Positions 1 to 64,000 of a stretch of 64,000 nucleotides of DNA are shown here, in pieces (position 1 is the first letter of the stretch; each line of letters starts with the position of its first letter). Both the position numbers and the translations under genes were made by a program. The stretch is from Vitis vinifera (taxonomy: Eukaryota; Streptophyta; Magnoliopsida; Vitales; Vitaceae): assembly GCF_030704535.1 (NCBI RefSeq), contig NC_081817.1:23809001-23873000 (forward strand), in the 5' to 3' direction. The notes below the pieces were generated by a model. The model saw only the letters and a program-made list of their open reading frames with translations, was not told where the DNA came from and ran no database searches.

Positions 1-554
1 AGTTAAGACCTGTAGTGTTTTGGTTTATGCTGGTTCCTTGATGGTGATGAATAAGGTGGATCTGTTTTTATGCCCGTGAATTTGAAGTTAAATCTTTTGA
101 TGTTGAAAGAAGTAAAACTGAAAGAAGAATGCAAATGGTAGGAGAAACCTTGTGAAACACCATCTTTTGATGTTGTGGAGAAACTGTTGTTTCTTCGTCG
201 ACCTCCAAGCGGATTGAGGGAGAGGAGAAAAACGAGTGTGCTTTGACTGGAAACTAATACCTTAGAAGAACACCAGTCGATGGAGAACCAACTAGGATTC
301 CCCCAACAAACATCCTTGCACCTTCCCAAGTAAAAAAAAAACCACTAGAGAGCAAGAAAGTGATTGGGGTGAGGTGAGCAAGAAAGTCCTGATAAATGGA
401 CTACCACCGGTCTTTATTTCACCTGGTCAAACTACAACCACTACTCCTGTCCTTTTAAATTGCTATGTTGTGTTTTTTGGTTGGGGTGGGGTGAGCAAGA
501 AAGTCCAAGTCTTTCTTGTAGAACACGATGATACATGTATGACCACCGGTCTTC
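1..554. other. Unassigned sequence with a short local duplication
   Basis: No gene is recognised. Open frames exist on both strands (3-329 minus, 374-703 plus), but neither encodes a known domain and both are rich in low-complexity Ser/Phe or Leu/Tyr. A local direct duplication is visible: the string ggtgagcaagaaagtcc occurs near 372 and again near 490, and each copy is followed by a related 'accaccggtctt(c/t)att' and an 'aaactac' segment. The unit is therefore about 118 bp, present twice. Confidence 0.5.
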
Positions 555-2960
555 ATTTCTCCTACCCAAACTACAAGTCTACAAACCACCAGTCTTACCC
601 TTACCTTTTATTGCTAGATTGTTTGTTTAGGGAGGGAGGGATGTTTAGAAACATTTTTTTTTATTTAGAAAATCACCTATTAAGTTTTTCCTTAAAAAAA
701 TAATAATATAACAATAGCTGCTAAATAAAAAAGAGTTAGCAGAACAAAGAATTTTTATGAAAGCTTCTTTTAGATTTTTGTTGGTAATTTTTATACGGGT
801 TATGAAAATTTTATGGTACATCTTTATTATCATACCTAATTTTAAATCTTGGACTTAATGTGAATAAATTTGAATTGTGAAAAAAAGGTAAAAAAAAAAA
901 AGTGAAAAATATAAATAAATGAGATTAATAAATAAAGAAATGGAACATCAATCCTGAAAATGAAAGAATTATTTAATTATAAACAAATAAGACTTATGTG
1001 GTTGTATGACCATGTTTAATTAATTGTCACAAAAAAAAAGTGATTTTTTTTACATTAGAAAATAAATTATTCTTCTACATAGAACAAAGGAAAAACAGCG
1101 ATGCAACTTTGTTCATGTCATTTTTTGTAAAATCCACATGGATCAAGCATATTGAATTACTTGTCTAATAGATGCCATGCCCGGTCTATCATATGATAAC
1201 TAATTACAAAATGTTGGTCTCCACTAACATGACATAGTGCATCTTGACCTTCATCTCCAATATATGGACAAATCCATATTCTTTCCATATAGCCCTCACA
1301 CCATAGTGCTATATCATGCAAATTTGGGTACCAATAATCAAACATACTCTTTGGGTTATTTAGATAATTAACTACCTATAATGAATGTCAAGGGGATCAC
1401 TCCTATCATACCTGTTGGAGAAAGGTGACACTATGATAATTATCGATTTACCGACTAGAATCAATCATTAATCAAGGTGAGATTAACATGCAAGAGCCCG
1501 TCAAGGTTAGAAAGAAAGAGCAGGAAGACTACTGTATTTTTGAGATAAATGTTATCTCCAAAAACTTCCACATTATCAATTAATGTGAAAATTACAATTT
1601 TAGGATATATATTATTAAAAGGAAAAGTGTGTTTTTATAAACATCCTTAGAAAAAAATCACAATATCAGAACTTAGGTTTGGAAAATCCAAATAAAGAAA
1701 GAAGATTTTTTTTGGTACTCCTTAATCTTTTTGATTCAATGTTACTTTCTCCAACCTTCTCACGTCTCTCACTTTGCTCCACTTTTCCCCTAAACCACCG
1801 ACAAATTCCCCATTTCACGTGAACCTTATATGAACAAACTTAATGAGAGTAGATGTCAAATTTTCAATTTTAGCATAAATTTGGCTGTCATTAGTACAGG
1901 TAAGGTGGACTAAAGACTGTATTGGTTGAAAGATTAATGTGGATGGGTTGCCATGTCTATAGGGTTTGGTGAATTGGAGTGATGGCCCATTGATGCCCAC
2001 ATTCATGGCTTCTTATTCAGGCCCATTTCTATACACACTTTCTCCAATAACTTCCTTTCAGTGTCAGTGGTGGGCCTTCAACTGCATCGAGCATCTCAAT
2101 TCTCAACTTTCCTTGCCTTATTAATAGGCTTAGGGATCCATTCTCCCATAACCCCTTTTTCTTTTGTATTTTTTTTCTTTTTTTGTTATCTTTCTCCATA
2201 ATTTAGATCCGAAAGCCTTTAGGAAAAAGAATAACAGATAGGAATTTAAATCATCTTTTTCTTTACAACTGAATAAAAGAAATTGATTTTTATTTTCTAA
2301 ATCATTTGGCTATTTTTCTTTTACTCTCTCTCTCTCTCTTTTTCAATTTGATCTATGTCTCAATTTAATCCTTTTTTTTAATAGCCTTAAATTATGTATA
2401 AATATTAAATAAGCCCTTTTAATAAGATTTTGTCAAAAATGAATGGAGAAATCCATGGAATAACAATAACTTGACTTTTTTCTAATATTATAATATATTT
2501 ATGTGTCTAAATCAAACCAGTTTTTCCATCTTCTTTTCTAAAAAAAATTATTAAAATAATAATTTGAATTAGATCATAATTTATGATTGATATTATTTTA
2601 AAAAATATTTAAGAACTAAAATAAAATACTATTATTATATATATTTGGCTCACCTCAAAATTAAAATCAAGCAGCCAAAACTATAGAGTATTCAATTGTT
2701 TAAATTATGGAAATAATGGAAAAATAGTGTGAATTTTTATTATATGAAAATTATACAAATGGAAGGAAACAAAAAAAATATAAAAGAAATTAAGAAATTT
2801 ATGGAAGTAAAACAAAAGGGAAGAAATTAAACAAATATTTAATTCCCAAAAATATTAAAAATTTTAAATTTCATAATTTTTTTATTGTTTTTTATAATCT
2901 TATTCACATCTTTAAACAAAGAATGGGGACTTTCAAATTGAATGTTGATTTTTTTTTCTT
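555..2960. repeat. Large direct repeat, copy A (non-coding)
   Basis: This segment is recognisably the same as 4925-7215. Shared landmarks in the same order include the 'tttttgttggtaattttta' block (773 and 5163), the 'tcaaattttcaattttagcat' block (about 1855 and 6288), the 'ggtttggtgaattggagtgatggcccattgatgcccacattcatg' block (about 1963 and 6397), and the 'tctttaaacaaagaatggg' block near 2910 and 7180. Spacing between copies falls from about 4390 to 4270 bp because of indels. No coding potential, terminal inverted repeats or LTR ends were seen. It could be a tandem genomic duplication or two remnants of one unrecognised transposable element. Confidence 0.7.
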
Positions 2961-4924
2961 TTTATTTTTTTTAAATACAAATAAATAAAAAAGAGGGTTA
3001 ATCGTATCAATCTTTTCTAGTTTAGACCTAGAAGACTTAATTCTAAAATCATTGATATTGTTTTGAAAAATTCTAAAATTGTTAACACGACTCATACATG
3101 AAGACAAAAAAAACAACCAAATAAAAATACCGTAAAAAAGTGCATATTAAAAATTCTATACATTAAACTATATACATAATCTACACAATTAAGATAAATA
3201 TACGAAGACTTAGCTCATCGAGTGAAATTTCATACTTTTACATTGTAATTATTGTGGGGTAAAATCATGAACTACTTCATATTTTAACCAAGTTTCTAGG
3301 GGAAAAAAAAAAACTACATTGGAAATGATAATTCACATATTCAATATCAAATTACAACTAAGAAAAGAATAAATACTAATTGTTGTAGTAATGAGAATTT
3401 GGTTAACAACATTGTGAACAATCACAAAAATGTAAATTTTGATATGAAATAACATTTGAGTAGTATGTCTATGGCCAAATCCAAATGAGAAAGTAGGGAG
3501 AAGTGTATAACATTCAAAATAACCCCTAAAATTCTATTACAAGGCTTGCTAACTCATTGTTTACTAGAAACTAAAATAGCATATTCTATACTTTTTAATT
3601 TCAATAAACCTAATTGAAAATGCATCACAGAAAGCCAAAAAGGGGAAAAAGAAAAAGAAACCCTATAACATTGTGGACAAACAATCTCTTGAGATTAAGA
3701 GAAAACAAAACAAAAATTTTTTTTTAATGATTTTTAAAATAATACAGTAAAAATTCTATAAAATAATATTCTTGAGATTAAGAGAAATTATTATGTTATT
3801 GATTATTAATAAATGAATAATTTATTAATTTATTTATAAAAATGTTTATTAATTTGGTAAAAGTAATATTTTTTATTGTATCACACTTGTATATGTATGA
3901 TTCGTAAATCCAAAAATAATAAATGTAGTTGAATGTTAATACATAGAACCCTACCACACATTATCGAAGAAGGGGTAGTTATTCATTGTATAATAGAAAG
4001 ACCCTTAAAACGAAGAGATAATGTCAAAACTCAATATCCTAAAAAATAAGGAGATTTCAAGTATGCTATGATTTTGAGAAAAAGTTGAATTAAAAAAGTT
4101 GTAATCGGTTACTCATTACTATATGAATTTTTTGTTTGCAATTTTTTTATAAACCTTATTAATTATTAATTTATATTTTCTCGAACCTTTAAGATTTCTA
4201 AAAAAATTATTATCTTATGCATTTAACGAAATTATTAATTTAATACATTGGTCGGAGTTAAACTAGAAGATTTTACTATTATTTGGTTACATTAACCTTT
4301 CAAAAATGTGAAAAAAAAAAAAATCATTAAAAAAATAATGAGTACAAATTTGAAAACAATAAATATTTCTTGTGTGTGCTATGATTGAGAAAGCTATATT
4401 TTAGAAAGATAGGATTATTTGTACAAATATGGGTATCATTGATAGTGTAATTTAAACCATTTGAAAAGAACATAATAAAGGGAAGTTTTCAGTGAGTAAA
4501 AGCTTTGCTTTTAAACATGTTCTTTTGTCTAGCTTTTCAGATGGAGGATGAATTGCAGCTTATCTCTCAGAATCTCTCACCTGATGGATGAAATATCCCC
4601 CAGCAATAGAGGGTTGGACTGCTCTATCTTTGGTGGCCATATGGATTGAGGTTGGTTAATTAGCTTATAGCTCAAGCTGGGTAGCTGGCTGAAGTGAGTT
4701 TGCAGTTCAAATCCATAGACCTGGTTCTTTACATGAAGAATTCAGGGAGAACTATGTATATATATTGTCAGTTCAGATAGTCTCATAAGCATCCTGGTAC
4801 AAAATACAAAAGAGTTTTGAACCATGAAAAGACAAGCCAACTAAAAGATTTCTCTTTCTTTTCCTTTTATTGATAGACAAATGGTTTACTACCAAACCTT
4901 TCAGCCCAAAACATACTTTTCCCT
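2961..4924. other. AT-rich spacer between the two repeat copies
   Basis: Very AT-rich with many homopolymer runs and stops in all frames. No gene, RNA gene or element ends were recognised. It contains a short internal echo, 'tcttgagattaagagaaa', near 3687 and again near 3770. Confidence 0.5.
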
Positions 4925-7215
4925 TTCCTTTTCCTACCCTAACTACAACCACCACTCCAGTCCTTATCTTTAATTGCTTTTAGGTCTAATTTTTATGGTT
5001 AGTGAACCAATTTTTTCAAACAAAGTAGCCAAAACATACAATAAAGTTCAAAAAAACCAGGCAAGGCCTCAATGAGGCAAAGCTCATATCCATCCAAGGG
5101 TAACAATAAAGACCAAGTCAAGAGAGTTACCAGAACAAAGACTTCAGTGAAGTTTCTTTTGGATTTTTGTTGGTAATTTTTATATGGTTCAAGAAAAGTC
5201 TATGATACATCTTTATTATCATACCTAATTTTAAATCTCGGCCTTAAAACATGTGATTAAATTTGAATTGGTGAACAAAATTATAATAGAAATGAGAATT
5301 AAATATAAATAAATGAGATTAGTATACAAGGAAATGAAAACTCAATCATGAAAGTGAAAGAATCATTTTAGTTATAAATAAATAGAACTTATATGGCTGC
5401 ATATTCATTTTTAATTAATTATCACAAAAAATGATTTTTGAATACCATAAAATAATTTTAAAAATCATTTTTATGTCTTCTAGATAGGCGTGATTAATAT
5501 AGAAAGAACGATACAACTTTGTTCATGTTTATTTTATAAAATCTATATGAACCAGACATATCAAATCATATGTTTAATATACGTCAAGTGGGTTCCATCA
5601 TAAGACGACTAATTACGAAATGTCACATGTCATTGTATGTAATATTACATCTTCAAGATCACTCTCCACTAACGTTGATACGTAGCACATCCCATTCTTG
5701 ATCTTCAATATATAGACAAATCCTCTCATATAACCCTTACATCATAGTGTTATATTATTTGACTTTGGGCACCAATTTCTAAACATAGTCTTGGGTTATC
5801 ACGAGACATGAATGCTCACTTACCTACTTGAGTCAAGAATAGAGTTGGGGGATCTAAAATGGGCTTGTTGTATCTTAATGGTGAAATTGATCTTTTACCA
5901 TTAAACATTTTGAGATTGGTTTGACGGTCTTGATTTGGTAGTTGGAATCGAAAATTCTTCAAAGTGGAATCAATATGCAACAACCCATCTCAACTAAAAA
6001 GAAATAGAGGGAGACTTGTTTCTTTGGGATGTGTCAATCTCCAAAAACTTTCATATCATCATCGATCTATTAACATGGATGTTACTATTTTAGAGCACCA
6101 TAACAAAGTAAGAAGATTTTTCTAGCTCTCCTTGGTGATCTCTTTAATTCAATACAACTCTCCCCAACCTTCTCACGTCTCTCACTTTACTCCACTTTCC
6201 CTTACATTATTGAGAAATTCACCATTGCATGTGATTAACCTACTACATATAAGAACCTTATATGAAGAAACTTAATGAGAGTAGCTGTCAAATTTTCAAT
6301 TTTAGCATACATTAGGCTGTCATTAGTACAGGGGAGGTAAAGTAAATAATGAATTGGTTGAAAGATTAATATGGATGGGTTGCCATGTCTCTAGGGTTTG
6401 GTGAATTGGAGTGATGGCCCATTGATGCCCACATTCATGTCTTCTCAGGGCCATTCTTAAACCTCCCTTCAGTGTCAGTGGTGGGCCTTCAACTACATCA
6501 ACCATCTCAATTCTCAACCTTCCTTGACTTGTTAATAGGGCTAGGAATCCATTCTCTCATAACCTCCTTTTTTTTTCTTTTTCTTTTTTTTTTTTAAATT
6601 TTATTTTCCTTCCTATTATTTCCTTTTTTTTTTCCTCCCTAATTTAGAAATCAAATTTTATTTTTCTAAATCATTTGGATTTTTTTTAGTAAACTTTAAA
6701 GACAATTTTACAATTTCATCTTTGTGGCAATTTAATCCTTTTTTTAAAAAAAAAATAATAATTAAAACCATAAATTATGTGTAAATATCAAACAACCCCT
6801 TTGAATAAGATTTTGTCAAAATTGAATAAAGAAATTCATGTACACACAACAATAACTTGGCTTTTATCAAATATTATGATATTTATGTGTCTAAATCATA
6901 CCAAAATTTCCATCTATTTCTTAACAAAAATTCTTTAAAAAAATTATTTGATATTGGATCATAGTTTATGATTGATATTATTTGAATAAAAATTGAATTT
7001 TTATTATATGATAATTGTAAAAATGGAAGGAAACAAAAATATAAAGAAATTAGTGAAAGGTAGGGAGAGAAATTTATGGAAGTAAAACAAAAGGGAAGAA
7101 AAATAAATATTTAATTTCCATAAATATTAATAAAATTTAAATTCCATTTTTTTTTTTACTTTTTATAACCTTATTCACATCTTTAAACAAAGAATGGGTA
7201 CTTTAAATGTAGATT
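4925..7215. repeat. Large direct repeat, copy B (non-coding)
   Basis: Second, diverged copy of the segment at 555-2960 in the same orientation. Substitutions and indels are frequent, so the duplication is not recent. No open frame is conserved between the copies, which argues against a hidden protein gene. This copy ends about 800 bp upstream of the glutaredoxin-like gene start and may form part of its distal upstream region. Confidence 0.7.
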
Positions 7216-7659
7216 TTTTCTCTTTTTTTTTTCCTCATTGGCATTTTTTTTAGCAAAGTCGGCTTTTCTTCACTATTTTTATAGTAAGATAAATAAAAAG
7301 AAGCTATTTAAAAATGAATAGAAAAAGAAAAAAAACCATAAAAAATTTATTTTATGATATATATTAAATTTTCTTCCTAAAAAAATTACTGATGATACTT
7401 GAATTTACCCATTATTAGTTATATATATATATATATATATAAATTAAAATTTCTCCCCAATCTTTAACATGCTGCCAACGTTTTGAAAAACTAATATCCA
7501 AACAAGGCCCTGACGACATGAATCACGTGTGTTTTCGGACTATTCTTATACTGAGATTTACGAAATAAAAAAATAAATAATTTTTATTTATTTTAATCAT
7601 AATAAAAAATAAAAAATATTAAAAAAAGGAAATAAATAATTTTAAAATTATAAATTCAA
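7216..7659. other. AT-rich spacer with short AT dinucleotide run
   Basis: No gene recognised. An (AT)n run lies at about 7423-7440. Confidence 0.5.
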
Positions 7660-8043
7660 ACAAGCAAAGGGGAAGGGGGGAAGAGGGAAGGGGAGGAGGA
7701 AAGGGCCAAAGGCACCGCGTATTTTCAAAGTCGGCGATGATGCTGACGTCATCACATCTCTTTCCCTCTTCCTCTCTTAATAAAACTTTGGCTTTTGCTT
7801 TTCATTTCAGCAAAAGCAACCTCCCTTCTCTCTGACACCACCGTTCCATCAAATTTCGCCCTCCTAATTAATCGTCTTCCATCCATCGCCGATCACCCCC
7901 TCCTTTGACCAATCTCAAACCTTCGGAATTCGACGCCATAGATCGTTCAGGTCTTCACTGCAGAAGCCTAGCTCTGAATTAAAAGGTCAGGATCATTTTT
8001 CTGTTATTTCTTTGAAACCTTAACCTAACCCTAGAGGGCCCAG
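7660..8043 (+). promoter_or_regulatory. Promoter and 5' leader of the glutaredoxin-like gene
   Basis: A purine-rich tract (about 7665-7712, long G/A runs) precedes a perfect palindromic bZIP/TGA-factor site TGACGTCA at 7744-7751. About 30 bp further on is a TATA-like TTAATAAAA (7777-7785), followed by a C/T-rich leader typical of plant transcription starts. The leader holds a W-box-type TTGACC (about 7905-7910) and a telomere-motif-like 'aacctaaccctag' just before the start codon. The leader from about 7790 to 8043 contains no ATG, so translation should begin at 8044. Factor binding is inferred from motifs only. Confidence 0.55.
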
Positions 8044-8850
8044 ATGGCGGATTTTGGAAACAGCTTCGGATCATTCGGAAAATCCAAGTCCAGGCCCTTC
8101 TTCTTTGGTCGCTCTATGACTGTGCGCGAAGCCCCCATCGAGGCGCCTCAGCTTGACCGGAGCGGATCCATGAGGAAATTCTACAATTCCTTCGAATCGG
8201 TGATTTCTACTGGAAATTCCATCAAGGGGAAGGTAAAGAAGCTCTGCAGTTTATTTGAAAAGGCGGACGATTCACAATCCCAGTCGCAACCCCAATCACG
8301 ATCACAATCACCCACTAAATTGAAGGCCTCGAAACTCGGTACTACTGATTTGAGGGTTTCTTCCCTTTCTGGCAATCATTGGATTGGGCTACCAGGCGCT
8401 GAAGATCGAATTGTGGTGTATTTCACTAGTTTGCGGGGAATTCGGAGGACTTACGAGGATTGTTATGCAGTTCGGATGATTTTTCGTGCATTTAGGGTTT
8501 GGGTGGACGAGAGAGACATATCTATGGACTCTGCCTATAGGAAAGAGTTGCAATGTGTGTTGGGAGAGAAGAATGTGAGCTTGCCACAGGTGTTTATTAG
8601 GGGGAAGTATATGGGAGGGGCTGATGTGGTGAAGCAGCTTTATGAAACTGGTGAATTGGCTAAGATTCTTGAGGGCTTTCCCGTTAGGGCACCTGGGTAT
8701 GTATGTGAGAGTTGTGGGGATGTGAGGTTTATTCCATGTATGGATTGCAGTGGAAGCAGGAAGGTTTTTGATGAGGATGAAGGCTTATTGAAGAGATGCT
8801 TGGAGTGCAATGAGAATGGATTGATTCGATGTCCCGATTGTTGTTCTTGA
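8044..8850 (+). CDS. Glutaredoxin-fold protein with C-terminal CxxC zinc-ribbon (plant At5g39865-like family)
   Basis: Single-exon gene of 268 residues, the usual length and architecture for this plant family. Residues 1-115 are a low-complexity Ser/Gln-rich N-terminus (SQSQSQPQSRSQSP near 77-90). Residues 122-212 match a glutaredoxin/thioredoxin fold: the IVVYFTS strand, the LPQVFI stretch (180-185, equivalent to the cis-Pro 'TVP' segment) and the GGADVV glutathione-site-like segment (191-196). The usual CPYC redox motif is replaced by LRGIRRTYEDC, leaving one Cys at 140, so classical dithiol activity is unlikely. Residues 221-267 carry four CxxC pairs (C221/C224, C232/C235, C252/C255, C263/C266), a DnaJ-like zinc-ribbon. 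The first ATG of an ATG-free leader is used. The exact biochemical role of the family is poorly defined; scaffold or regulatory function is inference. No frame damage seen. Confidence 0.93.
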   Translation: MADFGNSFGSFGKSKSRPFFFGRSMTVREAPIEAPQLDRSGSMRKFYNSFESVISTGNSIKGKVKKLCSLFEKADDSQSQSQPQSRSQSPTKLKASKLGTTDLRVSSLSGNHWIGLPGAEDRIVVYFTSLRGIRRTYEDCYAVRMIFRAFRVWVDERDISMDSAYRKELQCVLGEKNVSLPQVFIRGKYMGGADVVKQLYETGELAKILEGFPVRAPGYVCESCGDVRFIPCMDCSGSRKVFDEDEGLLKRCLECNENGLIRCPDCCS

Positions 8851-9072
8851 ATTCTTTTCTATATGGGTGAAAGTGCTTTGGTTCTTATATTTTGGTGTTC
8901 TCTGATTGATCAATACTAATGAGTGTAGTATCACTGAATGTATATAGAAATATGTTTGCCCATGGTTTGGATTCAAAAACTCATTGGAGTCATTGGATTT
9001 TCACTTTGTCAATGTACATTTTTCATGAATTGTGGGGTTTTATTTTCACCACCTCTGTGATCAATACTATTA

Positions 9073-9078
9073 AATAAA
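9073..9078 (+). terminator. Candidate poly(A) signal AATAAA of the glutaredoxin-like gene
   Basis: AATAAA lies 223 bp past the stop codon in a T-rich 3' region, a normal distance for a plant 3' UTR. Plant poly(A) signals are loose, so this is only a candidate. Confidence 0.45.
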
Positions 9079-11269
9079 AGGGAATGTTTGTTGCACACAA
9101 CGTTGCAATTGCTGTACTTCATGTCTGATTGTTTCTCCATCTTCGTGGGGATGTAAATTTGATTCTTTCTATACATCTAGTATCAATTTGCTGTGGCAGA
9201 TTCATCTGTTTGAGGCTTTGTCGTCATGATCTCTATGAATGGCATTAAGAAATACAAGCACAAATTATCAGATATAGAACTGTTGCAAATATATTGATTG
9301 TAAATTGCAAGAGTTTTTTCATCTTCATAGTAGTGTAAGTCTGTTCTATATGTATTTGGTATGATTTTTCTAAATCAAGATGTAAGAAATGCCTTGAATG
9401 AGGAACTGCCATGGGCTGCATGTCTTTTGCTGCTTGTGGTGAGAATTTAATGAAGGCAGCTTACTCCTAATTCAGTGAATGTTGTGAACATGTTTATCTA
9501 GGGTTTTTGCTCTCACCCCTTACCTTGACTTCTCTTCATCAGTTGGCATAATTATGGGTTTGCTTCAGTTTGCAAATTCTTGCTGAGTTGTGTCATGTCT
9601 TGAGTCCTAATTCTTCTTAGATGCCTAAATTTTTTAGGGCAAAAGTTTTCATAATTGTATTGTGTTCACTGGAATTCGGGTTTCATCTCAAATTTTATTC
9701 TCATAAGTTATTTTTTCCCCTTTTCTGTCAAATTTTAAGATGACACTCTTTTGCAAAAAAGTATAAGAAGTGCAAGTTGAAGTTTCTGTTACACCTTCCT
9801 TCATTTGGATTCTTCTCACTGTTTGGAATAATGTTTTTAGGTATATTTTTATTTTTATTTTTTGATGGGTATGTTTTTAGGTTTATTTTGTCCATAAATT
9901 TAATGATTTTGCTATGGAGGGACTCTATCCTAATTTTGTTGTAGAACTGCTTTGCAAATTGCTAGCCGATTTATTAACATTTGTTTATTGCTTATTGTTG
10001 GCAGTCCACGAGCTGGCTCATGTTTCCTTGATTTTGCCAGACATTTTTTCCTGTTTTTATATTTAAATTTTGTTGTAAATTGTAGCCTGATGAACTCAAT
10101 GAGGATGTCTGATTTCTTAAAATTCCCCCTTTTCCTCTGAACAGGGACTGAGTTTATCCTTTAACTTGATTCTTGCATCTTGTCCCTGTCAAAGTTCAGT
10201 TGATTATTATCTCTAGTTATCCATCTATGCAAAGTGCTTTTGTCAAATCATGAATTATCTTTAATAGATGATTTAACCACATTTTACTGGATTCTTCTTC
10301 CCTCATTATGAAATAAAAGATTGTCCGTTTGCCTTTGTATTTTGTTTTTAGGTTTGATGAATAGGAGGAACATAATCCTACCTAACACCTTTTACCGCAT
10401 TTTCAAGTTGGTTTTCTTTTCATATCCCTTCATAACAATTGCTCTATAATTTCTTGTTGTGGCTGTAAACCCCTTATATCAGATCAGTGACTCAGTCAAG
10501 GTGGAGAAATTGATGTTCCCCTTGAATATCTCCTTTTCTATTTGTTTCTTTGGCCTAGTAGTTGTAGGGGTTTGGTTTTCTGCTTGGGTTTTTTCTGGAA
10601 CCAGAATCTAGAACATGGGTTGTTCAGATATCCGGGCATTCAGGATATGACATATTAACCCATTTCCATACTGGTTGTGACTGGATTATTTCCAGTTGAG
10701 TTATGTCTCCATCAACAAAATGTTGATTGTTACCCAGGTCTATCCAATTCCCAAATTTTCCATGTTGAGGGACACTACAGGCTCTGTTCATTTACCAAGA
10801 AGTAGAAAAGGACACTCGTTAGAATCTCTCACAGCGGTGCCGTAACTTTTGTTCATTCTGCCAAAATTCAATGTTTGTCGTCCTCTTAGCTATCAAACAA
10901 AAGCACTGTTACTATGTTACTGAAATTTTTTAGAGGAATGAAAGGTATTTGCTTTTTCTTTTCTTTTCTTTCTCAGGTCTTGTGCCTGCTTTTCCCTGTC
11001 TGTATGATATAATCTCATCAGGCAGTTCCAGCATCGCCAAGATTTTTGTACCTTGCTTGTTGATACATAATATAATACAAGTGGATCCACACATTCTCTT
11101 GTGACCGACATATTGTAAAATTCCTCAATAGTCTTAAAGATGAGAACAAGGATTGCAGCAAAATAGAGCCACTATCAGGATGGAAATGCATGGCAAGGCC
11201 CCAAGTTACATTTCCAGGAATTTTGGCATCATATGGATCGGTTACATTTCTGGGAATTCGCTGTGCCTG
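9079..11269. other. Intergenic region between convergent genes
   Basis: T-rich on the plus strand, with no coding exon recognised. It should contain the 3' UTRs of both flanking genes, since they are transcribed toward each other. The small open frame at 9952-10140 has no recognisable domain and looks fortuitous. Confidence 0.5.
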
Positions 11270-14200
11270 CTATTGACTAAGAGGAACACATTCAAGCTCG
11301 ATCTCCAGCACTCCCCTTTCGACATTCTGTAGTTTGAGACTGACGTCCTGCATCACCTTCCCATCTGTCAGGCTTATGACACTGTCTTTTACCAGGGTGT
11401 TTTCTTTGCTTGCTACCAACTTGCCGAATTCCATTGGTTCATTTAACGTGGAATTCTCGTGGGCTATGGCAGCAGAAACCAGAGGTTGGATGTCAATCTC
11501 GGCCTCCCCCATGAAATCATCGGTTGAGAATGTATCCTTGTCATACACAAACTGCAAGCCATAATTCCCAACAAGTTTTTAATGTAATTGATGGTTGCCC
11601 TGCTGTATAAATATATGACAAAATGGGGTTCAACCAAAATGAAAATCAAAATATGCAATCTTGAGAAGTTTGTAGGCAAAAGGCCCCTTGATTCATCAGT
11701 AATATACTTCACTGGTAACTCCAATAAGGCTATAATCAAAATTCTTGGAAGTTCATCAAACCAACCGGCTTCTAAGCATTCTAATCTTTTATTGATCTAA
11801 TGCTACTGGTTAGAGAGACGTCCCCATGGTAGCAGAATGTAGAGGTAAACTGTCATAGAGAGCTTGTTTTTATGTCCAGCCCATGTTCTGACAGCATCTA
11901 ACCAATGTTTAATGTTATAAACAGAAATGGAGTTTACCATGTGCAGAAGAGGATGGAGGGCTAGTTTTTATCAATTACTTTGTGCTATACAAAGACAAAG
12001 TTCAGTTTTAGTCTCTAATAACTAATGACCAAGAATAAATTGAATCTTATCTCCTAAGCTCAAGTGCAGACCCCTAGCAAAAAACCATTCCACTCCCGTG
12101 CATAGCCTCTAATAGTTCTTCCCCATACAGTCATTTTGCAGACTCTAGTTCAGATCATATGGTAGGACTAAAGCAGTGATATACCTGAATAAGTAGCACA
12201 TGCTATGATACGGTTCACATATATTAGATGAAGAGCAAGGACAGGTAAATGTGGATTTTTAATATTTTAGTTGTGTTTTAATTTCACACGTATGCATTTT
12301 ATACATGTAGAGATTAGAGGCAAACGTACCACTCTTAATGGTGGAATTTGTTCTGGAATTGACAACATTAACCTTTCATTCCATACTGGATTAAGGTTGT
12401 TCTTTATGACACGCGTCTTCACCGACTGCAACAAGATATGTGATTATTGACACAATTCCTTTCATTTTCAATTTAGTAATAATAATAAGAAAGTTGATCA
12501 GTTCTGTGCAGTGGGAGAAGAGGCTCACTTGTTGTCCCAATGCAAGGAGAACGTATGGATCACTTGTCATTACATCACGGACAGCTAGGTTGGTGCCTTT
12601 GACTACATTGACCTTTATCAATCCAACAAATTCGATCATGCCTGCCTGTAGGAGTACAACAAGGGTATAAGATTTAGTATTGATGTAAAATTTCCATCCA
12701 AGGTGATGACTTGGTGATACATTTTGATGCTCGCATGTGTTTAGTTTGTATATCATCAATGCAACATGGAATACCATTAATTAGTTTGTATCATGTTTCA
12801 TAAAACATGGTTTCCACAAAGAATACCTTTTGAGAGTATCATCTCAAGGAAGAGAAGCCCCAAGAAGCCTAATTCAAGTTAACAATCAAAAAGTGGCCAG
12901 ACACATCAGTTTCTTCCCTGGTAACAGCCCAAGTAGAACTGAAGAAATCTGAGAAATATGCTGTTCTTGTTCTCAAACAACCTTTGGAATGAAAATGGAT
13001 TTTTGCAGCAAATTTAGCAGAGCACACTTCTATAGTAGCATATTGAAGTAGAAATGAAAGCAAATCCAAACACCCCTTGAGCGAGCTGATAAAAATAAAG
13101 CCTTGATCATACAAAATTATTACCGATGAGCTGCTCTTCTTGACAGGCTTGTGCTCAGGCTCTTTTCTTCTCCAACTATTGCGAAATGCCAGCCCAAGTC
13201 CATGGAGACGATGGGTAGTTGTCTGTTTCTCATAGTGCTTCTTCTCTGGGGGTAAACCAGACTGATTGCTTGAAGAACCACCTTGGGAGGATGGTGAGCA
13301 CAAACCTTGAGGTGGAAAGGGGCAGAACATCTGTTCATCAGAGTTGAAAAATTGTTGCATCTCATATTTTCTCCTGAGTATTCAAGAAGTGGGTTTCTGA
13401 TTCAGCATGGTATAAGTTCCCATTAGAAATTTATGCCAAGTGTATTAATAGTAATACCTAATGAAATCAGAGCGTTCCTCTGTAGAGGAATCTGGTCTTG
13501 GTTTTCTGATGTAGTCCGGAATGGAAGCTTCATACTTCATGTTTGCCTCACTGTTTCCACCCATACCCGTCAACGTATCAACCTGTTCATCTGTCCATTC
13601 ATCTAGCTTAATTGATAAAACCTGCATCATAAGCATCATATGAATGTAGAAATTTGTTATACAAGCGTGAAAACTTTATGATACATTTTGGTGCATGAAT
13701 ATTACTCAACTCCTGATTTATAAATCAAATAGGGTTTTCATATTAGTATCAACCATCTGGCCCTCATGCTGGACTGAGCAGCAGATTCAGCCTTATGGTT
13801 TTTTATGTTGCCTTACAGAAACTGTGCTGACAAAGCAAACAGACAAATTAAGACAACATGGCATTTACTTGATATTCTTAAATCCTGTCACAAAAGAGAT
13901 AGGGAAACAAAGCTACACTGTAATAGGTTTTTAGGTAGCTCTTATAGTGTTCTTGTAACAGATACAGAGTCTATAAATGCTCATATTCCAATCACAGGAT
14001 GCTTAACTGATAAACTGTCATCAAGATGTGCTTGATGTAGGAAAATAATGGTAAGATACTACTCATAATAGAAACTATAAAGAGATGGAAAGACTTGTTG
14101 GTTTGGGCATGTGAAACACTTCCATTAAGAGTAGATCCAGCCCTGGAAGACTGTCTCCAAGTAGCAGGTGGATGTCACCCTTTACTATCTAGGATACGAT

Positions 14201-17200
14201 AACCAATATGCAACAATTATCAATAAGCGATTCTTTTCCTCTAGAAGCAGAAATAGAGACAAGTGAATGGAAGCAGAGATAGCAAGCTAGAGGAAGCAAG
14301 AAGACAGAGAGGATAGAGACAAGTGAAACTATGGTGGCAGAGAGGCAAAGAAACAGGAGGAAGAAGACTTGAGGCTGTTGAAGAGACTGACCCTCATGTC
14401 AGCAATGGGGTACAGGCTGTTGAAAGAAAATGATTCTTCCGGTAGCAAAAGCTAGGGTTTCACTTTCTTGAAGGTATGAAGAAAAATTCAAAAAGCAGAG
14501 AGAACAGGTTCCAAAAATATTTTCTGTAATGAAAGAAGAGATTTGACCAACTTAGTCTCGTATGCATGTGAGAACAGTACACCCCATGATCCCATAATTC
14601 CACTAAGGCTTAAGTGTATTCCATAGCTATCATGAAGGTTCTACTTTTAATTCAACATGTACAAAGGTCTTTCCCTTGTTTATGAGAAGCCAAGACTGTT
14701 GGAAGGAAAAAGCTGAATCCATGATTGTTCACTTCTTTATATCATCAGCCTCTCCATGATTGATCACTTCTTTATGTCATCTGCCTCTTTCTTTGTTCTT
14801 TAGAAAGGAAGAATTCCTCACACAGAATTCTGAAGGTCTTAAAATGCCTAATTAGTGCCATTATGTGCAGCTGTGACATTATGTTAGTTGAATATAATTA
14901 GAAATTAAAAAATTATAAGATAGGAGCTTAAGAAGAATACTTTGGACACAGTACCTTTGAGACATGTGCTCCGAGGCTTCTATGTACACCAGAACACTTG
15001 ATACAAATAAATACTCCAAGACTTACAGATCTGATATTCAAATGAAATGATGACAATGCAGTATAAGTTGAATAGGCACAGAGCAATGAAGAAACTTATG
15101 TAAATGCATGTATACACCAAGGAAGATTGATTTGGAATGTTATTTCAATAAACATAAGAAAAAGGAGAGCTGCTTGACATTTATATTACACATGTTCCCT
15201 AATCTTAACAAACCGAAATGAAAATTTTGAGTTTGCTTTCAAATTAGAGAAATATATCCACAATTAGATGACATATCAAATACAAAATAGGAGAAAAACA
15301 AATCCATTTTACTAGCTCTGTTACATTTGTAATATGCAGCATATTAAATGGAAACAAATAAGAGAATATGTTGAGGGCCACAATGATGTAGCAAAAGATT
15401 TGGAAAACTTTGAACAGTGATTAGGTAATGCAAGATGCACATTTGAACTAATATTGCTCATATTTCTCTTTTATCAAGAAAACAAAGAAACCATACAAGG
15501 GTTTTGACATGGAAATGGAACAGCCTCACTTATTTTTTATTACAAACAATAGAATCAGTACTTACAGCATGAGTGGCCGAATCAGCAATTCTTTTTTCAT
15601 TCTATGCCCCAGACCCCTTCGTCAACCAGGCTTGGGCAGGACAGCAGACCAAGTACAGGTGCTGGGAATCGTGTTAGGCCTAATTCCTACTAGTTCGGCT
15701 GGATTATTTGCAGATGTACTTTTACATTACTGACATGGTGATCAGTAGGGCTTTTGATAAATTATGTATTTTTTAATCCACAGGAGATCAAATTCAGATT
15801 TCTGTTTCAAGTTAATCCCATGTACCTTCAGAGATCCTTAGATTCCTAGGCAGTTTCAGTATACATCACACACAACAAAATTCTAGGCAACTTAGCTACC
15901 CTCCTGAAATGAGGTGCTAATAATTTAGTTGCATTGAATGTTAAAATTCTGCTGCTAGAAGTATTGGTTAAAGTTTCTTTAAGATACGTACACATTTACA
16001 GTATGATTTCCACCAGTCCACATCCATGGATGATATGATCCATGGGGCCAGTTCTCAAATATTCAATATGTCACATTTGTATTATTTATTTCATGGTCAA
16101 AAGCATATGATCAGAGCCTTTACCTTTTATCTTATATGGATTTGGTACAAATTTCTCACAATAGTTCACTTTGACCATTATCATCAGTAGACAAAAATAT
16201 CAAAAGCAAAAATTCCTGGTTCACTCACCAGTAAACAGAATACTTACACCCATTTTGGATCTGGAGATCCACAATCTGCACAAATGTTATTTCCTGATTG
16301 ACACAAAAGATTCTCCAACCTTCCTCGTGGACCTGATCAATGAAAAACGTAGAGAATATGGACAAGGTTATCTTAACTTTATTAAGTCAAAGCTTCCAAG
16401 AGACATCAAAGGAGATATATTTCTTCAACCAGCATTTCAAATATTATGGCCATATGATAGTAGTTATAAGTAATGGAGATTGAATATTGCTCTATAGAAA
16501 ACACATATGGTAAGACAAGCATTTACCAACACTAGATGACTATAAAGACAATTTTGAGCATAGGAATGATTCATGAAAGTAACAAGCAAGCAAGTAATGA
16601 TCAGAAGTTCAATGGTTAGAAATTGATGGAAGCTACTGATTAACCTACACAAGATGGGGGAACTAACCCTTCATTATTCATTTGATTATATGTCAAAATG
16701 GTTGGATGACCATGTTCAAGAATTACAAAAAAGAAAAGAAAAGAAAAGAAAAGGAACATCTAATAGGCATTGGTTCACATTCATAATGTAGATGAATGAA
16801 GATCCACTACATAAGAAAAGCAACCATTAATTTTATTGGTTCATCAAAATAATTAAATGCTCATGATAGGCATACATATTTCTGTAAGTGTTATATTCAT
16901 ACATGTAGACCGGATATCCTCGACAAATACACTTTTTAATAAACTTGTTTATAGTATTTTGAAATCTAATTTAGGATTACTCGTCTCTCCTGCTTATAAA
17001 ACTAAAATACAAGTGGAAAAGAAACTTGGAGGTCATTAAACTAATGCATTCAATATATAGCTTTTTCTTGAGATATGGTTGGAGATTGCTCCTAGAACTA
17101 TGCATTCAATGTGGAGGTTCATTACAACTATAAACTGGTAGGCATTATGTTTCAAACTTATAAACCCCATAGTTTACTACATAAGGCAGAATTATATATG

Positions 17201-20200
17201 CTGCATGCTAAGGCTCAACAAAAATCATAAGTAAATATCACCATAAATGGCGTTGAATTATTCCCTTTTCGAGGAAAATCGATCAAGTGTGCTTCTGCAG
17301 GAAAATACCAAAATATAAAGGATAAATATGCTTCTCTACAGTTGAAATTAAATGTGATAACCTTCAAGCAAAGAAATCTTTTAGGAAATTAGATTAAGTG
17401 ATTTCATGGTAATTAGTAACCTTGGTCTTTATGTGTCATATGTTTCACTGTTACTTTTAGAATATCACTGTTTAGTTGTAACATGAAATGCAAACCAGAT
17501 CAGATAGATTAGTACATGCAAAAGTGAAATCAAGTTGAAATACTGAAACAGCATCACTTATTGCCCAAAAAGAGTAACAACTAAAACAATAGACTCAAAT
17601 ATTAAGCTCAAGATACCAGAAGATGTTTGTCCTTCCTTTCGACAATTCCAATAGATGTCTGAACGTAAGAGGTCCAGTAGGGAAGACCCTGTTCCTACAA
17701 ACCCAACAACATCCTTTAAGAAAATCTCATTTTTCATAAGAAGTTTAACATCATAAGCACTTTTTATCTCTTGCTTACTAAAAGTAAGTCATAATTCAAA
17801 AGTAAAATACTCATTGAGGATAGATAAGCAATAAGCGGTCTAAATCATACAAGATCAGGATGAGAAACATCAGCATGCTGTCAAATGAAAACTAATTTAA
17901 CCATGTTGCTGAGAGAAACACCAATACTTTGATAACTAACAAGATTCAGAAAGATACAACCCGACTTAGAGAAAAAATGTTCCAGCCATGATACCATACT
18001 GACATTATTATAGAGATTTGAGGGCCAATCATGATGAAGCGTAATTTGAGAAATTGGGTACTTTCCAGGTATGACTGGGATACACTAATGAAACAGCCTA
18101 ATAACTTTAAGGTACGGTGGGGTTCAAAACAACACTAGGCTTCTCATGATTAATAAAGTATGGATAATTTGGAATAAAACTTATTAAATGAGAGAAACTT
18201 TATGTAGAATAGTGTAAAATTAATGGCTTTAATTACTTGAACCAAAGTGGCCCTCATCAAATTTCATTTCAAAGAGTAGCATTCAGCTTTCAAGACTACC
18301 AATAATCATAAGTTAATTACAGAATGTACGATAAGTTAACAAAAATTCTTCTAGTTACCACATGTGTAAATTAATATTATAGTTGAGTATATATGGGTCT
18401 TTTAGTGATGTATTCCAGCTGTATCAATATCCTATATTTCTATAGTTTGCCCTGTCAATGTCTAGGTATTGTTGTGACTTTCTTGTATCCATGTCTATGC
18501 TACATGGAGAAGAGACAACATGACAGCAATGGTAACATTAAACTAAACTAAATGGATAAATACATTGATAAAAGATCTAATAGAGCAATAAAAGATCATG
18601 TATGAAGTTCATCTTCCAAAGATCAGGGACATGGCTATGTCACAACCAAATTAATTGCAATGAGCTCATTGGCAATCCACACCAAAGAATAAATAACTGA
18701 GAGGCTGAAACAGGCAGAAAAGCAAACCTTTTATGTTGGAGGAGTAAACAATAGAGGATGCCTATTGCAATCCTTCAACAGGTAATGAAGACTCGAAACA
18801 GAGGCTGAACTAGCAAAATCTGATCCCAGCCAGCCCCGTCTCTTAGGGAACAATCATAATGAGTAAGAAAATGAATTGAGGATATGTACATGGAGGCATA
18901 GGGAGCAGAAATGGACAGTATGTATACAACGTAACAGTCAGAAAAATATAAGCTGTGGTGGCATGTTTAAACACAGTAGTGAAGGTAAAAACAAAGCAAA
19001 TGGATTGTTTATTTCATATTCAGAGATTAGGCAGTAGAGTTGGTTCAACTATTGATATGAAAAGAAGAACCAGCTTATCAAATCGAGGTCCTTGAAACAG
19101 ATTAATAAATCAGAGGTACAAAACACAGTAAAAGCGGAAAATAAACAAGGTTATAAAATTAACCTATTCTGAATGTTATCCAACCTAAATGCTCAACCAA
19201 AACACGCATCACTCTCCACATAAGTTAAGTTTGAATCTCACAATGCATCAGACTTGCTCCGCATGATTAACTTTTAACATGTAGTATTCATAATAAACAA
19301 AGGGAGTCAAAATAGAAGCTACAATGTCATACCTACCCTCATCAACAAGAGATGGGCAAAAAAGGTTTGTAGAGCACCACTGCCCCTCCTCCCCTTCTCC
19401 ACCCTCCCCACCCCTCCATACCTCCTCCACCCAATGGACATAATTTGGGCAATCTCTGATGCCAATCCCGGAAGGAACTGATATAAAAGATTTGATCTCA
19501 AAATTCTATATACCTAAAATTGGTTTAACAATTGATTTTCAGTTGGAAAAAATCTTAATATCTTCATTGAAAGTCAGCTGTCTCCCATACCAAAGGCTAA
19601 TCCACTGATCTCTTTATCTTCCCATATCACTCCAGTCTTCCAGCTTCTTTTCCCAACATGGCAAACTATCTTTTCTGGTCTTGAAGCATATGAGGTAAAA
19701 GATTGTTAAAAAACACTTAGACCCATCATATTCATCTAATTTGGAGCGTCTCAACCCATAGTCAGGAAAACAGATATATACTGTTTTCCATCCCTATCTC
19801 TATCATTTACTCGTTTCATCATTCAAAGAAAAAAAGAATCATATATTCTTTCTCTCAAGCAGTTTAAAATTCTACGCTTTCAGGGTATGATCTTAGTTTC
19901 TAGTCCACAAATCTCCACCATGATTCAGTGAACTGCATGAACCACCCCAAACTCCACTTTCCACTAATGAATTTATGACCCGGGCCTTTCACTTACATAT
20001 CTAAAGAATGAGGGATATATGATTCTTGTTATCATAGAAACATGGCCAAGAAAAAGACTAAAAACTCAGGGACCACCAGAGAGTCATGATTAGGTTCTCT
20101 GTTTGGTGCTCCGCTGACAAAAGTACAAAGCAAAAAATTGCAGTTTAAATTATGAGAAACTAATTGTAGGCTTGTCACAGTTTACCTCAAAGAACTAATA

Positions 20201-20878
20201 AAATTAAACCATTTCCAAAACTAAAAAATGCTTTTGCCAATTCTTTAACTGTTGGTCTAACAGTCAAAACAACATCAATTGGCTGTTGGATGACATTATT
20301 TTTAACTGCAAATACAAGACCAGATAATTTGCAACCAACAAATTACATTATAAAACCTTGTTCATCTATTTCACTATAATTATCCTATTTTTATTCAATT
20401 CTAATATATATATTGATTTTCCTTTTGAAAAATTATCATAATTTTGAAACTTATGTTCAAACTAATTTTCCCAAATTCACCCAATTCCAAAACAACAATC
20501 CTGGTTTGGCCAATACCCATTTATCAATTTTGTTTTGCAGACAAACTCTATAATCATAGTTCCTTTCTGTAACTTTTCAGGGTTAGCAACAGAAATCATA
20601 GCCTTCTATCCCACACCACAAAAATTCTTTTTCTCACAGAAATATGGGAAAACTAATTAAAGGAAAAGAACAAGCCCATCAGCTCTTAACCTTCCTTGTA
20701 CCCTTCTACCAATCGGTACATGAATTCATTTGCCAAAATTATACATACATCAAAACAAGAGAGGGAACAATTGAATTTTTACAAATAATCAAGAACTTAG
20801 GCATAAAATTTACAATAAAAACCAGAGAAATTTACCAGAACCATTGTTGGAATCTGTATTGTCTTGCCGTGTGGGCAT
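11270..20878 (-). CDS. ArfGAP-C2 domain protein (AGD11/12/13 class Arf GTPase-activating protein), nine coding exons
   Basis: Coding exons in order: 20836-20878, 17617-17694, 16248-16332, 14955-15030, 13458-13621, 13124-13373, 12529-12645, 12330-12425, 11270-11551. All introns have GT-AG ends, every phase joins, and the sum is 1191 nt (396 residues plus stop TAG). Residues 45-150 are the ArfGAP domain: zinc finger C58-x2-C61-x16-C78-x2-C81, the GVHRSLG segment with arginine finger R86, and [10 protein letters not shown] at 100-109. Residues 239-340 are a C2 domain ([45 protein letters not shown]), with candidate Ca2+ ligands D256, D261, D307, D309 and D315. It should stimulate GTP hydrolysis on ARF GTPases at membranes, with C2-dependent lipid binding. 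The N-terminal stretch [17 protein letters not shown] precedes the zinc finger and fits AGD11 best, but I cannot confirm which paralogue. The first exon is the least certain; it is supported by phase and its ATG. Introns (largest 3.1 kb, 17695-20835) hold no other gene that I recognise. Confidence 0.9.
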
Positions 20879-20895
20879 TTTGAGTCCCCAAGCGT

Positions 20896-20940
20896 TCAGA
20901 CCCAGGTCATCAAATACAGCTAAAATCTGAATATACCCAT
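20896..20940 (-). promoter_or_regulatory. Two tiny upstream ORFs before the ArfGAP-C2 start codon
   Basis: Reading the minus strand toward the start at 20878, an ATG at 20940-20938 opens a six-codon frame (MGIFRF, stop at 20920-20922). A second ATG at 20910-20908 opens a four-codon frame (MTWV, stop at 20896-20898). If transcription starts upstream of about 20945, these are leader uORFs that could lower translation. The transcription start is not visible from sequence. Confidence 0.35.
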
Positions 20941-21099
20941 CGTTCCTCTGTATGCAGCAAAATCCAAATCAACCCAGATATCAAAACACATTCATAATTC
21001 AAAACATGAGGAACAGAGGATGAACAGAGCATTAAATTTGAAAAGGGTACTCACAGATACAATGAAAAAACAAAACCTTTGATTGAAGTTGGAGATGAA

Positions 21100-22855
21100 T
21101 TGATTATCAATAATGGATTGTGCCACCCAAAAGGAAATTTAAATACAATTTGTATTTGGATAATGGAATTATTTGGGAAAGAAACAAAGCCAAGATTCAG
21201 GATAATGATACGGGTATGATGAGAAGAATCAGAACTTGGCTTTTTTTCTTTCCAACCATTTTTTTTTCAGTTTTTTTTTAATAAAATATAAATGCCACCA
21301 AAAAAGTCAAGGTGGACATTGGATTTTGGGAATGACCCAGCTTTTTGGTTGGTTGGTTGGTTTATCAATGCTGGAGCACTTCTGTATCCCAACCGCTGCC
21401 ATAGCGCGTGTAATACACTCTCGTTTAAAACGTAAAAATTAAAAATAAATAAATAAAAGATAGAAATAAATCAAGCAAAATTTGAGATTTTTTTTTTCAT
21501 CAGGAAAATTGATTCGATTATTATTTTTCAATTAATTAAAAATTTCGAATATTTTATCTTTAAATATAATTTTAGCTAATTTAAAGCATTTTGTTAAAAA
21601 AAATTTAAATCATATTAAATTTACTTCTAAAGAGTTGAAAGTTCTTTTCAATTTCAATGAGAATTTTATTTAGGTAATTTTGTTAAAAAATATTTATTTT
21701 TTAAAAAAAGATCATTCCGGCTTTTTCCTTTGATTTCACACTTATTAGCTGATGTTTTGAAAGAGTTTTTGATAAAATAAAAAGAAAAAAAAATAGAAAA
21801 GTAAATTTTCAAATTATGAGTTCTCTTCCACTCGTTAATTCACGAGGGCAAAATAGAAGTAATTATTCTCTAGTTCTTTGAAATGTTAGAGTATATTTGA
21901 AAGTCTATATCTTATAAAATTGATTTTTAGATTAGGAGGGTGTCCGGTAAAATAACTTAATGACTTAATTTAAATTATTAAATAAATTAAATATATTAAT
22001 TAAAATAACCTAATATCATAACTAAATTTTTTTTAAATAATTTTAAATATTAAGTTAAAATAATTAACTTATTCTTACTTAAATATAATATTATATTAAA
22101 AAATAATTCAAAATTTATATAAATTAAGCCGTTAACTTATTATTAAGCTGATTTATTAAATACTTGCCCAAAGTGAATAAACAAGCCTTTTAAAACTTTG
22201 TCTCATGGGCTCGAGGGGGACGTTGCGGGTGAGACACCCACCAAACCGACCAACCTCAACGTGCAATACATTACATGGAAGAGATAAAGCTCCAAGAAGT
22301 TGAGATAAAGCTGTCCACGTTTTATCTGGAAAATCATGATTTTGTGAATTGGTTGAGTTGGGTTTCAACACTCTTATTTAAGGGGTTGTAATTAAGGTAG
22401 TAAGTCCTTCAATAAATAGGAATTAACTTAAAGGGGTAAACTTGTATTTAGGTGTCAATTAATGTACCTTTTAATTTCAATTCATAAAGAAAGAAGATTT
22501 AAAAAAGATAATTAATTTAGAATTTTGAAACTCTTTCCATGAATCATGCTTGGTTGCAGTTCTATTTATTTATTTATTTTTATTTTTAAAAATTTTGGTT
22601 GAATATTGTAGAATGATCAAGAAGTAAAGAAAGTAAAATAATTTTTTTTACAATTTTTTTATTTTTAGAAACAAGATACAAGGTGGATGCATGGGAATTT
22701 ATCTCTATATATAGTTTATGCATTTTTTTTTTCAATAGGATAATTTGTATATTTTATCATTGAAATTAATTTCACCCAAAGCGATGGAAATCATTCGGCA
22801 CAATCCAATGTGATGTTGCTTAGGAATTGTATTAAATGTTACAAAAATGTATTAA
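21100..22855. other. AT-rich intergenic sequence upstream of the ArfGAP gene
   Basis: Should include the promoter of the minus-strand ArfGAP gene near 21.0-21.3 kb. The rest is A/T-rich with no gene recognised. Confidence 0.45.
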
Positions 22856-22857
22856 TA

Positions 22858-23240
22858 CTACAAGAAATTAGGTTTTTAGCAATAAAATATTTTGTCACTA
22901 AAAATTTGAATTTTGCCTACAAAAGCATTTTTTTTTTATGAAAAGTATTTCATGTCTTATTTGTCGCCTTACACTCGTCATTGAAAGTATCCAATGAAAA
23001 GTCCAATTTCATCTACTAAAGTTTTTCCTGATAAAATATAAATTTAATTTGTAAAGGGTTTCTCCAAAGAAATATTGCATCAAGAAAGGGACAAATTTTC
23101 ATCATTGAAAAAGAAAAAAAAAATGTCCCAAAACATTATTAATGATTAAAAGTGACAAATTCATTTTGTTGCCAAATTTTTAATAAAAAATAATTGCCTA
23201 TAAAAAATATCATCAATGAATTATAAATTTATTGTAGATG
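22858..23240. mobile_element. CACTA-like transposon end fragment (degenerate)
   Basis: The sequence 'ctacaagaaattaggtttt' followed by 'agcaataaaatattttgtc' resembles the terminal CACTACAAGAAA and subterminal 'TTAGCGACAAA' repeats of plant CACTA (En/Spm) elements. Further 'gcgac/gtgacaaa' and 'ttgtcgcc' motifs appear in both orientations down to about 23200. No transposase and no partner end were found, so this is a scrap or a MITE relic. Confidence 0.4.
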
Positions 23241-23619
23241 ATATGAGAACATTTAATATCAAAATATGTTTCATTGGGAAATATCTTTATTTATGTGGTT
23301 ACATATAAATAAAATTGGATTTTTAATAATTCTTAATGGAGGTAATTTTTCTTGAAAATTAAATTTATTAAGTCTTGAACTTATGAAAATAATTTAATTT
23401 TAAAAAATTTAAGGAAATAAATCTTATGAATTAACAATAATTTTAAGAAGAATTTATAGCTTTTTGAATACTTGAAAGATAAAAATTTTCAATTATTAGA
23501 AATGTTAGAAGTACTTAAAACAAAGGAGAAAAGTTTACTTTTGGAAAAATTATTCTCAAGGATTTTAAAACATTTATTTTAAAATTATTTTATAAGAATA
23601 TTTGTTGATAAAGTTTTTC
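23241..23619. other. AT-rich spacer
   Basis: No feature recognised. Confidence 0.4.
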
Positions 23620-24700
23620 TTATTGGATAAAGTGTTTTCCATGTTTTTTCAATTTTTTTTTCAATTTCCTTATTACACCAATCCTCAATTAATGGAACAA
23701 TTAAATATTTTTTTAAAAAAATTTCAAGATGGATAATTTATTATTAAGGGAATTACTAAAAGTTGTATTTTTAGTAATTTTTAATGACATAAATTATTAT
23801 GAAAATAATATTCCATATTTAAGGATATTTATTAAATTGAAAAGGTGTAGGAATAATGAAAATAAGTATTAGGAGGAATTTTAAATATGAGAGCTAAAGT
23901 TCCATCTTAAATTTATTCTTTAATATTTAAAATATTTTCTTTAAGTTTATTTTTGAGAATCCTTAAGAATTAATTTTTTTTTTAGTTGGATAAGATGCTC
24001 TTTATTTTTCAAAAGTTTCATAAATTGGAAGTTTTCTTATTACACAAGAGATTCCAATTTGGGCAATAAGTATTTTGAAAATTTTCGTTAGAGATAATTT
24101 ATTATTAAAGGACACTACCATGAAGGTTTAGTAAAACTTAATTAGTAAGTTGATGGAAATAGATTTCTTTGAAAATACTAAAGTTCCCTTTTAAATTTAT
24201 TATTTATGATTTAAACTGAATCTCAGAAGAATTAAATATTTCTTAATTAGATAAAGTGCTCTCAATCTTTCAAAATATCATAAATCAGAAGTTTTCTTAT
24301 TACACAAGAGATTCCAACATGGAGAATAAGTATTTAGCAATTTTTATTAGAGATAATTTATCATTAAAGGACAATGCCAAGAAGGTTTAATGAAACTTAG
24401 CAATTTAATGAAAATAGATTTCTTTGAAGATATTTCCAAGATAAAATATTTATTAAAATTAACATATGTGAAAGAAGGAGAATTTTATGAAAATAGATTT
24501 TAAAATCTAAAAGTAAAGATTTTATCTAATTAGCTTTTGGATAAAATACTCTCATATAAATTTTAAGATTTTCAAAATTTTGTTATTCTAGGCTTCCAAT
24601 TAGGAAATAAATATTTCTTTAGAAATGTTCATAGAAGATGATTTATTCATTAAGGTAATTATTAAGGTTTTGAAAGCTCTTAATTACTTCAAAATATTAA
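23620..24700. repeat. Four degenerate ~260-360 bp direct repeats
   Basis: The same ordered blocks recur: 'gataa/gatgctct..ttcaaaa', 'ttcttattacac(c)aa', 'attccaa', 'aataagtattt' and 'agataatttattattaaagg'. The last block starts near 23732, 24092, 24352 and 24637, giving spacings of about 360, 260 and 285 bp. The two middle copies (about 23985-24120 and 24240-24375) are the most alike. No coding potential. The array lies directly 5' of a decayed copia fragment. Confidence 0.6.
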
Positions 24701-25239
24701 GTGGGAATGGACCCTCGGCAAGCTCATAGCTTCCAAGATCAACTCATCTTGATTTGGCTTATTATGTACTATCCTAAAGACGGTTTGGTCCAAGAAATCA
24801 AAGGATATGAACTGTGAATTTTCTTAAGAATAAGATTACATATGTTTGTAGTGAGAGTAGTCAATCCTAAAGATGAAACTTTTCATTTAGTCCTAAGAGC
24901 ATTACATTATTGTTAAACTTACCAACTACCTCGAATGCTCATTGATCAATGCATGAATTTAATTATTTTTATAGGTATCATCTCTTTCTATTCCTATCAC
25001 CTCTATTTTCTCAAGTGGACCTCATCAAGTGAACTAGAAAAATAATTTAGATATAGTAACTAACAACATAAAAGCTAAAATAGGTAACATATAGAGCTAA
25101 CCAATCCTTATGAACAAACCTAGTAAGAAGAAAAAGTGGTATATATATCAAAGATGACCTAAGATGGATTCGAATACCAAGTGTCTCATACTTAGGTGTT
25201 TGGATAATGTGTTGTAACAACAACATATGTTTATTGTCA

Positions 25240-26265
25240 TGGTCTATAACATTCTTTTTAGTTTGCAAGGAATATTTGGTGATAAGGGTGGATCATTTAG
25301 ATAAATTGCCCTTAGGATTATTATGAACACGAGGTTTGTGTGATCTTAAAGACCTCATTGAATTCCTTTAGGATGACTAAGGGGATTCTCAAGGATTAGA
25401 AGAATGTTCATATGGAAGTCAAAGGTTTTTCAAATTCTTCTACCATGAATAAGAAGAACAATACTAGATAAGAAAAGTTTAATATAAGGAATGGAAAAAC
25501 AAGCTCTAGATAGTTATTCTTTTGTGACCTTTTTTGGACATTGGAAAAAGAATGTTCGGATCACCTAATGAAAATGGAAAGTGCACATCATATTGTCATT
25601 GTTAAATGTATAGTGGTAGATACATTCTAGGCCCAATATTTGCAATTCTTTACAGGTTTTCAAAAAGTGAGAAGGTTACATGATAAGAATGTAGTTACCT
25701 TAGCCTTGGTTGCAAGATTAACTATGTAGGCTAGTGGGAGATACTACTTCTTTCTTGTATTACTCTACTACCACTCTTTCCTAATAATAGGAATTGTCTA
25801 ATCTCACTAAAATTAAGGATCCAAAAACTAGATGTCTAGGACATTTGACATTTTTATTCTAGAAGAACTTTTAGTCTATGAATCTTGTATAGAAGGTAAA
25901 ATGATCAAGATAGTCCTTTACTACTAAAGAACATAGAGCTAAGGAATATTTGGAATTAGTATATAATGAAATGTGTGTGACTTTTAGTGTTCATGCATGG
26001 AGAGGGTATGAGTACTTCATCACTTTTATTGATGATTACTCTAGGTTTAGTTATATGTACCTAATATGTAGATAATTCAATGCCTCAGATAAATTCATTT
26101 AACTTAAGACAGAATTGGATAATCTATTGGATAAACATATTAAGACACTTTAATTAGATCAAAGTAGTGAGCTTATATCTAGTAAGTTTGATCATTTCCT
26201 TAGCGAGTATGTGATTATATCTTAGTTGAATGCACTCGAAATGTCATTGCAAAATAGAGGAGAGA
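25240..26265 (+). pseudogene. Heavily decayed Ty1/copia pol fragment (integrase region)
   Basis: Conceptual translation with several stops and frame shifts gives copia-type integrase blocks. About 25927-26060 reads KEHRAKEYLELVYNE, then SVHAWRGYEYFITFIDDYSR. About 26100-26225 reads TELDNLLDKHIKTL and a degraded core resembling the SDxGGEY region. The 5' part (25240-25800) is only weakly similar to a gag/protease-like stretch. No LTRs are recognised near it. It is non-functional and unrelated in sequence detail to the larger copia element at 45.9 kb. Confidence 0.7.
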
Positions 26266-27104
26266 AGAAATGTTATTTTTATTAATGAAAAAGGAAAATA
26301 CTTCCAACTTTGAAGGTCATAGGGTACGAATATAGAATATTCTAATGATTCTTCATTTTTTAATCTTATCCTTTTCCATGGTGTTTTTGCTAGATCTTTT
26401 TAATGGGTTCCTTCTAGAGTTTATAGATAATGATATCATAAGCTCTAGGATAGTGTGATTTTATTTCATCATTTCCCAAGCTTTTATAAAAAAGTAAAGT
26501 GTTTGTGACATTGAATTTTGGGGGGTTGTATTTATTATTCTAACATGTGGTATTGTACAAAGCATTTAGTTGTAGACTAGAGGTCATTAGAATCTTAACA
26601 TTTTTTCCTTGCATTTTTTTTTTCAAACATATTATTAGATAAACTTTATTCCATTCTTTTTCTAGTTTTTCCCATTGTAAGTGAAAAAAAAAATCTTATT
26701 CTTGAATTGTTATGTTTTACGCTCTACGAACCACCATAAAAAGGAGGAGGGAGGGGGGATTGAGCAGTTATTCTTGCTCATATGATAATGTGTTGGATTG
26801 AACATCCATGACTACGATTAATATTATAAAATAAAAATGGTATGCTGCTTATTAGTTGTTGTATGTATAATTTAAAAGTTTTATGTTCTTCCTATCTCTA
26901 TTTACAGGTTGCAAAGGCAACTAGTTTGTCAAAAAAAAAAAAAAAAAAATCATTACACCGAAAATCATGAAGATTGCATCAATGAAATCATTAGGAGGTT
27001 GAATTAGGTTTTTCTATATTATGATTTATCTTTGTAGTCATTACACTACTGTTTATTCATGTGTTGAAAGAAAATTATAATTTTTTTATTGAAATATTTT
27101 GATT
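26266..27104. other. Intergenic spacer
   Basis: No gene recognised. It contains a ~19-nt poly(A) tract at about 26931-26949 and a G-rich patch near 26740. Confidence 0.4.
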
Positions 27105-28303
27105 TAATTAACAAATTTTCTTCAATAACTATCCTTGACTCATGCTGATTTTCTTATATTCAAATCCATTAAATCAAAGGAAAATACTAAAGTACCATAG
27201 TGGTACCTATCGAACAAAAAATTTACATTATTAAATATGATTAATGGTGAGATCTAGACTATTAAATAATTGTATGAACGAATAAAATTAAGGTATAATG
27301 ATACAAATAAATGAGACTAGAATGTAAATAATAAGATTAGAAAATATATATTTAACACTACTTGATCGATGATGTCTTTTCGATAGGTATAAAAAAAAGT
27401 ACGATTCGATATACTGAAACCCCATTCAAATGTTACCATTTTTTCTCGGGATGGAAGGACAATGTTTTGTTCATCACATAATATTAGCCTGGCCCTTACG
27501 GCAAATTCTCTTTCATACGTTCAAAAACCATAACAGCCATTCATTTCATTAGAAATTCTCCAGCACAGTTTTCTTCCATGGACTTGACTTATTGATACAG
27601 AAAGTTGACCGCGACCAATCTTATGGACACCAATTTTATGAATAAAATGTAAGCTTAATCTTGTCATTATGTCATCATGCTTGCGAGCTCATTGGTTTAC
27701 CCATAATCATTCCATAGATCATATTTGTGTTTGATGTATGTATGTTAGAAGATTTAACTTAGTCTTCATGGAGCTTGAAAGTCATTTTTTATTTTTTTTA
27801 ATATTTCTAAGTTTTTTATTTGAAAGTTAGAAATTGAAAAAAAAATAAGCATTTTTTTTAATTACCATTTGATATAAATTTTTTTTCAGAAATCATTTTT
27901 TCTTTAGCAAAATATTATCAATAAAATAAATAAATAAATAAAAACCCACTTGGGTTATATCTAAATATTAAGGGTGACTGAATGCTAAAAATCCAAGAAT
28001 CCTATGCTCCAGCTTAAACAGGAAAAAGTAGTTATCTAACACATTAGGGAGGAAGAGGTCTCATCTGAGCGAGGCTGATGGAAACTGGTCATCGAAGCAG
28101 TCAACACGGTTGTCATTTAGTGAGGTTTTACCAAAATGAGAAGCCCATGAAATTTTCCTGCTCCTGGGGTTCTCACCATTGAAAACTACACAATCCATGG
28201 AAACCACGTTCAAAATTTCTACGACCATTAGCTAGCACAACATAAACCATTTCTTCTGGATCTGTTGTACAATTTGGGACTGATTTCTGCAAAGTAACTA
28301 ACC
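27105..28303 (+). repeat. Duplicated 5' flank and promoter of NLR-1
   Basis: This flank aligns with 60235-61349 upstream of NLR-3, starting around 'tcaataactatcc(t)tgac' and continuing to the start codon, with frequent substitutions and indels. The W-box TTGACC at about 27614-27619 is shared with the other copy. The last 80 bp before the ATG are almost identical between the two genes and form the likely 5' leader. Confidence 0.8.
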
Positions 28304-31300
28304 ATGGCTTTTGTTGGAGAGGCTTTTCTATCTGCTTCCATTCAGAAGCTTGTCGATATGTTGGCCTGCCCCGACCTCCGGAAGTTCGCCCGCGAAGAAC
28401 AAGTCCACGCCGAGCTCAAGAAGTGGGAGGGAATACTGCTGAAAATCCATGCAGTGCTTCATGATGCTGAGGAGAAGCAGATGACTAATCGGTTCGTGCA
28501 GATATGGTTAGCCGAGCTCAGAGACTTGGCCTATGATGTTGAGGACATCTTGGACGACTTCGCCACTGAAGCTTTACGGCGCAACCTGATCAAAGATGAT
28601 CCTCAGCCAAGTACTAGTACGGTACGCAGCCTCATCTCCTCCTTATCTTCTCGTTTCAATCCAAATGCTTTGGTGTATAATCTCAATATGGGGTCTAAGA
28701 TAGAGGAGATCACTGCAAGATTACATGAGATTTCTACCCAAAAGGGTGACCTGGATTTGAGAGAGAATGTTGAAGGGAGGTCCCACAGGAAGAGAAAAAG
28801 AGTCCCTGAAACAGCTTCTCTGGTGGTCGAGTCTCGTGTTTATGGCAGGGAAACTGATAAAGAGGCGATACTTGAAGTGTTGCTGAGGGATGAATTGATT
28901 CATGATAATGAAGTCTGCGTGATTCCTATAGTCGGCATGGGAGGTGTCGGCAAAACTACACTTGCCCAGCTTGCCTACAACGACGACAGAGTGAAGAATC
29001 ACTTTGATCTGAGGGCTTGGGTTTGTGTTTCTGATGATTTTGATGTTTTGAGGATAACAAAAACGCTTTTACAGTCAATTGCTTCTTATACCCGTGAGAT
29101 CAATGATCTAAACTTGCTTCAAGTCAAGATGAAAGAGAAATTGTCTGGAAAGAAGTTTCTGCTTGTTCTAGATGATGTCTGGAACGAGAACTATGACAAA
29201 TGGGATAGCTTGTGCACTCCCTTGCGAGCTGGGGGACCTGGAAGTAAGGTTATCATCACTACTCGCAACATGGGTGTCGCGACACTTACCAGAACGGTTT
29301 CGCCTTACCTTCTGCAGGAGCTGTCAAATGATGATTGTCGAGCTGTGTTCGCGCAGCATGCATTGGGAGCAAGGAACTTTGAAGCTCATCCGCACTTGAA
29401 AATAATTGGAGAGGAAATGGTGAACAGGTGCAGGGGCTTGCCTTTGGTGGCAAAGGCCCTAGGAGGCATCTTGCGAAATGAACTAAACCATGAGGCATGG
29501 GACGATATATTGAAGAGTAAGATCTGGGATCTACCAGAAGAGAAAAGTGGTGTTCTTCCAGCTCTCAAATTGAGCTATCATCACCTGCCATCTCATCTGA
29601 AGCAGTGCTTTGCTTATTGCGCTATTTTTCCCAAGGGATATGAATTCAAAAAGGATGAATTAATCCTTTTATGGATGGGAGAAGGATTTCTGCAGCAAAC
29701 AAAAGGGAAGAAGCGAATGGAGGACTTAGGTTCCAAATACTTCTCTGAGTTGTTATCAAGGTCGTTCTTTCAACAATCAAGTAACATAATGCCACGATTC
29801 ATGATGCATGATCTCATCCATGATTTGGCTCAATCTATTGCCGGAAATGTATGTTTGAATTTGGAGGATAAGTTGGAGAATAATGAGAATATTTTTCAAA
29901 AGGCTCGCCATTTGTCATTCATTCGTCAGGCCAATGAGATCTTCAAAAAATTTGAAGTTGTCGATAAAGGGAAGTATCTTAGAACTTTTCTAGCTTTACC
30001 CATCAGTGTATCATTTATGAAAAGTTTGTCATTCATAACTACGAAGGTGACACATGACCTCTTAATGGAAATGAAATGCTTACGGGTACTATCTTTAAGT
30101 GGCTATAAGATGAGTGATCTGCCGAGTTCAATTGATAATTTGAGTCACCTACGATATCTCAATCTATGTCGCTCTTCAATTAAAAGGTTACCTAATTCAG
30201 TAGGTCATCTGTATAATTTACAAACCTTAATATTACGAGATTGTTGGAGTCTCACTGAGATGCCTGTGGGGATGGGAAATTTAATCAACCTTCGACATCT
30301 TGATATTGCTGGGACAAGTCAATTAGAAGAGATGCCCCCACGAATGGGCAGCCTGACAAATTTGCAAACATTGTCTAAGTTTATTGTGGGGAAAGGTAAC
30401 GGGTCGAGCATACAAGAATTGAAGCACTTGTTGGATCTTCAAGGAGAACTTTCCATTCAAGGATTGCATAATGTGAGAAATACTCGAGATGCAATGGATG
30501 CTTGTTTAAAGAATAAGTGCCACATTGAAGAACTAACAATGGGATGGAGTGGTGATTTTGATGATTCACGAAATGAATTGAATGAAATGCTTGTGCTCGA
30601 GTTGCTACAACCTCAAAGAAATCTGAAAAAGCTCACAGTTGAGTTCTATGGAGGACCGAAATTCCCAAGCTGGATAGGGAATCCTTCATTCTCAAAAATG
30701 GAGTCCCTGACCCTTAAAAATTGTGGAAAATGCACATCGCTACCATGTCTTGGACGACTATCTCTACTCAAAGCCTTGCGCATTCAAGGAATGTGTAAAG
30801 TTAAAACCATAGGTGATGAATTTTTTGGGGAGGTCTCTCTTTTCCAGCCTTTTCCATGCTTGGAGTCTCTAAGGTTTGAGGATATGCCAGAATGGGAAGA
30901 CTGGTGTTTTTCTGATATGGTTGAGGAATGTGAAGGATTATTTTCTTGCCTTCGAGAGCTTAGAATAAGGGAATGTCCCAAACTGACTGGAAGCTTGCCC
31001 AATTGCCTACCTTCTCTGGCAGAGCTCGAAATTTTTGAATGCCCAAAGTTGAAGGCTGCACTTCCAAGACTTGCATATGTTTGTAGCTTAAACGTTGTAG
31101 AATGTAATGAGGTTGTGTTGAGAAACGGGGTTGATCTGAGCTCCCTCACTACACTAAACATTCAGAGAATTTCCAGATTAACTTGTCTAAGGGAAGGATT
31201 TACCCAGTTGTTAGCAGCCCTTCAAAAACTGGTGATAAGAGGATGTGGGGAGATGACATCTTTGTGGGAGAACAGATTTGGATTAGAATGCCTTCGGGGT

Positions 31301-32476
31301 CTTGAAAGTATAGATATCTGGCAGTGCCATGGACTTGTATCCTTGGAGGAGCAAAGGCTGCCGTGCAATCTCAAACATTTGAAAATAGAAAACTGTGCTA
31401 ACCTGCAGAGGCTGCCTAATGGTCTGCAACGTCTCACATGTCTTGAAGAGTTGTCATTACAGAGTTGCCCCAAACTGGAGTCATTTCCAGAGATGGGCTT
31501 GCCACCGATGCTGAGAAGTCTCGTGCTGCAGAAATGCAACACTCTGAAGTTACTACCTCATAATTACAACTCAGGTTTCCTTGAATATTTGGAGATTGAA
31601 CACTGCCCATGCCTCATTAGCTTTCCAGAAGGTGAGCTGCCTGCCTCACTTAAGCAACTGAAGATCAAGGATTGTGCAAATCTACAGACTCTGCCAGAGG
31701 GAATGACGCACCACAATTCTATGGTTAGCAACAACTCTTGTTGTCTTGAAGTCTTGGAGATCAGAAAATGTTCATCCCTTCCATCCCTTCCAACAGGCGA
31801 GCTACCCTCCACCCTTAAGCGGCTTGAGATATGGGACTGCAGGCAATTTCAACCAATTTCAGAGAAGATGCTGCACAGCAATACTGCACTTGAACATTTG
31901 TCCATTTCCAATTATCCAAACATGAAAATCCTTCCAGGATTCCTCCACAGTCTCACGTATCTCTATATATATGGTTGTCAAGGTCTTGTGTCCTTTCCAG
32001 AAAGGGGCTTGCCCACTCCCAATCTCAGAGACCTTTATATTAACAACTGTGAGAACCTGAAGTCCCTTCCTCATCAAATGCAGAACCTTTTATCTCTTCA
32101 AGAACTGAATATTAGGAATTGTCAGGGCTTGGAGTCATTTCCAGAATGCGGTTTGGCCCCCAACCTTACTTCGCTCTCAATCAGAGATTGTGTGAATCTG
32201 AAGGTGCCATTATCTGAATGGGGCCTCCACAGGCTCACTTCTCTTTCATCACTGTACATTTCCGGTGTATGTCCAAGTCTGGCATCTCTTTCAGATGATG
32301 AGTGTCTTCTTCCTACAACTCTGAGCAAACTTTTTATCAGTAAGCTGGATTCCCTGGTCTGTCTGGCTCTCAAAAACCTCTCTTCCCTTGAAAGGATATC
32401 CATCTACAGATGCCCTAAGCTCCGGTCCATTGGGCTGCCTGAAACGCTATCAAGACTTGAAATAAGGGATTGCTAA
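28304..32476 (+). CDS. NLR-1: CC-NBS-LRR disease-resistance protein (RPP13-like protein 1 class)
   Basis: Intronless open frame of 1390 residues. Residues 1-100 are an Rx_N-type coiled-coil with the EDVID-like YDVEDILDDF (77-86). The NB-ARC domain (~180-515) contains P-loop GMGGVGKTT (211-219), RNBS-A FDLRAWVCVSDDFD (234-247), kinase-2 KKFLLVLDDVW (283-293), RNBS-B KVIITTRN (315-322), GLPLVAKALGG (378-388), CFAYCAIFPKGYEF (435-448) and MHD (501-503). From ~550 to the end are many leucine-rich repeats. All nucleotide-binding motifs look intact, so it should act as an ATP/ADP-switch immune receptor in the cytoplasm, with ligand specificity in the LRRs (family knowledge). The protein ends at LEIRDC, whereas NLR-2 continues for 32 more residues, and the DNA after the stop is not homologous to that tail. 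The start is fixed by conservation with NLR-2 and NLR-3. Confidence 0.95.
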   Translation: MAFVGEAFLSASIQKLVDMLACPDLRKFAREEQVHAELKKWEGILLKIHAVLHDAEEKQMTNRFVQIWLAELRDLAYDVEDILDDFATEALRRNLIKDDPQPSTSTVRSLISSLSSRFNPNALVYNLNMGSKIEEITARLHEISTQKGDLDLRENVEGRSHRKRKRVPETASLVVESRVYGRETDKEAILEVLLRDELIHDNEVCVIPIVGMGGVGKTTLAQLAYNDDRVKNHFDLRAWVCVSDDFDVLRITKTLLQSIASYTREINDLNLLQVKMKEKLSGKKFLLVLDDVWNENYDKWDSLCTPLRAGGPGSKVIITTRNMGVATLTRTVSPYLLQELSNDDCRAVFAQHALGARNFEAHPHLKIIGEEMVNRCRGLPLVAKALGGILRNELNHEAWDDILKSKIWDLPEEKSGVLPALKLSYHHLPSHLKQCFAYCAIFPKGYEFKKDELILLWMGEGFLQQTKGKKRMEDLGSKYFSELLSRSFFQQSSNIMPRFMMHDLIHDLAQSIAGNVCLNLEDKLENNENIFQKARHLSFIRQANEIFKKFEVVDKGKYLRTFLALPISVSFMKSLSFITTKVTHDLLMEMKCLRVLSLSGYKMSDLPSSIDNLSHLRYLNLCRSSIKRLPNSVGHLYNLQTLILRDCWSLTEMPVGMGNLINLRHLDIAGTSQLEEMPPRMGSLTNLQTLSKFIVGKGNGSSIQELKHLLDLQGELSIQGLHNVRNTRDAMDACLKNKCHIEELTMGWSGDFDDSRNELNEMLVLELLQPQRNLKKLTVEFYGGPKFPSWIGNPSFSKMESLTLKNCGKCTSLPCLGRLSLLKALRIQGMCKVKTIGDEFFGEVSLFQPFPCLESLRFEDMPEWEDWCFSDMVEECEGLFSCLRELRIRECPKLTGSLPNCLPSLAELEIFECPKLKAALPRLAYVCSLNVVECNEVVLRNGVDLSSLTTLNIQRISRLTCLREGFTQLLAALQKLVIRGCGEMTSLWENRFGLECLRGLESIDIWQCHGLVSLEEQRLPCNLKHLKIENCANLQRLPNGLQRLTCLEELSLQSCPKLESFPEMGLPPMLRSLVLQKCNTLKLLPHNYNSGFLEYLEIEHCPCLISFPEGELPASLKQLKIKDCANLQTLPEGMTHHNSMVSNNSCCLEVLEIRKCSSLPSLPTGELPSTLKRLEIWDCRQFQPISEKMLHSNTALEHLSISNYPNMKILPGFLHSLTYLYIYGCQGLVSFPERGLPTPNLRDLYINNCENLKSLPHQMQNLLSLQELNIRNCQGLESFPECGLAPNLTSLSIRDCVNLKVPLSEWGLHRLTSLSSLYISGVCPSLASLSDDECLLPTTLSKLFISKLDSLVCLALKNLSSLERISIYRCPKLRSIGLPETLSRLEIRDC

Positions 32477-33240
32477 CAACATCCCAAGATGAATTCTGCG
32501 CCCTGTATAAAAAAAGGGAAAAAAAAACTCACTCAGGTATGCCTATTTGCAACTCAATCCCAGTTTCATATTGTCCTGTTAATCTGATTTTCCATGTGTT
32601 TATTGAAGGCTTGGGTGGGCGGTGGCTTTTGACAGCATCACCGGCTTATGGCTAAAACCGAGTGTAAAATCTCTTGCCCTGCTTAAGCTGTTTTGTTCTT
32701 ATTTGTTTCAGATCAAGGAAGCCGTTCAATGACTCACTTGTCGTTTGCATTGTGTTTTTCCCTCCTTCAACAAGGTATGCCTACTGCCTATTCACAGTGT
32801 GCATCTCCCATTTTCATTGGCAAAATTCTGAGTTCATTTCGAAATAAAGAATGGAAATTTCTCTCTACTACATACAGGAAGGAAAGAAATAAAGAAGAAT
32901 AGAAACATATGAAATCCAAAATTTCCGAACATTAAGCAGCAAATTCACATGGTGATGGTATGTTTTTTACCTCAATCTTAGGTGATTATCTATTTTGTTT
33001 TTCCTTTTGACAATTCCCGATATGGGTTCCCCAATTTTGTAAGTGGATGGTTCCTTTTTGGAATTTCTTATTTCAGGTAGGAAGAAAAGAATGATGAAGG
33101 TGGTCAGTGCTTATCAGGACTTGTTTTTCTGGTTTCTGCTATTGTACACAAGCATGAATATGTATGCTATTCTCAGTTACATATCATATACTTCTATTGA
33201 TTTATTTATTTTCCAACTTCAAGTAAAGGTTGGTGTAGCG
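32477..33240 (+). other. 3' flank of NLR-1 with repeated intron/exon-like modules
   Basis: No protein gene. Short modules recur here and downstream of NLR-2: 'aggtatgcct' followed by C/T-rich text (about 32535, 32775, 42315), and an 'aaattyct...aggaaggraaagaa' block (about 32855, 33065, 41310, 42395). They may be spliced 3' UTR exons shared by the paralogues, but this is inference. Confidence 0.4.
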
Positions 33241-33359
33241 TAGTGTTTATGACTTGTTCTATTATACTCCTCAAGCTGTTGTTGCAGAGGGGCCAGTTGC
33301 CTTCTCTTCTGCTTTCACACAGCAATTTGATTAGGCCCAAATGCCATAACCACCCCTTA
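33241..33359. repeat. 119-bp repeat, copy 1 (also at 58047-58166)
   Basis: Almost identical to 58047-58166: 'tagtgtttatgacttg' through 'aatgccataaccacccctt', with only a few mismatches (for example gttgcagagg versus gttgtagagg). It marks the 3' boundary of the NLR-1 duplication unit. Confidence 0.85.
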
Positions 33360-34060
33360 ATTAACACTTACTCCAAGGCTTAACGATTTGAAGGCTCCTG
33401 ATGGGACTTGACTATCCCACAACACACCTATCCTAAGGCTCTTTTTACCTATAGTATGTCTTAACAATCACAACGGAGACTGACCATCCCACAACACACC
33501 TGTCTTGAGGACTTTGGGCTTGCCTTACACACCTATCCTGGGATTATTGTTTTAGCTATCATTTTCTCAATGAGTCATAGACTCGTAATATCACATACCT
33601 AACAACTCTTCCCTTAACATTCCATTTCTATACCTTAACCCCATGACCTAGTTCCAATACCACTTTTTGTATGTTTGGAAAAAACTTTGATATCACTTGT
33701 TGTGTTGGAAAAAGCTCTAACATTGATTTAATTAACTATTTTTATATCCATGGATGAAAGAAAATAATTTCATTGTACCATAAAAATATTATAAATGACA
33801 AAAAAAATCTCATATTTCTCTACTCCTTATATATATCTACACATTGAATCATGAGCTATTATTCTACTTGGGGTTTTTCACTAGATCTTTCTCATATTTC
33901 TATCTATCATACATAGTTTTTATAAACTCATTTTCATCGTGTAAATTTTTTGCTTTAAAATATAGAAAATTTGTAAAGATATTTTAATAACTTTTCTGGT
34001 ATAAAAAAATCTAATATTATAATATCATATCAACATAGCAAATATTGTATGTAAAATTCA
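33360..34060. other. Intergenic spacer
   Basis: No gene recognised. The phrase 'cccacaacacacct' occurs near 33417 and again near 33489, a possible relic of an unidentified repeat. Confidence 0.4.
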
Positions 34061-34062
34061 AT

Positions 34063-34065
<3 letters not shown>

Positions 34066-34109
<44 letters not shown>
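34066..34109. repeat. (TA)n microsatellite
   Basis: About 22 uninterrupted TA dinucleotides, likely length-polymorphic. Confidence 0.9.
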
Positions 34110-34113
<4 letters not shown>

Positions 34114-34390
34114 TAAGAATTTGAGATAGATGACAACTAATAAGGAATATATACTAACTAGTCGAATCCCATTAAATTTCATGTACTTCTTTGTGTGATT
34201 TTATTAAAGCCAAGAAAAATGGAACATGTAAGAAAATTGTAGAAGAAATTTTGGTTAAAGGTGGAATAAATTATTCTCTAATAAGAATGTAATATATAAA
34301 ACATATACTTCATTATCTGTAATAAATATGGTCTTTCCTACGTATTTATTGGATCTTGAAAGGTGGAAATTATGAAGTGGTCGAATAGTC

Positions 34391-34465
34391 TAGTGCATGA
34401 GGGGACCATGGCTTATGAGGGGACCATGGTACACAAGAGGACCATGGCTTAGGCGGAGACCATGA
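34391..34465. repeat. Short minisatellite, ~18-bp unit
   Basis: Four imperfect copies built around 'gaggggaccatgg' (consensus about cttatgaggggaccatgg). The last copy is degraded to 'ggcggagaccatg'. No coding role is apparent. Confidence 0.75.
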
Positions 34466-34799
34466 CATGCGGAGAAGTTGTGGTATGAAGTGAAAATATG
34501 GTTAAGAAAAGTAACCAAGTGGAGTATAATAACTGGTTGCCTTGATTATGGTATAGTAAAGCAATCGAGTGCATCAATAGAAATATGTGCAAAAAATCTA
34601 TGCGTGTGTGTGATGAAATATGTGTTACGAAGAGAAAAGATTAACTCCATGAAATTTAATCCAAGTTAGAAAGTGTCTCAAATTACCATTTTGCATATTC
34701 ATTTGATAAAAGAAATATGGTTTTATTATTTGGCATTTTCTAAAAAAGCTTAGGATATATTTTTTAAAATTAATTAATTTATTAAAACCAATTAAATAA

Positions 34800-35231
34800 G
34801 TAAAAAGCTGCCATTTTCCCTATCTTCTTATGGTCTTCTCTAATGGGCATTAGTTCACATTTCACCTCACGAATATGAACTCAGAAGAGCAGCCCATGTG
34901 CGGCATTTTCAACATACCAACCCTGTCGACCAACCGAGAATAAGTCCAAGGACATCCACTAAAGGTCTCACATTTTGTATTTTTGTGACTGGAACAGTCA
35001 CTTTCCATCGTTCAGACCGTCTGGACCGTCACTTCCACGGAATTCATTGCCGTATTTCGTATTTCCAAATACTTTTCTTCTGAAGAGTTGCAGACTTCCC
35101 CTAATCATTTTTTAGCTACAAACTTTTCTTCTGAAGAATATCTAATATCTTACAGATCTGTTGCAGAGAGTTCCCTTAATCAATCCCTTGTTACCCACAA
35201 GAAAAGAAAAAAAAAAGAAAAAGGAGAAAAC
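34800..35231 (+). promoter_or_regulatory. Upstream region and leader of NLR-2
   Basis: Contains a perfect 7-bp inverted repeat GTGACTG-gaa-CAGTCAC (34985-35001), then 'gaccgtctggaccgtca', a direct repeat of gaccgtc. A purine-rich run (about 35203-35229) ends at the start codon. This flank does not resemble those of NLR-1 and NLR-3. An ATG at 35088 is in frame with NLR-2 and would add 48 residues; family alignment places the start at 35232. Confidence 0.45.
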
Positions 35232-38200
35232 ATGGCTGGTTTTGTTGGAGAAGCCGTTTTTTCTGGGTTCATTCAGAAGTTGGTCAACATGGTCGCCTCG
35301 CCGGAGCTCTGGAAGTACGCATGTGAAGAGCAAGTGGATTCTGAGCTGAACAAGTGGAAGAAAATATTGATGAAGATCTACGCAGTGCTCCATGACGCAG
35401 AGGAGAAGCAGATGACAAACCCCCTGGTGAAGATGTGGCTACACGACGTCAGAGACTTGGCTTATGATGTGGAGGACATCTTGGACGACTTCGCCACCCA
35501 AGCTTTGCGACGCAACTTGATCGTGGCTCAACCCCAACCGCCCACTGGTACCGTTCGGAGCGTTTTATCTTATGTGTCTACTAGTCTCACTTTGAGTGCT
35601 GCTTGGTCCAATTTAAGTATGGGTTCCAAGATAGAGGAGATCACTGCCAGATTACAAGATATTTCAGCCCAAAAAAGGCAACTGGATTTAAGAGATATTT
35701 CTGCAGGTTGGTCTGGTAGAAAGAGACTACGGAGACTGCCATCCACTTCTTTGGTGATTGAATCTCGTATTTATGGCAGGGAAACAGATAAAGCTGCCAT
35801 ACTTGCCATGCTGCTCAAGGATGATCCAAGTGATGATGAAGTCTGCGTGATCCCTATCGTCGGCATGGGAGGTATAGGCAAAACTACTCTTGCTCAACTT
35901 GCGTTTAATGACAATAAAGTGAAGGATCATTTTGATTTGCGAGCTTGGGTCTGTGTTTCCGATGATTTTGATGTTTTGAGGGTGACCAAAACTATTCTGC
36001 AATCACTTTCTCCACATACACGTTATGCCAACAATCTTAATTTGCTTCAGATTGAGCTCAGGGAGAAACTTTACCGGAAGAAATTTCTTCTTATCTTGGA
36101 CGACGTTTGGAATGAGAATTTTGATGAATGGGATATTTTGTGCATGCCGATGAGAGCCGGAGCGTCAGGTAGTAAGCTTATTGTCACAACCCGTAATAAA
36201 GGGGTTGTATCTGTTACCGGAACTTGTTCAGCTTATCCCCTTCAGGAGTTATCATATGATGATTGTCTATCTTTATTCACCCGACATGCATTAGGGGCAA
36301 GAAACTTTGATGCTTATCCACACCTGAAAGAAGTTGGAGAGGAGATAGTCAGAAGGTGCAAAGGCCTGCCTTTGGCAGCAAAGGCGCTTGGTGGCATGTT
36401 GCGCAATCAACTAAATCGCAGAGCATGGGAAGATATATTAACAAGCAAGATATGGGATCTCCCGGAGGAGAAAAGTCATATTCTTCCGGCTCTCAAGCTA
36501 AGCTACCATCATCTTCCTTCTCATTTGAAGCGGTGTTTTGCTTATTGCTCGATATTTCCAAAAGACTATGAATTCGACAAAGATGAATTAATCCTATTAT
36601 GGATGGCAGAAGGTTTTCTGCAACAAACAAAGGGAGAGAACCAGCCTGAGAAGTTAGGTTGTGAGTACTTTGATGATTTATTCTCAAGGTCATTTTTTCA
36701 ACAATCAACTCAAAATTCATCCCAATTTTTAATGCATGATCTTGTTAACGATTTAGCACAATCTATTGCTGGAGACATATGCTTTAATTTGGACGATGAG
36801 TTAGAGAATAATAAGCAATCCACGGCTGTTTCAGAGAAGGCTCGTCATTTGTCATTCAATCGTCAACGTTATGAGATGATGAGAAAATTCGAAGCGTTTC
36901 ATAAGGCTAAGTGTTTGCGGACGTTAGTTGCTTTGCCACTCACTACTTTTTCTACATATTTCATTTCAAGTAAGGTGCTAGATGACCTTTTAAAAGAAAT
37001 GAAATGTTTGCGGGTATTGTCATTAAGCGGTTATTTCATAAGTGAGATGTTACCAAATTCCATAGGTGGTTTGAAACATCTGCGCGCGCTATTTGAATTT
37101 ATCTGATTCTTTGATGAATAGGTTACCCGATTCAGTGGGTCATCTTCATAATTTGCAAACACTGATATTACGCAATTGCTATAGACTTGTTGAGTTGCCT
37201 ATGGGAATTGGAGGCCTCATCAACCTTCGACATGTTGATATTTCTGGTGCAGTTCAACTACAGGAGATGCCCCCTCAAATGGGAAACTTAACCAATTTGC
37301 AAACATTATCCGACTTTATTGTGGGCAAAGGTAGCAGGTCGGGTATCAAAGAATTAAAGAATTTGTTGGGTCTCCAAGGAAAGCTTTCCATTTCAGGGTT
37401 GCATAATGTGGTAGATATTCAAGATGCAAGGAGTGTTAATTTACAGAAGAAGCAGAACATCAAAGAGTTAACACTGAAATGGAGCAGTGATTTTGGTGAA
37501 TCAAGAAATAAAATGAATGAGACGCTTGTTTTAGAGTGGCTACAACCTCATAGAAATCTGGAAAAGCTCACCATTGCATTCTATGGTGGACCAAACTTTC
37601 CAAGTTGGATAAAGAATCCCTCATTCCCTTTAATGACACACTTGGTTCTCAAGAATTGCAAGATATGCACATTGTTACCGGCTCTCGGCCAATTATCCTT
37701 ACTCAAAAACTTGCATATCGAAGGGATGAGTGAAGTTAGAACCATAGATGAGGAGTTTTATGGAGGGATTGTCAAGTCTTTTCCATCCTTGGAGTTTCTG
37801 AAGTTTGAAAATATGCCAACATGGAAAGATTGGTTTTTTCCAGATGCAGATGAACAAGTGGGACCATTTCCATTCCTTCGAGAACTTACAATAAGGAGAT
37901 GCTCAAAGCTAGGTATACAGTTGCCTTATTGCCTACCTTCTCTGGTTAAACTTGATATCTTTGGGTGTCCAAATTTGAAAGTTCCCTTTTCAGGATTTGC
38001 ATCTCTTGGTGAATTAAGTTTAGAAGAATGTGAAGGGGTGGTGTTCAGAAGTGGGGTTGGTAGTTGTCTTGAAACATTAGCTATTGGACGGTGTCACTGG
38101 CTTGTAACGTTGGAGGAGCAAATGCTACCTTGCAAACTTAAAATTTTGAAAATACAAGACTGTGCTAACCTGGAGGAGCTGCCAAACGGATTGCAAAGTC

Positions 38201-39276
38201 TCATTTCTCTCCAAGAGTTGAAATTAGAGAGGTGCCCCAAACTGGTTTCATTTCCAGAGGCCGCTTTGTCACCCTTGCTCAGATCTCTGGTGCTGCAGAA
38301 CTGCCCATCTCTCATATGCTTTCCAAATGGTGAGCTGCCCACCACGCTCAAGCATCTGAGGGTTGAAGATTGTGAAAATTTGGAGTCTCTACCAGAGGGA
38401 ATGATGCACCACAAGTCCTCTTCCACTGTAAGCAAAAACACTTGTTGCCTTGAAAAATTGTGGATAAAGAATTGTTCCTCTCTCAAGTTCTTTCCAACAG
38501 GGGAGTTACCCTCCACCCTTGAGCTCCTTTGTATTTGGGGATGTGCAAACTTGGAGTCAATGTCAGAGAAAATGTCACCCAATGGCACAGCTCTTGAATA
38601 TTTAGACATAAGGGGCTATCCAAATCTGAAAATCCTACCAGAATGCCTTACAAGCCTCAAGGAGCTCCACATAGAAGATTGTGGAGGTCTGGAGTGTTTT
38701 CCAAAAAGAGGGTTGTCCACCCCCAACCTCAGGCACCTTCGTATTTGGAGATGTGTGAATCTCAGGTCCCTTCCGCATCAAATGAAAAACCTCACATCTC
38801 TTCACGTTCTCAGCATACGGGGTTGTCCAGGAGTGGAGTCCTTTCCAGAAGCGGGCTTGCCCGCCAATCTAACATCACTTTATGTTGGATGGTGTGAGAA
38901 TCTGAAAAAACCCATATCTGAATGGAGCCTCTATACCTTCACCTCTCTTTCTGCATTGACCATTTGTAGAGTGTTTCCCAATATGGCTTCTTTTTCGGAT
39001 GAAGAGTGTCTGCTTCCTCCATCTCTGACCTATCTTTCCATCAGTGAACTGGAATCTTTAACCTCCATGGCTCTCCAAAATCTGGTGTCTCTAAAAGAAC
39101 TAGCTTTTTATTGGTGCCGCAAGCTCAGGTCCTTGGAGCTGCCTGCAACACTTGGAAGACTTGAAATCAGTGATTGTCCTATAATAAAAGAAAGCTGCTC
39201 AAAGGAGAAGGGAGGATATTGGCCCAACATCGCCCACATCCCCTGCATTCAAATAGATGGCTCATACATCCATTGA
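35232..39276 (+). pseudogene. NLR-2: CC-NBS-LRR gene broken by a 4-bp frameshift
   Basis: Paralogue of NLR-1. The first frame (35232-37106) encodes 624 residues: Rx_N coiled-coil with YDVEDILDDF, P-loop GMGGIGKTT (211-219), kinase-2 KKFLLILDDVW, GLPLAAKALGG, CFAYCSIFPKDYEF, an MHD-type LMHDL motif and the first LRRs. After codon 618 the frame is lost and stops six codons later. The LRR region continues without further damage in the +1 frame, from about 37090 to 39276, ending in the family-typical tail (PNIAHIPCIQIDGSYIH). The cause is TGCGCGCGCT at 37081-37090, where the paralogues imply TGCGCT, i.e. two extra GC units (4 bp). Everything else is intact, so this is either a recent null allele, a truncated CC-NBS protein gene or an assembly error. 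Unbroken length would be about 1346 residues. Confidence 0.9.
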
Positions 39277-40306
39277 AAGATAGCAGAGTCAGATTGAAAT
39301 ACACTTTTCTCTTGTCAAGAAGGAGGAATCCTTTCAAATTCATGCTTACATTATTCAGTCAGACTGAGATTGAATTACAACCCCCTTCTGCTTTTCTAGC
39401 CTTTGTTTACTTTCCAATATTTCCAATATTTCGTGCTCGAAAGTATTTCAAGAGATCCAATGATTCTGAAATTGTATGTAATTATTTCTCTTCATAATGC
39501 TGGTGAAGTTATAACCAATTTATGTTCTTGCCTCATACATTCAGAGGGATACGGCTTGGTAGAGATGTGGCAGGAAGCAGAGGGTGAAGATGACAGAAGA
39601 TCTTTGACAGAGGTTACTCACTGAGCTGGGGGCTAGGGATTTGAGCACATAGCTTCTTACAAAGAAGTTACTTCCCAATATTGTGGGAGTATTGTGATTT
39701 GATTGTATTGTCTTACTATGAAAGTGGGGTGATCAAATTGACCACATTGGTGATGATCAATAAAGCCACGGGAATGGTTAGGATTAACATTTACATCATT
39801 ATTCATCCTGATCTCAATTGTCCCACTTTGGTTATGAAGTGTTGCCTTATTGTGAAAGGGGTTTTCAAATTGACTACATACTCTTACACCATTTGTTATG
39901 CTCAAAGTAGTCATCTAATCTAACAACCAATTAATTGCTCAAAAGATCAATGTGTTTATGTGATTCAAGGAACATCAAATTAGTCATAAGCTAATACAAT
40001 CTTAAGGTCAACACTAAGATGATAATACTACTAATGGGTTGTTATTAATTTATATTAAAGTATTAGAGTTGTACATAATTCTATAAATTTTCAAATTATT
40101 AGAGAACAAAATAATTTTCTAAATGCTTGGGAAGAAAGATGCATATATAAATAACATGATTAGCATAATTAAGTGGAGTTGATTTTTGTTACAAAGAAGG
40201 AACCATAAAACCAATGGGGGTACATCATTTCCTTTATGTTATAGGAAATTGCCTTAGAATGTAGCACTGCTTCCAATATTATTTGCATAAACAGAATATA
40301 TAATTA
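39277..40306. other. 3' flank of NLR-2 and spacer
   Basis: Probable 3' UTR up to about 39640; no distinct poly(A) signal chosen. No other gene recognised. Confidence 0.4.
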
Positions 40307-40310
40307 TAAT

Positions 40311-40362
<52 letters not shown>

Positions 40363-40370
40363 ATATATAT
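40307..40370. repeat. (AT)n microsatellite
   Basis: About 25 AT dinucleotides with one ct interruption near 40361. Confidence 0.9.
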
Positions 40371-43300
40371 TAAAATCCCTTCAAAAATGTATAAAAAGCT
40401 GTTAACATTTGTGTCCCCTTCCCCTTGTCTCCCTTCAGTGATGCATATTAATTCATCTTTCACCTCAATGAGCGGTGCTTGATATTGACATGGTGGGTAT
40501 GGAAACCGTGTGGACCTCCCATTGATTGAACCATTGAATCCAATGCCAGCCTCCCAGTTTCAAAATATCAAAGCCATTCAACCATGATATTAACATGATT
40601 AAAATATCAACATAGTTTCTCAACATGATGATAACTGATCTTTAAATGTTTTAGGAAAACATTCAAGTGCTCGAATTCGAATTCAAATCAAGGGGAAAAG
40701 GGCTTAGATGCAACATAGTAAATTGTTTTGGATTTCCTTGAAACATAGTAAATTTAGTATTTTTTTCTGCAAGCGTTTATAATTAATGGACTTAGATGTG
40801 GATACCTAGATGCAGTTTTCTATTCCAATATTAGAGTTGCTATGGAAAAGATGAATGAAGGAAACCTATAAATGATGAAACTTAAGCTAGCCAAGGACGC
40901 AGAGGATTCAAGTTGGTGCCGAATCAAAGAATGAAGAATCATGCATTGCTTTCCAAATATTCCTAACTTGTAATGTTTACTTGTCACTCATTCAGCCTCT
41001 TCCATTGTAATCCTAAACTGAAACTCCCTGTAAACTATCTTGAACTATTACATTTTCATTAATAATGTTTCCAAAGTTCTCACAAGTTCTCATTTTCCTT
41101 TCCTGCTTATTTGACCTCCAATTTCCATTGTACATTCAGATGGGTCCAGCTCGACAGGAATGTTCCATTCCTTGATGAATAGATGATTTTGGCTGCAGTT
41201 GCTAGTCAAGCAATGAAAGCAAACAAATACGTACGTCTGCCCATCTGCCCATTCACGATACCTGACTTCCAATTTCAGTGGCTTACCATTTCCACTTTCA
41301 GATACTAATAGAAAATTCCTCTGAAGATGTAGGAAGGGGAAAAGAATGGTGAAGATTATATGAAAATTTTCCTACTCATAGCTGCAATCTATTCCCATGT
41401 TGGTATGTTATTGATTTCTCCAAAAGATGTTATTTTTTTCCTTTTATCTATTTGTGCAAGTTGATTGACTTCATTCTTTATACTAGCATACTTCTATCAC
41501 CAATTTAGTTGTTTTTTGTAAGATGTTTCATTCATGTCTTCACCAAGAGGTGGATTTTGTGCAAGTTATGTCTTGGCATCTTCTCTTAATTTTGTTCTCA
41601 TGCTGCTTTGATCCTCTGTTTTGGCAGACACAACTTTCTTCTAGCTTAGTGTGATTGACCTGACTTTACATATATACTTATGAATTGTTTTGCTGCAAAG
41701 CAATGCAGTTTCATGTATGAAACTCTGATGTGATATCTTTTGATTTTAAAATTCCGGATTGCATTTACTCTTTTCAGGAATTATATGTTACTTCTTTAGA
41801 GCTTTGAGACTAGAACAGTATCTCAAAATTAATAGAAGTTCATTGTTTGCTTATGCATGTTAACTTTAAGGACAATTTATGTTGAGGCTATAACAGTTTC
41901 ATTTCGGTTTCAGTTTTGTAAGAAGGGCTGTTGGTTGCAACTCTTCTGAATTTTATTTTTATATCACAAAAATGGAAACAGAGACCATGTCATTCACAAA
42001 AGACAACTCTTATGGAGTTGATATGAGTTTCTAATTTGACACTCGAAAAGTTGAAACATAAATTTTTCCCTTTGATACCATTGAAATTCTCCTGCAGTTC
42101 TGTTCATCTCAAATGTCCTAAGCTTATGTCATTATTTTCCAAAGGAAATTTCCTATTCTAAACAAAATGTCTAAAGGAGAAAGAAGGATATTGATTCAAA
42201 CTACGTAGATCCCCTGTTCTGCTATTTCATTGGTTGTATGAGTTGGAACTAAATTCTGTTTTCCCTGAACAAAAATAGAAGCAGATACCTTACTTCCTTC
42301 CCTTGTTTCATGCAGGTATGCCTGCCTACTCACAAATCAACAACGGTTATATCAATGGTTCAACAACAGTGGTAGTTGTTATATAGACAGAAATTTCCTT
42401 TCTGCATGTAGGAGGAAAAGAACAACAAGGGTGATGAATTAAAAAAATTTCCAACCAAAGCTCAGCCTATTCAAATGGTGGTTTGTTAAGGACGTCAACT
42501 GTAGATGATGGCTTTTTCTCTTTCTTTTCAAGTAAGTCTGATAGTTTTCTGCTCTGGAGGTTGATATGCTCATCTTTTGTTTCATTGTGATGGTATGGCA
42601 AAGTAAATTACTCTTCGATTGATCACTATAGCTTTTCATTGATGGTTTCACTAGAGATTGATTTGGAATGCAATTATGTATGGCATTCTCTTGAGTTCTG
42701 TTCCTCACAGTGCTCTTTTCCTCTATTCCCCTTTCTTTGTACAATTATGATATTTATATTTGTATGTATGATTTTTCAAGATGAAAGAAACTTGATCAGC
42801 ATCCTATTACCTTTTGCAACATTTTGACCCTGGCATCACCTCTGTATAGTTCCAGCATGGCTTATGAACTCCTTTGCCACAAAACAAAGGCATGTGTGCA
42901 TCTTGAGGTCTAGTAAGATATATTTTAGTTGCACAAAACCTTTAGGCTCCCTTTGGATCATTAAAAGAGCTAAGGACAATCATGGTAGAAATATCAAAAT
43001 TCTCTTATTTGGTTTACCATGGAAAGTACAAAGCAAAATCAAGTATAATCAAATTTAACTAAAATTTTACATATTTTTTAATTCTTCATTCTTTACATAG
43101 AGGAAGAAAAAAACACGTGTTTGAAGAAACATGTATGAAAATATTATTACGTTTAATATGTATTTTATTATCTTTCTTCGTCTTTACTTTCATTCTACTT
43201 TCTCCTTTTTTCCCCTCAAATTTTCCATGATCCGAACAAAGTCCCACTGTTTTTTATTTTAGATCTTTCACAAAAATTGCTTTGAAGGAGAAAGAAGGAT

Positions 43301-43680
43301 GTGTTTGAAAGTTTTTAAAACAAAATGTATATTACACTTAATAAACACGAAGCAATTTCCTCTTTGACCTATAATCTTCCTCTTTTTTACCATATCATTG
43401 TTGGTGCATGGATGATGTGCTTAACAAATATCCTAGCACAACAAGAATTGCATGGTGATGTTTAAGGTTGTAAATGTAATTGTATTACAATGTAGAAAAT
43501 TTTTTAATTGTGATGTTTTTTTATTCGTACTTATTTTGGCATCTAGACTTAATCTTATGCATGGCATTTCCTCTGTGCTACAAAGTTTGCCTTTGGTCGG
43601 ACAAAAATGATCAATGAATGTCATGATAAAGGTTTTCCTGAAGGCTTCCTGTTAATCAATTTGACCTTAACTTTCTCTAA
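40371..43680. other. Intergenic region downstream of NLR-2
   Basis: No protein gene supported. It holds the recurring 3' modules also seen after NLR-1 ('gtaggaagggg aaaagaatggtgaag' near 41330, 'caggtatgcctgcctact' near 42314, 'gtaggaggaaaagaac' near 42408). A minus-strand open frame at 41090-41272 has no recognisable domain. Confidence 0.4.
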
Positions 43681-43689
43681 GTTTGGGAA

Positions 43690-44250
43690 TGATTGGGAAT
43701 AATTGCAGAGTGGTTGTGGAGGGATTTTACGTGGCAAAGAATGGGAAATAAGTTAAGAATTAGAATCATGGATGATTTTCTCACCATAGTGGGTTCAGGT
43801 TAGAGAAGGTTGGGGTCATTAAATGAGGTCTTATTAGGAAAATGGCTTTATAGATCTGCAGTGGGGACCCATTGTGGAGGAAGATGGTAAGAAGGAAGTA
43901 TTGGAGAAAAATGAGGTGAAGTTTATTTGGTGAGTTTGCAAAAAGGCATTGGAAATAATTGTCAAAAAATTTGATAAACCTACAACACACACATGATTGG
44001 GGTGAAAAGAACAAGCTTAGATTTTGGCTGGATGTTTTGTATAGTGATATGATCCTAAATTGAATCCTATCCATACCCAATGAAATTGTTCATGAGATGT
44101 AGAGTGGAGCTAAAGGGAGCTCTTCTTTGTAGGAAGCATAAGACAGTAGAGTGTCAAGGAAGGTATAAATTTTCATGGGGAAGACCCATTCAAATAGAGT
44201 TATTATTACTGATAATTAGGTGAACAAAGGAAATGCCCCTCCCAAATTGC
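43690..44250 (+). pseudogene. Possible LINE (non-LTR retrotransposon) 3' remnant
   Basis: Conceptual plus-strand translation with several stops and frame changes contains DPLWRKMVRRKYWRK-like text followed by KLRFWLDVLYSD. This resembles the 'LWRRVI..KYG' and 'IRFWEDLWxGD' blocks that follow the reverse transcriptase in plant LINE ORF2. No reverse transcriptase core is present. Weak call. Confidence 0.35.
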
Positions 44251-45889
44251 TTCTATTGGATTGTTAAATAGGCAAAAAAAAAAACAGTAGATCAATTGGT
44301 GATGCATTTTTTGGTGACTACAGGTTAATGGCAATCTTGGGTGTTGTAGGTAAGGAGTTGTTATCAGGTTGTCATAGAAAAGTTGTGGCTTAGAGCATGA
44401 GTACTATGTAGATGGTAGTGATTTTAAGTTTTTAGTCTAGAATGGATGGAGAAAAAAGAAATTTAAGAAATTCTTGAGGGAAAGAGGCTCCTTTAACATA
44501 TAAGAACAAAGGGGGTTCTGTCATGAGTTTTCTTGATGATGTACAACTGTCCAATGCATTCTCTTCCTTTGACAGTTATCTTTTCATCTTTTTCCTTTTC
44601 TATTTCCTTTTGGGATCCACATATACACTTTGAATCATCTATATGCTTTAAACTCTTCTGTATAGAGCAATTAAGAACATATTGTGTTTATTGATTAGAT
44701 CCTTATAAACAGTTGTTTTCATTTAGTAAGATGAGTCCATTTATAGTTCATTGGCTTACAATAAGATTTTTTTCCAAAATTTCAGGCATTCATGTTTGGA
44801 CACATTCTTTAGGAGGGAGGCTACAACATGGTCTTGCTCCTTCTAGAAGCTCAATAGATCTTGTTGCATTTTTGGAGTTCCAGTACTAAGGTAAGACAAA
44901 ACTATAGGTATATATATATATATATGTATGTATGTATTGCTTTTGAAGCTTTAGCATGTGGACTTGGTCAATGCTATAAGCTTGTTGAACACAATTACAT
45001 CTATTGGCTTCTAACTACTCCCTGTTATTTCTTCTCTCCCACTCAATGCCACAAAACTAGAATCTGCAGGTTGACTTTGGTGCATCTATTAGTGTTGGTC
45101 TCCTCAGTTCCAAAGCCTCATACTGGATAGAAGAGCCTCATTAACTCCCTAGTCATTGGAATACCTTAAAGGGGAGTTGTGGGTCTTATCAAATAGTTCA
45201 AAAAATACTTGGCTATGTGCTTCTTTTTCATTTTGTCCAAGCCACTTTGCTTGCAGATACTTCCACAAAGCTACTATTGCATTTATATTGATGGGTCTGT
45301 TATAATTTACCAATACTAATATTACAAAATTTTCATTATAATAGAAAAGACCATTTAATTATATATTTATTAAAAATTCAACTCAAATCCAATATAGCAC
45401 CTATGCTACATAAGAAATGTGTTAGAGTCTTTTTTTTTTTTAATGACAACTTCAAATAATTAGGAAGAAATGGTGCAACAAGAATAAGAATTTCAAGAAT
45501 ATTTGAAAAACATTTATTCTAAGTAGAAGAGCAACTTTTATGTGAGTTATTGCTCTCGGAAGAGATTGGAAGCCTGGTCAACCTTGACATCTCAATCTTA
45601 TTAATGCTCTCGAGTTATAAAATTGAAACATTTGTTGTTGAATCCTTAGGAAAATATTTGGATATGGAAAAGTCGTTGATTTAAAGGATGATGGAATGGA
45701 GTTCATGAGATAATGGAGATCCCAAAAACCAAAGAAATGGAATAGGCTATCTTGATCCTTATTTGAATCTTACAGTTGTTTTTTTACTATTTTATGGTGG
45801 AATAATAAATTTCAAAGTCAAATGAGGAATTTTCATTCTCAATCGTAGAAATCTACTTGAGGATGGATGGAGAAAGGATTATTTGAGTG
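44251..45889. other. Intergenic spacer with a possible LRR scrap
   Basis: No intact gene. Near 45527-45600 the plus strand can be read as a short Leu-rich segment containing EEIGSLVNLDIS, which resembles an NLR leucine-rich repeat; it is too short for a firm call. The copia element begins immediately after this region. Confidence 0.35.
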
Positions 45890-45894
45890 ATAAC
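45890..45894. repeat. Target-site duplication ATAAC, left copy
   Basis: ATAAC abuts the 5' LTR and is repeated exactly at 57080-57084 after the 3' LTR, marking one integration event. Confidence 0.9.
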
Positions 45895-46360
45895 TGATAG
45901 AATAAATATGGACCGACATCATATTAACCATTGTTCAGGATTTAGCTATCTGTTTATATACGATTTCTAGTTGATCTAGAGTATGGGCCACCTAATATGT
46001 AGAGCTCAATGCTATCACGAGCCTTAGATGATGGGCCTAAGACTCGTGAGGCCCAATAACCCAATGGGTATAGTTCCTAAGGCAGGAGGGTATAAAAATA
46101 GGGTGAGGCTTTTGTCTGTTCTATTATTTTATCGCATCTTTTGAAACAAACATCTTTTGAACAAAAGGAACCTGTTCTCTCCCACTCCCATTGTCATAGA
46201 GAATCCAGTTAGAGGTGGCACCCTCTACAACCTTTGAAGATCCATACTTTTTCATCAAAAGCACAAAATGGATTCAAGTTGGTTCTCTATCTAGTGATTG
46301 TTGTTGAATATATCCAGTATCTGTGTGTTTGGTGTTAATGGAGAATATTGAAGTTTAACA
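45895..46360 (+). repeat. 5' LTR of the copia element
   Basis: 466 bp, begins TGATAGAA and ends TTTAACA (TG...CA). It contains a TATA box, TATAAAAA, at 46091-46098, the likely promoter of the genomic transcript. It matches 56613-57079. Confidence 0.92.
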
Positions 46361-46363
46361 ATT

Positions 46364-46375
46364 TGGTATCAGAGC
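46364..46375 (+). other. Primer-binding site
   Basis: TGGTATCAGAGC, three bases after the LTR, is the classic complement of the 3' end of initiator tRNA-Met used to prime reverse transcription in plant copia elements. Confidence 0.92.
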
Positions 46376-46439
46376 CCAAGGTTCCGATTCCATTTTCACC
46401 AAAAACAATCTTAAAAAAAAAAAATAAAAAAAGAGTATT

Positions 46440-47030
46440 TAAGGCGTTGTTACAAGCCTCCTTATAGGCGTTCAGATGTCGTTCAAGGGCCATCCGACGC
46501 CGTTCAGACGCCGTTTAGAGGCGTCGTTTCAGGCGCCGTTCAGGTGCCATTCAAGGCGCACCTCAGCCACCATTCTGACATTGTTTAGGCCCGATTTAGA
46601 GGCGTTGCAGCGACGTCTTTCAGGCGATGTTCTGATGCCGTTTAGGCGCAATTGGAGGCGCTACAGGCATCCGTTCTAGGCACCATTCAAGAGTCATCTT
46701 AGTTTCAAGCTACGCTGGCGATTCCAATCCACAACGTCACTGTTCTGGTGCCATTTCTAGCAAAATGGTGGCATCTTCCTTATGATGCCACTTGTAGGAA
46801 CGCTGCAGACATCGTCGTTTGGCGTCATTTTCCCATGAGAAGCTCAATCTCCCTGCACTATTGCAGGGTGCTGACGCTGTTCATGGGGTTTTTCGGTTGG
46901 AAATCAGAGAGGTTTAGATGTCGTTTGGCGTCGTTTTCAGTTGAAGACGCCGTTTTGAGGATAGCTCCGGCGCCATTTTGGCGCCGTTGATGATATTGCT
47001 GCCAACGTCCTTTGCTGTCATTTGGCAGTG
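46440..47030 (+). repeat. GC-rich leader with recurring GCGCCGTT-type motifs
   Basis: This patch stands out sharply from the AT-rich surroundings. Variants of (g)gcgccgtttag and gacgccgttc recur irregularly at about 12-20 bp spacing, densest at 46480-46680 and again at 46900-46990. Open frames over it (46476-46679, 46748-46990) encode only Arg/Phe-rich repeats and are probably not genes. It may be an untranslated leader or packaging region; that is inference. Confidence 0.6.
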
Positions 47031-47040
47031 CCCTTTGGTT

Positions 47041-47747
47041 GAGTAATGTAAAGAAAATATTAGAATTTTGATAGAAACCAACTTGATGGTCATGTGGAGT
47101 CTATGGGTATTTTAATTGTGTGATCAACCTACAATCCTTTCAACTACAGATCCTAAACCATAAAGTCAGTAAAAAAATGATACAAAATATTTGATAAAAT
47201 ATTGGCATGGAATATTACAAAGAAATAGGCTTTAATTATCAATAGGCCACATGCCCATTCATGGCCTAAGCCAGAATGGCTACCTTAATGACCAGTGGGC
47301 CAAACCCCCCATGCAAGCAATTTTTAAAGGAATTTTCATGGACATAACCGAACCTTTTAAAGATCACATTAAAGATAATATATATATATATATATATCAC
47401 TTGCATGCAAGAGAATAGGAGAAATAAACAAGTTCCATTTATTAATCATTTAGTTTATAAATTTCTTGGAATCCTCTTTCTCCAGAAATAGGATGGATTA
47501 ACTTGTTTTGAGCTCTTTCTTGTAAATAAATAAATTAATAACTTGCTAAATTTGTGTTTAATATTTTAAAATAAATGAATTAGGTACGTTAATTGCCAAA
47601 GTAACTTATATTATATAATTTATTTATTTTATAATATCTAAACATGTTATTATTATTATTTTAATATAATAATAAATAAAGTAGTCATAAATATGTGACA
47701 TATAATGTTTATCTTGCATTCGATATGTTAGTCCAAAGACATGCATA
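47041..47747 (+). other. Element-internal sequence of unclear origin
   Basis: AT-rich and without coding similarity. It occupies the place where gag should be and may be inserted or leader DNA. It includes a short (AT)n run near 47378-47396. Confidence 0.4.
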
Positions 47748-48587
47748 TTGTTTTCGGTTTTATTACTTCTCAATTTTGTTTGTTTAGAAATTAATTTAGT
47801 TATAATGCCTATTGACACTTGGTGGATAGATACAAGTACAACTACTCACATAAGTGTCACTATGCAGGTTTGCCTAAAGAGTCAAATGCCAACTGATGGT
47901 GAAAGATACATCTATGTGGGAAATGGCAACAAGGCTACAATAAAGGCTATTAGTCTTTTTAAATTACAGTTAGACTCTGGATGTACATTGGATTTGGAAG
48001 AGACTTTTGTGGTACCGTCGTTTAGACGAAATTTAATTTCTGTTTCATGTCTAGACAAATTTGGATATTATTGTTCATTTAGAAATGAAATGGTTAATCT
48101 TTATCTAAATTTAAATGTTATTGATACAAGTAGTCTAACAGACAAATTATACAAATTGAACATAAAGGCCACTATGAAACCTTGCATTCAAGTAATTATG
48201 GCATTAAGCGAAAATTAACGAATGAGAATTCATCAATGTTATGGCACAAGCGTTTGGGTCATATTTCAAATCAACAGATTCAAAGGCTTGTGTCAGAAGA
48301 AATTCTTGATCCATTTGATTTCTCAGACTTTCAAGTCCGTATAGAGTGCATTAAGGGTAAACAAACAAATATGAGGAAAAAGGATGCTAATAGGTGCAAC
48401 GACGTCTTGGAATTGATACATACAAACATTTGTGGTCCATTTCCTACCCCTTCTTGGAATGGACAACAATATTTTATCATTTTCATTGACGATTACTTGC
48501 GCTATGGCTATCTTTATTTGATTCATGAGAAGTCTCAATCATTGGATGTGTTCAAGAATTTCAAAGCTGAAGTTGAGAAGTGTACCT
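47748..48587 (+). pseudogene. Copia protease and integrase N-terminal part (damaged)
   Basis: The protease block reads WWIDTSTTTHIS, where the active-site D-T/S-G is changed to DTS. It continues with the family-typical FVVPSFRRNLISVSCLDKFG. After a frame change near 48190-48220 comes the GAG-pre-integrase/HHCC region LWHKRLGHIS...IECIKGK, in which one zinc-binding Cys appears replaced. The integrase core then reads LELIHTNICGPF, where the first catalytic Asp (normally HTD) is Asn. Homology stops abruptly near 48587 at FKAEVE, exactly where inverted gag sequence begins. Confidence 0.85.
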
Positions 48588-49408
48588 TTCTTTTCACGCG
48601 AAGCAACGTATTTGGTACATGTGTTCTTCATATGACCAACCTTCTTGCAAAAGAAACAAGTTATCTCCTTATCTTGTTTATTCTGCACATTTTTCTTTGA
48701 TGTCCCAGAAACTGCAATTTGTTTTCCTTTATTGTCCTTCTTTCTTTTCTTGTTGGTACCAAATCCCTGATATGTGGAAGCCAAGTGAGCACTTTCTATC
48801 TTTTCTTGTTTCAATCTCTCATTCTCTTGTACACACTAAGCAATAAGCTCATTCAAAGTCCATTTTTCCTTTTGTGTGTTGTAACTGATTTTGAATGGAC
48901 TAAATTGTGTAGGTAGAGAGATCAAGACCAAGTGCATGAGTATGTCCTCCGAAAACTCTAACTTTAGTGCCTTGAGTCTCGTCACAAGATTAGACATTTC
49001 CATAATGTACTACCTTATATTCTCTTTCCCTTTGTATCGCATGGAGACAAGCGTACTAAGAATAGTGCTTGTCTCAACCTCTTTGTTTGCAGCAAATCGA
49101 TTTGCTATCTGGTCCAAGAATGCCTTGGTTCGGGTTTCCTCAGGTATTGCACCTCTTATAGCTTCTAGAATTGAGTGCTTCATTATCATAAGACTCATGC
49201 GATTGGATCGCTCCTATTTTTCCATAGTAGACCTTTGCTCAACAGTGATGGCACTAGTAAGGTTTGGAGGGCGATCCTTTCTTTATGCATAGTCTAAATC
49301 CATGCACCCGAGCACAATTATAACGTGCTCCTTCCATTTCTTGAAGTTTGTGCCATTAAGCACAAGAATGCTATTGACATTTGCAAATATAGAAGATGTT
49401 GAATTCAT
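48580..49408 (-). pseudogene. Inverted copia gag (with CCHC zinc knuckle) lodged inside integrase
   Basis: Read on the minus strand from the ATG at 49408, it encodes a UBN2-type copia gag: LNGTNFKKWKEH near the start, AIPEETRTKAFLDQIANRF in the middle, and a zinc knuckle CFFCKKVGHMKNTC (C-x2-C-x4-H-x4-C) near 48625-48670. Four in-frame stops occur (after DYA, EK, ENIR and ELIA). Its C-terminal end (REKKGTLLN) would normally run on into the protease part that now sits upstream on the plus strand at about 47766. It therefore comes from this element family but has been moved and inverted. Confidence 0.88.
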
Positions 49409-49564
49409 AATAATAAAGCTCACAATTAGTCACATAAACATCATACATACATGAATAAATAAACATCATACAAGATACCTAGCACAAACATTAATATTCG
49501 GTGTTTGGACAAAAACATCAACTTGTAATTGACATCCTTATACAAAATTAATTCATAAATATTT

Positions 49565-49800
49565 GATGGAGTGTGGTATCGTTCCTTAATACACCATGCT
49601 AGGGACTCCAAACGAAAATGGTATAGTAGAAAGGCGAAACCGTACTCTTAAGGATATGGTAAGAAGTATGATCAATCATTCCACATTCCCAGAACCACTT
49701 TGGGGCAAAGTTGTCAAAACTGCAGTTTACATTTTGAATAGAGTCCCAAGCAAAGAAGTAGCCAAAACCCCATATGAGTTATGGACTAGCAAGAAACTTA
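49565..49800 (+). pseudogene. Copia integrase C-terminal part (up to the nested insertion)
   Basis: Homology resumes with LMECGIVP, an in-frame stop, then [18 protein letters not shown] and [19 protein letters not shown]. About 30-35 residues that should link this to the upstream part, including the second catalytic Asp (SDxGGEY region), are missing. The reading is cut by the nested insertion just after 49800. Confidence 0.85.
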
Positions 49801-49807
49801 GTATTAG

Positions 49808-52800
49808 TGTAGACCCTCAATTTTGTCCCTTTAGCACATGTCTTTAAATTCATTTTCAGTGTTCCACAGTAGTTCCTTAATGGTCCATTGCTACTCATAC
49901 TACTTACCTTTTTTGAGCCACCTCGAAGACTTTGGTTGAGGGATTTATCCAGTTCCACATTATGACCTTGGATGCCCTTCAAGTTTAGATTAGGCTCCAG
50001 TTAGGTACACTTTAGGTTGGACTTAGTTAGGCCCACCTATTCTCACCCTAGGCCCGTATAAGTATACTTAGCCCATTAGACATCACCATAAGCCTATTTA
50101 GGACACTTAGTTCACTTAGGCCCACTTAGTCCATTAATGTAGACTTAGATACCATCCTAAACATCCTAGACACCTCCCGACTTGTACACATTCACCCGAG
50201 GTCACCTAAACACTTTTTCAGAATAGGTCACTTAGACACTTCTTTTGGCATAGTTCACTTAGGCATGTTTTTTATTTTATTTTTCCGAGATAAGATGAAT
50301 ATTAGCTTGACTATATATTGCATGAAATGAAATTTTATTTTTTTATTTTTGAGGGTTTGAGTTTGACATTTAAATTATTATAATCCGTTGCATCAATTTT
50401 AAATTTTTTCTATTTTTTCTTCCTAATTGCATATGTCCAATATTTATTTTTATGCCCTTATCAATCTATTTTTTTATTTACTCAATTATTTATTCATTCT
50501 TTAATTCCATGAATTGACATCTTGGATTCTATAGCTATGTGATTTGATTTTCTACTTGATTTTATTCTACTCCTAAATAAGTGATTTTTTTCTTTGAACT
50601 TTATTTTATTTTTTATTTTTTATTTTGCATGAGAATGGGAAAACTACCAATTGGTCCTAGAGAGGAATGAGGGCTGATCATGTTGTTCTTTGAGTGGAGA
50701 AGGCACAACACTTTGGGAGCATTCAGCACGCACCCTTGAGGAATCCCAGACATGCGGCTTGCATTCTTAATCTAACCGCACCACATAAGGACAACGATTT
50801 GAATGAATTCATGCACCATTCACTCATTCTAAATAAGCAGTCTACCATGTTGCCTATAGGAAGGAAGTGGCCATTTTGTGCACAACACGCATATAGTGGG
50901 CTGTAACAGAGATTCTTTTTGTTTTTAGAAAGAAAAGTCAACATGCTTTATCACTTACCAAATAAGACACGACTGCATCCTTAGAGAAATCTCCAAGTAA
51001 GCCACACATGTATAGACTTCCTATATTCACGCGCATTTCTAGAAAGGAAACAAAGAATTCCATAGAAAGGATGGGTTGCCATATAAATATTAAAAAAAAA
51101 TGACAAAATGAATGGGGAGGAACAAATTTTTTAGGGAAGAGACACGCATAGAGAAAAATAGTCTTCGGCAAAGAAATCCACACAGAGAAAAATACTTTTG
51201 GGCAAGGAAGTTCACACGCAAAGGAGAATTTTTTGAAAGGAGGACATGCACAAGAATTTTGGGAGGAGAACAGAAGATTTCAGATGAGAAACAGGTTGCC
51301 ACTTTGATACATCTAGAGAGTCTTATTTCCGATACAACACGGGTTAGTTTTCGTTTCCGATAGAGCATATTTTTTTAGTTTAGATTTTAGTCCACTGGTT
51401 TAATTAATTCTTTGTGATAAATTCTTTTAAATATCAATTCGTACAAATCTTTTATTTTTCTTAGATTAGATTTTTTTTTTTTGTGGTTATAGTTCATTAG
51501 TTCCATGCTAGTTTATCTTAATTTATATGACAGTTTAAATAAAGTTAGTGTTTTTTTTTTAATTTCAATTAGTTTGATTTTAATTTGTTTTTAGTTTAAA
51601 TACATTTGTTGATTTTAATTCTTTAGTTTAAATAATCATATTGAATAAAGTTTGTGTTTTTAATTCCAATTAGTTTGATTTTAATTTGTTTTTAGTTTAA
51701 ATACATTTGTTGATCTTAATTCTTTAGTTTAAATAATCATATTGAATAAAGTTTGTGTTTTTAATTCCAATTGGTTTAATTTTAATTTGTTTTTAGTTTA
51801 AATACATTTGTTGATCTTAATTCTTTAGTTTAAATAATCATATTGAATAAAATTTGTGTTCTTAATTCCAATTAGTTTGATCTTAATTTGTTTTTAGTTT
51901 AAATATATTTGTTGATCTTAGTTCTTTAGTTTAAATAATCATATTGAATAAAGTTTATATTTTTAATTTCAATTAGTTTGATTTTAATTTGTTTAAATAC
52001 ATTTGTTGATCTTAATTCTTTAGTTTAAATGGTCGTATCAAATAAAGTTTGTGTTTTTAATTCCAATAATATTATTAAATAGAATTTAATTTCAATTTAG
52101 TTTGATTTTAATTTATTTTATAATTTGAATGCGTTCATGATTTTAATTCAATTGTTTAATTAACCCTCTTAGACAAATCCCATATTTTTAATTTCGATTT
52201 TAGTTTAATTTTATTTTTTTAATTAATTTATTTGTTTAAATATATTTGCAATTTCAATTTGATAGTTTAGCCAATCTTATTAGATGATGTTAATGTTTCT
52301 GATTTAATCTAATGTCAATTATTTTTAGTATTGGATGTGTTTGTGCGTTTCTAAATTCGTTAATTTTGATTTTAATCCATTTATATCCAATTTAGTAGTT
52401 GATCACAATTTTAGTTAATTAATTTAGTCAATCACATGATATCATATTCACATTTTAAGTATGAAAATTTCATATTTGATTTGTCAATATTTAGTATGAG
52501 TTTTTTTGGATAATCAATCTAGTTCATTGCATGTTATTGTTTTCATATTTTCAAGTTTGCTAAACTTTGGTTTTTTTTTTTTTAATTTATCATATTTTGT
52601 TAGAGTGCTAATTTACTTTAATTGATTCCACATTATTGTCTCCATATGCTAAATTTGTTGACTTTAATCCTCGATTGTTCTTTTCTATCATGTGTTTCTT
52701 GAAATCTAGATGTTAGTTTTGGATAATATTTGTGTTAGTTTGTTTGATTAGGAAATCATTAGTTTGACGCATTAGTGATTGTTGGTTAAATATTTTTTTT

Positions 52801-54075
52801 AGGACCATTGGAAACCCATGAAGGTTGGCCCTATTCTCATCAGTTTAATTGACATGATTTTCAAAATCTTTATTTTGTGATCTTCGTTCCCTTTTTTTTT
52901 ATTGATATTTTGTTTTCTATGTTTTGTTATTTTAAAAAAAATTAATTTCTTTTATTTTAAAACAAAAATACTTTTCTCAAAAGATTCCTTTAAAAATCTA
53001 TTTCAAAAACTCATTTAGAGTCTTCAGGATCAAAATCTCTTCTTTTTTTTTAAAATAATGTGCAACCATATCTTGATCGGTTTGCATCTTTCTTGGTTTT
53101 AATTTAATGAAAATTTTGGTTTCGAACAAAACACAAACCAAAGCTTCTGGCCTCAAATAAATGGGATAATTCTAGGCTAAATTCATGTATATTAATTTGG
53201 GGAATTGGTGAAACCCCTACATAAGAAAATCTTTTCAATACTTATTTTTGCTACCACTCTTTCCATTTGTCTTAATCATATCTATCTATTTTTTTAGGAA
53301 TTATATACAAGATGCGTGTGATACTTGATTATTTTGTACATTTTGAATCATTTTTTCTATGCTAATTAGATATGCATGTTAGGATTTCTTGTTTTATTAT
53401 TTATTAATTAACCCCTCATGCCCTGAGGAAGCGAATTACGAGTTATCTATGCTATCTAGGTACGTCCCCTATCACCTACTTTCTAAATTCTGTAAATATG
53501 ATTGTCATTGTGAACTATGCATATGTTTGACAATGCTTAGGTGCTTTGATATATTTGTTTCATTGTTCAATCATTTATGATAAAACGCATGTTGGGTGAT
53601 ATATTATTTAAACTAACCATTGATGTTTTATGATAGTGCTCAAGAAGTGGTCTAGGTACGCACCCTAAATCTTTTATATGATTATGATTGGTTTTCTTGT
53701 TAGGCATGTTATTTTTTAAATCACCTAGCCTTCTATAGTTAACCGATTAATTGCCACATTTCCCTCAACTTAGTCAGTAGAGACCTTTGTAGGGCTTAGA
53801 GGGGTACTACCTTTTAGAGGTATATTTGTTGCCAATAAGTAACCTGATCTCCGGACTTAGACTCGAGTTTTTCAAAGACATGTTTTTTCCAAAGACATGT
53901 TTTTTCCAAAAAATTATGGAGTCATTTTTTAAGGTTTTATTTCTTGCTTTATTTTCCTTTTCAAAAATAAAATAAAATAAGTGGTGACTCCGACTTTTCC
54001 AAAAATTATTTTTTCACAAATAAAAGTGAGTCTTGCTAATCGAGTGGGGGCACACGTGAAAAATACGGGTCCACA
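49808..54075 (+). mobile_element. Nested 4.27-kb solo-LTR-like insertion with ATTAG target duplication
   Basis: It interrupts copia pol: text before (YELWTSKK) and after (RHLHVWGCP) is contiguous in the family. The insert starts TGTAGACCC and ends GGGTCCACA, imperfect inverted TG...CA ends, and is flanked by direct ATTAG at 49803-49807 and 54076-54080. No gag/pol coding sequence, primer site or internal second LTR is recognised, so a solo LTR of a large-LTR gypsy-type element (Tat/Ogre-like ends) is the best guess; a non-autonomous derivative is the alternative. Open frames inside are short and unrelated to known proteins. Confidence 0.75.
51540..52075. repeat. ~100-bp tandem repeat array inside the nested element
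   Basis: Five head-to-tail copies of a unit of about 101 bp (…gttgatcttaattctttag, then tttaaataatcatattgaat…), the anchor starting near 51608, 51709, 51810, 51911 and 52002. The central copies are nearly identical and the outer ones degenerate. AT-rich and non-coding. Confidence 0.85.
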
Positions 54076-54080
54076 ATTAG

Positions 54081-55611
54081 GCACTTGCATGTCTGGGGTT
54101 GTCCAACTGAAGCTAGGCCTTACAAGCCAAATGAAAAGAAATTAGACTCCAGATAGTGAGCTGCTACTTTGTAGGGTATTCTGAAATGTCAAGAGGTTTC
54201 AAATTTTATGACCCCTCAACTAGATCTTTCTTTGAAATGGGTAATGCTAAGTTCATTGAGGATGTTGAGTTAAGTGGGAGAGAGCCATTAAGAAAGGTGA
54301 TCTTTGAAGAGGAATTTGTTAATATTCCTATTATTATGACTGGACATGGTCATATTATGTTTGATGACACTATTCAAAATGTACATTCGATAATAGAGAT
54401 TCCTCCTGCTCAAGTTATGGAACTGATTCAAGTTCATGAAGAGGTAACTCAACAACCTCAAGAACCTCAAGTACAAGTGCCACTGAGGAGATCCACTAGA
54501 GAAAGGAGAAGTACAATTTCATATGATTATGTTGTATATATCCAAGAACATGAGTTTGACATGGGTCTGGAAGACGATCCAATTTAAATTAGTCAAGTCA
54601 AACAAAGTTCTGACTTTGAAAAGTGGATAAAAGCCATGAAGGATAAGATGAAATCAATGAAGGACAATGGTGTTTGGGACCTAGTAGAGTTGCCTGGAGG
54701 TGTAAAGCTGATTGGTTGTAAATGGATTTTTAAGACCAAGCGGGATTCAAAAGGCAACATTGTTAGATATAAGGCACGCCTAGTCGCAAAAGGTTTCACT
54801 CAAAAGGAAGGCATTGATTATAAGGATACTTTTTCACCGGTTTCATCAAATGACTCCTTTAGAATCATCATGGCACTTGTAACTCATTATGATTTAGAGC
54901 TACATCAAATGGACGTTAAAACTATGTTTCTTAATGGCAATACGGATGAGACAATATACATGGTGCAACCGGAGAACTTTGAGTCTAATGATTCAAAGCA
55001 ACCTGTATGCAGATTAAAAAGGTCTATATATGGTTTAAAGCAAGCATCCCGACAATGGTACCGAAAGTTTGATCAGGTGATTACTTCATTTGGTTTTAAG
55101 GAGAACACCGTTGATCAATGCATATACCTCAAGTTCAGTGGGAGCAAATTCATTATCTTGGTGTTATATGTTGATGATATTCTTCTTGCAAGTAGTGATG
55201 TGGGACTTTTGCATGAAACCAAGCGATTTCTATCTAGTAAATTTGACATGAAGGATCTTGGTGATGCATCTTTTGTATTGGGTATACAGATCCATAGGGA
55301 TCGTTCAAGAGGTATTCTTGGGCTATCACAAAAGGCTTACATCGATAAAGTGTTGAGTAGATTTGGCATGAGTAATTGTGCATTAGGAAACACGCCTGTG
55401 GCAAAAGGCGATAAATTTAGTTTGCACCAATGTCCGAAAAATGAACTTAAGAAGAAGGATATGGAGAGGTTTCCCTATGCCTCGGTAGTAGGAAGTCTCA
55501 TGTATGCACAAGTTTGTACGCATCCGGATATTGTGTACATTGTTGGAATGTTAGGTAGATATTTGAGTAACCTAGGTATGGATCACAGGAAAAAGGCAAA
55601 ACGGGTTATGT
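54081..55611 (+). pseudogene. Copia reverse transcriptase region
   Basis: Resumes after the insertion with RHLHVWGCPTEARPYKPNEKK, then a linker frame (54156-54587) and a stop (TAA at about 54585). The reverse transcriptase follows (54636 on): WKWIFKTKRDSKGNIVRYKARLVAKG-type start written across 54715-54790, MDVKTMFLNG and the catalytic YVDD (LYVDDILLASSD). The RT core itself is open, but the reading ends at a TAG at about 55611, where the family reads through. Confidence 0.88.
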
Positions 55612-56159
55612 AGTATTTACAAAGAACTAAAGATTACATGCTCACATATTGTAGATCCAGTCATTTAGAGATCGTGGGATATTCTGACTCCAATTTCGCG
55701 GGATGTCTTGAACGCAAGAGATCCACTTCAGGCTACATCTTCATGTTGGCTGGAGGAGCAATTTCATGGAAAAGTGTTAAACAAACACTTATTGCTTCTT
55801 CCACCATGGAGGTAGAATTCATAGCTTGCTACGAAGCATCAAACCATGGGATATGGCTACGAAATTTTGTCACTCAATTGCGAATCGTTGATGGGATTGA
55901 GAAGCCATTGCGAATCAATTGTGATAATAAGGTCGCAGAATTGTATACTAAGAACAACCGAAGTTCATCAAAGTCTAAACACATTGACATCAAGTTCTTG
56001 GTTGTGAAAGAAAGAGTTCAGAGTCTTCAAGTATCGATTGAACACATAAGCACAAACTCCATGATTGCGGATCGACTCACTAAGGGTTTGCCACCCAAAG
56101 TATATCATGAGCACATCACACATATAGGTGTTGTACACATTGATGATGTGCTAGTATAG
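55612..56159 (+). pseudogene. Copia RNase H region
   Basis: Continues in frame after the TAG: YLQRTKDYMLTY, then RNase H blocks YSDSNFAGC (the second Asp of the usual DSDFAG is Asn), STSGYIFMLAGGAISWKS, TLIASSTMEVEF and KHIDIKF. It ends at a stop at 56157-56159. Needed for RNA strand removal in reverse transcription; here it is separated from RT by a nonsense codon. Confidence 0.85.
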
Positions 56160-56601
56160 TTGGAGTTTGTATTTAGATTTTGTGTTTATTTTCTTGATGT
56201 GATATTATGTTGTGTTATCTGTACAGACCTTGATTTTAAAGATTATTGTATTTATATTCTCTGAATTGAAATGATGACTTTCAGAAGCAGTTTAGCATCA
56301 AGTGTTGAAAGTGGTATTTGACTATTTTTAGTTGTAAAGTAGGATCAATTGGAAATAGACATAGTAAAGATCACATTCTATGTAATTTCCATGCTACACA
56401 TCCATACTTGATCCATGTTGCTAATTTTGTTAATGTTGTGATCATTGATTGGTTTAGTTATGATTATGATTAACGAAGGCCGCTTTAATCCTATGCTAAC
56501 ATAATTAGTAGACCGGAATGTTTAAGGATATTTGAATAGGATAGCAAAGATGAGCTCAATAAGGTACTATCATGAATATTGTTTTGTAATATATGTGGTC
56601 T

Positions 56602-56611
56602 AAGTGGGAGA
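56602..56611 (+). other. Polypurine tract
   Basis: AAGTGGGAGA lies immediately upstream of the 3' LTR (56613), the position expected for plus-strand priming. Confidence 0.85.
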
Positions 56612-56612
56612 T

Positions 56613-57079
56613 TGATAGAATAAATGTGGACCGACATCATATTAACCATTGTTCAGGATTTAGCTATCTGTTTATATATGATTTCTAATTGATCTAGAGT
56701 ATGGGCCACCTAATGTGTAGACCCCAATGCCATCACGGGCCTTAGATGATGGCCCTAAGACTCGTGAGGTGTAATAGCCCAATGGGTATGGTCCCTAAGG
56801 TAGGAGGGTATAAAAATAGGGTGAGGCTTTTGTCTGTTCTATTATTTTATCGCATCTTTTGGAACAAACATCTTTTGAAACAAAATGAACCTGTTCTCTC
56901 CCACTCCCATTGTTAGAGAGAATTCAGTTAGAGGTGGTGCCCTCCACAGCCTTAGAAGATCCATACCTCTTCATCAAAAACACAAAATGGATTCAGGTTG
57001 GTTCCCTATCCGGTGATTGTTGTTGAATATATCATGTATCTATGTGTTTGGTTTTAATGGAGAATATTGAGGTCTAACA
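56613..57079 (+). repeat. 3' LTR of the copia element
   Basis: 467 bp, begins TGATAGAA, ends TCTAACA, with TATAAAAA at 56809-56816. It is followed by the ATAAC target duplication (57080-57084). Confidence 0.92.
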
Positions 57080-57084
57080 ATAAC

Positions 57085-58046
57085 AAGTTGAGATTGAAGG
57101 AGTTGCTGAAAAGAAGTGGAAGCACTAACCCCTTCAATCATGTCCTCACATTATGTGACATCTTGTAAGCATATTCACAACTCATATTCACTTTTCATAC
57201 TAGTTTGTTGTGGAAACGGTTTTTGATAAGTGTACACAATTTTAAAAAATTATTTGTAAACTATAGTAGTGAAGAAAATATTTTTGAATCTTTAATAGTT
57301 TTTGCTGAATAGGAAAAAGAGTTTATCATATAATTTGATTCGGCTCTTATAAAGACGATTTCTAAAAATTCATATATTTAGGCAAAAATCATCTTTTGAA
57401 GAGCTCATCCTTAAATGTTCTTTAAAAAAATCAAAGCAGAAATCATTTCTTCAAGAAAAGATTTTTTTTTTTTTTAAAGAAATTATATGCAAAATTTATC
57501 TCTTGAAGAGATGATTTCAAAAAATTAATTTTAAAGAAAAAAATATTTTTATGCTACATGTTTTTGTATTATTATGTGTTGTAAAATTAATTAATTTTAT
57601 TTATTAAATTCAATACATAAAAATAATTATAATTATTTTTGATATATTACTCATAATTATAATATTTATAAAAATATAAATTATATTTATCATCTTATAT
57701 TCATTAAAATAATATTTTGACCATTATCTTGAATTTTATCATTCAATTAATTAAATTAATTATTATTAAATTAAATATAAATTAATTTAATTTTATACTC
57801 ATAATTTTATCCTTTTGTTCTTTCTACTATAAATACCGGTTTAGGTTTATTCAATTCTCTTGACCTCGGTCTCCATTATCATTCTTCATCTCATTCAATT
57901 TTGGTTGGATCTCTACGAAACCATCTGACCCAACTTCTTCTTCTTCATTTATTTATTTATTTATTTATTTATTTTTTATCATCCCTAATATCTCGGTCTC
58001 AATCTACGAGACCATCTGACCGAACTTCTTGCTATCCTCAGTCACT
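57085..58046. other. AT-rich spacer with (TTTA)n run
   Basis: No intact gene. A (TTTA)n microsatellite lies at about 57946-57974. It is bracketed by two related 'tctacga(a/g)accatctgacc(c/g)aacttctt' strings near 57911 and 58003, a small direct duplication. Confidence 0.5.
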
Positions 58047-58166
58047 ATAGTGTTTATGACTTGTTCTATTATACTCCTCAAGCTGTTGTTGTAGAGGGGC
58101 CAGCTGCCTTCTCTTCTGCTTTGACACAGCAATTTGATTAGGCCCAAATGCCATAACCACCCCTTG
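58047..58166. repeat. 120-bp repeat, copy 2 (also at 33241-33359)
   Basis: Near-identical to the 3' flank of NLR-1 at 33241-33359, but there is no NLR coding sequence directly upstream here. It is probably the surviving 3' end of another NLR duplication unit whose gene was deleted or displaced. Confidence 0.85.
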
Positions 58167-60234
58167 ACTGTTACCAAGGAGTGAAATACATGTCATCCTA
58201 AATTCCATACATTTTCTAAAATGGACCTATATTCAGCAGCTGTATTGGAATACATGTTATCAGCATGCTTTCATCATTTTCATTTCTTATATTCTCAAAA
58301 AATCATAAAAGAATTTTCATGTCCCCCTTACCAAACAGACCCTCGAATTAATTTAGCACTTGACATCATTTCTCAAATATTTGCGTGAAAACGATGAGAA
58401 CGATATCAAGAATGTCAAGAATATTGATAAGAACTATGAGAAATCTACTTATAAGACTCAAAGCATCAAATATGCATAGAAACCATGTACAAAAATCCCA
58501 TCAACATAAAATCACAGGTCTTTGTTGATTTGCAGAGTATATATATTCAATATGAAAAACAAATACACAAATTTATGTGATTGACACAGTCTTTTCCCTT
58601 GAGACTTACTTTACCTAAAATCTAACAGCTTCTGGGTCCTAGAGATGTTCCAACAGCTTCTGGCCATACTGCCGGCTCTGGTTTGATAGGATCATTATTC
58701 TTGATTATTGTCCTTAGGCATCACATTCAAAATTCAACTATAGCAGATGTCTCTTCTAGTTTGGCCTTTTCAAACTTGGGTGCTTTGGAACTATTCCCCG
58801 TAATGAGAATTCAAGCTTATAAAATCTTTTAAGACCAGCACTTCTATCATAAATCTTGGTTGTCTCGACACTTGTACTACGAATAGACCCACCAAATTGA
58901 TTTTTTAATTTCTCCCCTTGTAAATTATAGTCAACAAGATTCTCATTCAACTTAGTTTGGGCTAAAAACAATTGCAGACTATCAAGAATATTGTAATGTC
59001 GTAATATGTAGACCGATATTAATATCCAGGTTTAAGGCTTTGGTGGATAAATGAAGGGTATGGACACATGTCCTTAGATGAGAGTTGCAAAATACTTTTT
59101 CGGTTGTTAATGTTATAGGTTTCAAAATGAAACTTATCAAGAAATTAAGGTATATGATGTTGTATTTGTTGATGGGTGTTAATATAATTGTTCATGTTTG
59201 AGTATAACCATGGAATTCTTTCAATTTTTTAATATCAAGTTAGAGGGGAGCAAGAAGGAAGGAGTTGAGTTATGGTGTTACAATTAAGGGATTTGGGATT
59301 TGTGTTTTTGTAGTATAGGATTTTGTGATATTGAAAAGTTCTTTAATATTATAAAAATTGAGAACTAAAATTGTGTGAAATAATTATTGTTTTGTTCTAT
59401 GATTTTTATAGCAAAAAGTTTCTAAGGTTATAAAGGTCGTTCATAGAGGAAAAAGATAACTTACAAAAGTTAAACCAAAACTAAAAAATGTTAAATTGAA
59501 AATAAGGGAAGAAAAGTTAGCACATGGTTTTGTGGGGTTGATGTCATGCCCCAAGACCCATTTCAAAAGTGTCACGGTTATTTCACACCTAAAGCCTAAA
59601 GACTCAAAGTGTAAATGACTCAAACAATTGTAATTTAATGTTATCGATTACCAAATTTTTGTTCAGAATAGTAAAACATCCTATAATCCTTATAACTCAA
59701 CTTTTTAAAAAAAAATTAAAAAAATTAACTAACATACCAACCACTATGCTGTCATCCAAACAACTTAAAAAATTCTTAAAAAGGTCAAACAATAATTAAT
59801 TTTATCTAACGTAACATTTAAATAATGTTCAAAATAAAAGTTTAAACCACAAATCCTAATAAAAACAAATTCCTATTCTAACTAAACACATACATTAAAG
59901 GAATATTTGAATTGAATTTTACCACAAACTTATCAAAATTTCAAATTATTATTCATGACAAAAACTAGGGTAGCTTCAATATAAAAAAACCACAAATCAT
60001 AGGTTTATTGATGAGTCTCAACTATCAAAATATAAAAAGGTTTTTTTTCTTAAATTTAATAGCATGCATTCTTTTTATTTTCACTAAAATTAGAACCTAA
60101 AAAGTTCACAAAATATCATATAAAAGTGTACTTCTACTTACTCAACTCTATTTTTCAAACTATCGACCAATAGTTTAGAAGTCAAGTTGTTTATATGGTG
60201 AAAAGTCCATCTTTACTGTTTATTTTGTACTGAT
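58167..60234. other. Intergenic spacer
   Basis: No gene recognised; open frames are short and without domains. Confidence 0.4.
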
Positions 60235-61349
60235 GGTTTAATTTTTCTTCGATAACTATCATTGATTGATTGTGATTTTCTTATATTCAAACTCATTAAA
60301 TCAAAGGAAAACTCTAAAGTATTATAGTGGTACCTATCAAATAAAAGATTTACATCATTCAATATGAATGAGGAGATCTAAATCGTTGAACAATAGTATA
60401 AATGAATAAAATTTAGGTACAAAGATATAAATAAATTAGACTAAAATATAAATAATAAAACAAAAAAAATATTTTATATTACTTTATCGATGATGTCTTT
60501 TCAACAAGTATAAAAATAGTACAAATCAGTACACCAAAACCCCAATTCAAATGTGGCCACTTTTTTTTAGGATGGAAGAACAATGTTTTCTTCACCCCCG
60601 TGACCCTCATGTCAAATTCTCTTTCATACATTCAACAACCCCAACCATTCACTTAATTAGAAATCCTCCAACACAATTTTCTTCCATTGACTTGGCTCCT
60701 TGACCTGTTCTTCCATTGACTTGACTCCTTGACCTAGAAAGTTGACCGCAACAAATCTTATACACCAATTTTATGAATAAAATGTAAGTTTAATCCTGTC
60801 ATTATGTCATCACGCTTGTAAGCTAAATGGTTCACCCATATTTGTCCCATAGATTATATTTGTGTTTATTGTACTTATGTTAGAAGATTCAACTTAATCT
60901 TCATCGTGTTTGAAAGTCATTTTTTTTTTTTTTTAAAGATTAGAAGCTTTTTTTTTTCCTTTTAATATTTCAAAGTTTTTTATTTGAAAGTTGGATTTTA
61001 GATAAAAATTTTAAGAATTGTTCTTAATTACCATTTGATAATAATCGACGAATCTTATGCATCAGCGGAAAAAGTTCATACCTAACACATGAGGGAGGAA
61101 GAGGTCTCGTCTGAAGGAGGCTGATGGAAACTGGTAATCAAAGCAGTCAACACAGTTGTCATTTTGTGAGGTTTTACTTCAATGAGTAGCCCATGAAAAT
61201 TTCCAACTCAGGGGGCCCTCACCATTGAACGCTCCAGAATCCCTGGGAACCATATTCAAAATTTCTACGACCATTAGTTAGCACAACATAAACCATTTCT
61301 TCTGGTTCTGTTGTACGATTTGGGACTGATTTCTGCGAAGTAACTGACC
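60235..61349 (+). promoter_or_regulatory. 5' flank of NLR-3 with expanded W-box cluster
   Basis: Homologous to the NLR-1 flank at 27105-28303. A 29-bp unit (starting cttccattgactt) is tandemly duplicated at 60681-60738. With the neighbouring site this gives six TTGAC cores between 60687 and 60747 (three of them TTGACC), against two in the matching part of the NLR-1 flank. WRKY factors bind TTGAC(C/T), so stronger or altered defence induction is plausible but inferred. Confidence 0.7.
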
Positions 61350-64000
61350 ATGGCTTTTGTTGGAGAGGCCTTTCTATCTGCTTCCATTCAGAAGCTGGTC
61401 GACATGTTGGCCTGCCCCGACCTCCGGAAGTTCGCCCGCGAAGAACAAGTCCACGCCGAGCTCAAGAAGTGGGAGGGAATACTGCTGAAAATCCATGCAG
61501 TGCTTCATGATGCTGAGGAGAAGCAGATGACCAATCGGTTCGTGCAGATATGGTTAGCCGAGCTCAGAGACTTGGCCTATGATGTTGAGGACATCTTGGA
61601 CGACTTCGCCACCGAAGCTTTACGGCGCAAGCTGATCACAGATGATCCTCAGCCAAGTACTAGTACGGTGCGCAGCATCATCTCCTCCTTGTCTTCTCGT
61701 TTCAATCCAAATGCTTTAGTGTATAATCTCAATATGGGGTCTAAGTTAGAGGAGATTACTGCAAGATTACATGAGATTTCCACCCAAAAGGGTGACCTGG
61801 ATTTGAGAGAGAATGTTGAAGAGAGATCCAACAGGAAGAGAAAAAGAGTCCCTGAAACAACTTCTCTGGTGGTTGAGTCTCGTGTTTATGGCAGGGAAAC
61901 TGATAAAGAGGCGATACTTGAAGTGCTGCTGAGGGATGAATCGATTCATGATAATGAAGTCTGCGTGATTCCTATAGTCGGCATGGGAGGTGTCGGCAAA
62001 ACTACCCTTGCCCAGCTTGCCTACCACGACGACAGAGTGAAGAATCATTTTGATCTGAGGGCTTGGGTTTGTGTTTCTGATGATTTTGATGTTTTGAGGA
62101 TAACAAAAACGCTTCTACAGTCAATTGCTTCTTACGCCCGTGAGATCAATGATCTAAACTTGCTTCAAGTCAAGCTGAAAGAGAAATTGTCTGGAAAGAA
62201 GTTTCTGCTTGTTCTAGATGATGTCTGGAACGAGAACTATGACAAATGGGATAGGTTGTGCACCCCTTTACGAGCAGGGGGACCCGGCAGTAAGGTTATC
62301 ATCACTACTCGCAACATGGGTGTCGCCTCACTTACCAGAACGGTTTCGCCTTACCCCCTGCAGGAGCTGTCAAATGATGATTGTCGAGCTGTGTTCGCGC
62401 AGCATGCATTGGGAGCAAGGAACTTTGAAGCTCATCCGCACGTGAAAATAATTGGAGAGGAAATGGTGAACAGATGCAGGGGCTTGCCTTTGGTCGCAAA
62501 GGCCCTGGGAGGCATCTTGCGAAATGAACTAAACCATGAGGCATGGGACGATATATTGAAGAGTAAGATATGGGATCTACCAGAAGAGAAAAGTGGTGTT
62601 CTTCCAGCTCTCAAATTGAGCTATCATCACCTCCCATCTCATCTGAAGCAGTGCTTTGCTTACTGCGCTATTTTTCCCAAGGGATATGAATTCAAAAAGG
62701 ATGAATTAATCCTTTTATGGATGGGAGAAGGATTTCTGCAAACAAAAGGGAAGAAGCGAATGGAGGACTTAGGTTCCAAATACTTCTCAGAGTTGTTATC
62801 AAGGTCATTCTTTCAACAATCAAGTGACGTAATGCCGCGATTCATGATGCATGATCTCATCCATGATCTGGCTCAATCCATTGCCGGAAATGTATCTTTC
62901 AATTTGGAGGATAAGTTGGAGAATAATGAGAATATTTTTCAAAAGGCTCGCCATTTGTCATTCATTCGTCAGGCCAATGAGATCTTCAAAAAATTTGAAG
63001 TTGTCGATAAAGGGAAGTATCTTCGAACTTTTCTAGCTTTACCCATTAGTGTATCATTTATGAAAAGTTTGTCATTCATAACTACGAAGGTGACACATGA
63101 CCTCTTAATGGAAATGAAATGCTTACGGGTACTATCTTTAAGTGGCTATAAGATGAGTGAGCTGCCGAGTTCAATTGATAATTTGAGTCATCTACGATAT
63201 CTCAATCTATGTCGCTCTTCAATTAAAAGGTTACCTAATTCAGTAGGTCATCTGTATAATTTACAAACCTTAATATTACGAGATTGTTGGAGTCTCACTG
63301 AGATGCCTGTGGGGATGGGAAATTTAATCAACCTTCGACATCTTGATATTGCAGGGACAAGTCAATTAGAAGAGATGCCCCCACGAATGGGCTGCCTGAC
63401 AAATTTGCAAACATTGTCTAAGTTTATTGTGGGAAAAGGTAACGGGTCGAGCATACAAGAATTGAAGCACTTGTTGGATCTTCAAGGAGAACTTTCCATT
63501 CAAGGATTGCATAATGTGAGAAATACTCGAGATGCAGTGGATGCTTGTTTAAAGAATAAGTGCCACATTGAAGAACTAACAATGGGATGGAGTGGTGATT
63601 TTGATGATTCACGAAATGAATTGAATGAAATGCTTGTGCTCGAGTTGCTACAACCTCAAAGAAATCTGAAAAAGCTCACAGTTGAGTTCTATGGAGGACC
63701 GAAATTCCCAAGCTGGATAGGGAATCCTTCATTCTCAAAAATGGAGTCCCTGACCCTTAAAAATTGTGGAAAATGCACATCGCTACCATGTCTTGGACGA
63801 CTATCTCTACTCAAAGCCTTGCGCATTCAAGGAATGTGTAAAGTTAAAACCATAGGTGATGAATTTTTTGGGGAGGTCTCTCTTTTCAAGCCTTTTCCAT
63901 GCTTGGAGTCTCTAAGGTTTGAGGATATGCCAGAATGGGAAGACTGGTGTTTTTCTGATATGGTTGAGGAATGTGAAGGATTATTTTCTTGCCTTCGAGA
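61350..64000 (+). CDS. NLR-3: CC-NBS-LRR protein, 3' end beyond the window
   Basis: Residues 1-883 are visible and open, with no stop or frameshift. It is a near-identical paralogue of NLR-1: same Rx_N coiled-coil with YDVEDILDDF, P-loop GMGGVGKTT, kinase-2 FLLVLDDVW, GLPLVAKALGG, CFAYCAIFPKGYEF and MHDL, then LRRs. By eye roughly 25-30 residues differ, including loss of one Gln in GFLQ(Q)TKGKK near 463 (a clean 3-bp deletion at about 62739). The LRR part visible here is the most similar (about ten nucleotide differences between 63000 and 64000). Role as for NLR-1: a cytoplasmic nucleotide-switch immune receptor. Start chosen by alignment with NLR-1. Confidence 0.93.
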   Translation, partial: MAFVGEAFLSASIQKLVDMLACPDLRKFAREEQVHAELKKWEGILLKIHAVLHDAEEKQMTNRFVQIWLAELRDLAYDVEDILDDFATEALRRKLITDDPQPSTSTVRSIISSLSSRFNPNALVYNLNMGSKLEEITARLHEISTQKGDLDLRENVEERSNRKRKRVPETTSLVVESRVYGRETDKEAILEVLLRDESIHDNEVCVIPIVGMGGVGKTTLAQLAYHDDRVKNHFDLRAWVCVSDDFDVLRITKTLLQSIASYAREINDLNLLQVKLKEKLSGKKFLLVLDDVWNENYDKWDRLCTPLRAGGPGSKVIITTRNMGVASLTRTVSPYPLQELSNDDCRAVFAQHALGARNFEAHPHVKIIGEEMVNRCRGLPLVAKALGGILRNELNHEAWDDILKSKIWDLPEEKSGVLPALKLSYHHLPSHLKQCFAYCAIFPKGYEFKKDELILLWMGEGFLQTKGKKRMEDLGSKYFSELLSRSFFQQSSDVMPRFMMHDLIHDLAQSIAGNVSFNLEDKLENNENIFQKARHLSFIRQANEIFKKFEVVDKGKYLRTFLALPISVSFMKSLSFITTKVTHDLLMEMKCLRVLSLSGYKMSELPSSIDNLSHLRYLNLCRSSIKRLPNSVGHLYNLQTLILRDCWSLTEMPVGMGNLINLRHLDIAGTSQLEEMPPRMGCLTNLQTLSKFIVGKGNGSSIQELKHLLDLQGELSIQGLHNVRNTRDAVDACLKNKCHIEELTMGWSGDFDDSRNELNEMLVLELLQPQRNLKKLTVEFYGGPKFPSWIGNPSFSKMESLTLKNCGKCTSLPCLGRLSLLKALRIQGMCKVKTIGDEFFGEVSLFKPFPCLESLRFEDMPEWEDWCFSDMVEECEGLFSCLR

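Follow-up and report, generated by a model that had tools for sequence, protein, structure and literature searches.

How does the gag gene of a Copia retrotransposon come to lie backwards inside integrase? The question is raised by the window, by which we mean the whole stretch of 64,000 nucleotides of Vitis vinifera DNA that was analysed (G000:C13:23809001-23873000). The element at 45895-57079 is an old, dead Copia copy with its gag flipped inside integrase, and the scramble probably arose via ordinary error-prone repair of DNA breaks. The coordinates are collected in Table 1.

Table 1. Features of the rearranged Copia element and its junctions, in window coordinates.
Feature	Position	Strand	Remarks
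Left target-site duplication	45890..45894		ATAAC
5' LTR	45895..46360	+	TGATAG...TAACA
Primer-binding-site-like start, then 5' leader	46361..47764	+	TTTGGTATCAGAGC
Junction J1, leader to gag/protease boundary	47764..47765		no microhomology
Protease and integrase N-part	47765..48579	+	Pol_BBD, gag_pre-integrs
Junction J2, integrase to reversed gag end	48570..48579		10-bp microhomology AAGTTGAGAA
gag with its own leader, inverted	48570..49563	-	ATG at 49408 (minus); CCHC knuckle
Junction J3, reversed gag leader to integrase	49557..49563		7-bp microhomology AAATATT
Integrase C-part, first piece	49557..49807	+	
Solo-LTR-like insert, 4268 bp	49808..54075		TGTAGACCC...GGGTCCACA; flanking ATTAG at 49803-49807 and 54076-54080
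Integrase remainder, reverse transcriptase (RVT_2), extra reading frame at RNase H position	54076..56159	+	
3' LTR	56613..57079	+	
Right target-site duplication	57080..57084		ATAAC

The first-pass annotation had claimed a single outer element, and the LTR pair together with the 5-bp ATAAC on both flanks bears this out. The paired LTRs have TG...CA ends, and integrase precedes reverse transcriptase on the plus strand (gag_pre-integrs, an integrase core fragment below its cut-off, RVT_2), as in Copia elements. The exception is gag, which in Copia lies upstream of pol on the same strand and here occupies the minus strand inside integrase; the element is a rearranged Copia descendant, not an intact member. 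Its primer-binding-site-like start presumably fits the initiator Met tRNA, and the right part of the 5' leader, for the most part downstream of 47527-47676, matches that of other copies at 74-93%. The two LTRs differ at 39 of 466 aligned sites (K2P 0.090), which at the LTR dating rates of 1.3e-8 and 2.5e-9 corresponds to an age of about 3.5 to 18 million years. The LTRs and the target duplication would date the outer insertion only, and a scramble before or after integration would appear equally compatible with them.

The order previously read from the sequence, with protease and the integrase N-part on the plus strand, gag on the minus strand and the integrase C-part again on the plus strand, is upheld by Pfam and by BLAST against copies in the usual order. 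On the plus strand Pfam reports Pol_BBD (2.4e-10), gag_pre-integrs (6.5e-16) and, at 54588-55613, reverse transcriptase (RVT_2, 2.7e-78), as well as an integrase core fragment (rve_3, 0.0011) that at 19.1 bits lies well under the cut-off of 26.5. On the minus strand Retrotran_gag_2 (6.5e-06, 26.1 bits) falls just under its curated cut-off of 27, and the CCHC knuckle (4.7e-04, 20.6 bits) just under 20.8; the extra reading frame where RNase H would lie has no Pfam match. In a PDB search the integrase N-part had a single matching chain, 7z0h (‘Integrase’, E 2.5e-4), which we take to be the integrase of Ty1, and the C-part reached the same chain at 0.014, after a designed protein (0.0012) and beside retroviral integrases; the missing 100 bp sit between these two parts matching the Ty1-type integrase. 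A search of viral contigs with the reverse transcriptase returned no relative, in a set from which records close to the Vitis vinifera genome may be absent. Two blocks turned out to be more complex than annotated. The gag is inverted as described, and its block also carries ~155 bp upstream of the ATG (49409-49563); the integrase C-part is on the plus strand as described, and is broken a second time by the 4268-bp insert. The element is dead because the inverted gag frame holds four stop codons, the block of protease and integrase N-part changes frame between 48134 and 48218, and 100 bp of integrase are missing.

Copies in the usual order allow the junctions to be read to the base. BLAST places L002 604-833 at window 47562-47764 (+), 837-1831 at 49563-48570 (reversed), 1820-2641 at 47765-48579 (+), 2742-2992 at 49557-49807 (+) and 2988-3315 at 54076-54402 (+), with L002 2642-2741 absent from the window element; therefore the blocks before and after the gag/protease boundary have been swapped, and the first one flipped. 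The ends are reciprocal in L002: gag runs from 837 to 1831, next to a leader piece that stops at 833 and a protease piece that begins at 1820. The gag C-terminus had been claimed to adjoin the protease start, and since the gag end and the start of the pol block do agree within 12 bp, a single segment was flipped and moved. Breakpoints estimated at 47750, 48585 and 49565 are refined by comparison with the usual-order copies to J1, J2 and J3 of Table 1, and the 30-35 integrase residues thought to be missing correspond to a loss of 100-101 bp, about 33 codons, between the integrase side of J2 and J3.

Of the 23 loci scored for J2, 22 have the 10-bp microhomology and L002 has 7 bp; at J3, the 7 bp are present in 24 of 25 loci and L018 has 1 bp. 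The integrase loss reads 91 instead of 101 in L018, and the outlying values of this locus are probably a motif mis-hit. This tally covers 25 loci, of which L010 and L022 give no J2 value, the exact motif being absent; it excludes the window itself (L001), L003 and L025 (match stops before either side of the integrase gap), L009 (a different scramble), L030 and L031 (duplicates of loci already sampled) and L032-L042. Among two million random inverted junctions drawn from one normal copy, L008, minus overly close pairs, microhomology of at least 7 bp occurred at a rate of 6.5e-4 and of 10 bp at 3.4e-5, and blunt direct junctions were common (0.53). Two of the three junctions (10 and 7 bp) hence carry microhomology beyond chance, as in microhomology end joining, and the third carries none.

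Whether the inverted gag is the element's own segment can be judged from its divergence, because a newly captured, typical gag would look younger than the rest of the element. The comparisons were limited to loci with more than 90% of gag and protease kept, i.e. 24 of 28 for distances and 33 of 39 for alleles. The p-distance between the window and 24 loci is 0.068-0.085 in gag and 0.064-0.085 in protease plus integrase N-part, and these loci differ among themselves by a mean of 0.029 in gag and in protease alike; the integrase C-part of the window is 8.6-11.5% diverged from other loci, and the next piece 4.0-11.4%. Compared with the majority, the window differs at 67 of 975 gag sites (20 private) and at 49 of 793 protease sites (11 private). 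Sharing of the window's minority alleles is correlated between gag and protease (Spearman 0.67 over 33 loci, with a p-value that ignores relatedness), and L010, L022, L033, L035, L036, L037, L038 and L040 share them in both blocks. The same coefficient is 0.77 for protease and the integrase C-part, 0.75 for protease and the SH3-like part, and 0.66 for gag and the SH3-like part. L032 is a counter-case, sharing 0.32 with the window's protease and 0.11 with its gag. Plain distances from the window to the 24 loci should be interpreted with some caution, since gag and protease correlate weakly (Spearman 0.38 at p 0.07), the window's gag paired with the protease of another copy gives 0.35-0.44 in 7 of 24 cases, and the values for the 24 other copies range from -0.09 to 0.67. 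The allele-sharing count over 33 loci was clearer than the distance correlation over 24, which was too weak for a decision. Because gag and pol are equally diverged and their minority alleles are mostly common to the same copies, the inverted gag is very probably the element's own segment; together with the reciprocal ends this agrees with the first-pass annotation, which had described gag as inverted into the element's own integrase.

The genome (495,616,077 bases, 21 contigs) was searched with window 48400-48900, for which 41 matches were listed, with 40 of 320 candidates scored. One of these is the window itself, 38 fall singly in other places, and two lie together in one place on C14; each of the 39 places outside the window was retrieved and mapped by BLAST. 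As far as the matches reach, 38 of the 39 have leader, gag and protease arranged and oriented as usual (the match to the window ends early in L003 and L025, and L034 has the usual order with a small part of protease missing). Looking for the same junctions elsewhere had been proposed as a check, and for the one near 48585, our J2, the result was 0 of 39 other places among the matches listed (40 of 320 candidates scored). A copy with J2 would be expected to lead the ranking of this search, although only 40 of the 320 candidates were scored.

The only exception among the 39 listed places is L009 on C14, with a different scramble. In this locus (L009/L031, G000:C14:7926000-7942000) a block of LTR, leader, gag and protease is followed by integrase in opposite orientation, and an LTR start (TGTTAAG) is fused to a 100-bp integrase fragment, a structure resembling a possible self-integration product. 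It was considered as a second copy of J2 and rejected: both halves of the query matched on the same strand, yet gag lies between leader and protease, and J1, J2 and J3 are absent. Other irregular copies were seen as well. An LTR-like stretch nearly abuts gag in L042 (G000:C11:10695420-10698820), where the leader is absent. The distance from leader to protease is ~530 bp longer in L021 (G000:C5:8403370-8406770; 1510 vs 980), with extra sequence within gag and window 49326-49449 matched twice. L030 (G000:C19:22975000-22984500, reverse complement 5045-7082) has a head-to-tail repeat of ~1020 bp near a Copia leader, 92.6% identical.

The best reading of these data, to which we assign a probability of roughly 0.6, is three breaks and one flipped re-insertion through microhomology end joining. 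The block order, the junctions with their microhomology, and the equal age of gag and pol, mostly of one subfamily, are read directly from the alignments; from these we infer a single event, its repair pathway and its timing. One old Copia insertion, or its cDNA, would have been broken three times, before the gag leader, at the gag/protease boundary and in integrase. The ~980-bp gag piece would have been freed, flipped and rejoined within the integrase gap, and the leader end ligated to the protease block; two of the three joins would have used microhomology (10 and 7 bp) and the third would have been blunt, at the cost of ~100 bp of integrase. Such microhomology joins are as in polymerase-theta-type end joining. 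Microhomology end joining is reported in Arabidopsis after irradiation (PMC11712536), and the pathway is therefore available to plants. Three-break repair is the simplest account of the reciprocal ends, simpler than two inversions or template switching. Besides the weak distance correlation, the counter-case L032 and the deviating values of L018 and L002, it is opposed by the lack of microhomology at J1 and by an overlap of 2 to 12 bp between the ends at the gag/protease boundary. Either the break there was staggered, or the 10 bp derive from the inverted pair TTCTCAACTT/AAGTTGAGAA, which is the outcome of an inversion.

Two successive inversions, one of the two mechanisms that the first-pass annotation had offered, are possible although unlikely. 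A first inversion, between the 10-bp inverted repeats at the gag/protease and integrase breakpoints, would have turned protease and integrase N-part round, and a second, between the breakpoint before the gag leader and integrase, would have turned gag together with the flipped block. An inversion keeps the 10 bp on both sides, and in this respect it explains most of the overlap at the gag/protease boundary better than three-break repair does; moreover, AAATATT at J3 lies within near-palindromic sequence. However, the second inversion would need a break precisely where the first one ended on the right, thus reusing one breakpoint, with ~100 bp lost from one flank and nothing from the opposite flank, and no intermediate was found among the 39 other places listed (40 of 320 candidates scored). 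Template switching, the other mechanism offered, fits less well and is rather improbable. A polymerase, either particle-borne reverse transcriptase or that of a replication fork, would have jumped from before the gag leader to the gag/protease boundary, copied protease and integrase N-part, switched strand at the 10 bp, copied gag backwards and returned at the 7 bp. Microhomology is indeed present at both strand switches, but the skipped and the reverse-copied segments must happen to agree at either end to about 3-12 bases. For grasses, template switching has been put forward as the origin of other complex LTR insertions, although these, in the accessible part of the report, are fused elements with a common LTR and without inversions (PMC1950507). 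About equally improbable is a scramble in cDNA before integration, with particles integrating internally inverted, end-joined cDNA; the C14 locus (L009) would be a second case, and the form could possibly have moved in trans.

A foreign gag fragment, inserted inverted into integrase, with independent loss of the original gag from the outer element, is very improbable. The family is abundant, its 320 first-look candidates meaning that donors exist, and capture of nearby DNA during repair is known (PMC2671141), but the ends of the inverted block are the ends of the missing segment, and the divergence and most subfamily alleles agree with the outer element. Moreover, neither end of the block carries an LTR, and on these grounds a separate nested element was rejected as the source of gag. 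An assembly error could be imagined in a high-copy family, but is hardly credible here, where the three junctions are clean, lie within about 1.8 kb and all belong to one and the same old, diverged copy; the grapevine assembly is described as gap-free, with 494.87 Mb on 19 chromosomes (PMC10199708).

The 4268-bp insert in integrase is separate and specific to the window copy, because all 37 other listed places that reach this point run from window 49807 directly to 54076 (L003 and L025 stop short). It has TG...CA ends, the ATTAG duplication, a longest stop-to-stop frame of 113 aa and an AT-rich tandem array of five 101-bp copies (51556-52067). Judged from these features it would be most like a long solo LTR, outside the rearrangement. 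Elsewhere the window contains long open frames at 28298-32476, 34989-39276 and 61767-62114, which we take to be of the NBS-LRR class; minus-strand frames at 28721-29068 and 61767-62114 are nearly identical, which suggests a duplicated gene cluster.

The element resembles the Ty1/Copia LTR retrotransposons of plants, here represented by L002-L008, L010-L029 and L032-L042, in its LTRs, 5-bp duplication, gag, protease, integrase and reverse transcriptase, and differs from them in the gag inverted in integrase, the ~100 bp of integrase gone, the second insert and the stop codons. With repair-mediated capture, as far as the accessible text of PMC2671141 goes, it shares a nearby segment set in a break and microhomology or small losses at the joins; the captured DNA there is duplicated and proximal pieces measure at most 619 bp, whereas the gag of the window moved uncopied and spans ~980 bp. 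Complex LTR insertions of the Triticeae likewise have an unusual interior within one LTR pair and one target duplication, but they fuse two elements with a third LTR, and inversion of a coding block is absent from the portion available (PMC1950507). At title and abstract level, in a partial literature, we found no description of an inverted gag inside a Copia integrase, and printed cases may exist.

In conclusion, the window element shows a known type of damage with unusual clarity and does not imply a new type of element. Taken alone, it is one dead copy. Its value lies in being a readable three-break local rearrangement, for which abundant normal copies provide the unbroken reference, so that every junction is legible to the base and comparable with chance. 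A genome-wide survey on this basis could show how frequently short segments are moved and flipped during break repair in plants, and whether this takes place in the chromosome or in retrotransposon cDNA.
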